DNA of 64,000 nucleotides from Haliotis asinina (Eukaryota; Mollusca; Gastropoda; Lepetellida; Haliotidae), in the NCBI RefSeq assembly GCF_037392515.1, contig NC_090283.1, positions 14,080,501 to 14,144,500 of the forward strand, in the 5' to 3' direction. Position numbers and translations under genes: made by a program. Position 1 is the first letter of the stretch. Every line of letters begins with the position of its first letter. Below, piece by piece: positions 1-64,000 of this stretch. The notes beneath the pieces were generated by a model. It was not told where the DNA came from and did no database searches. It saw only the letters and a list, made by a program, of their open reading frames with translations.

Positions 1-2757
1 CTGGAAGCAGCAAGAAAGGGCTTAATTCTGTGCCCAAGAGGCGGAACAAGGGAAGACTTTTTGTTGTACAAATCCTCATAGAGAGGATTAAAAACACAAT
101 TAAATGCGGGGTTAGACTCATTAGAAGCTAATTTTGTAATGTATTGTAAAGATAGTTTGATACGACGTAAGTTGAGAGAAGGCTCATCAGCTTCGACGTA
201 TAGACTGTCGATAGGAGAGGTTCTAAAAGAACCAAGACAAAGTCTTAGGCCTTGGTGGTGAACAGGATCAAGTAGTTTTAGGTTGCTTTGACAAGCGCCA
301 CCATATACGATGGAGCCGTAATCAAGTTTAGATCGGATCAGTGATCTATATAAGTGAAGAAGGGTAGATTGATCCCCTCCCCATTTTGAATTTGAAACAA
401 CCTTTAATAAATCGAGTGCCTTCAGGCATTTGGCTTTAAGGGATTTTAATATGTGGCAAAAAGGTCAAATGTGAGTCGAAAATAAGTCCCAAGAACTTGG
501 CCTCCTTGACGACTTTGATTGGGGTACCACTGAGAAATAACTCTGGTTCTTTATGGGGTTTGTATGTACGACAGAAGTGTATACAATTGGTTTTTGATTT
601 AGAAAATTTAAAATCGTTTTCAAGACACCATTTATCAATTTTGTTTAAACACAGCTGCAGTTGCCGTTCAATAGTATGCATATTCTTACCGCGGCAAGAA
701 ATATTAAAATCATCCACAAATGAATATCCATCGATTAAATCGTTTAAAACTTTAGATAAACTGTTGATCTTGACGCTAAAAAGAGTGACTGACAAAATAC
801 TGCCTTGTGGAACACCCTGATCCTGATTATAATGATCGGACAGGGTAGAACCCACGCGGACTTGAAATTGCCTGTTATTTAAAAATTTAGCAATGAATTC
901 AGGCAAACGACCTCGCAAACCGAAATCATGTAAATCTCTCAGTATCCCATATTTCCAGGTTGTGTCATATGCCTTCTCAAGATCAAAAAAGATAGACACA
1001 GCATGTTGTTTATTAATGAGTGCGTTTTTCACAAATGATTCCAGTCGCACTAAGTGATCGACAGTACTTCTGTTTTTTCGGAAACCACATTGTATGTCTG
1101 CGATAAGGTTATTTGTTTCCATGTACCAAACAAGTCGATTATTTATCATGCGTTCCATGGTCTTGCAAACACAGCTTGTTAGTGAAATAGGTCGATAATT
1201 GGACGGATCCGTATGATCACGTCCAGGTTTAGGTATTGGTACTACTATGGCGTCACACCATGACGGAGGAAAGTTACCCGATGTCCAAATCTCATCAAAA
1301 ATATTTAGAAGAGTTTCTAGGCAGGATTCTGGTAAGTGCTTCAGGAGTTGATAATGTATGTTATCAGCTCCTGTAGCAGTATCATGAGCTTGATCAAGAG
1401 CAGTATGGAGTTCATGAATAGAAAAAGTTTCATTATAATCTTCCCCATTATCTGAGTTGAAATTAATAGTTTTCTTTTCTTGTTGTTTTTGATAATGCTG
1501 GAATCTAGGTAAATAATTAGAAGAGGAAGAGTGTCTAGCGAGGGTTTCGCCCAGTTTATTTGCGATATCTGATTTATCCGTAAGTAACTGATCTCCATGT
1601 TTAAGATGATGGACAGTAGATTTAGTACCTTTGCCTTTAGATTTTTGGACCATGTTCCATACCTTGGACATGGGTGTCCGAGAATTTATTTTGGATACAT
1701 AATTTTGCCAAGATTCACGTTTGCTTTGTTTAAAAGTACGTCGTGCTTTAGCATTTAAAATTTAAAATTTATTTAAATTATGCACCATAGGATGGCGACG
1801 GAAATAATGTTCTGCTTTTTTCCTTGCGTTCCTAGCTTGTTTGCACTCATCGTTGAACCATGGTTTTCGTATGTGTGGAACTACAAAGGACTTTGGTATA
1901 CACTCATCAGCTATGGAATTCAGTTGATCAGAAAAGCATTTAATAGCATCGGGAACGTCAATAAAACGTTCGGGTTTAAGTTTTTCAGCACACAGTGTTT
2001 CATATAAAGTCCAGTTAGCCTTTTTAGAATTTCTTCTTGATGATGGAGGAACATCAGATGGAGTTACAGATTTTAATACAGTAGGAGAATGGTCACTTCC
2101 ACACAGGTCATCGTGGACTGACCATTCGAATTCATTTAATAGTTCAGAATTTGTAATTGACAAGTCGAGAGCAGAATAAGTCCCTGTACCAGGATGTAAA
2201 TATGTGCTGGAACCATCATTATAAATACACAAATCATTGTCAGAACAAAAGTCCTCCAACAATTTCCCTTTAGTGTTTATACTTACACTACCCCAGAGTG
2301 GGTTGTGCCCATTTAAGTCTCCCATTATAATACAGGGCTTCGGGAGTTGGTCATATAGAACCTGAAGATCAGTTTTGGCAAATGTCGAAGATGGCGAAAT
2401 ATAGAGGGAGCATAGCGTAAATGCTACATGTAAAGTAATTCTCACTGCAACAGCCTGCATATTAGTATTAAGTGAAACGGGGCTTTGAATAACGTTTTGT
2501 CTGACTAGAATGGATGCTCCGCCAGTGGCTCTATCACCCGGAGGTGAAAAACAATGATATGTATTAAAGTGACGAAGGTCAAATGTATCTGTTTGTTTTA
2601 AATATGTCTCTTGGAGACATAATGCTGAAGGTGTAAAATCTTGGACTAATAGCTGTAATTCATGTAAATTAGTCCTCAATCCTCTGCAGTTCCACTTTAC
2701 AATATTATTGGAATAAACTATCTTTTGGGGGGGATTTGTTGGAGATCTACCCCGCAC
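1..2757 (-). pseudogene. LINE A ORF2: endonuclease and reverse transcriptase, broken
   Basis: ORF2 nicks the target and reverse transcribes the element RNA. The N-terminal AP endonuclease shows WNCRGLR, LQET, GDLNGHNPLWGS and SDHSP. The RT shows PIPKPGRDHTDPSNYRPISL, FFDLEKAYDTTW, QGVPQGSILS and the catalytic FVDD. The endonuclease half (to 1762) and the RT half (1671 to 436) lie in the same frame, separated by one TAA at 1762-1764. A one-base A insertion near 440-450 (IKIP then stop, against IKSLKTKC in copy B) shifts the frame. The thumb region continues from there to the window edge. No intact protein can come from this copy. Confidence 0.88.
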
Positions 2758-3992
2758 TCTTTTAGAGGGCTACAAGCTATGTGCCCTTGAATGGACGTTT
2801 TCAGAAACGTCCATGTCTTCAAGAGACCCGTATTTATTGAACAATTGAATTTTGTTCTGTGACCCTTTAGGAGTTCTACCACTTTGATGTTTTGAAGCAT
2901 CAGGCTTTGGCTTCGGTTTACTTTTCACCGTTTGCTGACTATCAGATGTCGATTGAGACTTTGAGTGTGACTGAGATGATGATTTGTGATCAGAAGACCT
3001 TGAGGTACTAGGAAGTGATTCCTCAGTCTGTGATGATATAGCAGGGTACTATAATGCAGTGGAGAATCGCCATTTACCCAAGTCAAGGTAGTTTGGCAGC
3101 CTGTGGTTGATGTTGTTTTAGAGCTAGAAACCGATGATGTTTTTGCTACTGTTGCATAACTTTCTGTAAGATCAGATCTCTTTACCAGTGTTTTGGCCTC
3201 CGAAAAAGATATATTTTGAGTGAATTTTATTTTATTGATCTCCATTTGCTCTTTCCAAATAGGACACTGTTTAGAAAAGGACGAATGGTCGCCTGAGCAA
3301 TTGGTGCATTTTTTATAATCGCTGTCACAATCTTCTGTTGTGTGTGTCTTCTCACCACAGTGAGCACACACAACAGACAATGTACAGGTAGATACACCGT
3401 GTCCATATTTCTGGCATTTAAAACACCTGAGCGGGTTGGGGATGTAGGTATCAACTTGTATGTTGCAGTAGCCTGCCTTCACTGATTTTGGAGCATTTGG
3501 ACATAAGAAAGTAAACAGATACGTATTTGTTTTGACGGTTTCGTTGTTTCTGCGAGTTGAAAAGCGCTTGACATATAGTACACCTTGATCCTTCATTTCA
3601 GACCCTATATCAAGTTCCGACATGTCATCAAACAATCGATCTCTATCTCTCACGATACCTTTACTTGTATTCAAGGTTTTGTGTGCAGAAACCGTGACGG
3701 GAATGCCCACGAAAGATTTAATATTCATCAGATTTGTTGCTTGCTGCTTTTTCCCGCACTCGACTAGCAGGGCACCCGAACGTAAGCGTCTTATGTTCTT
3801 CACATCCCCAGCAATGCCTTGAATACCTTTGGATACAGCAAAGGGGTTCAACTTCAAAGGTGTCTTATCAGGAGTCTCAATCACAATGAAACGTGGCCAA
3901 TACTCAATCGATGTAGACGGTCTATGGTCAGTATCAACGGGGTCAATATCAAGTGGACGTTTTGTTTTTTGGGTTGGAGTTTCATAAGCCAT
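2718..3992 (-). pseudogene. LINE A ORF1: gag-like protein with three zinc knuckles
   Basis: ORF1 of such elements encodes an RNA-binding protein that coats the element RNA. I start it at the ATG at 3990-3992 (MAYETPTQKTKR). The open frame extends 61 codons further upstream, but that stretch matches the leader of copy C and is probably untranslated. Three knuckles are visible: CFKCQKYGHGVSTC, CAHCGEKTHTTEDC and CTNCSGDHSSFSKQC. The spacing of the first is C-x2-C-x4-H-x4-C. Copy C carries the same three. The long frame stops at 2925, but the related C-terminal part continues in another frame to the stop at 2718-2720, so a frameshift lies near 2925-3060. Relative to copy C, no ATG is present at the ORF2 start position. 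Confidence 0.8.
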
Positions 3993-4580
3993 GGTTAGTG
4001 TAATATGGTTCATCATCCGAGCTCCCCACCCACCACGGAGTATCACAAGGACAATGCTAAAGTAAGCGGGCCTCCAGCTTACAGCACCAAGGATACCCGG
4101 ATGATATACTCCAGCAGAAGAATTAGAAATAATTAGTCTACCAGATTGGCCCATGAGCCACCGCCTTCTGGGCATAGGACTCTAGGCAAAAGTTCAGAAC
4201 TTCAAAAATGCATTTTAAAATTCGAAAAGCTCAATGAACAAAGAGGCCAAGACCGAAAGTAAAAATCCAAATAAAATTTGTGCAATGATATATATACTCC
4301 ATGCACAGGGCTTGGCATGACCAGCCGATTGGTCGAACCGGGCCCATTCGACCACCCGTCTAGGTGAAGTCAGGGCCAAAGTGGTGTGTTGGGCAATGGA
4401 ACGCAGTTAAAAGCCCCAGTGCCCTCAACCACCAGGATGCCGTCCTCCACCGACACGGGACGCAACCCACGGCAAACGGGTTGGTGGACCAAATATCCCC
4501 CCGGGTCCACTACGGGGGTGTCGGCGAGCTCTTCGCATTACCCAGCACCCACCACGAGGAGGTGGCTCGCCACGGGTACC
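3993..4580 (-). other. LINE A 5' leader
   Basis: The reverse complement of this stretch matches the leader of copy C (about 16892-17310). Shared blocks include a GC-rich segment ending in ACCCGTGGCGAGCC, a middle segment with CCAATCGGCTGGTCATG, and a segment with GGCGGTGGCTCATGGGCC. The match ends at the junction with copy B at about 4580. Non-LTR elements usually carry an internal promoter in this leader; I see no specific promoter motif. Confidence 0.75.
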
Positions 4581-7500
4581 AACACTAAAGGTAAGTTGTT
4601 GGAGGACTTTTGTTCTGACAATGATTTATGTATTTATAATGATGGTTCCAACACATATTTACACCCTTGTACAGGGACCTATTCTGCTCTCGACTTGTCA
4701 CTGACAAATTCTGAACTATTAAATGAATTTGAATGGTCAGTCCACGATGACCTGTGTGGAAGTGACCATTTTCCGACTATATTAAAAGCTGTAACTCCAT
4801 CTGATGTTCCTCCATCATCAAGGCGGAATTTTACAAAGGCTAACTGGACTTTATATGAAACACTGTGTGCTGAAAAACTTAAACCTGAACGTTTTATTGA
4901 CGTTCCCGATGCTATTAAATGCTTTTCTGATCAACTGAATTCCATAGCTGATGAGTGTATACCAAAGTCCTCTGTAGTTCCACACAAGAAAACCATGGTT
5001 CAACGATGAGTGCAAACAAGCTAGGAAGGCAAGGAAAAAAGCAGAACATTATTTCCGTTGCCATCCCATGGTGCATAATTTAAATAAATTCAAAATTTTC
5101 AATGCTAAAGCACGGCGTACAGAACAAACGCCAATCTTGGCAAAATTATGTGTCCAAAATAAATTCTCGGACACCCATCTCCAAGGTATGGAACATGGTC
5201 CAGAAAATTAAAGGTACAGGTACTAAATCCACTGTCCATCATCTCAAACATGGAGATCAATTATTTATTGATAAATCAGATATTGCTAATAAACTGGGCG
5301 AAACTCTCGCTAAACATTCTTCCTCCTCGAATTATACACCTAAATTTCAGCAATATCAAAAACAACAAGAAAAGAAAACTATTAATTTTAATTCTGATAA
5401 TGGAGAAGATTATAATGAAACGTTTTCTATTCATGAACTCCACACTACTGTTGATCAAACTCATGACACTGCTACAGGAGCTGATAACATACATTATCAA
5501 CTCCTGAAGCATTTACCAGAATCCTGTTTAGAGACGTTCTTATCAATATTTGATGGTATTTGGACATCCGGGAAATTTCCTTCTTCATGGCGTGATGCTA
5601 TAGTAGTACCAATACCTAAACCTGGACGTGATCATACGGATCCATCCAATTATTGTCCGATTTCATTAACTAGCTGTGTTTGCAAGACCATGGAACGCAT
5701 GATAAATAATCGACTTGTTTGGTACTTGGAAACAAATAACCTTATCACAGATATACGATGTGGTTTCCGTAAATGTGGTTTCCGAAGTACAGTCGATCAC
5801 TTAGTGCGTTTAGAATGATTTGTGAAAAACACGCTGATTAATAAACAACATGCTGTGTCTATCTTCTTTGATCTTGAGAAGGCATATGGCACAACCTGGA
5901 AGTATGGCATTCTGGGAGATCTACATGATTTCGATTTGCGTGGTCGTTTGCCTGAATTCATTGCTAAATTTTTAAATAACAGACAATTTCAAGTCCGCGT
6001 GGGTTCTACCCTGTCTGATCATTACAATCAGGATCAGGGTGTTCCACAAGGCAGTATTTTGTCAGTCACTCTTTTTAGTATAAAGATAAACAGTTTATCT
6101 AAAGGTTTAAACGATTCAATTGATGGATCGTTATTTGTGGATGATTTTAATATTTCTTGTCGTGGTAAAAATATGCATACCATAGAGCGGCAGTTGCAGT
6201 TGTGTTTAAACAAAATAAATAAATGGTGTCTTGAAAACGGCTTTAAATTGTCTAAATCGAAAACTAACTGCATACATTTTTGTCGTAAGTCCAAACCACA
6301 TAAAGACCCTGAACTATCTCTAGATGGCACTCCCATTAAAGTTGTCAAGGAAGCCAAGTTCTTGGGATTCATTTTTGACTCACACCTAACGTTTCTGCCT
6401 CATATTAAATCTCTGAAAACTAAATGCCTGAAAGCCCTTGATTTGATGAAAGTGGTATCAAATTCTAAATGTGGAGGTGATCAAGGTACCCTCCTCCATC
6501 TATATCGATCACTTGTCCGTTCTAAACTTGATTATGGATCCATCGTATATGGTGGAGCCTGCAACAGCAACTTAAAATTATTAGATTCTGTTCATCATCA
6601 AGGTCTAAGACTTTGCCTTGGGTCCTTTAGAACCTTTCCTGTTGACAGTCTATATGTTGAAGCTGATGAACTATCTCTTACACAACGCGGTATAAAATTA
6701 TCTTTACAATGTATAACAAAGCTATACTCTAACGAATCTAACCCCGCATATAACTACGAGGACTTGTACAACAAAAAGCCTTCTCTTGTTGCACCTCTCG
6801 GGCACAGAATTAAACCCTTTCTTTCTTCCGCCGGCATTGAGCTGGAAAACATAGCTCCTTCCCGACTTCTTTCTTCTCCTCCTTGGCAATTAGTTAGGCC
6901 ACAAGTCGACCTAACATTAACTGCATTTAAAAAATAAGAAACTAATGAATTACAATACAAACAAGAATATGATCAGTTGAAACATAAATATAGCAATTAT
7001 AAATCCTTATTTACAGATGGGTCAAAGGATGGTGGCGCAGTGGCTTGTGCCACTGTCATTGGATCAAGAACAGTATCTTCTAGATTACCAGACAATAGTT
7101 CTATTTTTACAGCAGAAGCTAACGCCATATTAACAGCTCTTAAATATATCCAAAGACATCCTAAACATAAACAGTACATAATCTATTCAGACTCTCTTTC
7201 TTGCCTTCAGGTGCATGTAAACATACACTTTTAATAGAAATTATTGAACTTTATAACTAACTTGCGACTGGCCAATACAACATCGTCTTTGTTGGTTACC
7301 CAGTCACGTAGGTATTTCTGGGAATGTGATGACTGATCTTGCTGCAAAAGCAGCACTCAACAAATCTGTGACACCACTTCCTATTCCATATTCAGATTAC
7401 AAAGCTTGCATTAGAACGTATATCCGTGATCTGATGCAGAAGAAGTGGGACACTCAAGTAGGTATCAATAAATTACTTGAAATAAAACCGTATATTGGTT

Positions 7501-7776
7501 ACACCTACTTGGGTTGTCAGTCCAGATTTGAAGAGGTCATCATGCGACGATGTCGTATTGGGCACACAAGATATACACATAAATATTTGCTTAAAGGTGA
7601 GGATCCTCCGTTTTGTATCCCTTGTGATGGAAGAATCACAGTCAAGCATATCCTACTTGACTGTGTTGAGTATTCCATCACAAGGGATCAGTATTTTAAC
7701 TCTGAAGGATGTTTTTAATGACACAAGCTCTCATTTAATCATTGCATTTTCAAAAGAATTATTGACTGAATTTTAA
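4581..7776 (+). pseudogene. LINE B ORF2: partial endonuclease, RT, RNase H, broken
   Basis: Order: end of endonuclease with SDHFP (4581-5000), RT (about 5400-6400) with QGVPQGSILS and FVDDF, thumb to 6937, RNase H (6990-7400) with FTDGSKD, AEANAILTAL and YSDSLSCLQ, and a C-terminal zinc motif FCIPCDGRITVKHILLDC (C-x2-C-x7-H-x4-C). Breaks relative to copies A and C: a 2-base loss near 4985; TGA at 5816-5818 replacing Ser; TAA at 6935-6937; and a deletion of roughly 17 bases in RNase H near 7210 that shifts the frame. A small repeat (CGFRKCGFRS) lies at about 5755-5785. The RT catalytic residues themselves are intact. Confidence 0.88.
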
Positions 7777-8248
7777 TAGAAAATAATTTTATTATTGGAA
7801 GTTTAAATTTATAACTGTGCTTGTTAGTGGCTGTATCCTCAAAGGGAGTACTGTAAAACTATTGTCCCCCTGAGAGGGTACGTAAGTCCACAAATATTCA
7901 AAGTAAATTCAAAATTTCCACGTTTTTAATCATAGTATAAGTGTCTTTTTATTTGCATGGCTAGATTTTCCCAAATTGCTGACGGCTGAGGGGATGATGT
8001 AAATCCGGCTAGGGTCCATGCAGGTAGCAAAGGTACTGTAAGTCCCCATGGTCCCTAGTACGGTGATCTACCTTCAGTTGTTAGCAATCTATAGCCCATG
8101 CTTATCTTGTATTGTCCTCTGTAGATAAATTGTTTTAGGTATAGTTACTAGTTTTATATTCTACTCTGTGATATCCTAGTTGTTTTACTGTCCTTCGTTG
8201 ACAGGTTTTATAATAGACATATATTTCATTTCAGTATTAAATGTTCTC
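7777..8248 (+). other. LINE B 3' UTR
   Basis: Untranslated 3' region shared with copies C (22464-22930) and D (reverse complement of about 13200-13695). Common blocks include a segment with GGTCCATGCAGGTAGCAAA and one with TACCTTCAGTTGTT. It is non-coding in all three copies and leads into the shared tail. Confidence 0.8.
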
Positions 8249-8350
8249 GTCACGATATGGCTGAGATATTGCCGATGCGACGTACAATATTATCTCACTC
8301 ACTCACTCACTCACTCACTCACTCACTCACTCACTCACTCACTCACTCAC
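8249..8350 (+). repeat. LINE B terminal tail: SINE-like block plus (TCAC)n
   Basis: The block contains GGCTGAGATATTGCCGATG followed by a run of TCAC repeats. The SINEs in this window end with AGCTGGAATATTGCTGAGTG, then CGGCGTAAAACTAAACTCAC and the same TCAC run. The two blocks align with matching spacing to the microsatellite. This is the likely recognition signal for the LINE reverse transcriptase. Confidence 0.75.
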
Positions 8351-8737
8351 GTGACAGTAATAAAAGCACATGCCATACCTTTTACTGGACGAAATGTTCA
8401 TAACAGTTTTTAAAATTCCTTGCAAATATTTTGTACGGGTGTAATTTCATATTATTTTCAAGTTAATGTACATTCCTGCGGAGACCGGAGAATTCTTATT
8501 AGGAAAATTTAATTTTAAAATGTGACTTGGTTTCAATCAAGCTTTAAGAAGACGTTCGCTTTCATTTTCGTAACATTTCAAAATAATCTTTAAAAACATT
8601 CTAAAAACATTATCCAAACGTTTTTATGAAACATTTCGATGAAAAACTTCTTGAAAAACGTTTTAGAAACGTTTTGTCTTAGCTGGGAACTGTAGACTGA
8701 CCAACTAGCTCACGCATTTTACTGACTGACTCTAAGT

Positions 8738-8920
8738 GTCATGTATGTAAGTGGGTACTGTAGATTGACCCACTGTCATGCATGTAAGTGTGTACTGAAG
8801 ACTGACTCTCCACATCATGTATGTAATTGTGTACTGTAGAATGACTCACTACGTGATGTATGTATGTGTACTGGAGACTGACTCTCCACATCATGTATGT
8901 AAGTGTGTACTGTGTACGAC
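8738..8920 (-). repeat. Short divergent minisatellite, about 5 units, same family as the 54.8-62.6 kb array
   Basis: Units of about 36-40 bp contain CATGTATGTAAGTGTGTACT and GTAGACTGACCCACT. This is the reverse complement of the unit in the large array at 54.8-62.6 kb. Copies are more diverged here. The run ends just before the flank that is also found after the large array. Confidence 0.8.
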
Positions 8921-8969
8921 ACAATGCTTATGTACGATATGTGAAGTTCATTCCCAGTGTCATATCTAG

Positions 8970-10190
8970 TACATATCAGCACATGTAATGTATGGAACAA
9001 GATCGATGTAAGCTCGGTACTTCTGACTTGACAACCAAGACATGGACCTGCAGGATGTATATATACGCGTTGTTCATGTCCACGTATATACATTATTCAA
9101 AACAAATCTTCATAAGGATGAAGATTTATGGATATCAACTTCTTTATATGAGAACACAACGTTTCGGAGTTAATGCTTACTCCTTCATCAGGATAATCTT
9201 CATCCTTATGCATTTCACTTCTAAATGCCCTTCAAAGACTTAAATCTTCATATGTTTCTCTTTGGGAGCCTACCACTAGCCTTTGCCAGTGCATATGTGG
9301 AAAAGTACTATATATCCATACAGGGTACATCCAGTACCCTTACTTTTTATTGTTCAGTATATGTGATATAATGATGACAGACAGCGACACAGACAGGCAG
9401 ACAGTGTTTTATTTTGCATTTAAGCCTCAAGACATATGGTACAAATTCGGTTTGTTTGCAGCTTGCATAGGGGATGGAAACGGCAGTGATAGTAACATAC
9501 TGTAAGGAAATACATGTTGGGGAACAGTTTACAAATTGTAATTCCACGAAAATCTTGAGTTACATACAGCGTCCTCTTACTTTTAAGGACCATATAATTA
9601 ATTCATGGTAATATCATGATACACGACATGGACTTCATCTTCGACAGTGAAAATGGGTTGTCTCAGGTTAAGTTTTTACCTTAAGATAAAATAGATAAAT
9701 TTAGCTTGAAATCAAATTTGCTTGTGTTCCAAGGCTTATACAGATGCAGATTGACTGATATTTGAATTTGAACATATGATATACAACATGTAGTGTTGCA
9801 AATGATTTACAAGACATAATATTTTCGTATTCAAAACTATTAACTTCTTCAATGCAAACGTAGTGCTTGCATATGACAACCTAATTCACAAAAAAACGTC
9901 AAGACTGCTATGGGTTAACTGTGCACCTTGATTATTTCTGTTCCTAAACTTTGTTGGCAACCGCCTAGACTGGATGCTTAATTACTAAAAATATTTAGTA
10001 CAATGCATCTAAAATAGTATATACCTAAGTCCATACCTAACACATTTTACACAATGAACATCAGCCATGTTATCATATGCATGCTGTAAGAAAGCTAGAA
10101 AATCAATGCATACATTTATCAGCTTGTCGACTTGACATCGTAAAGTAGTTGAATACAAACAGTTCCCAAAAGCGGAATTCTGGTCCCCTT
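8970..10190 (+). repeat. Duplicated flank, copy 1 (paralogue of 62720-63985)
   Basis: From about 8990 this stretch matches 62740 onward in the same orientation, with an offset near 53.8 kb. Long near-identical blocks include one with GCTTGCATAGGGGATGGAAA (9461 against 63233) and one with AAGTAGTTGAATACAAACAG (10142 against 63944). Small indels separate the copies. Copy 1 carries a hairpin insertion (9105-9240) where copy 2 has a (TA)n(TG)n microsatellite. There is no convincing coding frame in either. Similarity is lost after GCGGAATTCTGG at about 10190. Confidence 0.88.
9105..9240. repeat. Hairpin element inserted in duplicated flank copy 1
   Basis: A near-perfect hairpin at 9105-9128 (AAATCTTCAT, AAGG loop, ATGAAGATTT) is followed at 9195-9210 by a 16-base inverted match (AATCTTCATCCTTATG). 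Between them lies CAACGTTTCGGAGTTAATGC, a motif type I recall as widespread in short palindromic repeats of marine invertebrates. Its absence from the paralogous copy at 62.8 kb marks it as an insertion. It is probably a MITE-like element; the class is uncertain. Confidence 0.55.
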
Positions 10191-11140
10191 CGTTAACCCT
10201 TGTAATTTACCGGAGGAGTTGACACAACTGAGTACAACACAACGGGGATAGACGGAATGTGTTTTATAAGATTAACTCATGTCAGACTGACCAAAACTAA
10301 ATCCCGGTATTAAGATTGGTGTGAAATTCTAACAATGGCACATCCATCTCTACACACTCCATTGTTAAAAGGAGACCCAGTGTTTCATAACAGGAAATCT
10401 CACATAAACCTTCAATTTTGTACACACGTATAAATGTACATCGGGAGACAGGTTGTAATAAACGCGATGTGTTATGTGGCAGGATTGTGTATTTGACATT
10501 ATTTGTGATGATGGTACATTGGCAATAAAGAAAATGTGTGATCATGGTGCATTGGCAAAAAAAAAAAAAATAAATAAAAAATAAAAAAACACCAAAAAAC
10601 AAAGACAGAAAAAAAACAAAACAAATCTTCTGCGGGGAAGTTAGATTATTTCCAAATACAACTTGACTGATTAGAATAAAGAAACGGTCAGTTTAGCAAC
10701 TGAATTTCTTTCCTCACAAAATGATATTTCACGTTTAAACTGGGACATCATATGATCCGCTTCAGTCAGTTTTATTGTCTAACTGAACGGATCTATTTTA
10801 CCATGGAAATAAAAAATATCAAGATATTCATGATTTGAAAAGACTCTTTACTCAATCATCAACTCAGTTGTTTGTTGTGACATGCCCCATAAATGTGTGA
10901 AATGTTTCATAAACATAGTAATAATCATAAACATACTCCTGAGTGGATGCAAAATGCTGGTAGTACACGCATGAAAACAGTCAAGTAGAAAACCGGCATA
11001 TTTAGCTAACCTTGTTAGATTGTTGTACACAACATACAACACATGAACGGCTAACTTCTGTGTCCGCTTATTTGAGTTCTGTTGTATTGAATTTGTCTGA
11101 AAAAGATGTGTGATATTTACAAGTATACACTGGGTCATGT
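10191..11140. other. Non-coding stretch, including an A-rich tract at 10557-10624
   Basis: I see no supported gene. The A-rich tract contains runs of A interrupted by single T or C. The part nearest 11140 is presumably the 3' UTR of the SPRY-like exon on the minus strand; a possible AATAAA signal on that strand lies near 10770. Confidence 0.5.
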
Positions 11141-11836
11141 TTAGTTTATTTCTTTGTCCAGGACGTTATTGATGAGTGATTTCTTGGTGTCGGACATGAG
11201 GATCTTCTCCCCACTGACTACCTTCATGTTTACTGTGTAGTGACGATCCCGACCGACAGTAAATATAGGGAGGAGATCCTCCTTGAACGTCACATCAACC
11301 CTCCCTAAAACAACGGACCTGTCTACGTCAATAAATCCTATTCTACCCCTCTTGAAATCCAACACAACGCCATAGTGGAGGGTGGACCGTGTGCCGGGTG
11401 TGTCAGACATTGTGTTTCTGTAACACTTAACCCACACCCCCGCCAGATACAACCTGGTACAGAGACTCCCCGGGTGCGTGTCACAGCTCACTACACTGAC
11501 ACACCAGGAGCGGCGCTGATCACAAACATGCCACATACTGTCCACCTGGCTCTCCTCCGCAACACCCACCTCTAGAACAGGCCACAACCACCCTCTTTCC
11601 ACCACACCCACACCGAAGTGGGCCTCCCAGTATCGTGTTGTGGGGAGGACAAGTGTGACAGTAGAGGGGGTTGGAGGAAGGGGGATGGGAGCGCAGCTAC
11701 ATGTGCCGCACAATCTCTGTAGTCTGCCACTCTGCGTGTGTTGTGTGTCGGGCCTCGAGTTGACCAGCTCACCGTTTGTATTAACATGGCACGAGCGTGT
11801 GTTGGCTCGACCAGCGTCCAGTTGCACGTTATGACC
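11141..11836 (-). CDS. Terminal exon with a SPRY/B30.2-like domain (partial gene)
   Basis: SPRY/B30.2 domains are protein-binding folds common at the C-terminus of TRIM ubiquitin ligases and related immune proteins. The exon opens after an acceptor TTTGCAG at about 11837-11843 (minus strand), in phase 1, and ends at TAA 11141-11143, giving about 231 codons. SPRY-like features in order are RYWEAHFGVGV, SWCVSVVS, LHYGVVLDFKRGRIGFIDVD and LLPIFTVGRDRHYTVNMKVV. The N-terminal third is rich in Pro, Cys and Thr and is unlike a domain I know. Upstream exons should lie above 11837 on the minus strand but I find none, perhaps because the transposon pile at 12-23 kb separates them. The family call is by pattern and moderately sure; the parent gene is unknown. 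Confidence 0.55.
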   Translation of the reverse strand, partial: GHNVQLDAGRANTRSCHVNTNGELVNSRPDTQHTQSGRLQRLCGTCSCAPIPLPPTPSTVTLVLPTTRYWEAHFGVGVVERGWLWPVLEVGVAEESQVDSMWHVCDQRRSWCVSVVSCDTHPGSLCTRLYLAGVWVKCYRNTMSDTPGTRSTLHYGVVLDFKRGRIGFIDVDRSVVLGRVDVTFKEDLLPIFTVGRDRHYTVNMKVVSGEKILMSDTKKSLINNVLDKEIN

Positions 11837-12017
11837 TGCAAATATAGAATTGTTATTTAATTCAATTTAGCAACTGTACTTCCTACAATATATCATTGTA
11901 TTGTTTGTCCCATGACTCCAAAACAGCGCACTAAATGATCGACTGCCATTTTTACAATTACTGTTCCTAATGCATTCAATAAGATACTGTGCACAACATA
12001 ACAATCATCAATACAAT

Positions 12018-12085
12018 ATACAGTGAACTCTTTATAATCCGACAATCACGGGGAAAGGGGAAAAAACAGGGCGTTGGATAATTCA
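12018..12085. repeat. Possible pogo/Tigger-type terminal inverted repeat
   Basis: TA followed by CAGTGAACTCTTTATAATCC, then a GGGG/AAAA run and GGGCGTTGGATAATTCAATG, resembles the ends of pogo-superfamily elements. The partner repeat was not found nearby, so this may be a remnant. Confidence 0.35.
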
Positions 12086-12619
12086 ATGCTTCATTGCTTG
12101 AAGTCTATCCAAACAGTATCAAACATTGTAATTGGCTTATATAACGAAATTAATTCTTAATAGGTATTTTATTGGTACATATACGGAGAAAACAACACAT
12201 TCTGTATTCATATGCACATGTATATGATTGGACTTATTGTATATCATTGTATATCACTGGACTCTCCCGTACAGTGCGGCTAGGGTTTAGTCACACCTCT
12301 ACTCGCCCACATCTCATTTGGCCCACAAAAACAATGCACCCCTACCCTCATAATGAGATTTCCTGGCAAGGGTGGTGTTAGTCATTAATCCCCTACATCT
12401 CTGAGAAAGTGGACAAAGTGATCTTGTTTCAGTGTTGTTATAGGGGTGTTCAATGGACTAAGAAATTTAGTGAAGATCTAAAGGAAATTACAACTTAGTT
12501 AAAATAAAATGGAGAGTACATATGATTCAATTATCTAATACTCGCAACTCACTTCTCTGCTTTTATTTCTCTAACTCATTGTAGCCCTATAAAATGGTAG
12601 TTTGGGAAGCACTGATAGT

Positions 12620-12890
12620 CACAAACCTACAGAAGGCAGATTTCATTTTGTCTCTGAGAGGAGGAAGACAGGTACTACATGATGGCCATAAGTACATGTT
12701 GTCAGACAGGTAGCCACTCACTGGAAGTGTATCATTGATAAGTGTAAAGGTAGGTGTAGCACGATCGGTGACCATATATCTTCCCTATCAGAACACAACC
12801 ACCATCCTCTAGTAAATGAAGAAGAGAGCAGACTTCTCACTAGACTTAGGCAACGAGTCCAAGAGGAGGTAAAGCCCATTCAGCAAATCT
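12620..12890 (+). pseudogene. FLYWCH zinc-finger fragment, frameshifted
   Basis: FLYWCH fingers bind DNA or protein and are often found with MULE-type transposases. Two frames together show the pattern. First comes LSLRGGRQVLHDGHKYMLSD (from about 12648), then, after a break near 12710, THWKCIIDKCKGRCSTIGDH and SLSEHNHHPLVNEEE. This gives the family's L, Y, W, C-x5-C and H-x-H order. It continues as RLLTRLRQRVQEEVKPIQQI and is then cut by a mariner-like end at about 12889. The frameshift, missing flanks and interruption make it a relic. A MULE-derived gene or a host FLYWCH gene are both possible. Confidence 0.5.
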
Positions 12891-13005
12891 ACGAGGGGAT
12901 GTCAATAAGTTTTGAACCTTGCATAGAAAAACACAAAATATTGGTATGAACCACATTTGTTTTTCAACATAGTCCCCTTGTGAGTCAAGAAAGTGTTAGT
13001 TTTGC
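12889..13005 (-). mobile_element. Mariner-like 3' end remnant
   Basis: On the minus strand the stretch reads as the end of a mariner-type element. GGGGACTATGTTGAAAAACA encodes the GDYVEK-like C-terminus of a transposase, followed by a short tail ending in CTTATTGACATCCCCTCGTA. The terminus sits at a TA within the FLYWCH fragment. No other domain of the transposase is present. The call rests on my memory of mariner ends. Confidence 0.4.
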
Positions 13006-13134
13006 TTCCCATTCCTGGTCAGCCACTGAGAGCAATATATTTCAAAGTCCCTATGTTGTTAACAAAATGGTTAGCGACACAGACTATGTTGTCCTGACAC
13101 CTGGTCGTCGTAAACAAAAGAGATTGTGTCATGT

Positions 13135-13147
13135 CAACATGATTAAG
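13135..13147. repeat. Target-site duplication of LINE D (left copy; right copy 14451-14463)
   Basis: CAACATGATTAAG occurs exactly at both ends of LINE copy D. Removing the LINE and one repeat rejoins the Gypsy pol frame. Confidence 0.9.
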
Positions 13148-14450
13148 TGAGTGAGTGAGTTAATATTTAACGTCACATCGGCAATATCTCAGCCATATTG
13201 TGACGAGAACATTTAACAAAGAAAAGGATTATATGTATATTATACAATCTGTCGCCGAAGGACAGTAAAACAACTAGAATATCACAATTTGAATTAAAAC
13301 TAGCGTGGAAAGATAAAACTAATATCACTATTCGGACAATACAACATAAAATCAGGCTATAGATTGCCAACAACTGAAGGTAGATCACCATACTAGGGAC
13401 AATAGGGACTTACAGTACGTTTGCTACCTGCATGGACCCTAGTTGGATTTACATCATCCCCTCAGCTGTTAGCAATTTAGTCCCATCTAGCCAAATATTA
13501 AAAATACACATATACTACGATTAAAAACAGTGGAAGTTTCAACGTACAGGAAATGTGTAGGGACTTACGTACCCTCTCAGGAGGACAATAATTTTACGGT
13601 ACTTCAACCCCCTTTGAGGGTACAGCCACCAACAATTCAAGGTACTAATCTAAACTACCATGAATTAAAATGCAGCTATCTATAGAACATAATAATCAAA
13701 ATTCAGTAATGAAATCAATTTCTTTTAAAAATCCAAGAATTAAATGAGAACGTACGGTGTTAGAAAGGTCCTTAATTGTTTTTACATTGAAATATTTGTC
13801 CCTTATGATGGAGAATTCAACAGTCAAGCAGAATATGCTTGACCGTGGTTCTCTCATCACAAGGGATGCAAAACGGAGGATCCTCACCTTTCAATAGGTA
13901 TGAATGAGTATATCTAGTATGGCCAATACGACATCGTCTTAAAATAACCTCTTCAAATCTGGACTGACAACCCAAGTGGGTGTAACCAATATACGGTTTT
14001 ACTTCATGCAATTTATTTATACCTACTTGGGTGTCCCACTTCTTCTGCATCAGGTCACGGATGTAGGTTCTAATGCTTGCTTTGTAATCAGAGTATGGAA
14101 GAAGAAGTGGTGTCACAGATTTGTTGAGTGCTGCTTTTGCAGCAAGATCAGCCATCACATTCCCAGAAATACCTACGTGACTGGGTAACCAACAAAAGAC
14201 GATGTCGTATTGGCCAGTAGCAAGAGTATTATACAGTTCAATAATTTCAATTAGAAGTGGATGCTTACAAGAAATATTTTTCATAGCCTGAAGGCAAGAA
14301 AGAGAGTCGGAATATACTACATATTGTTTACGTTTAGGGTGTCTTTGAATATATTTAAGAGCTGTTAATATGGCATTAGCTTCTGCTGTAAAAATAGAAC
14401 TATTGTCTGGTAATCTAGAAGATATTGTTCTGGATCCAATGGCAGTAGCT
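13148..14450 (-). mobile_element. LINE copy D: 5'-truncated insertion inside the Gypsy remnant
   Basis: On the minus strand it starts at 14450 within RNase H and ends at 13148 in the (TCAC)n tail (GTGAGTGAGTGAG on the plus strand). An exact 13-bp target-site duplication flanks it. It contains the RNase H remainder, C-terminal zinc motif, 3' UTR and the SINE-like tail block. This is direct evidence that the family retrotransposes with its (TCAC)n end. Confidence 0.92.
13696..14450 (-). pseudogene. LINE D ORF2 fragment: RNase H and C-terminal zinc motif
   Basis: The fragment opens inside RNase H (with SSIFTAEANAILTALKYIQR and YSDSLSCLQ), continues as QYDIVFCWLPSHVGISGNVM and the tail of RNase H, and reaches FCIPCDERTTVKHILLDC. 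Loss of two bases near 13817-13830 then shifts frame; the last residues (ending KEIDFITEF) are read in another frame to the stop at 13696. It lacks endonuclease and RT, so it is a 5'-truncated dead copy. Confidence 0.85.
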
Positions 14451-16177
14451 CAACATGATTAAGAAATATCATGACAGGTTAGAAATCAAACATGTCAATT
14501 ATATTGCAGCACTCTCCCCAGTTACTGATTGTACTAAAGACAAATGTGAAAATGTTGACAACATTGATGACTGTGTTAGCAGTGTGAACTTTGATGATCT
14601 TAGTGATAATGTTTCACCAAAGTTGAGAAACTCTGATGTATTAGGTCACCTTGATGAGAAACTATCACATTTATCCCCTGAGCAGAAAGTTCAGATGTCA
14701 GATTTGATTTATGAGTTCTCTCATTTATTTCTTGATGTGTCTGGTCGAACTGATGTTGTTAGCCATGATATAGATGTAGGTGATGTCTGTAAAACAACGC
14801 CCTTATAGGATGAATCCATTGAAGCGTGAAATTCTTTGGAAAGAGGTGAAGTACATGCTGGACAATGACATTATTGAAACCAGTGACAGTCTGTGGAGTT
14901 CACCATGTGTTCTTGTGCCGAAGAGTGGAGCTATTTGGCGCTGCTGTGCTGACATGAAAGCTGTCAATGCACTCTCACGAACTGACTCGTATCCTATTCC
15001 AAGAGTGGACGATTGCATTGATCGCATTGGTCAAACCAAGTATATAAGTAAGTTTGACTTACTGAAGGGCTTCGGGCAGATTCCACTCAAAGAAAATATT
15101 GGCATTCGCTAGGCCAGATGGACTGTATCAATACAAGGTGATGCTGTTAGCGACGTTCCAGAGACTCGTCAACAATGTCACATCAGCCCTTGATTGTGTC
15201 AAGGCTTACATGGATGAGTGGGGTGACCATCTGAAAAGGACCGTCTGAGGCAAAGTGTAAATTTGGGAACGATTACGACATGGAGTGGGATGACCATCTT
15301 AAAAGGACTCATGCGTTCTTCAAAAGACTGTCAGAGGCGAAGTTAACTGTGAATCTCGCCAAGTGTGAATTCGGAAAGGCATAAGTTGAAATTTTAGGCA
15401 TGTTGTTGGGCACGGTAGGATACAACCAGTTCATGCTAAAGTTGAAGCAACTGTACAATTTCCAGTACCTCATGAGAGATCTCATGAGATTCTTGGATTT
15501 ATGGCTGGCTATTACAGAAAGTTTTGCCAAAACTAGTCAGATGTTTTTATCTCCACTTACCAGCCATTTGGGGAAAATGGTAAAATTTCAGTGGGATAGC
15601 AGTTGCCAGACTGCATTTGAAAAAGTCAAGGCCATACTCATGAATTCTCCAGTATTGCAGAGAATTTTGAGAAAACATTTAAGTTGCAAATTGATGCAAG
15701 TGATGTTGGTGCAGGTGCTGTCCTGGTTCAAGAGGATGATTCAGTTTGTTATTTCTCACATAAATTTGACAAGCACCAAAGAAATTATTCTACCATTGAG
15801 AAAGAGACATTAGGCCTTTTGTTAGCTTTACAGCATTTTGAAGTATACCTTGGTACCACCACTTTGCCATTTGAAGTTTTTACTGATCACAATCCCTAGA
15901 CTTTTCTTCAAATAATGAACCAGAGACCTATGACGTAGAGTTTGACCTTGCAAGGGTTCAATCTTGTGATCAAACGCATTAAAGGCAAAGACAATGTTTC
16001 TGCTGATGCACTTTCCAGGGTATAAATGTATGATGACTTGATGGTGCTGTATGTTTCTGCATTTTGTCATAGTAATTCTGCCAGACGTTTCTCATATTAC
16101 TCATATCGTTACATGTCATGTTATTATGTTATTATTGCTATGATTGTAACAGAAAGTTCCTATTCTTTTCCTCAAGG

Positions 16178-16450
16178 GGGTACCCATGAAGGTCCAGGGG
16201 TAGAATATGCCTTCAGCAACCCATGCTTTCCATAAAAGGCGACTATGCTTGTCGTAAGAGGCGACTAAAGGGATCGGGTGGTCAGGCTTGCTGACTTGGT
16301 TGGCACATGTCATCGGTTCCCAATTGTGCAGATCGATTCTCATGTTGTTGATCACTGGATTGTCTGGTCCATACTCGATTATTTACAGACTGCCACCATA
16401 TAGCTGGAATATTGCTGAGTGCAGCGTAAAACTAAACTCACTAACTCACT
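16178..16450 (+). mobile_element. SINE family 1, copy in the Gypsy 3' end
   Basis: Typical full-length SINE 1: head with GAAGGTCCAGGGGTAGAATA, body with CGTAAGAGGCGACTAAAGGG and GATCGGGTGGTCAGGCTTGC, and tail with AGCTGGAATATTGCTGAGTG then ACTCA units. It is flanked by CCTCAAGG at 16170-16177 and 16451-16458, an 8-bp target-site duplication. It landed just before the Gypsy polypurine tract. Confidence 0.88.
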
Positions 16451-16465
16451 CCTCAAGGTGGAGGG

Positions 16466-16759
16466 TGTTACGAGTGTGTATTTTCTGTATATTTTGTTAT
16501 TAATTAAGTAATAATTAAGTAATAATATTGGGCCACAACGTTTAGTGTTGAATAATAATTGTGATGGGTCACATTTCGTATAATAGGTGGTCAGCACTTT
16601 TAGGATTTTGGCGGCAGGAGTTATCTGCCCTTGACTTTCTATTTGTTTACTACTGGGAGATTATTCGAGGGCATTCCACATGAGTTGCGATGGCCGTAAG
16701 TGCTCGAACTTTCAGTAAATGACTGAATATATATATAAAGGCTAGTTGCCGTGTTGACA
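16466..16759 (+). repeat. Candidate Gypsy 3' LTR
   Basis: It begins TGTTACG right after a polypurine stretch, contains a TATATATATAAAG box near 16725-16740, and may end in TTGACA at about 16759 (TG...CA). The 3' boundary is a guess because no second LTR is available for comparison. Confidence 0.45.
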
Positions 16760-17539
16760 CGGGGGTAGACACACACATTCACTAGAGTATACATCATCTA
16801 TAACAAATCCGTCAATGCCTGAATCCACATTAACCGCTGTCAGACCGCTCGTGGTGTTACGTTCTGCATGACTGTTTCTCCCTTCCACTGACACCCGTGG
16901 CGAGCCACCTCCTCGGGGTGGGTTCTGGGTAACGCCAAGAGCTCGCCGACACCCCCGTTGTGGACCCGGGGGAATATTTGGTCCATCAACCCATTGGTCA
17001 TGTGTTGCAACCCTGTGCCGGTGGAGGAAGGGATCCTGGTGGTTGAGGGCAATAGGTGCCTGCAACCGTGTACCTATCGCTCAACACACCACTTTGGCCC
17101 TGACTTCACCTAGACGGGAGGTAGAATTGGCCTGGTTCTACCAATCGGCTGGTCATGTCATGCCCTGTGCATGGTCAACATCAAATGTGGATTATGTACA
17201 TCTTTGTATCTTTTCCACGAAATATTTTTGTGATACTCTCATGTTTGAAAATTGTTGCTATGCCTAGAGTCCTATGCCAGAAGGCGGTGGCTCATGGGCC
17301 AATCTGGCAATACTGACCTCCGGGTTCTATGTGTCTTCAGATAATAGCCATGGGCGGAACAAGCCTGACTTTTCTTCTGTTTGACAATTTTAGCTACCTG
17401 TGTCTGTACTGCTAGAGTATAACAACCCTGTAACCCTGGTGGTTTGGAGTTGGTTTCCACTTCAACACCGCCCTTGTTGACACTCCATGGTGGGTGGGAG
17501 CAGGGTTGTCCAATATCCTTTCAATGTCCTTTCTTCATT

Positions 17540-18831
17540 ATGGCTACCCCCAATCTAACTGGTTCTCGATCAAAATAAAAAAAGGCGACATATTGAAACA
17601 GATGGTTTATCATCTTCTGATGATGACTCTACTGCAGTCAGTAGTGAATCCTGGCCGCGCTTTCTAGTTGTGGACGGAATTGATCGACAACCCTTAAACA
17701 CTTTGCCATATCAATAGCCATTGCTGGAATATGTGGTGAAGTGAGAAATGTAACACGTCTCAGGACAGGTTCTCTGTTAGTTGAATGTGCAAAGAGACAG
17801 CAATCTGTTAATTTGCTCGCAACTCGTCAGTTTGCGAATACTGGGATTACTGTTTCCATTCATAAAACTCTTAATACGTGCAGAGGCATCATACGTGATC
17901 GGGCAAAATGTCTTGCTGACATGTCAGAAGGCGAAATTGCTTCTGAAATGAAGTCCCAGGGTGTCACCTCTGTCAAGAGATTCTCTAGGAAAATAGGTGA
18001 TGATATCATTGGGACGAATACATACCTGTTTACTTTCTGTCTCACGTCCTTACCAAAATCAATAAAAGCTGGTTATTTTAACATTGAAGTGGAAGTGTAT
18101 ATTCCCAATCCGCTTCGATGTTTCAAATGTCAACAGTTTGGACATGGAGCTAAGTCATGTCACAGCTCCCCAGTTTGCTCCCTTTGTACTGGGAAACATG
18201 AAAATGTCAACTGTCCAAATGAAATGTGCGAACTGCAATGGTAACCATATGTCATTTTCCAAATCATGTCCAGCATATGAAAGACAAGCACAAAGTTTGA
18301 AACTGAACCAACAATATATCTTTCAATGAAGCAAAGAAACTTTTACCACTTACAAGTCACACGTCGTCTGCAAAAACGTAAGCAGTAGCTGTTTCTACTC
18401 CTTGTACAGAGGTTGATCAGGGCTGTCAAACTGCGATCACCTGGGTCTCAGATGACCAAACTGTTTTGTACAGTGTTTCTGGTGCCAGAAATGGTGCTGC
18501 CACTCAGACAGAGACTGAAGCTGACCATATGCTTCCAGCAATGTCTCCCACACCACTAACCACCACTACATCGCCAGCACCTGAAGTTCTTTCAGACCCT
18601 GAAGTACAGCCAGCATCGGTAAACAAACCTGAACGTCTTAGGAACAGACAACAGAAACAACTCAAAAAGAAAGAAACTAGGGCACTTAAGCACATAGAAG
18701 TGCCTCTTCCTTTAACTGTTCCTGTAGAGGTTCACAACACTTTTGAACCTCTGGACATGGAGGTCACGCCATCGCTATCAGATCAGCGAAGACCTTCTCC
18801 ATGTGCTCGATCTCCAATTGAACCACCATGA
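17540..18831 (+). pseudogene. LINE C ORF1: zinc-knuckle gag-like protein, broken
   Basis: The likely start is the ATG at 17540-17542 (MATPNLTGSRSK), followed at once by a stop at about 17576. The central part is open from 17741: it aligns with copy A (KTLNTCRGIIRDRAKCLADM against KTLNTSKGIVRDRDRLFDDM). Knuckles are CFKCQQFGHGAKSC, CSLCTGKHENVNC and, after a frameshift near 18225, CANCNGNHMSFSKSC. The C-terminal part (18466-18831) is Pro/Thr/Glu-rich with a basic patch (RQQKQLKKKE). The stop TGA at 18829-18831 overlaps the ORF2 start ATG at 18828 as ATGA. Confidence 0.82.
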
Positions 18832-21800
18832 CTTCATCCACTACTTTTTTTCGATGGAATTGTAGAGGACTTCGTAATAATTTTAATGATCTTCAGCTAT
18901 TAATACAAGATCTAAAATCATCAGCCTTTTGCTTACAGGAAACTTTCCTTAAAGCTACAGATAATTTTAACTTGAGATCATATACTTCTTACCATCACTT
19001 TTCCCCTCCAGGTTATAAAGCTACTGGAGGATCTTCTGTTATGGTGAGGCAGGGTGTTATTCACAGTCCTGTTCCTCATATACCCCTCTCCAGGCTGTCG
19101 TTGTACGCATAACCCTGAATATCGTTTTTACTCTTTGTTCTTTATATATTCCACCTTCGTTTTGTCTCCAACAGGTTGACCTTCAAGTATTATATGACCA
19201 GCTACCGAAGCCCTGTGTCATCCTGGGAGATTTAAATGGTCATAACCCTCTTTGGGGTAGTACTAACATCAATACAAACGGTAAAATCTGAGAGGAGTTT
19301 TTCTCAAACAATGATTTATGTATTTTTAATGATAGTTCTCACATTTATCTTCATCCTGGAACTGGCAGTTACTCTTGTCTGGACTTGTCAATAGTGGATT
19401 CCAATTTACTGGGTGAATTCGAGTGGTCGGTTCACGATGACCTGTGCGGAAGTGACCATTTCCCTACTGTTCTCACAGCTCTGTGTCCATCTGATGTTCC
19501 TCCATCATCCAGATGGAATTTCACCAAGGCTGACTGGAATTTGTATGCAACTCTTTGTACTAGTAAACCAACACCTGATGCTTTTACAGATGTTGCAAAT
19601 CCTATAGAATCTTTCTCTGCTGAACTTCTCAAAATAGCTGAAGATTGTATTACAAAGTCCTCTCCAAATTCTCACATACGTAAACCATGGTTTACGGCTG
19701 ATTGCAAACAAGCTAGGAAGGCACGGAAGAAGGCTGAACATTATTTCCGTCGCCATCCCATGGTCCATAACTTAAATAAATATAAAATACTAAATGCTAA
19801 AGCCCGGCGTATTTTTAAACAAAATAAACGCAAGTCTTGGCAAAGTTATGTGTCAAGGATAACTTCACGAACGCCAATGTCAAAGATTTGGAACATGATC
19901 CAGAAAATTAAAGGTAAGGGGACCAAATCAAGCATCCACCATCTAAAATCTGGAGATCAGTTGTTAACTGATTGATACGATATCGCAAATGAACTGGGTG
20001 AAACGCTTGCTAAACATTCTTCCTCGTCTAATTATGTTCAAAAATTTCAAAAATACCAAGAACAACAGGAGAAGAAACCCATCAATTTTCAATATTCTTT
20101 TTGACGGGGAAGATTATAACGAACTCTTTTCTATCCATGAGCTTTATAATGCTCTTGAACAAGCTAATAATACCACAACAGGAGCTGATGGTATACATTA
20201 TCAACTCCTGAAACACTTACCAGGATCATGTAAGAGACTCTGTTGAATATCTTTGATGAAATTTGGACGTCAGGTAAATTTCCTTCATCCTGGCGTGATG
20301 CCATAGTTGTTCCCATACCTAAACCTGGACGTGATCATACTGATCCATCTAATTATAGACCTATTTCACTGACTAGCTGCGTTTGCAAAACCATGGAACG
20401 CATGGTCAATAACAGATTGATATGGTACTTAGAATCAAACAACTTAATCACAGATATTCAATGTGGTTTTCGCGAAAAACGAAGTACCATTGACCATTTG
20501 GTTTGATTGGAATCATTCGTTAAGAATGCCATTGTATCCAAACAGCATGCAGTGTCAATCTGTTTCGATTTAGAAAAGGCTTATGACACTACATGGAAGC
20601 ACGGTATTTTAAAAGATATTCATGGCTTTGGATTGCGAGGCCATCTGCCTCAACTTATATCCGAATTTTTAGCTGACAGGCAATTTCAAGTCCGCGTGGC
20701 TTATACCTTGTCTGATTATTATGCTCAAGATCAGGGTGTCCCACAAGGCAGTATTTTGTCTGTCACTATATTTAGCATTAAAATCAACAGTTTAGCAAAG
20801 GTTTTAAATGATTCAATTGATGGATCACTTTTCGTGGATTATTTTAATATTTCTAACAATTGAAAGACAACTCCAGCTTTGTTTAAATAAGATTGATAAA
20901 TGGTGTATGGAAAATGGATTTAAATTTTCAAAATCCAAAACAAATTGCATCCACTTTTGCCGAAAGTATAAACCTCATAAAGACCCCGAACTATATCTAG
21001 ATAACACACCTATTACAGTTGTTAAAGAAGCAAAATTCTTGGGCATAATATTTGATGAACATTTAACATTTCGACCACACATTAAATATTTAAAAAATAA
21101 ATGCCTGAAGGCCCTTGATTTGCTGAAGGTTGTATCTAATACAAAGTGGGGTGCAGACTAGAAAACCCTCCTCCAACTATACCGAGCTCTTATACGATCC
21201 AAACTTGATTACGGCTCCGTTGTGTATGGCGGAGCCTGCAAAAGCAGCCTGAAACTTTTAGATTCTATTCACGGTCTAAGACTTTGTCTTGGATCCTTTC
21301 GAACATCTCCCGTTGACAGCCTTTATGTTGAAGCCGATGAGCCTTCTTTGAACCATCGGCGTATTAAGCTCTCTTTGCAGTGTTTTACAAAGCTGTTTTC
21401 TAATGAATCCAACCCTGCATACAACTGCGTTTTTAATCCTCTCTTCGAGGATTTGTGTGGGAAAAAACTTCTCTTATTCCGCCTCTTGGAATACGAATTA
21501 AACCTTTCCTTTCTGCTGCTGGCATTAAGCTATAAAATTTAGCTCCTTCCCGTCTTCTTTCGTCTCCTCCTTGGCAATTGGTTAGGCCAGAGTTTGATCT
21601 CACCCTGACAATGTTTAAGAAATCCGAAACAAATGAATTACAATACAAACAAGGATATAATCAGTTAAAACGTAAATGGTAAATCCTTGTAAACAGACGG
21701 GTCCAAGGACGGTGGCGCTGTGGCCTGTGCCACTGTCATTGGTTCTACAACAATATCGTCTAGAATACCGGGCAATGCCTCTATTTTCACAGCTGAAGCT

Positions 21801-22463
21801 AATGCCATATTAACGGCTCTTAAACATATTGAAAGACACCCTAAACATAAACAGTATATAATTTATTCAGACTCTCTTTCTTGCCTTCAGGCTATTAAAA
21901 ACCTATCGTGTAAACATCCACTTTTAATAGAAATTATTGAAATATATAATGGTCTTGCTACTGGCCAATACGACATCATCCTCTGCTGGTTACCAGCCAC
22001 ATAGGAATTTCTGGGAACACAATGGCCGATTTTGCTGCCAAGGCAGCACTCAACAAATCTGTGACACCACTTCTTGTTCCTTACTCGGATTACAAAGCTA
22101 GCATTGGAACTTACATCCGTGATCCGATGCAGAAGAGGTGGGACACTCAAGTAGGTATCAATAAATTACATGAAATAAAACCTTACATCGATTATACTTA
22201 CTTGGGTTGTCAGTCCAGATCTGAGGAGGTCATCATGCGACGATGTCGCATTGGCCATACTAGATATACTCACAAATCCTCCGTTCTGTATCCCTTGTGA
22301 TGAGAGAGTCACGGTCAAGCATATACTGCTTGACTGTGTTGAGTTTTCCATCACAAGGGAGAAATATTTTACTGTTAAAACAGTTAAAGATCTTTTTAAC
22401 ACAGTTAGTTCTCATTTAAGTATTGGATTTTTAAAGGAAATTGATTTATTAGTTGAATTCTGA
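18828..22463 (+). pseudogene. LINE C ORF2: endonuclease, RT, RNase H, multiply broken
   Basis: About 1,210 codons if unbroken, the only copy spanning the whole ORF2. Endonuclease: FFRWNCRGLR, LQETF, ILGDLNGHNPLWGS, GSDHFPTVL. RT: PIPKPGRDHTDPSNYRPISL, CFDLEKAYDTTW, QGVPQGSILS. The catalytic FVDD is FVDY here (about 20835), which by itself would inactivate the enzyme. RNase H has EANAILTAL and YSDSLSCLQA; the zinc motif is FCIPCDERVTVKHILLDC; the protein ends KEIDLLVEF. Breaks include frameshifts near 19085, 20240, 20850 and 22275, and stops at about 19290, 19975, 20506 (an Arg codon changed to TGA, a C-to-T change) and 21161. Confidence 0.86.
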
Positions 22464-22930
22464 ATAATATGTTCTGTAGATAGATGTATTTTAATGTTTG
22501 GTAGTTAGCCTAGGAAGTTGAGCTGTTTGTGGCTGTACCCTCGAAGGGGGTTGAAGTATTGTAAAATTATTGTCCTCCTGAGAGAGTACGTAAGTCCCAC
22601 ATCGTTCAAAGTCAGTGTAAACGTACCAGGATTTTTAAATGTAGTATTCTTGTTCTTTTAATTTTGGCTAAAATTTCCTACAATCGCCATCAGCTGAAGG
22701 GATGATGTAAATCCAACTAGGGTCCATGCAGGTAGCAAATGTACTGTAAGTCCCCTTGGTCCCTAGTGTGGCGATCTACCTTCAGTTGTTGGCGATCTAT
22801 AGCCTATTTTTATATTGTGTTATCCCCTATCGCTAAATATTTTAGAATTCATTTCTAGTTTTACTTGTATATCTGTGATATTCTAGTCATTTTACTGTAC
22901 TTTGTTGACAGGATTATATAATCAATCTTT
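22464..22930 (+). other. LINE C 3' UTR
   Basis: It matches the 3' UTRs of copies B and D, including a segment with GGTCCATGCAGGTAGCAAA. It carries no open frame of interest. Confidence 0.75.
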
Positions 22931-23029
22931 CATTATTATTACTCTATATATAACACGTCACAATTTAATTCTGGACTCACAAAAGTCCAGAAACTCTCAG
23001 CACTGTGGCCACTCTCTCACAAGGGATTT

Positions 23030-24510
23030 CGCAAAATTAAACAGGCAGCTGTTATGTATATGTGCTAAGGATGAACAAATGAAAAAAATTTTTTTCGAAA
23101 ACTCAAAATTTAAACTCGCTCGCCCATTGGCACGTCCATGGGCGAACAGTGGCCAATGGGTAGGCCCATGGGCGAAAGTGTTTAATTTCATCCAGAATAA
23201 ATGTTTTGGAGGTTGTAAATGAATGAAAAAATGTTAATAAGTATCATGACACAAATTTCAGCTTGTTGTGACTTGACTCTGCTAACTGACAGCGATTTTA
23301 AACAATCTCGCCCATGGGTGAAAAACATATTGGCCCATGGACGAGAATAATTAATTTCATTGAAACTACATGTTTTTTTCCAGGCTTTGCAGCTTTTCAA
23401 TGAATGAACTTGTATTTATTATTGTCTTGACACGAAATTAAGTTTAGTTTGACTTAATTCGGCTAATTAAGAGTGATTTTTCAAAACGCTTCGCCCATGG
23501 GCGAAAACCATTTGGCCCATGGGTGAGAATATTTACTTTTACTCAAAATACACCTTTTCCCATGTTTTGGAGGTTGTGAATGGATGAAAGTATGTTCGTA
23601 AGTATCATGTCAAAAAATTCAACTCATTTTCAATTAATTCCGTTAATTTAGAGCTATTTAACAAAATCTCACCCATGGGCGAAAAACATTTTGGCCCATG
23701 GGCAAGAATATTTCCTTTTACCCCAAACACATCTTTTCCAATTTTTGGAGGATGTAAATGAATGAAAGTACATTTATGAGTATCAGGACAGAAATTTCAA
23801 CTCATTTTGACTTAATTCCTCTAAATGAGAACAATTTTGAAAACTCTCGCCCATGGGAGAAAGACATTTTGGCCCATGGGCGAGAATATTTGCCTTCACT
23901 CAAAATACATCTTTTCCTGTGGCTTGGGGGTGTAAATGAATTAGGATATATTTATGAGTATCATGGCACAAAATCCAACTCATTATGACTTAATTCTGCT
24001 AATTGAGACCGATTTTCAAAAACATCTCGCCCATGGGCGAAAAACATTGGGCCCATGAGCGAGAATATTTCCTTTTCACTTCAAATACATCTTTTCTAAT
24101 GTTTTGGAGGATGTAAATGAATGAAAGTGCCATTATGAGTATCATGACACAAAATTCAACTCATTTTGACTTAATTTTGCGAGTTCAGGAACATTTTTAA
24201 AAATATGCCAGAATAATCACTTTTACTCAAAATACATCTTTCCCTGTGTTTTGGAGGTTGTAAATGAATGAGGATATATTTGTAAGTATCATGGCACAAA
24301 ATTCAACTCATTTTGACTTAATTCTGCTAATTTGTAACAAGTACAAAAATCTGGACTTCCACATAAATTTTCATAGTTTTTTTTTATTGTCTTGGGGGTT
24401 GTAAATTTATAAATGAAAGTGTGTTTATAAGTATCACGACAAAAAAAATGAAATCATTCCGGTCTTAATTAGACTAATCTCGCTCGTGGACGAAAATATT
24501 TTCGTTTGCT
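23030..24510. repeat. ~180-bp tandem satellite, 7-8 units, with paired palindromes
   Basis: Successive palindrome blocks start near 23118, 23310, 23491, 23670, 23848 and 24027, a period of about 180 bp. A further unit near 24208 has lost most of the block. Each unit has CTCGCCCATGGGCGAAAAAC, a short spacer, then GGCCCATGGGCGAGAATA, followed by an AT-rich part with TTTGGAGGTTGTAAATGAATG and AGTATCATGACACAAAATTC. The two arms form a 14-base inverted repeat around a 13-14-base loop, and each arm is itself palindromic (GCCCATGGGC). The last unit decays towards 24510. Confidence 0.85.
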
Positions 24511-24581
24511 CGTTTTCTTTATTTTGCAAACATGTGGTTTAAAAATAGATGAAATTCTAATGACAATTCAGTTTAATTTCG

Positions 24582-24842
24582 TGAGTTTAGTTTTATGTCG
24601 CACTCAGCAATATCCCAGCAATATGGCGGCGGTTTGTAGATAATCGAGTTTGGATCAGACAATCCAGTGATCAACAGCATGAGCATCTACCTGCACAATT
24701 GGGAACTGATGACATGTGTCAGCAAAAGTCAGCGAGCCTGACCACCCCATCCCGTTAGTTACCTCTTACGACAAGCATAGTCGCATTTTATGGCAAGCAT
24801 GGGTTGTTGAAGCCCTCTTCTACACCAGATCTTCACGGGTCC
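24582..24842 (-). mobile_element. SINE family 1, minus orientation
   Basis: Near full-length copy: tail side GTGAGTTTAGTTTTATGTCG at 24582, GACAATCCAGTGATCAACAG in the body, and the head end with TTCACGGGTCCC near 24840. It is diverged by scattered substitutions. The TCAC tail is reduced to one unit. Confidence 0.85.
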
Positions 24843-25420
24843 CGAACACAGAGCTTTACTTCCAGCAACATATACAGTACACTTAGAATACTAAGCCTTG
24901 AGATTCCTTTGAATTTAGGTATTCTATAAATATAACAAAATTCAACCTATATCTATGAAGTTGAAGTTATTTGTGAAAGCCCTAATCAAGAGTGACCAAA
25001 CTCCAGTGACTATGCTGGGACACACTAATAAACGGTGTTGTGAGATCTTTAAACTGTATTGAAATATGTCTTGCCAATTCAACTGACATTCGCCAAATGT
25101 ACCTACCTAGTAGTTTTAAGTGTACCTACCCAGTTTAGCATGTTTCGTTTTAATAGTGTGGTCTCCATTTTTAGTCATTCCCGTTTGCCCGTCCCGGCTT
25201 TTCTTCGTCCGAGGTTTTATGGGGTATTCTCCTATGTGGCAGACCAGAAATAACCTACAACAGGGGTAGGTCACTCCCTTGTTTTCTTCACCATTTGTAC
25301 TAATTAGTATGCGCCTCCTCATGCTCCAATGCACACAGTGACCTGATTCGTCTCCATCGCAACTTAGGCTGCGTTTAACAGTACTTCAGCCAGTTTACTG
25401 CATCAGTCGAAATCTTACAA
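24843..25420. other. No gene seen
   Basis: AT-rich sequence with no supported exon, RNA gene or known repeat. Confidence 0.4.
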
Positions 25421-25560
25421 TGAATGAATGAATGAATGAAGAGCAAGAAGTATATGTGAATGAATGAAAGAAATGATAAAAGAAAGACGTGCATATGTGA
25501 ATGAATGAGAAAGGAATAATAAAAGAAAGAAGTACATATGTGAATGAATGAAAGAATAAA
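25421..25560. repeat. (GAAT)n microsatellite with a degenerate ~55-bp repeat
   Basis: GAATGAATGAATGAAT occurs at about 25423-25440. A unit with GTGAATGAATGA, AGAAAGAAGT and ACATATGTGAATGAATGA is then repeated about three times, with changes, to 25553. Confidence 0.7.
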
Positions 25561-28559
25561 AACATGCTAAAGAACGCAAAACTATCGTTAGATCACATGT
25601 GTTAACATCAGCTTGTTGTTGTCTCCCTGGTCAGACGTAACAATTGTCAGACAGGTTAAAACAACAAACTATCTGGTTGACTGCACAGCTGCCTGTTGAC
25701 GTAGTATACCCACATCACCTACTTTTCCTGCGTAACCTTCATCTACATCACCACCCTTAATATATTGAGCAGAGAGTACAGAAGGCCCTATAGCTGTAAC
25801 CACTGAACCGTGACGTCTCTCTGCTCCCAAGTTCCCAAGTGGGGGTGTCCTTCTCTACCTATTCCATTAATCTTTAAAACATCTAACAAGCTCAACGCAT
25901 GCATTTTTTTACTCAAATGTGATGTTATACATATCATAAGAGTATTTTTATGTATTATTCAGTTGATAAATTATTATTTCATGATACATATATGCACAAT
26001 ATTTTGCTTCGATTCTGTAACTACCCACATTATGACATTGAGACCATTCTGATTTATCGAGTAAAATACGATTGTATAGTTTTGAGTTTGAATCTTGGCA
26101 TATTTTACCGGTTTGCCACTTTTGCACTCTGCCCTTTTAAAGGGGGCGTGCATATTTTGGTGGTTTTTAGTATTCCATCTATTCATTTGGATTCATTAAT
26201 TTATTTGTTTTTGTTTTGTTTTGTTTTGCTTTTTACTGCTAGTGGGTCTGTTAGTCTTCTTTGATAACTGTAAATTTATTCTGAAGTTTGACGAGCGGAA
26301 CATGAAGTGTTGTTATCATATATGTTATGTAATTATATTATTGGTATGGAGTGGCTTTGATATGCATGTGATAGGTATGTTTATGCTTGCCAATCCAGTC
26401 CCGATTACTTGAGGAGATTAGTTTAAACTATAGATTAACGTATCCATACTATTAATGTGTAATCATTATATCGGGCTATGAGGAATACGTAATGTAATCA
26501 AGATTGACTTTGCGTTTACTTTTCTATTTTTTAAATAAATTTTCACTATTTTTGCTACACTCGAAAAGATTTACTTTGCCTTTCGTGATTGTGGTCTCTA
26601 AGTATTTTAGAAATTATGTTGTTGAGACAACTAGAACTGTTGATCTGCAATCTTTCAAAATTCATTTTCACGAGATATATTCTCCCTTTTTACCAGTTCT
26701 CAAAATGAACATATAACCGTTTACACAAAGGTATCTTCCCGTAAAATAAGTAGGACGAAAAGTGAAGTATAGCAGCGCATTTGCCATAACTGAAATTGTT
26801 AAAATGATCCTGAAAACTGTCATTTTCAACATTCACCTTGCAAGCAATTTTATCAAGAAACTAAATAACTATTTTACTAATGGAAGGAGTGAATTGAAAG
26901 CCCATTTTATTAACTGAAGTCACTGATTGAACTCGCTAACATCGATTCACTTACATTCTGGTACACGTGTCTTATGTCGTTTCCTGAGGACACACATTTT
27001 ACATTTTTTATAGAAAATCCGTGTCTAATCCCATAAAACAACACCGTTGTCACTACACCAAACGAGTTTGACCTCGACCTAAAACAAAGGTTTAACTTAC
27101 AGGACCACCTGTAAGATATCCCTTTCTTGATAACGAGTTTAACAGCTACGCCGAAATGCTGCTTACCTTATAAGAAGTTGTATATAGAACTTTCGTGGTT
27201 TTTGTCCAAATGATCATGACCTGAACAGATATTACTTTGTCAAAGACTTCATGAGTGATTTTCAAGTTCTAATCCACACACAGATTTCCACTTTTTCATC
27301 ATTTTGACTTTTATCTCAGTTTGTTGAGTATCTCAGCATAACTGGCAAAGACAATGGAAACTGAGCGGAACGATGACGCTTTCTGTTTCTTCCGCGTTCA
27401 CTTACGTAATTTCCGCAAAGCGCCTACGACAATTTGCGCCGAAAAAGTCATGTCTCGTCCGCTGGTTTGTTTCTTGGAGTAAAACAGCTGCCGCTTTCAA
27501 GTGTATTTTACTTGTCATATACAAAATTCATCCATGGATCACATTAGGTCATTAGGGGACACCAGCTTTGAAATGAACAGGTGTTCGTGAGTGTATATGG
27601 ATGAAAAAGACAGATTGCGCAAGACGCGCAGCCAAATATCTCACATTCAAAGGAAATCTCGAATTGATTGTTTTATAAGGCGTCGAGCTGACCAGTTGGT
27701 TTTGGTGTTGTGTATAAACCTCCTTTGCAAGAACTTTGTCAAGCATACCTGCTTTGTCCTTTTGCAAGACCTGCACATATTAGTGTTTGAAAGACATTGA
27801 CATTTAAGTGCGTGTGCTCTGGAAAACATTGTCCGGCACGATATTCCTTCCAATTTAGTTATTGTGTGCATGCTGCATTTCAATTTTGGAAATGTGCCTA
27901 AAACACATTTTGATTCTCAAAGAATGTGGTTCGTTTAGCAAGTAAAATATTGCTTTGATTAACACTTCACCAGTACTATACAATATTACAGAATACACAA
28001 AACCGGATACACAAAAACGACAAATTATAGCATTGTGATTAGGAGTATATGGGGTTACAGGAGTCCCTTTTTATCCACCGAGACAAGCCCTACACGCCCT
28101 GGTGGGGTGTTGATTCGGGGGAGGGGGTAACGGAGGAGATGACCAAGACACACGTACTCCATACGCTATCATGGTATTCCTTACTGCTTGAAGATCGACC
28201 TTTTCTCAGTGTGGTCTATGATGACTTCGGTGAACGGAAAATAACTTATTCACTGTGAAAACCAGAAAATAGTTGAATCCGTCCACGATTTTATCATAAA
28301 ACACAAAGCTTGATTTTTAATTTTTTAACAGAAAGTAATTAACCTGTCAAAAACCTTCTCACAAATGTTCAGTGTTTCTACAAAGAGCTAGTCAGACACA
28401 ACAAACCATAACTCTATTTTTCATGTTTACTTATATGATAGTTGTATTTGATGTAATGATATGTATGCATATGTTATTATATGATAGTTCATATGGATGA
28501 CGACACATGCTTCATTTATATTTTGTATTATATGCTGTATGGGTGAGGTACTGTAAAGC

Positions 28560-28560
<1 letters not shown>
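25561..28560. other. 3-kb stretch without a supported gene
   Basis: Both strands hold only short frames without recognisable domains, splice-site pairs or known repeats. A host intron or intergenic DNA are equally possible. Confidence 0.4.

Positions 28561-28642
<82 letters not shown>
28561..28642. repeat. (CA)n(TA)n microsatellite
   Basis: About 30 CA units at 28561-28620 are followed by TA repeats to about 28642. They produce a spurious Cys/Val-rich frame on the minus strand. Confidence 0.95.
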
Positions 28643-28698
28643 CATATATGAATCAGTATTATTCAATGCATCTAATTACTTGACTATTATTGTTTTAG

Positions 28699-28756
28699 TC
28701 ACGATGTGGCTGAAATAATGCCAAAGTGACTTTAAATTTTAACTCACTCACTCACT
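28699..28756 (+). repeat. Isolated LINE/SINE 3' tail block
   Basis: CACGATGTGGCTGAAATAAT, then GCCAAAGTGAC, a short AT stretch and ACTCACTCACTCAC match the last ~55 bp of LINE B and D. No LINE body precedes it, so this is either an extremely 5'-truncated insertion or the end of another SINE. Confidence 0.65.
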
Positions 28757-29012
28757 TTCCTTTTCACAGCAAACTCCTGATGATTAGGATTTACTTACAG
28801 ATGACAAATTTGATACTGCGATCCTCTCTTATGTTGTGCAATGTTGCATCGCCTGTTACAGAAAAGTTATATCACAATGACACATTGATAAGATATAAAG
28901 CAATTGCAACAAGATACCTCGTCTATGTATTGTGGTTAAACCACCTTTACATAATGTAATTCATATCAGGGGGTGCCAGGGTGATATGGACATGCCACAA
29001 GTTGATCCATGT

Positions 29013-29277
29013 CGTCAGTGAGTGAGTGAGTTTAGTTTTACGCCACACTATATGGCGGCGGTCTGTAAATATTGGAGTCTGGACCACACAATCCAGTGGT
29101 CAGCAGCATGAGCACTGATCTCCCAAGTTGCACTGATCTGCGAAGATGACGTGTCAGCCAAGTCAGAGAACCTGACCACCCGATCCCGTTAGTCGTCTCT
29201 TACGAGAAACATAGTCACCTTTAATGGCAAGCCTGGGTTGCTTTAGGCCTATTCTATCTCGGACCTTTACGGGTTGC
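29013..29277 (-). mobile_element. SINE family 1, minus orientation
   Basis: It starts with GTGAGTGAGTGAGTTTAG at about 29018, contains ATGGCGGCGGTCTGTAAATA and CCCGATCCCGTTAGTCGTCT, and ends at the head end with CGGACCTTTACGGGTTG. It lies about 220 bp beyond the stop codon of the CARD-RING gene. Confidence 0.87.
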
Positions 29278-29500
29278 AAGTCGTCAGAGATAACAGTTGC
29301 ACCATAAACAATGGTGTGATGCACACGCTGGAATCGTCAGCGTAAATTAACGAAACACTTTAATCATACAGTTGCAGAAAGCGCAGTTTTCCTTTCAAGC
29401 TGCTACACATTTCACAGTCTTGGAACATCAAGAGTCTTTGTAGTCTTGAAATGTAGTCTTGAGATTTCATTGGGTCCTCAAGACACAACAGCAGAGAAAC

Positions 29501-30104
29501 TTAAGGAACGACTTGTTGAAGATTAATGAGGGTACCTGTTGCTTGCGAACAGAGAAAGCATGTCACGCCTTACTGGTAGTACGAAAATACATCAGAGTGC
29601 ACATACCTTGCAAGGTGATACCATGAGGAATTCCCTCACCAGGGTTGCATGCTCCGACTATGAGCTGAAAGTAATTGATATTGATTCGTTAATACACGGA
29701 AACTCCCTATATGTGACAATATTCACTTGCTATTCATCCATGTCATGTAGTTTAAAATCAGAGAATGCATATCCATGCATTATTGAAAGGGTTAGCCGGT
29801 TTATCCAGGTCCATGCCTGGGTGAGTTTGAAAGTGTTCACGTAAATACCACCATGTTACAAGAACATGCACACAAGTTGAAAGGTGGAACAACACCCCCC
29901 CCCCCCCCCCACTCCCTACACCCCCCACCCCCCCTCAATTCACGGAAACGTCCCTTGCGACAAGAAGTGTATACTGAAGACCTGTTATCCAGAATCCTCG
30001 TAGGAAGATTGGACTTACTTTTGTGACAATGCTATATACTTCCTCTGATGTCAGTTGTTCAGGTTTCTGTAATCTCGCCATTCTGCTGTCTAGTCCTTTG
30101 AGTT
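29501..30104 (-). CDS. CARD-RING gene, three C-terminal exons
   Basis: Exons are 30104-30019 ([20 protein letters not shown], then EEVYSIVTK; donor GTAAGT), 29664-29607 ([19 protein letters not shown]; acceptor TTACTTTCAG, donor GTATGT) and 29535-29501 ([10 protein letters not shown] then TAA; acceptor AAGCAACAG). Each is open only in the frame that the preceding phase demands, which supports the chain, but no known domain is present. The final exon is just 35 nt and should be checked against RNA. Confidence 0.5.
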
Positions 30105-30467
30105 CTGTTCACAGACAAAATTATTCATATTGCCTTTGATAGTATGGTGTTTACAAAAGAATACCATAATATGACGCAAGATTAAGTCGATAGAAAACAC
30201 GTTTATATTTCCATATATTTACGATTTAATCACATGGGCTATTATATCCTGTAAAGTTTGAACGTTAGTTGTGTTATTTGCTATGTAGCTTTGCCATTCT
30301 GCATCATCGTGTGGCTATGTACCTGGGATGATGCAACATATCATCTGTTGAAGCTGTTGCCACCTCTCTTCATGCACCTGAAACAACAACACGTGCATTA
30401 AACAGATCACTTTTGGGGCATAAGATGTGTGTGTCCACATGCATTCGTCTATTCATTCACCAGACCT

Positions 30468-30510
<43 letters not shown>

Positions 30511-33500
30511 AATCACCCCACACTCCCACCCACCCTATTTGCATACACACACGTAAGCACACACGCACGCACGCACAAACATACATAAACATACACACAC
30601 ATCTATTCAAACGTGCGTATTTTGGAGACTACATTTACTGTGTGATGACATCATACCATGATAGTTTCTCGTTCATTCCTTATCATCGTCAGTAAATCTG
30701 AAATCGAATGCAGACCAGAACAATTTACAAAAGCATTTGGTAAATGATTTTCTCTCTTAACAACTTATATTAAAAATGAAATCAGTTGAAAGTATTATAA
30801 TGGTTTGCATGCTTGCAACATTTATATAGTTGATTTACAAGAATTCTGATTTCTGTATAAACTATTTATATGAATGAATGATAAAAACAAATTTTCAGTT
30901 CTATTAGTCAAACGATTAACTCGTCCTCATGAGTATTATGTAAATATAATAGAATACAGACTAGACCAATGTAAAACGCAATCCATAACTGATTGTCACT
31001 TTGCAAGTAATATTCAGCATAATTATTCAATCGGTTGAAAGTATTACATTTCTTTGCATATGTGGAGCAGTAATATAGCTGATTAACAAGCAGTATGTTT
31101 TAAGTAAGACTTTTCAAATGGGATGAATCTTCTAAGGAATTGTTCAGTTAGTCAAGTGAGACACTGGTCCATGCTTCGTGAGAGTAAATCGTTTTGATTA
31201 TGTATTTACCTTGTAAGGTAGGTTGAGAATCTGGAATATGATCCATGTTTAGACTTGTGACGAGAGTACCAAATGTGGCAATAAGTTCCTCAAGAGCTTT
31301 CTGTCCTTGAAAGGAAAGGATGATTCTCGTGTCTTGTGTGTCATCTTCTGGAAGCATCCACTTCAGATTTTCATCACATTTCGTCTGCAGTACATCTGTT
31401 AGAGTAATGAGCTCTTCTCGTCTTGTAGATTCAAGTGTTCTCTGGGTGTAGTCTATCGCTGATACTATTGACGTATGAACGTTATGTAAAGAGTCAAGTT
31501 TCTCTTCAACCGTTTCGTTTGGGGCTTGGAGACTCATTTGAATTTCCCGCATGAGTTGTCTCTGTCGATGAAGAAACTTTACAGCGACAGCTTTACAAAC
31601 TTTAGTTACAGCTTGCTCCAGTCTTTTTTGTGTCGCTACCAACTCAGTTTGGTGACCCCTGACAGTTTTCACACCTTTAGCGACATATCGCAGTTTATCT
31701 TCTTGTTTTTTCACTTGCTCCTCCAGCTGACTCTTCGCTACGTCATATGCCTGATCCAGGTCTTCCTTCTCGTGCTTCTTGTGGGCCCCATGCACACATA
31801 TAAGACAGACTGCCTTCTTACACGTGTGGTCATACAGCTGTAGTTTGTTGTCAGGGTGATCGTTACAATAAGGTTCTTTCAGCCACGGCCTCATAAGGAT
31901 ATTCTCTGCCTGGTTGATCGCCGTTACGCTGTGATTTCGATTCCGTTTCGGCGTGTCGTGGTGTTTATGGCACTCAGAGCAGAGCTTGTCATCACATTGG
32001 TGACAGTACACCACAGCCTTTGCATCATGATCTTCATCGATGTAGCTGCATTTCATCTCACCATCAGCGTTGACTTTATAGGCAGCTTCATTGCGTCTGA
32101 CATGATCTATTGTTGTCTGCTCCACCGTGAACTGACGGCCACAGGAAGGACAGTGTATGCACTTCTCTTCCGTCTGTGTAGCTTGGTGATCAAGGCATGG
32201 CTTGCAGGCAGAATGAAGGCATGGCAGAAGGCGAAGCTGTCTCTCATCACAACAGGACACAGCCGAAAACAGGCACATTGTCTCAGGGGAACCTAGAACC
32301 ATACAAATGACACGAACCGTAGTTAGACACATATTCATTTTATTGTCTGGCAGTCAGCTGTTCGTGGTGGTGTTTGGTTTCCTGCCAGACTACACATATA
32401 CATGACCGATTATTGATCTGTCTAATGTACCTGCATGTTGGACTTGCTCTGTATTGTCCACCCTGTCTGGTGACCTTGGAACACCCACTAGAGCATCATA
32501 TGCCTCCTGTTCTTCCCTCAGTGCCTGAAAAGACAGATATCGCTGCATCTCATTTGTCCTTGTTTTATTCTGTTATGCATGTACTGGTTTCTTTTTATTT
32601 CAGACTTTGTCCAGATTACGACCTAAAGTGCATTAAATTATCATCTACCCACCTTCTCAACATTGTCAGATTTTGCACGAGACTGCTGCAACTCACGATT
32701 TAACTTTGACAATGCTGTCTTCACTGAAACGACAAAAGTGATAGGATTCAACCAAATAGCAGTTTGTCACCTTCGAGATATTTATGGTCACTTTTATGCA
32801 AAAAGCTTCCTTTCTTTTCAGAAATATTACAACCTGCAATATTGCGCATATCACCATCAAAACTGACAATATGAACTATATTATCGAAATGGCGAATACA
32901 TGTTAAGCATTACTTACTACATTATTCACTATATTTTATTGACACAATAAATAAATGATGACATTATAATACAGATGATATCACGAGGATCACACTCGCA
33001 TATCAGTGTCCAATTTTGTAAAGGATAGTCATTATCAACATAGGAACAATTAGGCTTGACATCGACATCGATTTATATTTTTGACAAATCTCTATTCACA
33101 AAAAAACAAAACCAGTTTGACTGTCACATGCTTCTATTGTTGCCTTCACATGCAATACACTCAGGACAATAGTTATCACATTTGTTTGTTAGTAATATAT
33201 ATATTGTAATACATAAGCATCAACTTACGTGTTTCAATTTCCTCGTTCTTCTTTACTATCTCTGACATGTGTTCATCACTTTCATTCTTCATTCTTTCCG
33301 CCAGTTCAGCATGATCAACGTTGTTTTGTTCAACTTGTTGTTCAAGTCCTTCTATCGCCTGAAAACAGACGTGAGAGCCCAGAAAACAAATAAATACCGA
33401 CTTCTTGTGAACAAACTACCGGATATTTTATCCGGCTGCAAGTCTTATATGACATTCAAAGTTATTGACAGAGTATGTTTCGTGTTTCATTATCTTTGGG

Positions 33501-35333
33501 AAAGACTAAAGGTGTGTAATCACTTTTCAACTATTCACAAGACAGCGAGCATTTAACTTACAGATTTCAAGTCAGCTATCTCTCCCTCTTTTTCAGCAAG
33601 TTCATTTGTGTACATAGCTTCCAGTTTGTCCTTCTGAACAAAGACAAGATTTGTGTTACCTGAAAAATATAAGAGATTGTGTCACGTGATTTATCAAATG
33701 AAACGTAGCCGGGAATATTCTGGGGCATTTTGCATTTGGTTACATGTGTGTTTCGGTTTTAGTGTATCGGTTATCATATGACTGAAAACGGAAATTTGTG
33801 AAATGTGAAAGGCATTCATGATTGCCATAGATATCGAAGAGACATGTTAGAGACGATTGACAATTGTAGTACCCCATTTTGACAATCATCTTATGATCAC
33901 AAGGGCGGTTTACATGAGAACACTTGGCCGACAAAAAGTCAAGACCTGAATCTTATTGGGTGTGTTTGGAACATTTCAGTACGTTGTATGCTGTTGCCAA
34001 CTGAAACAGACAGCCTGAAAGAGAGAAACAGGTTCTGCCTGGGAGAAGACATCTTCAATCCGTTATCCCGTTATCGCAACTTTTGGAAGCAAAAACTTTA
34101 GTCAAGAACTGGAATACTGCTTGTTGCAGAAATTGTGGAAGTTGTTCGAGACCTGAGTCATTTGTAATCTTTTTGTGAAGCGTCGCTAAAATAACCAGCG
34201 ACAGCCATCATTTTAGGACTACTGATGCGCTCTCCCTCCTTCCTCGACAATTGCAGGAAGAAATGAAGGGCGGATGGTAGACATTATAGTCTTGGAGAGT
34301 GAAGCACCTGTATAGGCACATCAGGGAGCGGATGGTAGACATTACGGTCACGCAGTGTGAAGAAACAGTCCAGGCACATCAAGGGGCTACTGGTGGACAT
34401 TATAGTCATGCAGTGTGAAGCACCTTGTACATGCACATCTGGGAGCGGATGGGCGACGTTATAGTCATGCGGGGTGAAGTAGGAGTACAGGCACAACAAG
34501 GAGCTGCTGGTAGACATTATAGTCATGCAGTGTGAAGCACGAGTACAGGCACATCAGGGAGCTGATGGCAGACATTATAGAGTGAAGCGCTAGTTCAAAG
34601 CACATCAGCAATGTCAGTCAATAAATATGAGGAATAACCTGTCCCAGGGAACATGCTGATCAACAGTGGAGTGGTAATCGTTGGCGGTTCGTTGGTCACA
34701 AGCAGATTGTTGCATTTAGGATTTCACCAGCATTCGTATAGAAGGCAGATGATTCGACAAAAGACGATGGGAGACGCTGGTGGGTCACGCTGAAGGTGCC
34801 CAAATGCTCAAATATATGGACGTACCAGCCAAGTGTCGCCAAAACGTTTGTATTCAAGACAGAGCGGTATCCATTAGTACAGCTCTAAATTTGCGGACTG
34901 ACATACCTAAATCATCCATTGTATGCATATCACATGATACATATTTGACCGTTTCCACGTGTTACTTCACTTGATATGCTCACAATTCCGCTTCCTTACT
35001 GATTAGATGATTAGCAATACTTGTACGTTCATCGAGAAACCCGTGGAAGGTTTGCCTACCTGCTTCAGTTGAGGTATTATCAAGTCTTTCCTTGATGAAA
35101 TGCTGTGTGGTGTCGAGGACAGCACAGAGTGTCTTGTAACCTTCTACTCCCTTCTTTTTCAGCGTTTCCAACACCAACTGACATTTCTCTGTCCCAGCTT
35201 GTCGACACCTATCATAGTCTGCCTGTGTGAAGATACATTCCTGATACAAGGCATCCAGCACAGGGTCAACCTGCAGGTTCTCCTTCAGATACAGATGATT
35301 CTTCTGCAGGGTGAGGACCTGGGGAAGGTCCAT
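29501..35333 (-). CDS. CARD-coiled coil-RING-B-box (TRIM-like) protein, nine-exon model, 642 aa
   Basis: Minus-strand model, coding parts: 35333-35060, 33659-33562, 33358-33229, 32723-32653, 32524-32431, 32292-31210, 30104-30019, 29664-29607 and 29535-29501. All eight introns are GT-AG, all junction phases agree, and the total is 1,929 nt, or 642 codons plus TAA at 29501-29503. Domains: CARD (about 8-85), coiled coil (about 93-210), RING (229-273), B-box 1 (304-343), B-box 2 (365-396), coiled coil (about 398-560) and a short tail without NHL, filamin or SPRY. CARDs pair with other CARDs to build signalling platforms; RING/B-box proteins are usually cytosolic ubiquitin ligases. The role in innate immune or cell-death signalling is an inference. 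The start ATG has ACA at -3 to -1 and G at +4. The last two exons are the least certain. Confidence 0.75.
29887..29936. repeat. C-rich homopolymer tract
   Basis: A run of about 16 C at 29894-29910, then mixed C-rich sequence. It lies in a predicted intron between exons 7 and 8 of the CARD-RING model and is prone to sequencing error. Confidence 0.9.
30471..30507. repeat. (CA)n microsatellite in the intron
   Basis: About 18 CA units, followed by CA-rich sequence with GCACGCACGCAC near 30565. Confidence 0.95.
31210..32292 (-). CDS. CARD-RING gene, large exon with RING, two B-boxes and coiled coil
   Basis: This is the strongest coding signal of the locus, 1,083 nt. RING: C229, C236/C237, then [10 protein letters not shown] (C247, H249, C252, C255) and CPSC (C270, C273). 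The first pair is C-x6-C instead of the usual C-x2-C, so zinc binding by the first site is uncertain. B-box 1: [20 protein letters not shown] and [10 protein letters not shown]-box 2: [33 protein letters not shown]. The coiled coil has [20 protein letters not shown] and similar stretches. The open frame extends upstream of the acceptor at 32293 and downstream past the donor at 31209 to a stop at 31148; those extensions are intronic in my model. Confidence 0.88.
32431..33659 (-). CDS. CARD-RING gene, four small coiled-coil exons
   Basis: Exons 33659-33562, 33358-33229, 32723-32653 and 32524-32431 are rich in Glu, Lys, Gln and Leu with heptad spacing: [60 protein letters not shown] and [12 protein letters not shown]. 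Donors are GTAAGT, GTAAGT, GTGGGT and GTACAT; acceptors end TTTTTCAG, TTTTCAG, GTTTCAG and TTTTCAG. Phases run 1-0, 0-1, 1-0 and 0-1, matching both neighbours. They would form the rod between the CARD and the RING, probably for dimerisation. Confidence 0.75.
34277..34612. repeat. 58-59-bp tandem repeat, six units, inside an intron
   Basis: Units start near 34277, 34334, 34393, 34452, 34510 and 34568, each beginning (G)TAGACATTATAGTCATGCAG or a variant and containing GGCACATCAGGGAGC. The run sits in the intron between the CARD exon and the first coiled-coil exon. The last unit is partly deleted. Confidence 0.85.
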
Positions 35334-35361
35334 TGTGTTATCCAAGGTGGTCTGTATATAT
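35060..35361 (-). CDS. CARD-RING gene, exon with start codon and CARD
   Basis: The exon is bounded by acceptor TTGTTACAG (35362 upward) and donor GTAGGC (35059 downward), with the ATG at 35331-35333 ([20 protein letters not shown]). The domain reads as a six-helix CARD: hydrophobic [20 protein letters not shown], then [20 protein letters not shown] and [16 protein letters not shown]. The acceptor just upstream of the ATG implies at least one further 5' non-coding exon above 35361, which I cannot identify. It ends in phase 1 after 91 codons. Confidence 0.78.
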
Positions 35362-35993
35362 CTGTAACAAGAAAATCACATCTTATCAATAACATGCATA
35401 TGTGGATCATGCAGTGAAGCAACCGTTTCAGTATTCCTTGGGGTTGAGTTTGAATTGAAAACAGCGAGAAACATGGGTGCTGAAACACTCCAGGACACTG
35501 TTTTATTCAAACGTTGCCACAAGTTGCGTTGAAGATCTGAATCTAACATTGTGCGTTTGCTTTTCGCTGTTTTTGACATTGTTTCATTTCAAGTCAAAGA
35601 CTATTAAAGCAGTTCCTTCAATACATGTTCCAACAAGTCGCTGATAGTGCCCATTAACCACACAAAAACTGATTTCTGCAGACGTACAAACATCAAATAT
35701 AGAAATGAAGATAACGTGATTCCTATTTTCTGTCGCCTATGACGACATGTAGTTTCCATCATACATCCGATCTTGTGCAGAATTTTGGCAAAGGAAATGT
35801 TTTTCTTTTCATTTTTTATCTCCATCATTTGAAGTTACATTTGCCATCTTGTGTGAATTGTCATAGATCAACTGTGCATCAGAAGCTATTGCTGTGCTAC
35901 TGTAGTTAATGTACTAGCAACAGATACATAAATACACATGCATAGATTTTGTATAATATATCTAATGTGTAACATATGCATACCTACGAAATA

Positions 35994-37468
35994 TACTGAG
36001 TCAAAAAAGAAACTTCACAAACTGTAATTGAAAAAAATAATGAATATTTTTTTCTCTGATGCAACATCTATGTATCCGAAATGGGATCCCTATGTTTCGA
36101 CTGAAGAAAACCGTTGGCAAAACCCACTCAAACCCATCCATTCGTCGTGCAAATGATGTTAGTGCCAAATCCGGTTTTGCACGAGCAGTCGATCACGTGA
36201 CCTTTACATCGAAGTTTCCTTCATGTGCATGTGTTTGCACTGGCCTCAAGAATTTTTTAAAAATCACTTTTAAACCACAGTTCTAACGGTACTACTTTAA
36301 ATGCCACGAGTGTCAAATGCGCAACGTGAACGTGTCGTTGGCATGGTCCAAGCGGGAAGGTCAGTTAATGACGTCGCAAGAGCAATGGTATGCAGCCGTC
36401 GCACTGTGTATGACTTGCGAGGTCGTCTACAACAAACTGGCAGCACTTCTGGTCTCCCAAGGTCTGGTCGTCCACGTCTGACGTCACGAGCAGAAGACCG
36501 TTAAATCTTCCTACGGCACCTACATGACAGATTTCTGCCGGCTACACGAACCAGGGCTGAGATGTTTAGAGGCCGACTGTCCTCACAGACCATTCGAAAT
36601 CGGTTGCGGGCTACTAATCTCCATTCTCGACGTCCATATCGTGGACCAATACTGACGCCGTTTCATCAACGTCAACGTCTGCTGTGAGCCCAACGTCACC
36701 TCCAGGTTTACCCTCAGATTCGCAGACTTCAGGCATAGAGTCTGAAGACGACGTCGTGAACGGTATGCCCAATGTTGTGTACAGGAAGTCGAGAGATTAG
36801 GGTCAGAATTTGCATGGTGTCTGGTGCTTTCTGCGGGAACAACCGTTCCCAAGTTCTGGTCATCCATGGAAATCTCACAGCTGCTGCTTACTACGACCAG
36901 GTGCTCACCCCTGAACTCGTTCCTCTCATGGCGGCTCATGGCCCAGGTCTACTGTTCCAGCATGATAATACTCGGCCGCATACCGCGATGTTGACACGAA
37001 ATTTCCCTCAAAACGGTGGAAACAACGTCATGGACTGGCCATCGAGGTCCCCTGACCTTAATCCAATAGAGTACGTTTGGGATGCACTTGGGAGAAGGCT
37101 TCGTGGTCTTAGGAACCAACCTCAGAATTTGCAGGAACTTGGCGCTGCCTTGCAAGAGCAATGGCGCAGAATCCCCAACCACGTGTTCACAAGCATCAGG
37201 CAGTCGATGAGAAGACGGTGTTTGGCAGTGGTGAATGCGCGGAGCGGCCATACGCATTTCGATTTTTTATTCTTGTGACTTGACATTCTAGACAACCCAT
37301 GTTTTGGAACGGCGGTGTAGCCTAATGGAACTGATTGTAGCACTGTCAGTGTATCGAGTACATCACACAGATCTCAGCAATGAAATAACAATTTAACCAT
37401 CTTACCATCTCTTGTTCTTTTATAGTGCCCTGAAGAAAGAATGTGAAGTATCTTTTTGGCTCAATACG
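35994..37468 (+). mobile_element. Tc1/mariner element, dead copy with both inverted repeats
   Basis: The left terminal repeat at 35994-36022 reads TACTGAGTCAAAAAAGAAAC then TTCACA. The right end at 37441-37467 (TGTGAAGTATCTTTTTGGCT then CAATA) is its diverged reverse complement. TA dinucleotides lie at both ends. The element is about 1.47 kb, the usual size for Tc1-like elements, with a broken transposase inside. Confidence 0.85.
36301..37278 (+). pseudogene. Tc1-like transposase (DD34E), with stops and a missing first Asp region
   Basis: A transposase that cuts and reinserts the element at TA sites. N-terminal helix-turn-helix: MPRVSNAQRERVVGMVQAGR, then RSVNDVARAMVCSRRTVYDL and the linker GLPRSGRPRLTS. 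The C-terminal catalytic part has LLFQHDNTRPHTA (second Asp) and DWPSRSPDLNPIEYVWDALG (third residue Glu), with 34 residues between them. All parts share one frame, interrupted by stops at about 36502, 36685, 36738 and 36759. The segment that should hold the first catalytic Asp (TDES-type motif) is missing around 36765-36800. Nonfunctional. Confidence 0.88.
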
Positions 37469-37566
37469 CAGACACAAACACATGTCATATACACGCATAC
37501 TTACATACACATACATACACATACATATACATACATATACATTGCATACACATACATGTATAATGT

Positions 37567-37861
37567 AACCCGTGAAGGTCCCAGGGTAGAATATGCCTTC
37601 AGCAACCCATGCTTGCCATAAAAGGTGACTATGTTTGTCGTAAGAGGCGACTAACGGGATCGGGGGTGGGAGGGGGGGGGGGGGGGGGGGGGTCAGGTTC
37701 GCTGACTTGTTTCACACATTTCATCGGTTCCCAATTGCGCAGATCGATTCTCATGTTGTTGATCACTAGATTGTCTGGTCCAGACTCGATTATGTACAGA
37801 CCACCGGCACATAGCTGGCATATTGCTGAAATCGGCGTAAAGCTAAACTCACTCACTCACA
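37567..37861 (+). mobile_element. SINE family 1 with a long poly-G insertion
   Basis: Head CCCGTGAAGGTCCCAGGGTA, body CGTAAGAGGCGACTAACGGG, tail ACTCACTCAC. A G-rich run (37662-37692) interrupts the position that in other copies reads GATCGGGTGGTCAGG. The run is either homopolymer expansion or an assembly artefact. Confidence 0.88.
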
Positions 37862-38564
37862 TATATAATGTACTCAATTTTCAGGAATCACTGTAGAGGG
37901 TTTCTTAACAATACATGAAAAGAATACCAACAGGCATGAAAACTTGCAAAATTACAATATGAATATGTAATAAACGTTGGCATTTCATAAAATGTTACTA
38001 AGTCTTTTTGGAAGGTTCAAAAGCTTGGTTTAGTCATTTTTCTATTAAAATTGTGAAGGAGACATTTGGTTATCATGATAACAACATTCAATGTTGACGC
38101 TTTAATCAAAACAATATATGTACCCCACTGTAGGTGATTCTGCCTTTTGTATAAGACTAGTAAAGGGACAAGCGATCAGTTGTACTGAAGTAATAGTGGA
38201 ATACAAAATTTAATGTATTTACATTCTGATGCAAAACGAATAAGAAACCGAAAAGAAACACTGCAATGGAAAACGATATGAAACGATGAGAAAGAATACG
38301 ATGAGCTGAGATGAGTTATTTGTGACGACGGGGAAGTTGTGTACCCCCTGGCAGGAGAAGACGTGTCGTAAAATCTAAGGTTTAGAGAAACAGGTTCTTG
38401 TATTAACAACGAGGGCATTGCGTCATGGCGGGTACATCGGTTACATGACTGCACGAACCTTGATACTGTTTTTAGACCAAGTATTTTGAAGCTATTCTAT
38501 CAATCAGTTCCTGACACTTCATTCCCCCGTCAACTCTTCACATCAAATACCCTCATAGGTGAAC
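37862..38564. other. No gene seen
   Basis: AT-rich sequence without domain-like frames or recognisable repeats. Confidence 0.4.
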
Positions 38565-38722
38565 AGTTAAAACAGCTATATTCCAGCTATATGGCGGTGG
38601 TCTGTAAATACTTGAGTCTGGACCAGACAATCCACTAGCATGGGCATAGATCTGGGCTGTATGGAAACGATAAAAGGTGTCAACCAAGACTGTAAGCCTG
38701 GTCATCCGATCCCTTTCATCGA
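38565..38722 (-). mobile_element. SINE family 1 fragment, minus orientation
   Basis: GCTATATTCCAGCTATATGG and GTCTGGACCAGACAATCCA identify the 3' half. The head is missing; the fragment runs into an (ATGT)n array after CCGATCCCTTTCATCG. Confidence 0.8.
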
Positions 38723-38727
38723 CATAC

Positions 38728-38812
38728 ATGTATGTATGTATGTATGTATGTATGTATGTATGTATGTATGTATGTATGTATGTATGTATGTATGTATGTA
38801 TGTATGTATGTA

Positions 38813-38864
<52 letters not shown>

Positions 38865-38884
38865 CGTGTGTGTATGTATGTATG
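38728..38884. repeat. (ATGT)n then (GT)n compound microsatellite
   Basis: About 22 ATGT units (38728-38817), then about 20 GT units with two GC variants, then three ATGT units. They generate spurious Met-Tyr-Val-Cys and His-Thr frames on both strands. Confidence 0.97.
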
Positions 38885-38924
38885 CGTGCAAATTTTCATT
38901 TTCTGTCTATATACGATGTCATTA

Positions 38925-39325
38925 TAACGACTAGCTTCAACTGAAACATCTAAGCTGTGAATGAATTGCCCTTAAATGTCCAGATACATCCCTTAACAAC
39001 CATACACATCCTCCGTCTACATGCGATGTCATTATATCTTCAACTGAAACATCTAAGCTGTGAATGAATTGCTCTGAAATGGCCAGATACATCCCATAGC
39101 GAACCATACACATCCTCTGTCTACACACGATGTCATTATAACGACTAGCTTCAACTGAAACATCTAAGCTGTGAATAAATTGCTCTGAAATGGCCAGATA
39201 CATCCCATAGCGAACCACACACATCCTCTGTCTACACGCGATGTCATTATAACGACTAGCCTCAACTTAAACATCTAAGCTGTGAATGAATTGCTCTGAA
39301 ATGGCCAGATACATCCCGAGCCAAA
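38925..39325. repeat. ~105-112-bp tandem repeat, four units
   Basis: The segment CTTCAACTGAAACATCTAAG recurs, with one or two changes, near 38934, 39039, 39150 and 39262. Each unit also holds GAATGAATTGCTCTGAAATG, GGCCAGATACATCCCATAGC and CATCCTCTGTCTACACACGA. No relation to the SINEs is apparent. Confidence 0.88.
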
Positions 39326-39370
39326 TATTTCTACAAACATCAAAACGTTCCTCAAATGCATTCAATAACG

Positions 39371-39512
39371 TGGGCTAGTGAGAATAGCTGAACGCCACAC
39401 TATTCCAGCAAATTCACTCAGGTGAGCACCAGAAATGTACCCATGTTGAGAACCGAACGTGTATGTGCGGCGAGGCAAGCAAACGCTTTAACCACTAGCC
39501 TACCACATCCCT
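39371..39512 (-). mobile_element. SINE family 2 (tRNA-derived), minus orientation
   Basis: On the minus strand it reads GTGGTAGGCTAGTGGTTAAA, an A-box-like start, followed about 40 bases later by TTCGGTTCTCAAC, a B-box-like segment. The 3' part with TTTGCTGGAATAGTGTGGCG resembles the LINE/SINE tail block. Confidence 0.65.
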
Positions 39513-39879
39513 CTTTATGACAATGACGTTTCGAATATTCTAATTTTGAGTTTCAGAGGAATGTCATGACTGTTGAAAAATACGAGGCTACCTTTCTTCA
39601 AACAACCTCATAAACATATTTACATAGTCGACATCTTGTCATAGGCAAACACAATCTTTTGTCAACGTGGATATCAGTTCTGTGCGTCCACTACTGGCTA
39701 GAAGTATGAGCATGATGTAAATCTGACATTGTGGCCTGTAATGTGGGGTGAGACGGGGAAGCTTAATCCATGTCGGGAGTAGAGAGAATTCTTTTCAAAA
39801 CAATTATAATCTTCGCTTCTTTAGAACTTTATACTTTAACTTCAACTTACTTCCTCTTATAAACCACCATCAGCCATGA

Positions 39880-39955
39880 ACCCGTTTTACTCATGAGGGA
39901 GTCGAACTCGGGTCTTCAGCATGATACGTGAAAGCTTTAACCACTAGTCTACCCC
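39880..39955 (-). mobile_element. tRNA-like head of SINE family 2
   Basis: On the minus strand it reads GGGGTAGACTAGTGGTTAAA, then GACCCGAGTTCGACTCCC. The A box and B box are close to tRNA consensus and correctly spaced. It lies directly against SINE family 1 at 39958. It is not a tRNA gene: no acceptor stem can be closed. Confidence 0.65.
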
Positions 39956-39957
39956 AT

Positions 39958-40156
39958 TGGCGAGGCGACTAACGTAATCGGGTGGTTAGGCTTGCTGACT
40001 TGGTTGAAACATGTCATCGGTTCCCAATTCAGCACATTGATGCTCATGCTGTTGATCCCTGGATTGTCTGGCCCAGACTCGGTTATCTTCAGACCGCAGC
40101 CATATAGTTGGAATATTGCTGAGTGCGGCGTAAAACTTAACTCACTCACTCACTGT
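39958..40156 (+). mobile_element. SINE family 1, 5'-truncated
   Basis: It starts in the body at GGCGAGGCGACTAACGTAAT and ends with TTGGAATATTGCTGAGTGCG, a short spacer and ACTCACTCACTCAC. Confidence 0.87.
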
Positions 40157-42263
40157 ACCCCACTGACCCCATGAATTGGAAGTATAGTCAATGTACATCA
40201 ATATTGGACAACAGGTACATCAGTTGCAGATGTAAAGGGAATCTGACACCTTCTGCACAATTACATGATGATCAGTGAATTTAATGAATTTTAAGTTGAA
40301 CAGAGTCTATGATTTAACAATTACCCTGGTATCTGAACCATTCTATAAAAGCAAGTGTTGAAGACAAAACAGCATGAATTATTAACGAATTACGGTCTGA
40401 ATAACAACCAACAGTCGAGTGAATCAGTGCTCCCTGTCCAATGTTGACCCGAGTTCGGCCACGGGGATTCCCCTACTGTAACGTCACAATGCAACTGTTT
40501 TTTTGTTGTTGTTTTTTGTTTGTTTGTTTTTTGCGGGGGGTGGGGGGTGGGGGGGTTATGTTGTACCGGTCACTTGATGTGTACTTTGGTCGAACTGTGT
40601 ACGGCACTACGTCTATATCGAGCACTAAGTGGTCACCTTGAGACCGTTATACCGATAGTTCATTGTATACGGTCCATATACAGGCCGGCACGACCGTGAG
40701 AGATTGTCTGGAATGGAATACTTTAATACAGCCACAGAAATTGTATATTGCTGACAGAGGCGCTACAGAAGGCTAAAAAGATAATAGTTCTGTGTTATTA
40801 CACTCACTTTGTCAGAAATCCATAATTACTATAGAATACAATAATACTAAGATAAAGAATTCAATTTTACAACCTGAGATATTTGTGTCACCATATCATT
40901 AATTTACGACTGAAAAAACGGAAGATATATCGAAATCAATCAGTGAATGTTTTGAGAGTGCATCACCACTTGCACTTCCTTATGACCCTAGTTGATTGTA
41001 CAGCAATCGCTCTTGAAAGATAATTGCCATATGACGTGAAATTTGCATGTGTAGCACTTTTAAATTTAGACATAAAAAAGGACAGAAACAAGACACGAAC
41101 AACTGTGTGATGCAGTATCTGGTGATTTATCGTCCTTATCAAGCATGATATCATGTGCACGTGTATGAGAATACTGTGTTGTGCACGTATATCACAAGCG
41201 TTGTTTGTAGAGAACTGGTGGTGACTTCATAAAATGTCTGTCCTTGAAAAGCTTGTCAAAGTTTATACTTCAAATTCAAACTGAAAGTTCTGGTTCCCCA
41301 TTTTTTCAAGAGTTTATAGTGCTGCGCAATAATCGTTTCAGATTTCCGCCACAGAACGCGCTGTGTCGATAAGTGGGCCATTGCTCACGTAAATAGACCC
41401 TCAAACACACAAATCCCTTCCGCGAACTGTTCACTTCTGAGAACTAGGGGATTCCAGTTCGTTATTTAGCAGTTGAGCGTTCACCGTGTCCTCAATATTC
41501 ACGTCGGAGGTGTGTTTTTAGATGCAAACACTCCTCTCAATCAACAGCGTATGCGTGTACAAAGGCATACCGAAAACTGACATAGGCAAAGGGTAGGGTG
41601 TGCTTGATTTCATGCAGTCGGTTTGCTCGTTGCGGTATAACAAATTTCGTTTCTTAGTGGCCATTACATTGGTAACGTTTAGCAGTATTTAGTCAGTTTT
41701 TAACAGAGGTACATAACATGACACAGGTCATAGATGGGCTTGCCTACTTGAAGCAATGTAAAAAATGTTTTTTTAATCTGTTTTTTAAATCATGCATTCA
41801 TGCCCTCAGAACACCATGTTATCAAGGGGTTCGTATCACGATTAAGCTCAGTGGTTGTCATATCAGTAGTAGAGGGAGTTGATCACGTGTATATATCAGC
41901 TGAGTCTATCGGTCCTCGTGAATAATCTCTCGTGATCACTGCATAGAATTAATAACAGCTTTTGAATAACAGTACTAGTGTTAGTCCTTCTGGAGTTATC
42001 ACCAAGCGACAGAAACCGGAACGCACTAATCACGCTGGAGGAGACAGGAACTTAGTCTACTATGAACCTCATCCTGGTAGACGCTAGATGGTGAAATGTA
42101 TGTATCGCGGTTTCAGTTCTACTGACAAATTTTAAAAACGTGAAATATAATCAAGTTCGTTGTGAAAGTTCCGTTTGGCTGTCGAGGACACTCAACACAC
42201 GGATATCTTCGCACCGGGTACATTCCGCACATGGGTACAGCGCGTGAAACCCATGTCTCGTAC
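40157..42263. other. 2.1-kb stretch without a supported gene
   Basis: A T/G-rich low-complexity run lies at about 40497-40556. Otherwise I see no exon, repeat or RNA signal that I can defend. Confidence 0.4.
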
Positions 42264-42530
42264 CAATGAAGGTCCCGGGGTAGAATAGGCCTTCAGCAAT
42301 CCATGCTTGCCAGAAAAGGCAACTATGCTAGTTGTAAGAGGCGACTATCGAAATCGGGTGGTCAGGCTTGCTGACTTGGTTGACACATGTAATCGATTCT
42401 CAAATGCGCAGATCGATGCTCATGCAGTTGATCACTGGATTGTTTCGTCCAGTCTCGATTATTTACAGAGCGCCGCCATATAGCTGGAATATTGGCGAGT
42501 GCGGTTTAAAACTCATTTACTCACTCGGTA
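42264..42530 (+). mobile_element. SINE family 1
   Basis: Near full-length: AATGAAGGTCCCGGGGTAGA, GATCACTGGATTGTTTCGTC, AGCTGGAATATTGGCGAGTG. The tail is short and mutated (ACTCATTTACTCACTC). Confidence 0.87.
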
Positions 42531-43716
42531 CATCAAACCGTCGGCCTATTTGAGGACAATTACAGATCGTTTCGTGTTACGCGAAGGGACTGACGTATTG
42601 TGGTTCACAAGCGGATCTTTAGCGTACATTAGTGCTGGTATGTTTGTGTTTTACAATGGGTGTGATGAGGCATGTGTTGCCGAGGTTTATGTTTTGTCAC
42701 TTAGTGAAGCTTTGACATTATGTTCCACTTGTACCACGGTGCAAGTTGTACTGTAGTATATTTTGAAATCTATTTCAGTTTGTGCCGTGGCAATGGTTGT
42801 ATTGTATCACCTGTTGTACTGTGTTGCAGGTTCAGTCGTAGTATATGTTGAATTTTTGTTACTGTTTCTGCTGTGGACTGGTGTTATCGTGTCACATGTT
42901 ATACTATCTAACAGGTTGTATCGTGGCACATGTTGAACTATGTTACATTTTGTATCGTGGCACGGGTTTTATTTTATTACAGATTGTGTTTTGACACAGT
43001 ATACATCGCGGTACAAGTTGTATCAAATCGGTAGATGTGCAGTTGAGAGAGGCACGGGTGATAGAGTGCGGTTTATGTGTTTTTGGATTTGGTACCTGTT
43101 TTCAGTGGGGTACAGGTGTGTTCTCATGCCGTCCGTGTGTGTTTTATTTCAAATATGCGATATACGCGGTTTTATGTGTATCATGTTGTATTTTCGATGC
43201 GTCTTGTGCAGCCAAGAACAAATTTCAAATACATCAGTCATGGGGCTCATTTCACGAAGAAATATTTTACTATGGTTCCCCCAAGGATACCCTAGTGACT
43301 TACGATTACCTTAGTGCTTTGTGAAAGTACACCCAGGGGTGATATTGTCCAGCTTCCGCTGTACAGTGAAACGGTTAACAATGTCGGGCCTTCACCGCCT
43401 CTTCAGCTGTACATGTGGGGCATGCAAATATTTGTACCGCGTCTAACACATGGGCCGATTCTATACTGTGGTAACACTGTATAACGAGGTTCATCTGCTC
43501 TCCTCTGGATACAAAGTATGTCGGGTATTTATCGCACATGTCCCTTACAGTAGTCTTCATTATAACGTCCTTTAAAATAATGGAGTGTACGAGACAATGC
43601 GACTGATATTGTGACGGGCGCCTTCTGGATCAATCCAAAAGACACCCAGCTTGACCACCCAATCCCCAGTTTGCAGAAGATCCGCACTAGACTATAATCC
43701 TCATGAAATGAACGGA
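42531..43716. other. T/G-rich stretch with degenerate internal repetition, no gene assigned
   Basis: Between about 42720 and 43030 a motif like TTGTA(T/C)CGTGGCACATGTTG recurs irregularly, suggesting an old, diverged tandem repeat. Open frames at 43037-43324 overlap in all three frames and show no domain. Confidence 0.4.
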
Positions 43717-43954
43717 GTATGAGTTAGTGAGTAAATTTAGTTTTACGTCGCAGTCGGCAATAATTCAACTATATGGTGGCGGATGAATAGTAGAGTCTGG
43801 ACCAGACAATCTCATGATCAGTATCATAAGCATCGATCTACTACCTGAAAACGATGACATGTGTCAGCGAACCTGACCACCCGATCCCCTTAGTCGCCTC
43901 CTATGACAAACATGGTTTACTGAAGACCAATTCTAACCAGGATCTCCACGGGTA
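43717..43954 (-). mobile_element. SINE family 1, minus orientation, diverged
   Basis: GTGAGTAAATTTAGTTTTAC at the tail side, GTCTGGACCAGACAATCTCA in the body and ATCTCCACGGGTAGTG at the head. Several short deletions are present. Confidence 0.82.
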
Positions 43955-44034
43955 GTGTATGGACAAAATGAAATAGGTTAAAGTCAGTGGAATATGTTTC
44001 ACTGATTATTCGATATTCCCTCTTATCATTTCAG

Positions 44035-44484
44035 TGTCAAAATACGGAGATGTGAAACTTCCCATCATGACAAACAGCTCAAATGAACCTGGCGGACTCG
44101 CCTCGGACAGTTCCGTGTTTCTCGGAAGCAGCGCGACCTTCAGTGGTGAGTACAACGCTATCTTCACTCCAAGGCGGCAGTGGTCAACCAGCAGCCCCGA
44201 GGAATGTGACGAGTGTTGTTTGAAGTGCTGGTGCGGAGCGTGTTATTTCCATGGTTACGTGTTCTGCGTACGACCAATGACACGTGCTAAACGTGCGCAG
44301 ATTTTATGGATATATTGTTTTCTCCTGGCAGCCATTGGGGCGGCTGTGTGTGCTCTGGGTATTTTGGACCTTACGAGGAAGACATTGCACCCACTGACAT
44401 GCGCGCTGCTGACAGGAAGATATCAACTCTTTTCTGTGACAGCCTCACTCTGGATTCGAACTCTTCTACTCGCATCCAGTGGTT
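44035..44484 (+). CDS. Exon of an unrecognised single-pass membrane protein, with apparent frameshift
   Basis: The exon follows a good acceptor (CTCTTATCATTTCAG, ending 44034). The N-terminal part is Ser/Thr-rich (NSSNEPGGLASDSSVFLGSS), then Cys-rich (ECDECCLKCWCGACYFHG), then basic (RPMTRAKRAQ) just before a membrane helix (ILWIYCFLLAAIGAAVCALG). That order suggests a cytoplasmic N-terminus with an anchor. Just after the helix, near 44355, the plausible sequence moves to another frame: FGPYEEDIAPTDMRAADRKI, then STLFCDSLTLDSNSSTRIQW, ending at a possible donor GTAAGG (44485). Either a one-base error or mutation is present, or this is a decaying gene. I do not recognise the family; a membrane-anchored E3 ligase-like protein is one guess, unproven. 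Confidence 0.5.
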
Positions 44485-44728
44485 GTAAGGGATACTGGAT
44501 TTACAACATCGACAAAGTGCAGATTATGAATACAAGTGGGAAACAGACGATGATGAAAAATTAATGGCAATATTAATGTGACAGTTTATTCCATTCCTTT
44601 GGAAATGTTTCATCTGTGTGGATATATATTTATCATTTACCTTTTCTCATATGAATTCGTACTGGAAGGAGGAATGCTCGGAAAATGGAATATCCCCAAC
44701 TTCTCAACTCACCGGGGAGTATACAACT

Positions 44729-44803
44729 CTTGCTGCCTCTCATTCTCTTCCCACAGTGGTTACTTGTCATATCTTCCTACGTAACCTCTGTTCTAATACG
44801 ACC
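44729..44803 (+). repeat. Arm of a ~70-bp inverted repeat (partner 45129-45203)
   Basis: CCCACAGTGGTTACTTGTCA then TATCTTCCTACG and TCTGTTCTAATACG recur in reverse complement at 45129-45203 with few changes. The arms enclose about 325 bp of unrelated sequence. Within the arm, GTGGTTAC and GTAACCTC can pair as a small hairpin. Confidence 0.75.
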
Positions 44804-45164
44804 CTTTCATGGTGCGAGTGTTCAAGACTCGTGATTGGAGGCAATCAGATTTAGTAGTGCAATCAGCAACTTTGTTTCAAAAGTGATCGTTCAAAAGATC
44901 TCGGTAATTTCTTAATGCATCGTGAAAAATAGAACCTCTTCCCGATCGCGATACTCAAACGTTTCTTCTAGACAGAACTCCGTCATGTCATTTTTGTTTC
45001 TCCACATTGCTTGCATTTGTCAAGTTGAATCTAAGTCGATGTAACACGTGTTCTGATTGGACAGAAAAAAGGGAGATAAATCTGCTGACATTTTTTACCG
45101 CTAGGGGATTTTATGAGAACCGCGACATATGGCCGTATTAGAACAGATGTTCGTAGGAAGATAT

Positions 45165-45475
45165 GACAAGTAACCTCTGTGGGGAGAGAATGGCTGCCTC
45201 TAGGCGCACCGAGTTTATTGTGGCTGTCTCATCCTATAACGAGGTACCCAATTCACAGCTGGGTGGACTGGGACACATAGTGACAGTACTTTGTCCAAGT
45301 TTACTATACGTTGCTATACCCGCAACTAGGTGTATGCACGTATTCATGTGGCCACCATCTGGTCATATACTAACGGACGCGTGGGTTCTTTTTTGTGCAG
45401 AGGGTTTTGTAGTGCACACTAGGGGTTGTGGATGACAAGCCTGGCGCTTTAGCCAGCTCACCCACCTCGCCCACA
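45165..45475 (-). mobile_element. Possible SINE family 3 (tRNA-Leu-like head), minus orientation
   Basis: On the minus strand the head reads GGCGAGGTGGGTGAGCTGGC then TAAAGCGCCAGGCTTGTCAT, resembling the 5' half of a leucine tRNA. The 3' end is the inverted-repeat arm at 45129-45203. I see no clear B box, so the call is tentative. Confidence 0.4.
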
Positions 45476-48400
45476 ATGTTTGAAATTTACATGATTTTTC
45501 TGACAAGAAAGAGCATAGGTCACACGTTTTTCATCATATTGTAGTTTTGTCTTTCAGAGTTCCTAAGCACTATTAGCTTCATCCAATTGGTATCTCTGAA
45601 CTGTTTCCCAAAATGTAATGAGGGTAACGAGAAGATTTGTAACGCGCCTTTCCCAGGCTAGCTTGTGCTCAAAGCACGCAGTCTGATCATCATTACTCGG
45701 ATAACCCAAGCGCTAGAATCTTCATAGTCTCAGAACTTGTTGTAACCTGGGCTCTACGTACAGGCAACTCCACGATCTAATGTGTTTCCACTAAACCAAC
45801 CGTTGTATTCTGAACTGTTGGTACGCCATCAAAAAGCTCATTGTGAGCAGCCCAAGCAAGTTATCTATCAACACACAACACACAAATATCTGGAACTATT
45901 TCGTTTGCACCTCAACTGGTTTATGATGAAATCAATAAGTGTAGAATAAATACAGATAATTTGTACCAGTTCTCCAGTTATTGACAGGTGTGAATCAATG
46001 CATGTCTGCAGTCAATATGATGAGGTGACAGGTATTCGTAATCCTCTGTGAGTTATACACTACGTCGTTACTTTTGCAACTGAGTATACATCCCGATACA
46101 CGGCTTGCTTTGTTACAATGTCTAGTGGAAGGGTCAGTTTAACACTGCATTCCACATGTACAATGTTATTTTAGTACCTGCGAGAGCGAACATATCGGGA
46201 ATAATATTTTCCATACGATGCCCTAACCCCTGGATGCCACAGGGACATATATAAAGGATACTAAACGACCTTCCGTGTAATACCAACGAATGATTTGGTA
46301 TCAAACGAGCGAAAGTTTGATACTAAATCCTAACGAGTTTCATAAAAATGGTATTTCACGGAAGCCAGTGTAGTATTCTGTTTATTAATCACCAACATAA
46401 ATTGACAATTGCCTACAGTCTGAGGACTCTCAGCTTTCCGAGAGTCAAGCAAGGTCTAGTAAAATCGCGACATCAACATTAGCATTGTGACGTCAGAACT
46501 TTAAACCATTTTGACGTCATACGTCAAGCGCTATCACATTAGTGTAATACTGAAGTGAAAATATTACACTGCAGTATCTTCAACGGGCGAGTAATAAATG
46601 TCTTTTCTCTTCAACCCTCACTTTGAAGTCCAATAAAATTCTAAATAGACCAAACACATAATACTTCACAGTTTGGGATTCTGCAAGAAATTCCCTATTT
46701 TATGATACTATCCACTATTATCTCAGACCAAGCTAAAGTGCTTAAGATTACCTTTCAAAATAGGATTCATCGCAAATGTCGCCATTTTTCACCCTATACA
46801 AAATTGCGATTCAGAGCGTTATTTGCTGTATGCTTTGAAATTAAAAATCGGATAAATACTGTGAACATTGAGTTTCAAAAATAGCATATTAATGATCACT
46901 GATATCAAGTTTTCATGTAGCCAGTAATGATAATTTTGAAACGTCGCCAGTCAACGCAGGATACATTTACACGAACGACGAAGTACGCTTTCCGCCATAT
47001 GGGATAGTGTTTACAAAATCACGTTTCGAGAAGGCCGGTATTGAGACGTCCATTACATCACGTATACTTTATCGTTAGCTGCGACAAATGCATCATTGAA
47101 TTCCCCACACATCGTAGAGTCAAATTACACATGGTCTTTGTCACCAATACCAACTGTCTAGATAAAACGAAACGAACGAAACTGGGCATGAGAACGAACG
47201 TTGTGCCAGAAAAAAACTGCGCATGCGTTTGTTTGAAATTTAAGAACTAAAAATTCCGATTTTACAGGGCTTAGCATTTCCTGATGTTTTCCGACATCCA
47301 GCCGTCTAATCATTGCTTACAATGCCTCAATACGCTTAGAATATTCAGGGGAAGAATACCGTAGCAAGAAACAGAAAATTAAATGTAGATACACTGAAAT
47401 CATTTGATAATACATAGGAAACTGTTAAAGTTTCCGTGTAGCGTGACGCCATGACTGACGCAAAATCGCGCTAGTATTGCCACGACAACGGTACTTATCG
47501 GCATTTCCGGCTTCTTCCGTCATTTACAATGTAAACGATAAATACATATAACAATATACTGATGGTCAGAGTAATTCTGACTACTTACCTCTCACATGTA
47601 TGTACAAAAGATCCCAGAATCAAGGAAAGAATCCTCGCAAAATCCTACGTACTCTTGTGAGCGAAGCCGCCATTTTGAAAGAAATTGGTCATCAGTACTG
47701 ATGTCACACGTCAACAGTGTTGTCCATATTAGATAATTTCTTTGAGGTGAAGGTCGTTTGAACGAGAGTACACATATGACCATATCCTTCCGGTTACACT
47801 TTCAGTATTATGATGCATATTTTCGGTTTCGTTCAGATATTTTGTCATGAAACTAATTTCCGTACCTACATATATCCTTGTTCAACAAAATATCGTATAT
47901 GGATATAGGATGTGCGTTTTCATACTTTGAAAGCTTTTGATTGTTTGAATAATAGTTACATGGGAAACTGACTGGGTAAGTGTACTGTACCACATTTTAA
48001 GCCTCTACACAAGTGTTAGAAGATCACACTTAGATATTACTGCAACATGTGCTTTAGTTCCTCTGACGGACAATATTCATTGCGTTGGGACTAATATTGC
48101 AGTTTTATATGAACAGGTTAATAAACATTTAAGTCAAGCTTATAAGTAAAAGTGATAATATTGATGAAAATGATTTGCTGAAATTTACATTTTGTGAAAT
48201 GTATAGGCACACGTATTTAAAGGAATTGTCTTGTTCATTGCATTTGTTTGTGTCGTTTTAATAGACAAAACAATTATGAAAATTGATTGACCACGTACGC
48301 GTTTGTCAAAACACGTTTAATGATTCATTGTAACTCTTTTCGATAAAAAAGTCAATTCAAATTCAATTAAAATATATTTGGATGGCAGGATATGTAATTC

Positions 48401-49335
48401 AAACAATATTTATACGAAAATTGTTTTAAAATATTGTTTAAACCAGGTCATGTCGTAATTTGGACAAACCTTACGTCCATATTCTAAGTTCCATACTAAA
48501 AAGCAATCTCTTTGTACTTTTCATTCATACTCATAAAGAGAAATAATTACATAATCATAAGATGACAGAGGTATATCATAAATGTATTCAATAGTCAATG
48601 AATATTCAGGTGTTGTGAAATTTTCATTCACGCTAAATTGATGCCAGACAGGTGCGCGTGTTGCTCACAATACGTTATGAAAGTAAAACCATCTAATTGT
48701 TGGTATATTCACCACACTATTTCAATGGTAAAACCATTCATTTTATGTTTTGTCTAAAGAGTGCTAAATTCTAACATACATTTTACATATTCAGAGGAAA
48801 TTCGGTGAGATGTATACTAATCAGGAAACCAGTGTCGTCTTTTTTTCCGACGTCACAAAATGCACAAAACATGCCATGACGTCAACTAAAAGGTCGCATT
48901 ATTTTCAGTTATGTCATAACATTTGATGATGTGTCTGTTACTCCGTTAATGATGGTTCAAAATTAATCAAAATGCATCTACAAAAACAGGAGAATATGGG
49001 AATCTATGAACTAATTTATGTATCGGATAGGGCCATCAAAACCAGCTTTCACATGTAGTAAATTGGCATCTTTTCTTATAAATTGTGAACCTACCAAAAG
49101 GTATCCGCTCACATTGGGGAACTTTGTATTGGAATAGTTTGGTTCACTGTGAGCAATTCATAACGAAAATGTACTGTCTGTATCCACAGCTAATTCTCTC
49201 CATGTGATCTTAGATGCATTGAACTAATGTAAAGCATAGCGGAGTTATGTCCCCTTATCTTTATGCGTGCATGACAACTCTGTCGACGTTTGACATCTTA
49301 GAAGAAAATCGATTTTTTTACATTTATTGCGGACT
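45476..49335. other. 3.9-kb stretch without a supported gene
   Basis: AT-rich, with only short frames lacking domains. No SINE, LINE or tandem repeat that I can recognise. It may be intron or intergenic DNA. Confidence 0.4.
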
Positions 49336-49500
49336 ACATTTAATGTTGAGTGAGTGAGTTGAGTTTTACTCTGCACTCAGCAATATTCCAGCTATATGGC
49401 GGCGGTCTGTAAATAATCGAGTCTGGACCAGACAATCCAGTGATCAACATCATGTGCATCGCTCTGTGCAATTGGGAACCGGTGACATTTTAATGTTGAG
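49336..49500 (-). mobile_element. SINE family 1, 5'-truncated, with clear target-site duplication
   Basis: The SINE lies between ACATTTAATGTTGAG (49336-49350) and ACATTTTAATGTTGAG (49485-49500), a ~15-bp target-site duplication differing by one T. The body has GTCTGGACCAGACAATCCAG and AATTGGGAACCGGTG; the head is missing. Confidence 0.9.
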
Positions 49501-50271
49501 CGTATAACGTTGTTCATTAGCACATGAATCCATTTCATGTACACTTATGTCGTTCAGACATTAGGCTGTATTTTCTTCCCTCACACTTTCCGTAAAGATG
49601 ACAAATTACAAAAAAATCGTAGCAGAGTTGTCTTTATTGATGCACGATAGAAAACGGAGAAATTACTCTTTTCAACGCACACAAAGGTTTTGGACAACAT
49701 TTAGCAGTGTCTATTTCTCAAACCCTTGAGGCAGTCGCAGTTATATTTATACCAACGGATAGGAATTAAATATAAATAGGATATCAAATATTCTACATTT
49801 CTGTGTAATTTCATAGACCACGCACAACGTTCAATTTTCAAACCTTGCGAAAATGTGCGCCTGAAAAAACCCCAAAAAACCCCACGGCATCCAGAGAGCT
49901 AGGGCAAAATATCACTTTGTCATGGTAAGGTGACGTCATGAACAATGCCACGACGTCACGGTTTTTCTGTGACGTTGCGTTCTATATGCGGCGACGACGG
50001 GGAGCCAGACTAAGTTTGAAAGTAGTGTTTTCGTCTATTTTCCTCGATTTAACGACTTCGGTAATAAACAGAATATCACATTCGTGCCCATGGCATACTA
50101 TGTTTACCACACGAGTGCCTAAATGTTGGTATTTCCCGAGCGAGAGCGAGGGATATACCGATATTTAGGCACTAGTATATATGTATACTATGCCATGAAT
50201 CGTGTTGTATTTAACAATTAACCGAGTTCACACATCAATACAAATTCAACAAATGTATCTCTTAGTCAGTA
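49501..50271. other. No gene seen
   Basis: No domain-like frame or recognised repeat. Confidence 0.4.
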
Positions 50272-50345
50272 CAGTGAGTGAGTGAATGTGCTTTTACGAC
50301 TGTTTTCGCAATATTTCTGGGATATTGCGTTGGAGTACATCACAC
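50272..50345 (-). repeat. Probable SINE family 2 tail fragment
   Basis: CAGTGAGTGAGTGAATGTGC followed by TTTTACGACTGTTTTCGCAA matches the tail side of the copy at 51421. The head is absent. Confidence 0.45.
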
Positions 50346-50616
50346 TCCGGGGTAAGCTGCAGTGGCAACAGTGAAACAAATGCACGTACGGTACATGATG
50401 AGCGTCAATTTAGCCCAACCCTTCTTGTTCTCGGTGTTTCATGTAACGTATATACCCCCATGTAATACAAACAAATACAGCAATTTGAAACTTTGATCGT
50501 TTGTTAATCAACTTTTCTTTATCCAAGGATTGTGAGGATTCTCAATTTTAATTTCACTTCATAGGATTTACTTTTTTGTTTAAAGGGAAATTCATCGTTT
50601 TCCCCTGAGACTACAC

Positions 50617-50619
50617 GTA

Positions 50620-50664
<45 letters not shown>
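50617..50664. repeat. (GT)n microsatellite
   Basis: About 22 GT units, preceded by GTATGTATGTGTGTG. Confidence 0.95.
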
Positions 50665-50667
<3 letters not shown>

Positions 50668-50858
50668 CACTGATCGATGCTCATGATGTTGTACAGCTAC
50701 AGTGAACAGATTGATCCACACAGTGTGTGGCCGTGGCAGTATTTAGCGTCTGGAGGACTGTACAGGAACTCCTCTGATGAGAATGTCTTCTGTACTGATC
50801 CTAACGAAATGCACCTGAAACTTGAGGATTACCATGGTTACAAATACAATTTTCTCTG

Positions 50859-50873
50859 TCGTCGTCGTCGTCG

Positions 50874-50909
<36 letters not shown>
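50859..50909. repeat. (GTC)n(ATC)n trinucleotide microsatellite
   Basis: Six GTC units and then about eleven ATC/CAT units, read as poly-Arg then poly-His in one frame. It is a simple repeat, not evidence of coding. Confidence 0.93.
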
Positions 50910-50911
<2 letters not shown>

Positions 50912-51013
50912 TTCCATTTTGTCCTTTTCATCAAGACATCATTTCGTTTGACACAATTAGGTTTGATTTTGTTTTGTTAAGGTTTCAAATAGTTATGACA
51001 CATGTTCCAAGAA

Positions 51014-51113
51014 TGAGTGAGATTTTTCCTAACGCTGCTGCTACATGGGGGCGGTCTGTAAGTATTCGAGTCTGGACCAAGCAATCCAGTGATGATCTGT
51101 GTAATTGGAATTA
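51014..51113 (-). mobile_element. SINE family 1 fragment, minus orientation
   Basis: GGGCGGTCTGTAAGTATTCG and GTCTGGACCAAGCAATCCAG identify the 3' half. It is diverged and truncated near 51113. Confidence 0.7.
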
Positions 51114-51420
51114 CCCATCTACAAGCAGCCCAGACAGCGAGTGGGACTTCTCCAGGGAACACTGCCTAGTCGAACCCACTAAGGCCTTTCCGGTAAACAT
51201 GAAGGATTCAAGTGCATTCGTATGTGTTGATATTTTACGTCTGAGATTGATTATGCACGCGTCAGTTCAGGTTAGTTTTCCCAAGTCGCAATACAGAAAC
51301 CCGGTTTTGTAACAGAAGACCTTATACACAAGTAGGACTTAAAAGTAAGACTCAGTGGAACGGGCTGTTAATCTCAATGAAAAGTCCTTCTCTTGTACAC
51401 ATGGTTACAGTGAATGGTTA

Positions 51421-51529
51421 GAGTGAGTACAATTTCACGACGCTTTTAGCAATATTCGCGCAAACTACCATGTAGAGAATGGAACCCAGGTCTCGAAGGA
51501 ACGCTTCCACGACTAGGCTACCCCACATG
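51421..51529 (-). mobile_element. SINE family 2 (tRNA-derived), minus orientation
   Basis: The minus strand begins ATGTGGGGTAGCCTAGTCGT (A box) and has GAGACCTGGGTTCCATTC (B box), then a tail with GAATATTGCTAAAAGCGTCG and ACTCAC. Same family as 39371 and 39880. Confidence 0.65.
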
Positions 51530-51544
51530 CATGTGGTTTGAACT

Positions 51545-51990
51545 GATCTTCACCGACACATGCTTGTCCTAAGAGGCAAATAACGAAATCTGGTCGTTAG
51601 GTCCTACGAGTATTTTGATGTCTTAATCTCATCCAAATTGCGTGACCCGTGAGGGTCCCGGGGTAGAATAGGCCTTCAGCAACCCAAGCTTGCCATAAAA
51701 AGCGACTATTCTTGTCGTAAGAGGTGACTAACGGTGGTTGGGCTCACTGACATGCTTGACACATGTCATTGGTTTCGAACCGCTGAGATCGATGCTCATG
51801 TTGTTGATCACTGGATTGTCTGGTCCAGACTCGATTATCTTCAGACCGCCGCCATATAGTTGGAATATTGCTGAGTGCGGCGTAAAACTAAACTTACTCA
51901 CTCACTTCAAATTGCGTAGGACGATGTTCATGATGTTAATCAGCAGATATGATCCTGACTTGATTGTTTACAGGCAGCCGTTCTATCGCA
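51545..51990 (+). mobile_element. Older SINE family 1 copy, split by the SINE at 51644-51907
   Basis: The left part (51553-51643) carries TTGTCCTAAGAGGCAAATAA. The right part (51908-51985) carries GATGTTCATGATGTTAATCA and TTGATTGTTTACAGGCAGCC, the expected continuation of the SINE body. The two parts are more diverged than the inserted copy. Confidence 0.75.
51644..51907 (+). mobile_element. Younger SINE family 1 nested in an older one
   Basis: Full-length copy starting GACCCGTGAGGGTCCCGGGG and ending in the TCAC tail. It is flanked by CAAATTGCGT at 51634-51643 and 51908-51917, a 10-bp target-site duplication. Its GGTTTCGAACCGC is close to a tRNA B box, which hints that family 1 is also tRNA-derived. 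Confidence 0.88.
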
Positions 51991-52098
51991 CGGGTATTTC
52001 TTTATACGGTGTCAATAAACAACATGTGAATAACGATGCTAAAATTATAGCGCGCCCGGATATACTTGCATTAGAAAACAACGAAATTGAGAACAGGA

Positions 52099-52423
52099 TT
52101 AGCTCGAATTGAATGTGACGCCCATAGATTCATTGTTCTTACTTTCCTTGTTTTGTGACGTAGTTGCGCTGTTTCCGGTTGAAACGGAAGCTTGACACAC
52201 GCCATTTAGCACTGTTCCCTGCGACGCATCTGGCACGGAATTTGGGACACAGGCTCCTTCATTAGGCCAGGCGCAGTAGTCTATGCGGTACACAAGACCG
52301 GGTTGACATATGGAGTGTTTTACAACGCCATTGTCGCACACGTAGTACGAGGTGTTATCTGCAGGGTCACAGTACGTCTCTTCATGAACCCGGTGAACAC
52401 AAAAGTTTGGATCACAAGCCAGG
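52099..52423 (-). CDS. Terminal exon with a chitin-binding peritrophin-A (CBM14) domain
   Basis: CBM14 domains bind chitin in secreted matrix, mucus or shell proteins. The exon begins after acceptor CGTTTCAG (52424 upward) and ends at TAA 52099-52101. The domain reads ACDPNFCVHRVHEETYCDPA, then YYVCDNGVVKHSICQPGLVY, then YCAWPNEGACVP. The last five Cys are spaced 10, 9, 10 and 7 residues apart, with the aromatic YYVCDNG signature. The last ~45 residues are rich in Ser, Thr and Asn (SVSTGNSATTSQNKE) and have no membrane segment. Upstream exons are expected on the minus strand above 52423; I could not identify them. The family call is good; the protein is unknown. Confidence 0.72.
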
Positions 52424-52799
52424 CTGAAACGAACAAAGAGAACAATTAGTTACATGGCTGATACCATTTCGTTTTGATTGTGCTGTAACCTTGGATACAT
52501 GTATTTTGTCCTCGTGTTTTAATTTTACAGCAACCTGTACTACAGGTTGTTCAGCTTGACCTTAGCTACTCTACATATGCATGAACCCGGAGGTCAAATG
52601 ACCAAAAAGGCTGGCCGAGTCATCTTCATTAAATAGGGGAGCAGAGAATGTTCTAATTGTCGCGTTCGTGTGAAACATGCATACATGGATTTATTACCGA
52701 ACTTGTCCAGAAAACAACTCTTCTGAAAAGACACAGTTATTTCATCTTTTAAATGAATTGATTTTACAGTCATAAGTTCTCTAGTTTGGTTTACAAACT

Positions 52800-53045
52800 T
52801 TAGTCAGCTGCTTTCAGAATCCGATTGACTGCTGCTGCTCGCTGTCTAAAAACCTGAATAGGACAGATGAAGCCATCTGTAGGTACTTGTTCAGAGAAAG
52901 TATGGACATCACTGAGATGTTGTCGACACTGAGATGCCAAAGGACCTTGTGTCGGCTGTTCGGACATGTTGGCAATCAGCTGACCAAGGCGCACCCCTTC
53001 ACACTTATAGACTCTACCAGCTGTGACACGGTCACGCAGTGCCAC
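52800..53045 (-). CDS. Unrecognised 81-codon open frame, coding-like
   Basis: The frame runs into TAG at 52800 and lacks an early ATG (it opens at GTG). Residues have the mixed composition of a globular protein: RVYKCEGVRLGQLIANMSEQ, CRQHLSDVHTFSEQV, ICPIQVFRQRAAAVNRILKA. It is on the same strand as, and 380 bp upstream of, the CBM14 exon, but it ends in a stop, so it is not an upstream exon of that gene in this frame. It might be the last exon of another gene or a fragment of a mobile element. No domain recognised. Confidence 0.3.
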   Translation of the reverse strand: MALRDRVTAGRVYKCEGVRLGQLIANMSEQPTQGPLASQCRQHLSDVHTFSEQVPTDGFICPIQVFRQRAAAVNRILKAAD

Positions 53046-54784
53046 TGGAGCTTATATTGCCTAAACTAATTCGTCCTGGATTCAACCACAGGGAAAACAG
53101 TAACGCAAATGGGGTTTCGCAGCATGGAGAATATCACAAGTCTTCATATATGCGAACGAAGAGAGCCAAGGATGGTAAAGTACTTTCCTCGCTTCGGATC
53201 AAAAAATCTTTTTCAGCTCAAGATAAAATATCGCCACTATCAAAGGTACACTTCCATTTCCTCACTTGGTTGTACTCTCACATTTCCTACTCCATGTTTA
53301 ATAATTACTCACGTGAAATATGTTATTCAACATTTTAAGCGGCACTCGTGGTATTCAGGTCGTTCTTCGCCTCCTTTACCCTTGCCAGCTTCCGGGTGAA
53401 CGGAGTGACGGAACAAGAATAAGCAGAAATTAAAAAGAAATACCATATTGCCTAATTTGATAATGAACCGGTTAGGGTTTATTTGTCTTATCTATTGTCG
53501 TTAGTATTATATACTTTTGATGGTGGCGATATTTTATTTTGACATGAAAATACGTTGCCAACCTTTGCTCGCTTCGATCGTATATGAGAAGACTGGTCAT
53601 TTTCTCTGTGCAGCTCAACCCATTTGGGCTACAGTTTGCCTGTGGTTCAACAAGCGGACACTGATGTCCATTTATCCTTCTTTATATGTCTATGGACACC
53701 CGTGTACGCTTGTTGGATCCAGGACGTATTATTTCCAGCAGCCCCTGCGCTCAAGGCTTTACTATTCGCTTGATCAGGTCAAGCGACACAACCCGTAGGG
53801 TCGACCAGATGTATATTTTGTTAGAAAGGTCTGGTGGTAAAATGGTGCCTCTTGGTAGTTTTTCGATTTCTGCATAAAATGAGTCTTTTTTTGTTTGTTT
53901 TTGCTGTTGTTGTGTTTCTGTTTTGCTTTGTATTAAAACCTTTTAATGTTCTCCTTCTACTTTAAGAATTCAAGCATTACATACATCAGCTGTAAAGGTC
54001 TATATCCAGCATCAAGATACCTGACGTATATTAAACCATGAAAGCACTACTTGATCTCATCAGATCAAAGTAAAGGTATTCGCTTGATGACGTTGTCTTC
54101 TTGTTACATTTCTATCTATATTTTTTGGCCGTCGTCTCTCTTGTCAGGGGATGAGAAACTCACCCAAAATGCAAACAGTCTGATCAGTATCCCCCTTTCT
54201 AGCAAAAATATACATGAAATGAGGTTTAACCTCAACCAGCAGACTCGTTTCAAATGACACTGTTAAATCAAACAGGCAAAATCTTTTATAGTGGCAATCA
54301 GTCAATGATTTAATTCACTGCTAACGAAAATTTCAATTGGTTAAGGAATGTACTAGTGTTTGCTGTATTTATTTGCTCTCAGTCAAAAACCTGTATAGTT
54401 AATTGGATTTGAAGTGTCTGTCATAAGGTCAGTGGTCGAAACTGACCGTAAAATACATTACCATTAACATCAGGATCGCATGAAAGCACAACTGAACAAA
54501 TGTTGATATTTTCTTATATCCCATCACGCTTTGAAAACAAAACTGAAACTAACACACTGCTGATACTCGTCACGATCGTAAATCGGTGTCTCAAAGTAAT
54601 TTTTAAAATTTAGGTGCCGTATTTTTCTTACTGCACGAAACAGTGGCAATTATTTTTTTCTAAAAACTACCACAGTTCAATGAATAAAAGATTGCATTTC
54701 TTCTTGACGGATACTTGTCACAACTGACGGAAAATGATGCATGAAATTTTTGTTTAGCATTATGTCCCTTTCTCCGATACGGAG
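53046..54784. other. 1.7-kb stretch without a supported gene
   Basis: Short frames without domains; no recognised repeats before the minisatellite begins. Confidence 0.4.
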
Positions 54785-54905
54785 CAATGTATGTAAGTGT
54801 GTACTGTGGACTAATCCACTATGTCTTCTATGTAAGTGTGTGCACTAGACTGATCGACTACGTCATGTACGAAAGTGTGTACAGTAGACTGCTCCACAAC
54901 GTCAT
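54785..54905 (-). repeat. First three minisatellite units in inverted orientation
   Basis: These units read as the reverse complement of the rest (ATGTAAGTGTGTACTGTGGA and similar). The orientation flips at about 54905, where CCACAACGTCATGAATAGGT is followed directly by ACATGACGTAGTGG, forming a palindromic junction. Confidence 0.88.
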
Positions 54906-57900
54906 GAATAGGTACATGACGTAGTGGATCAGTCTACAGTACACACTAATATACATGACGTAGTGGATCAGTCTACAGTACACACTTACATACTTGACGT
55001 AGTGGATCAGTCTACAGTACACACTAACATACATGACGTAGTGGATCAGTCTACAGTACACACTTACACACATGACGTAGTGGATCAGTCTACAGTACAC
55101 ACTTACATACATGACGTAGTGGGTCAGTCTACAGTACACACTTACATACATGACGTAGTGGGTCAGTCTACAGTACACACTTACATACTTGACGTAGTGG
55201 GTCAGTCTACAGTACACACTTACATACTTGACGTAGTGGGATAGTCTACAGTACAAACTTACATACATGACGTAGTGGATCAGTCTACTGTACACACTTA
55301 CATACATGATGTAGTGGATCAGTCTACAGTACACATACATACATGACGTAGTGGGATAGTCTACAGTACAAACTTACATACATGACGTTGTGGATCAGTT
55401 TACTGTACACATTTACATACATGATGTAGTGGATCTGTCTACAGTACACATACATACATGACGTAGTGGATCAGTCTACAGTACACACTTACATACATGA
55501 CGTAGTGGATCAGTCTACAGTACACACTTACATACTTGACGTAGTGGGTCAGTCTACAGTACACACTTACATACATGACGTAGTGGATCAGTTTACTGTA
55601 CACACATACATGACGTGGTGGGTCAGTCTACAGTACACACTTACATACATGACGTAGTGGGTCAGTCTACAGTACACACTTACATACATGACGTAGTGGA
55701 TCAGTTTACTGTACACACATACATGACGTGGTGGGTCAGTCTAGAGTACACACTTACATGACGTAGTGGGTCAGTCTACAGTACACACTTACATACATGA
55801 CGTAGTGGATCAGTGCACAGTACACACTTGCACACATGACGTTGTGGATCAGTTTACTGTACACACTTACATACATGACGTGGTGGGTCAGTCTACAGTA
55901 CACACTTACATACATGACGTACTGAATTAGTCTACTGGACACACTTACATACTTGACGTAGTGGATCAGTCTACAGTACACACTTACATACATGACGGAG
56001 TGGGATAGTCTACAGTACACACTTACACACATGACGTAGTGGATCAGTCTACAGTACATACTTACATACATGACGTAGTGGGTCAGTCTACAGTACACAC
56101 TTACATACATGACGTAGTGGATCAGTCTACAGTACACACTTACATACTTGACGTAGTGGGATAGTCTACAGTACACACTTACATACATGACGTAGTGGGT
56201 CAGTCTACAGTACACACTTACATACATGACGTAGTGGGTCAGTCTACAGTACACACTTACATACTTGACGTAGTGGGTCAGTCTACAGTACACACTTACA
56301 TACATGACGTAGTGGATCAGTCTACAGTGCACACTTACATACATGACGTAGTGGATCAGTCTACAGTACACACTTACATACATGACGTAGTGGATCAGTC
56401 TACAGTACACACTTACATACATGACGTAGTGGATCAGTCTACAGTACACACTTACATACTTGACGTAGTGGGATAGTCTACAGTACACACTTACATACAT
56501 GACGTAGTGGGTCAGTCTACAGTACAAACTTACATACATGACGTAGTGGGTCAGTCTACAGTACACACTTACATACATCACGTAGTGGATCAGTCTACAG
56601 TACACACTTACATACATGACGTAGTGGGTCAGTCTACAGTACATACTTACATACATGACGTAGTGGGTCAGTCTACAGTACACACATACATACATGACGT
56701 AGTGGGTCAGTCTACAGTAGAAACTTACATACTTGACGTAGTGGGTCAGTCTACAGTACATACTTACATACATGACGTAGTGGGTCAGTCTACAGTACAT
56801 ACTTACATACTTGACGTAGTGGATCAGTCTACAGTACAAACTTACATACATGACGTAGTGGGTCAGTCTACAGTACATACTTACATACATGACGTAGTGG
56901 GTCAGTCTACAGTACACACTTACATACTTGACGTAGTGGGTCAGTCTACAGTACACACTTACATACATGACGTAGTGGGATAGTCTACAGTACACTTACA
57001 TACATGACGTAGTGGGTCAGTCTACAGTACAAACTTACATACTTGACGTAGTGGGTCAGTCTACAGTACACACTTACATACATGACGTAGTGGGTCAATC
57101 TACAGTACATACTTACATACTTGACATAGTGGATCAGTCTACAGTACAAACTTACATACATGACGTAGTGGGTCAGTCTACAGTACATACTTACATACAT
57201 GACGTAGTGGGTCAGTCTACAGTACACACTTACATACTTGACGTAGTGGGTCAGTCTACAGTACACACTTACATACATGACGTAGTGGGATAGTCTACAG
57301 TACACTTACATACATGACGTAGTGGGTCAGTCTACAGTACAAACTTACATACATGACGTAGTGGATCAGTCTACTGTACACACTTACATACATGATGTAG
57401 TGGATCAGTCTACAGTACACATATATACATGACGTAGTGGGATAGTCTACAGTACAAACTTACATACATGACGTTGTGGATCAGTTTACTGTACACATTT
57501 ACATACATGATGTAGTGGATCAGTCTACAGTACACACTTACATACATGACGGAGTGGATCAGTCTACATTACATACTTACATACATGACGTAGTGGATCA
57601 GTCTACAGTACACACTTACATACATGACGTAGTGGATCAGTTTACTGTACACACTTACATACATGATGTAGTGGATCAGTCTACAGTACACACTTACATA
57701 CATGACGTAGTGGATCAGTTTACTGTACACACTTACATACATGATGTAGTGGATCAGTCTACAGTACACACTTACATACATGACGTAGTGGATCAGTTTA
57801 CTGTACATACTTACATACATGACGTAGTGGATCAGTTTACTGTACACACATACATACTTGACGTAGTGGGTCAGTCTACAGTACACACTTACATACATGA

Positions 57901-60900
57901 CGTAGTGGGTCAGTCTACAGTACACACTTACATACTTGACGTAGTGGGTCAGTCTACAGTACACACTTACATACTTGACGTAGTGGGATAGTCTACAGTA
58001 CACACTTACATACTTGACGTAGTGGGTCAGTCTACAGTACATACTTACATACATGACGTAGTGGGTCAGTCTACAGTACACACATACATACATGACGTAG
58101 TGGGTCAGTCTACAGTACAAACTAACATACTTGACGTAGTGGATCAGTCTACTGTACACACTTACATACATGATGTACTGGATCAGTCTACAGTACACAC
58201 TTACATACATGACGTAGTGGGTCAGTCTACAGTACACACTTACATACATGACGTAGTGGGTCAGTCTACAGTACACACTTACATACTTGACGTAGTGGGT
58301 CAGTCTACAGTACACACTTACATACTTGACGTAGTGGGATAGTCTACAGTACAAACTTACATACATGACGTAGTGGATCAGTCTACTGTACACACTTACA
58401 TACATGATGTAGTGGATCAGTCTACAGTACACATACATACATGACGTAGTGGGATAGTCTACAGTACAAACTTACATACATGACGTTGTGGATCAGTTTA
58501 CTGTACACATTTACATACATGATGTAGTGGATCTGTCTACAGTACACATACATACATGACGTAGTGGATCAGTCTACAGTACACACTTACATACATGACG
58601 TAGTGGATCAGTCTACAGTACACACTTACATACTTGACGTAGTGGGTCAGTCTACAGTACACACTTACATACATGACGTAGTGGATCAGTTTACTGTACA
58701 CACATACATGACGTGGTGGGTCAGTCTACAGTACACACTTACATACATGACGTAGTGGGTCAGTCTACAGTACACACTTACATACATGACGTAGTGGATC
58801 AGTTTACTGTACACACATACATGACGTGGTGGGTCAGTCTAGAGTACACACTTACATGACGTAGTGGGTCAGTCTACTGTACACACTTACATACATGACG
58901 TAGTGGATCAGTGCACAGTACACACTTGCACACATGACGTTGTGGATCAGTTTACTGTACACACTTACATACATGACGTGGTGGGTCAGTCTACAGTACA
59001 CACTTACATACATGACGTACTGAATTAGTCTACTGGACACACTTACATACTTGACGTAGTGGATCAGTCTACAGTACACACTTACATACATGACGGAGTG
59101 GGATAGTCTACAGTACACACTTACATACATGACGTAGTGGGTCAGTCTACAGTACAAACTTACATACATGACGTAGTGGGTCAGTCTACAGTACACACTT
59201 ACATACATCACGTAGTGGATCAGTCTACAGTACACACTTACATACATGACGTAGTGGATCAGTCTACAGTACACACTTACATACTTGACGTAGTGGGTCA
59301 GTCTACAGTACACACTTACATACATGACGTAGTGGGTCAGTCTACAGTACATACTTACATACATGACGTAGTGGGTCAGTCTACAGTACACACATACATA
59401 CATGACGTAGTGGGTCAGTCTACAGTACAAACTTACATACTTGACGTAGTGGGTCAGTCTACAGTACATACTTACATACATGACGTAGTGGGTCAGTCTA
59501 CAGTACATACTTACATACTTGACGTAGTGGATCAGTCTACAGTACAAACTTACATACATGACGTAGTGGGTCAGTCTACAGTACATACTTACATACATGA
59601 CGTAGTGGGTCAGTCTACAGTACACACTTACATACTTGACGTAGTGGGTCAGTCTACAGTACACACTTACATACATGACGTAGTGGGATAGTCTACAGTA
59701 CACTTACATACATGACGTAGTGGGTCAGTCTACAGTACAAACTTACATACTTGACGTAGTGGGTCAGTCTACAGTACACACTTACATACATGACGTAGTG
59801 GGTCAGTCTACAGTACATACTTACATACTTGACGTAGTGGATCAGTCTACAGTACAAACTTACATACATGACGTAGTGGGTCAGTCTACAGTACATACTT
59901 ACATACATGACGTAGTGGGTCAGTCTACAGTACACACTTACATACTTGACGTAGTGGGTCAGTCTACAGTACACACTTACATACATGACGTAGTGGGATA
60001 GTCTACAGTACACTTACATACATGACGTAGTGGGTCAGTCTACAGTACAAACTTACATACATGACGTAGTGGATCAGTCTACTGTACACACTTACATACA
60101 TGATGTAGTGGATCAGTCTACAGTACACATATATACATGACGTAGTGGGATAGTCTACAGTACAAACTTACATACATGACGTTGTGGATCAGTTTACTGT
60201 ACACATTTACATACATGATGTAGTGGATCAGTCTACAGTACACACTTACATACATGACGGAGTGGATCAGTCTACATTACATACTTACATACATGACGTA
60301 GTGGATCAGTCTACAGTACACACTTACATACATGACGTAGTGGATCAGTTTACTGTACACACTTACATACATGATGTAGTGGATCAGTCTACAGTACACA
60401 CTTACATACATGACGTAGTGGATCAGTTTACTGTACACACTTACATACATGATGTAGTGGATCAGTCTACAGTACACACTTACATACATGACGTAGTGGA
60501 TCAGTTTACTGTACATACTTACATACATGACGTAGTGGATCAGTTTACTGTACACACATACATACTTGACGTAGTGGGTCAGTCTACAGTACACACTTAG
60601 ATACATGACGTAGTGGGTCAGTCTACAGTACACACTTACATACTTGACGTAGTGGGTCAGTCTACAGTACACACTTACATACTTGACGTAGTGGGTCAGT
60701 CTACAGTACACACTTACATACTTGACGTAGTGGGTCAGTCTACAGTACACACTTACATACTTGACGTAGTGGGTCAGTCTACAGTACACACTTACATACT
60801 TGACGTAGTGGGTCAGTCTACAGTACACACTTACATACATGACGTAGTGGGTCAGTCTACAGTACACACATACATACATGACGTAGTGGGTCAGTCTACA

Positions 60901-62645
60901 GTACAAACTTACATACTTGACGTAGTGGATCAGTCTACTGTACACACTTACATACATGATGTACTGGATCAGTCTACAGTACACACTTACATACATGACG
61001 TAGTGGGTCAGTCTACAGTACACACTTACATACATGACGTAGTGGGTCAGTCTACAGTACACACTTACATACTTGACGTAGTGGGTCAGTCTACAGTACA
61101 CACTTACATACTTGACGTAGTGGGATAGTCTACAGTACAAACTTACATACATGACGTAGTGGATCAGTCTACTGTACACACTTACATACATGATGTAGTG
61201 GATCAGTCTACAGTACACATACATACATGACGTAGTGGGATAGTCTACAGTACAAACTTACATACATGACGTTGTGGATCAGTTTACTGTACACATTTAC
61301 ATACATGATGTAGTGGATCTGTCTACAGTACACATACATACATGACGTAGTGGATCAGTCTACAGTACACACTTACATACATGACGTAGTGGATCAGTCT
61401 ACAGTACACACTTACATACTTGACGTAGTGGGTCAGTCTACAGTACACACTTACATACATGACGTAGTGGATCAGTTTACTGTACACACATACATGACGT
61501 GGTGGGTCAGTCTACAGTACACACTTACATACATGACGTAGTGGGTCAGTCTACAGTACACACTTACATACATGACGTAGTGGATCAGTTTACTGTACAC
61601 ACATACATGACGTGGTGGGTCAGTCTAGAGTACACACTTACATGACGTAGTGGGTCAGTCTACAGTACACACTTACATACATGACGTAGTGGATCAGTGC
61701 ACAGTACACACTTGCACACATGACGTTGTGGATCAGTTTACTGTACACACTTACATACATGACGTGGTGGGTCAGTCTACAGTACACACTTACATACATG
61801 ACGTACTGAATTAGTCTACTGGACACACTTACATACTTGACGTAGTGGATCAGTCTACAGTACACACTTACATACATGACGGAGTGGGATAGTCTACAGT
61901 ACACACTTACACACATGACGTAGTGGATCAGTCTACAGTACATACTTACATACATGACGTAGTGGGTCAGTCTACAGTACACACATACATACATGACGTA
62001 GTGGGTCAGTTTACTGTACATACTTACATACATGACGTAGTGGATCAGTTTACTGTACACACATACATACTTGACGTAGTGGGTCAGTCTACAGTACACA
62101 CTTAGATACATGACGTAGTGGGTCAGTCTACAGTACACACTTACATACTTGACGTAGTGGGTCAGTCTACAGTACACACTTACATACTTGACGTAGTGGG
62201 ATAGTCTACAGTACACACTTACATACTTGACGTAGTGGGTCAGTCTACAGTACATACTTACATACATGACGTAGTGGGTCAGTCTACAGTACACACATAC
62301 ATACATGACGTAGTGGGTCAGTCTACAGTACAAACTTACATACTTGACGTAGTGGATCAGTCTACTGTACACACTTACATACATGATGTACTGGATCAGT
62401 CTACAGTACACATACATACATGACGTTGTGGATCCGTCTACAGTACACACTTACATACACGACGTAGTGGATCAGTCTACAGTACACACATACATGACGT
62501 AGTGGATCAGTCTACAGCACACACTTACATACACGACGTAGTGGATCAGTCTGCAGTACACACTAACATACACGACGTAGCGGATCAGTCTAAAATACAC
62601 ATTTACATACATGACGTAGTGGATCAGTCTACAGTACACACTTTG
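54785..62645. repeat. Large 39-bp minisatellite array (~200 units, 7.8 kb) with higher-order structure
   Basis: The consensus unit consists of ACATACATGACGTAGTGGAT then CAGTCTACAGTACACACTT, 39 bp in all. Variants include GGATCAG/GGGTCAG, TACATGA/TACTTGA, CTACAG/TTACTG and truncated units. Since 39 is 13 codons, each frame repeats a 13-residue word on both strands, giving open frames of up to 413 codons with no coding meaning. The same run of variants recurs at about 55.5, 58.6 and 61.4 kb (intervals 3,098 and 2,786 bp). A second set recurs at 57.0 and 59.7 kb (2,708 bp). Confidence 0.96.
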
Positions 62646-62719
62646 TACACGCATTTGTAGTATCCGCTGCCTTGATATTGCCAGCACAATCACAAATTGC
62701 CTACAAAATCTCTAACTAC

Positions 62720-64000
<1,281 letters not shown>

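Follow-up and report, generated by a model that had tools for sequence, protein, structure and literature searches.

Pyrin/TRIM20 (MEFV) is an inflammasome sensor that signals by way of its PYD, with ASC as adaptor (excerpt of PMC8654936), and its excerpted descriptions give an N-terminal death-fold domain, a long linker, a B-box, a coiled coil and a C-terminal B30.2 domain (PMC4455283, PMC8654936). It lacks a RING, and the PYD stands in its place (excerpt of PMC4455283). In an excerpted survey covering TRIM proteins from vertebrates, fly, worm and Ciona, PYRIN is listed as PAAD-B2-CC-PRY-SPRY and the B1-B2-SPRY subgroup is found to have no invertebrate members (PMC2533329). ASC and the PYD are reported in craniates only, and NLR, caspase-1-like and GSDME genes are reported to co-occur in molluscs (excerpt of PMC11508797). 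A further excerpt mentions SPRY coupled to Death, Pyrin or CARD domains and TRADD-N fused to TRIM; the TRIM fusion there uses TRADD-N, and a CARD-RBCC-B30.2 layout is not among what that excerpt describes (PMC8195603).

The abalone protein analyzed here has a layout close to that of human pyrin. Unlike pyrin, which has a PYD, no RING and no B-box 1 and signals via ASC, it begins with a CARD, has a long helix ahead of a RING-like domain and carries both B-boxes. The statement in the initial annotation that no vertebrate TRIM is known to have an N-terminal CARD overlooks pyrin, where a sister death-fold domain, the PYD, occupies that place (excerpt of PMC4455283). We liken the two proteins by layout, and common origin is not implied. 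MID1/MID2 and other RING-B1-B2-CC-B30.2 TRIMs are also alike in having a RING-like domain, both B-boxes, a helix and B30.2, and differ from the abalone protein in RING spacing. MID proteins begin at the RING and carry FN3/COS parts, none of which were found in Pfam scans of the abalone proteins. By profile, the RING-Bbox region is closest to TIF1-beta/TRIM28 (1.8e-13) and PML (6.9e-12), followed by MID1 (6.2e-7), but the TIF1-beta alignment starts only after the first zinc pair; TIF1-beta/TRIM28 and PML have no CARD and have other C-termini. cIAP1/2 (BIR-CARD-RING) likewise combine CARD and RING in one chain, and differ in having BIR repeats and neither B-box nor B30.2. No abalone CARD-TRIM, and no CARD on a RING-like/B-box/B30.2 body, was found described in the open PubMed Central literature, outside which most subscription papers lie. 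The parts and the principle are already known; a CARD on such a body in a multi-copy abalone family seems undescribed.

The window is a 64-kb stretch of the H. asinina genome (C4:14080501-14144500 of a 1.14-Gb assembly). With respect to the source strand, our model runs on the minus strand from 35333 to 11141 and has 12 exons, 11 GT-AG introns with agreeing phases and 912 aa. Without E7 and E8 it is identical, letter for letter, to the 880-aa protein P0001 (named "E3 ubiquitin-protein ligase Midline-1-like [Haliotis asinina]"), which was the top protein hit of our first model. P0001 may itself be an automatic prediction. The features are as follows:

35060-35333, minus strand: E1, start codon and CARD, residues 1-91 (Pfam CARD over cut-off)
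33562-33659, minus strand: E2, where coiled coil 1 starts (GT-AG splice sites, agreeing phase, same sequence as P0001)
33229-33358, minus strand: E3, coiled coil 1 (P0001 comparison; single helix 101-204 in the predicted structure)
32653-32723, minus strand: E4, coiled coil 1 (P0001 comparison)
32431-32524, minus strand: E5, last part of coiled coil 1, then linker (P0001 comparison)
31210-32292, minus strand: E6, RING-like domain, B-box 1, B-box 2 and coiled coil 2 (profile matches; zf-B_box over cut-off)
32141-32275, minus strand: RING-like domain, residues C229-C273 (coordinates by codon arithmetic from E6)
31931-32050, minus strand: B-box 1, residues C304-H343 (PF22586 below cut-off; ligand columns)
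31772-31867, minus strand: B-box 2, residues C365-H396 (PF00643; ligand columns)
31364-31768, minus strand: putative coiled coil 2, about residues 398-532 (predicted helices, mostly low confidence)
30657-30697, minus strand: E7, probable cassette exon, skipped in P0001 (matching stretch in P0003, P0016, P0007 and others)
30323-30377, minus strand: E8, probable cassette exon, skipped with E7 in P0001 (alignment A1, P0001 comparison)
30019-30104, minus strand: E9 (identical to P0001)
29607-29664, minus strand: E10 (identical to P0001)
28799-28852, minus strand: E11, overlooked earlier (identical to P0001)
11141-11835, minus strand: E12, B30.2/SPRY and stop codon, overlooked earlier
29501-29535, minus strand: terminal exon of the initial annotation, absent from P0001 (which joins E10 to E11)

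By tblastn, residues 1-650 of P0001 fall on exons of the window between 35333 and 28797, whereas its residues 651-880 align at 100% with 11833-11144. The initial annotation had chained nine minus-strand exons into one 642-codon frame, corresponding to E1-E6, E9, E10 and a 35-nt tail (1929 nt, by arithmetic). The chain and its agreeing phases hold; E7, E8, E11 and E12 were missed, and the tail exon (29535-29501) is ruled out because P0001 splices E10 to E11 (28852-28799) and continues to E12 (11835-11141). E7 and E8 together are 96 nt (32 codons), in frame, and are probably a cassette because a matching stretch is present in the majority of the remaining full-length sequences of alignment A1 (which comprises 21 of the 28 proteins described below; P0002, P0018 and P0024-P0028 were left out). 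The E11-E12 intron spans 17 kb and contains retroelement pieces. Within the 64-kb window, tblastn of five family proteins (E<=1e-3) matched the exons of this gene only, and no additional family copies were found. An acceptor-like site just before 35361, seen by eye, suggests an upstream 5' non-coding exon.

The earlier assignment of residues 1-91 to a CARD was borne out: PF00619 matches residues 8-78 of the 674-aa chain with 30.2 bits against a cut-off of 23.9, and the CARD exon alone gives 34.6 bits. In the full-length predicted structure (mean pLDDT 50.2) this region is a helical bundle (blocks 11-80, pLDDT 80-88), as in the CARD superfamily. Folded alone without an alignment, the exon reached a mean pLDDT of 57, and a fold search with that model gave 7 matches up to an E of 10, of which none had E<=0.001. 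In a profile comparison with the PDB, the nearest solved relatives of the CARD were the adaptors RAIDD (8.4e-4), ASC (3.2e-3) and BCL10, ahead of caspase-9, and ICEBERG was among the weak matches (E 0.18). Where coiled coils were proposed on either side of the zinc domains, the model predicts helical stretches; those following the B-boxes are H398-511, mostly at pLDDT <60, and H515-532. The RING-Bbox portion of the full model is of low confidence.

The proposal of a RING, a B-box 1 and a B-box 2 fared unevenly. B-box 2 matches PF00643 over the cut-off (residues 361-398) and has the zinc pattern seen in TRIM proteins, with eight ligand columns invariant in 21/21 aligned proteins, and B-box 1 falls below the cut-off (PF22586, residues 312-344, E 9.6e-4). 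The RING is atypical, with the ligand pattern C-x7-C-x9-C-x-H-x2-C-x2-C-x14-C-x2-C, and no Pfam RING family matches the 674-aa chain at E<=1; the Pfam RING scores shown are all below the cut-off, the best (4.7e-4) being for a piece of a paralogue. All eight ligand places have a candidate residue: C237, C247, H249, C252, C255, C270 and C273 are invariant in 21/21 proteins and C229 is kept in 20/21. The third column after C229, where the second Cys is usually found, holds Ser in 20/21 and Leu in 1/21, and the last pair is C-x2-C in some members and C-x1-C in many others. Ligases usually carry a linchpin Arg or Lys right after the last RING Cys; here this residue is Gly in 20/21 and Asp in 1/21. 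Canonical C3HC4 spacing was found in none of the 27 Haliotis proteins (some of them without the region or with a broken one) and in three of the four other proteins (P0028 and Mytilus P0030 and P0031, not P0026). Among all 31, the family pattern occurs in 22 (21 Haliotis and P0026), the canonical one in 3 and neither in 6. In place of the N-terminal C3HC4 RING with C-x2-C pairs that defines a TRIM, a CARD and a long helix precede the RING-like domain. A distant CARD-TRIM at C17:1.05 Mb in the same genome, whose RBCC is ~27% identical, also has C-x7-C, so the RING change is old. Because the ligand spacing is non-canonical and the Pfam RING scores are below the cut-off, ligase activity is not to be assumed; that spacing led us to reject a plain E3 ligase as the main reading. 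A structural or weakly active role is likelier for the RING-like part than that of main output.

A protein search recovered 28 proteins, 26 from Haliotis (H. asinina, H. rubra, H. rufescens and H. cracherodii) and 2 others. Precomputed domains include a CARD in 17/28 and PF27241 in P0004 and P0014. The domain order that the initial annotation proposed to seek elsewhere recurs: CARD with B-box is present in 14/28 and in four Haliotis species. A profile search recovered 20 proteins (18 Haliotis and 2 Mytilus TRIM56 without CARD), and querying with just the CARD region yielded 17 hits among 77 candidates, all Haliotis and all of this CARD-TRIM family. The protein searches scored the 7997 (sequence) or 7993 (profile) candidates sharing most words; they depend on short words in common and on restricted lengths, and distant relatives may therefore be missed. 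The family tree (23 of 31 proteins, midpoint root; P0002, P0024, P0025 and P0027-P0031 left out) has three main branches, all with CARD. Each main branch holds at least two species, which suggests that the family predates the divergence of these species and that further duplications followed within individual species. The source names (Midline-1-like, myosin-14-like, early endosome antigen 1-like) miss the fusion, and the precomputed Pfam domains show both CARD and B-box.

Genome-wide match counts, which may include haplotype copies twice, were at least 115 for the RBCC exon (113 of 336 candidates scored) and at least 20 for the CARD exon. We kept 110 of the 115 RBCC matches, dropping by hand five pieces of split or broken copies; 13 of the 110 are at >=40% identity. 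For these 13 close exons, one of the 20 matches of this CARD lies upstream on the same strand within 15 kb in 11 and within 31 kb in 12. It lies downstream within 15 kb in one case (by position, the CARD belonging to the next gene) and never on the opposite strand. Of the 97 more distant RBCC exons, 2 have this CARD upstream within 15 kb. With the Pfam CARD list (150 places plus the window's own, added by hand), the control positions gave 0/110 RBCC exons with a CARD downstream and 0/110 with one on the opposite strand. Damage is seen in several copies: stops interrupt three CARDs at C4:13.0-13.8 Mb and also their RBCC exons, and the neighboring gene has a split CARD. The earlier claim that a CARD is joined to a TRIM-like body stands on the sequence, on P0001 and on relatives in four Haliotis species. 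Judged from sequence, the fusion in one gene is real, and the CARD, long helix, RING-like domain, B-box 1, B-box 2, helix and B30.2 read as parts of one gene of a multi-copy Haliotis family.

E12 encodes a B30.2 domain at the C-terminus, as in the B30.2 class of TRIM proteins. Its best fold matches are MID1 and MID2, and the fold search does not single out pyrin: the Ash2L SPRY (12.9) scores higher and a xylosidase (11.7) equally high. Among close paralogues, the rate of change of B30.2 is roughly double that of CARD and RBCC. In seven close proteins (H. rufescens and H. cracherodii) the mean difference was 0.084 for CARD, 0.084 for RBCC and 0.186 for B30.2; per column, B30.2 differed by 0.191 vs 0.084, and 0/20000 permutations gave as large a value. 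B30.2 is not the most variable stretch of the protein: in the same seven proteins mean identity is 0.78 for residues 584-650 and 0.81 for B30.2, and in 10 deeper proteins identity was 0.61 for residues 584-650, 0.67 for coiled coil 1 and 0.74 for B30.2. The fast change of B30.2 fits a sensor, without proving one. Variable B30.2 sites concentrate in predicted loops (0/139 circular shifts as large, with 14 and with 7 sequences); loops are more variable than strands in most proteins, so this test is weak.

The B30.2 exon has at least 152 genome matches (150 of 362 candidates scored), and some of these are two halves of a single broken exon. Position counts, which used 120 of the 152 in listed order, placed a B30.2 within 8 kb of the 97 distant RBCC exons downstream on the same strand in 30 cases, upstream in 3 and on the other strand in 0. 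We compared eight RING-TRIM genes, selected for having a B30.2 nearby on the downstream side and paired with it by position alone, with nine C4 CARD-TRIMs (including 13.522, where no CARD was found, 14.152, with a split CARD, and 15.596, with its CARD 30 kb away). Two of the RING-TRIMs, C17:1.819 and C4:39.851, differ in neither part and hence are not independent. All eight RING-TRIMs have a canonical C-x2-C RING, which is absent in three CARD-TRIM loci checked likewise. Between the two groups (72 pairs), RBCC identity is 24% (21-27) and B30.2 identity 62% (45-83), compared with 66% and 65% within CARD-TRIMs (36 pairs) and 81% and 82% within RING-TRIMs (28 pairs). The CARD-TRIM at C4:30.659 Mb, which by matching letters is the gene of P0017, has a B30.2 68-83% identical to those of RING-TRIMs and 59-64% to those of the window's cluster, and an RBCC 21-24% identical to RING-TRIMs and 52-60% to the cluster. 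The most economical interpretation is capture of the B30.2 exon across CARD-TRIM and RING-TRIM genes. This reading is drawn from the unequal divergence of RBCC and B30.2 and not from tree shape. Tree-shape tests neither support nor reject it: constraining the 10 CARD-TRIMs to one group was compatible with the B30.2 data (p-AU 0.391, not rejected); on the same B30.2 tree without the C17 gene, placing 8 CARD-TRIMs together gave p-AU 0.421 and the C4:30.659 Mb gene with RING-TRIMs 0.417; and on the RBCC tree the latter placement gave 0.248. The linking stretch of P0017 (E7-E11) had no match at E<0.05 in the eight RING-TRIM loci (best 0.052), and matched its own locus, L042, at 1.5e-11.

The B30.2 domain was overlooked in the initial annotation, and its presence shifts the reading from a ligase with a CARD to a receptor with a CARD. 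The most likely job, which we propose tentatively and with nearly even confidence, is that of a cytosolic pyrin-like receptor, probably serving in immune sensing, in which B30.2 would sense, CARDs would cluster and recruit a CARD caspase, and the RING-like domain would more likely be structural or weakly active. Coiled coils and B-boxes would form dimers and lattices, and B30.2 would bind a foreign or altered-self ligand. Clustering would then gather the CARDs and nucleate CARD-bearing partners, most likely a CARD caspase, and the outcome could be cell death or inflammatory signaling without an ASC-like adaptor.

The view taken in the initial annotation was a working ubiquitin ligase, in which B30.2 would pick the target, the RING-like domain would transfer ubiquitin and the CARD would recruit the protein to CARD signaling complexes. 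The CARD-TRIM fusion on which it depends stands, and the near-invariant RING ligands, the weak Pfam RING matches and the TIF1-beta and PML profile matches speak for it. The ligase part is weakened by the RING spacing (Ser or Leu at the second-Cys column, C-x7-C, many C-x1-C endings), by Gly or Asp at the linchpin place and by RING scores below the cut-off, and we regard this view as rather unlikely. Another view is a negative regulator, namely a decoy resembling CARD-only proteins that would cap or sequester CARD filaments while the TRIM body serves turnover. In its favor, the family is multi-copy, and in some members the CARD is split, interrupted by a stop or absent. ICEBERG, one of the weak PDB matches, is a CARD decoy. 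The twofold faster change of B30.2 suits a sensor better, however, and the CARD is present in all three main branches of the tree, which makes a decoy improbable. Automatic-annotation fusions do occur, and the 17-kb intron with its retroelement pieces might suggest that a CARD gene was joined to an adjacent TRIM gene. Such an artefact is highly implausible given that the CARD-coiled coil-Bbox order is common to four species, that residues spanning the E1/E2 junction align between relatives and that CARDs lie upstream of 11 of the 13 close RBCC exons, with one downstream and none opposite.

Returning to the pyrin-like receptor, a more far-reaching version, which we consider unlikely, is that direct CARD inflammasome receptors of abalone arose independently of pyrin and that one fast-evolving pool of B30.2 exons moves between odd-RING CARD-TRIMs (death-type assembly) and canonical-RING TRIMs (ubiquitinating), coupling one ligand to either output. 

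A mollusc CARD version of pyrin would be a convergent, adaptor-free design with a recognisable, fast-changing sensor domain. The abalone CARD-TRIM would offer a direct route to what invertebrate death-type signaling detects, and a B30.2 exon common to ordinary TRIMs makes the exchange between sensor and output testable.

The tandem repeats and mobile-element pieces found in the window are listed here by position.

439-1761, minus strand, retroelement piece
5819-6934, plus strand, retroelement piece
13820-14449, minus strand, retroelement piece within the intron of 17 kb that separates E11 from E12
19292-19972, plus strand, retroelement piece inside the same intron
23200-24180, tandem array with units of ~178 bp
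34270-34580, tandem array with 58/117-bp units, within the first coding intron of the CARD-TRIM gene
36760-37275, plus strand, DDE_3 transposase piece (E 2e-8), a short way upstream of the CARD exon
54913-62643, minisatellite of ~200 copies of a 39-bp unit

The retroelement pieces at these four places comprise reverse transcriptase, RNase H and endonuclease, and the transposase piece is presumably Tc1/mariner-like. In the ~178-bp array, a palindrome-like motif with CCCATGGG was seen by eye to recur. Long open frames run on both strands of the minisatellite; since 39 bp corresponds to 13 codons, these frames are no evidence of genes.

At the neighbouring relative L033 (C4:14153001-14160000), the CARD exon lies in two displaced pieces. 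The H. asinina family protein P0003 matches this locus, and its precomputed domains do not include a CARD.

Elsewhere in the H. asinina assembly, near-identical TRIM genes are present on both C17 (1.8-2.6 Mb) and C4 (39.5-40.1 Mb), and the canonical-RING genes at C17:1.819 and C4:39.851 are identical in both parts compared (the RING/B-box/coiled-coil body and B30.2). Given this near-identity, C17 may represent part of C4 in a second, unplaced haplotype copy.

With the proviso that haplotype copies may enter twice, and that some B30.2 matches are halves of broken exons, the B30.2 exon of the window has at least 152 matches in this one abalone genome, and a CARD exceeds the Pfam cut-off in at least 150 places; L001 and L018 are examples of such loci.
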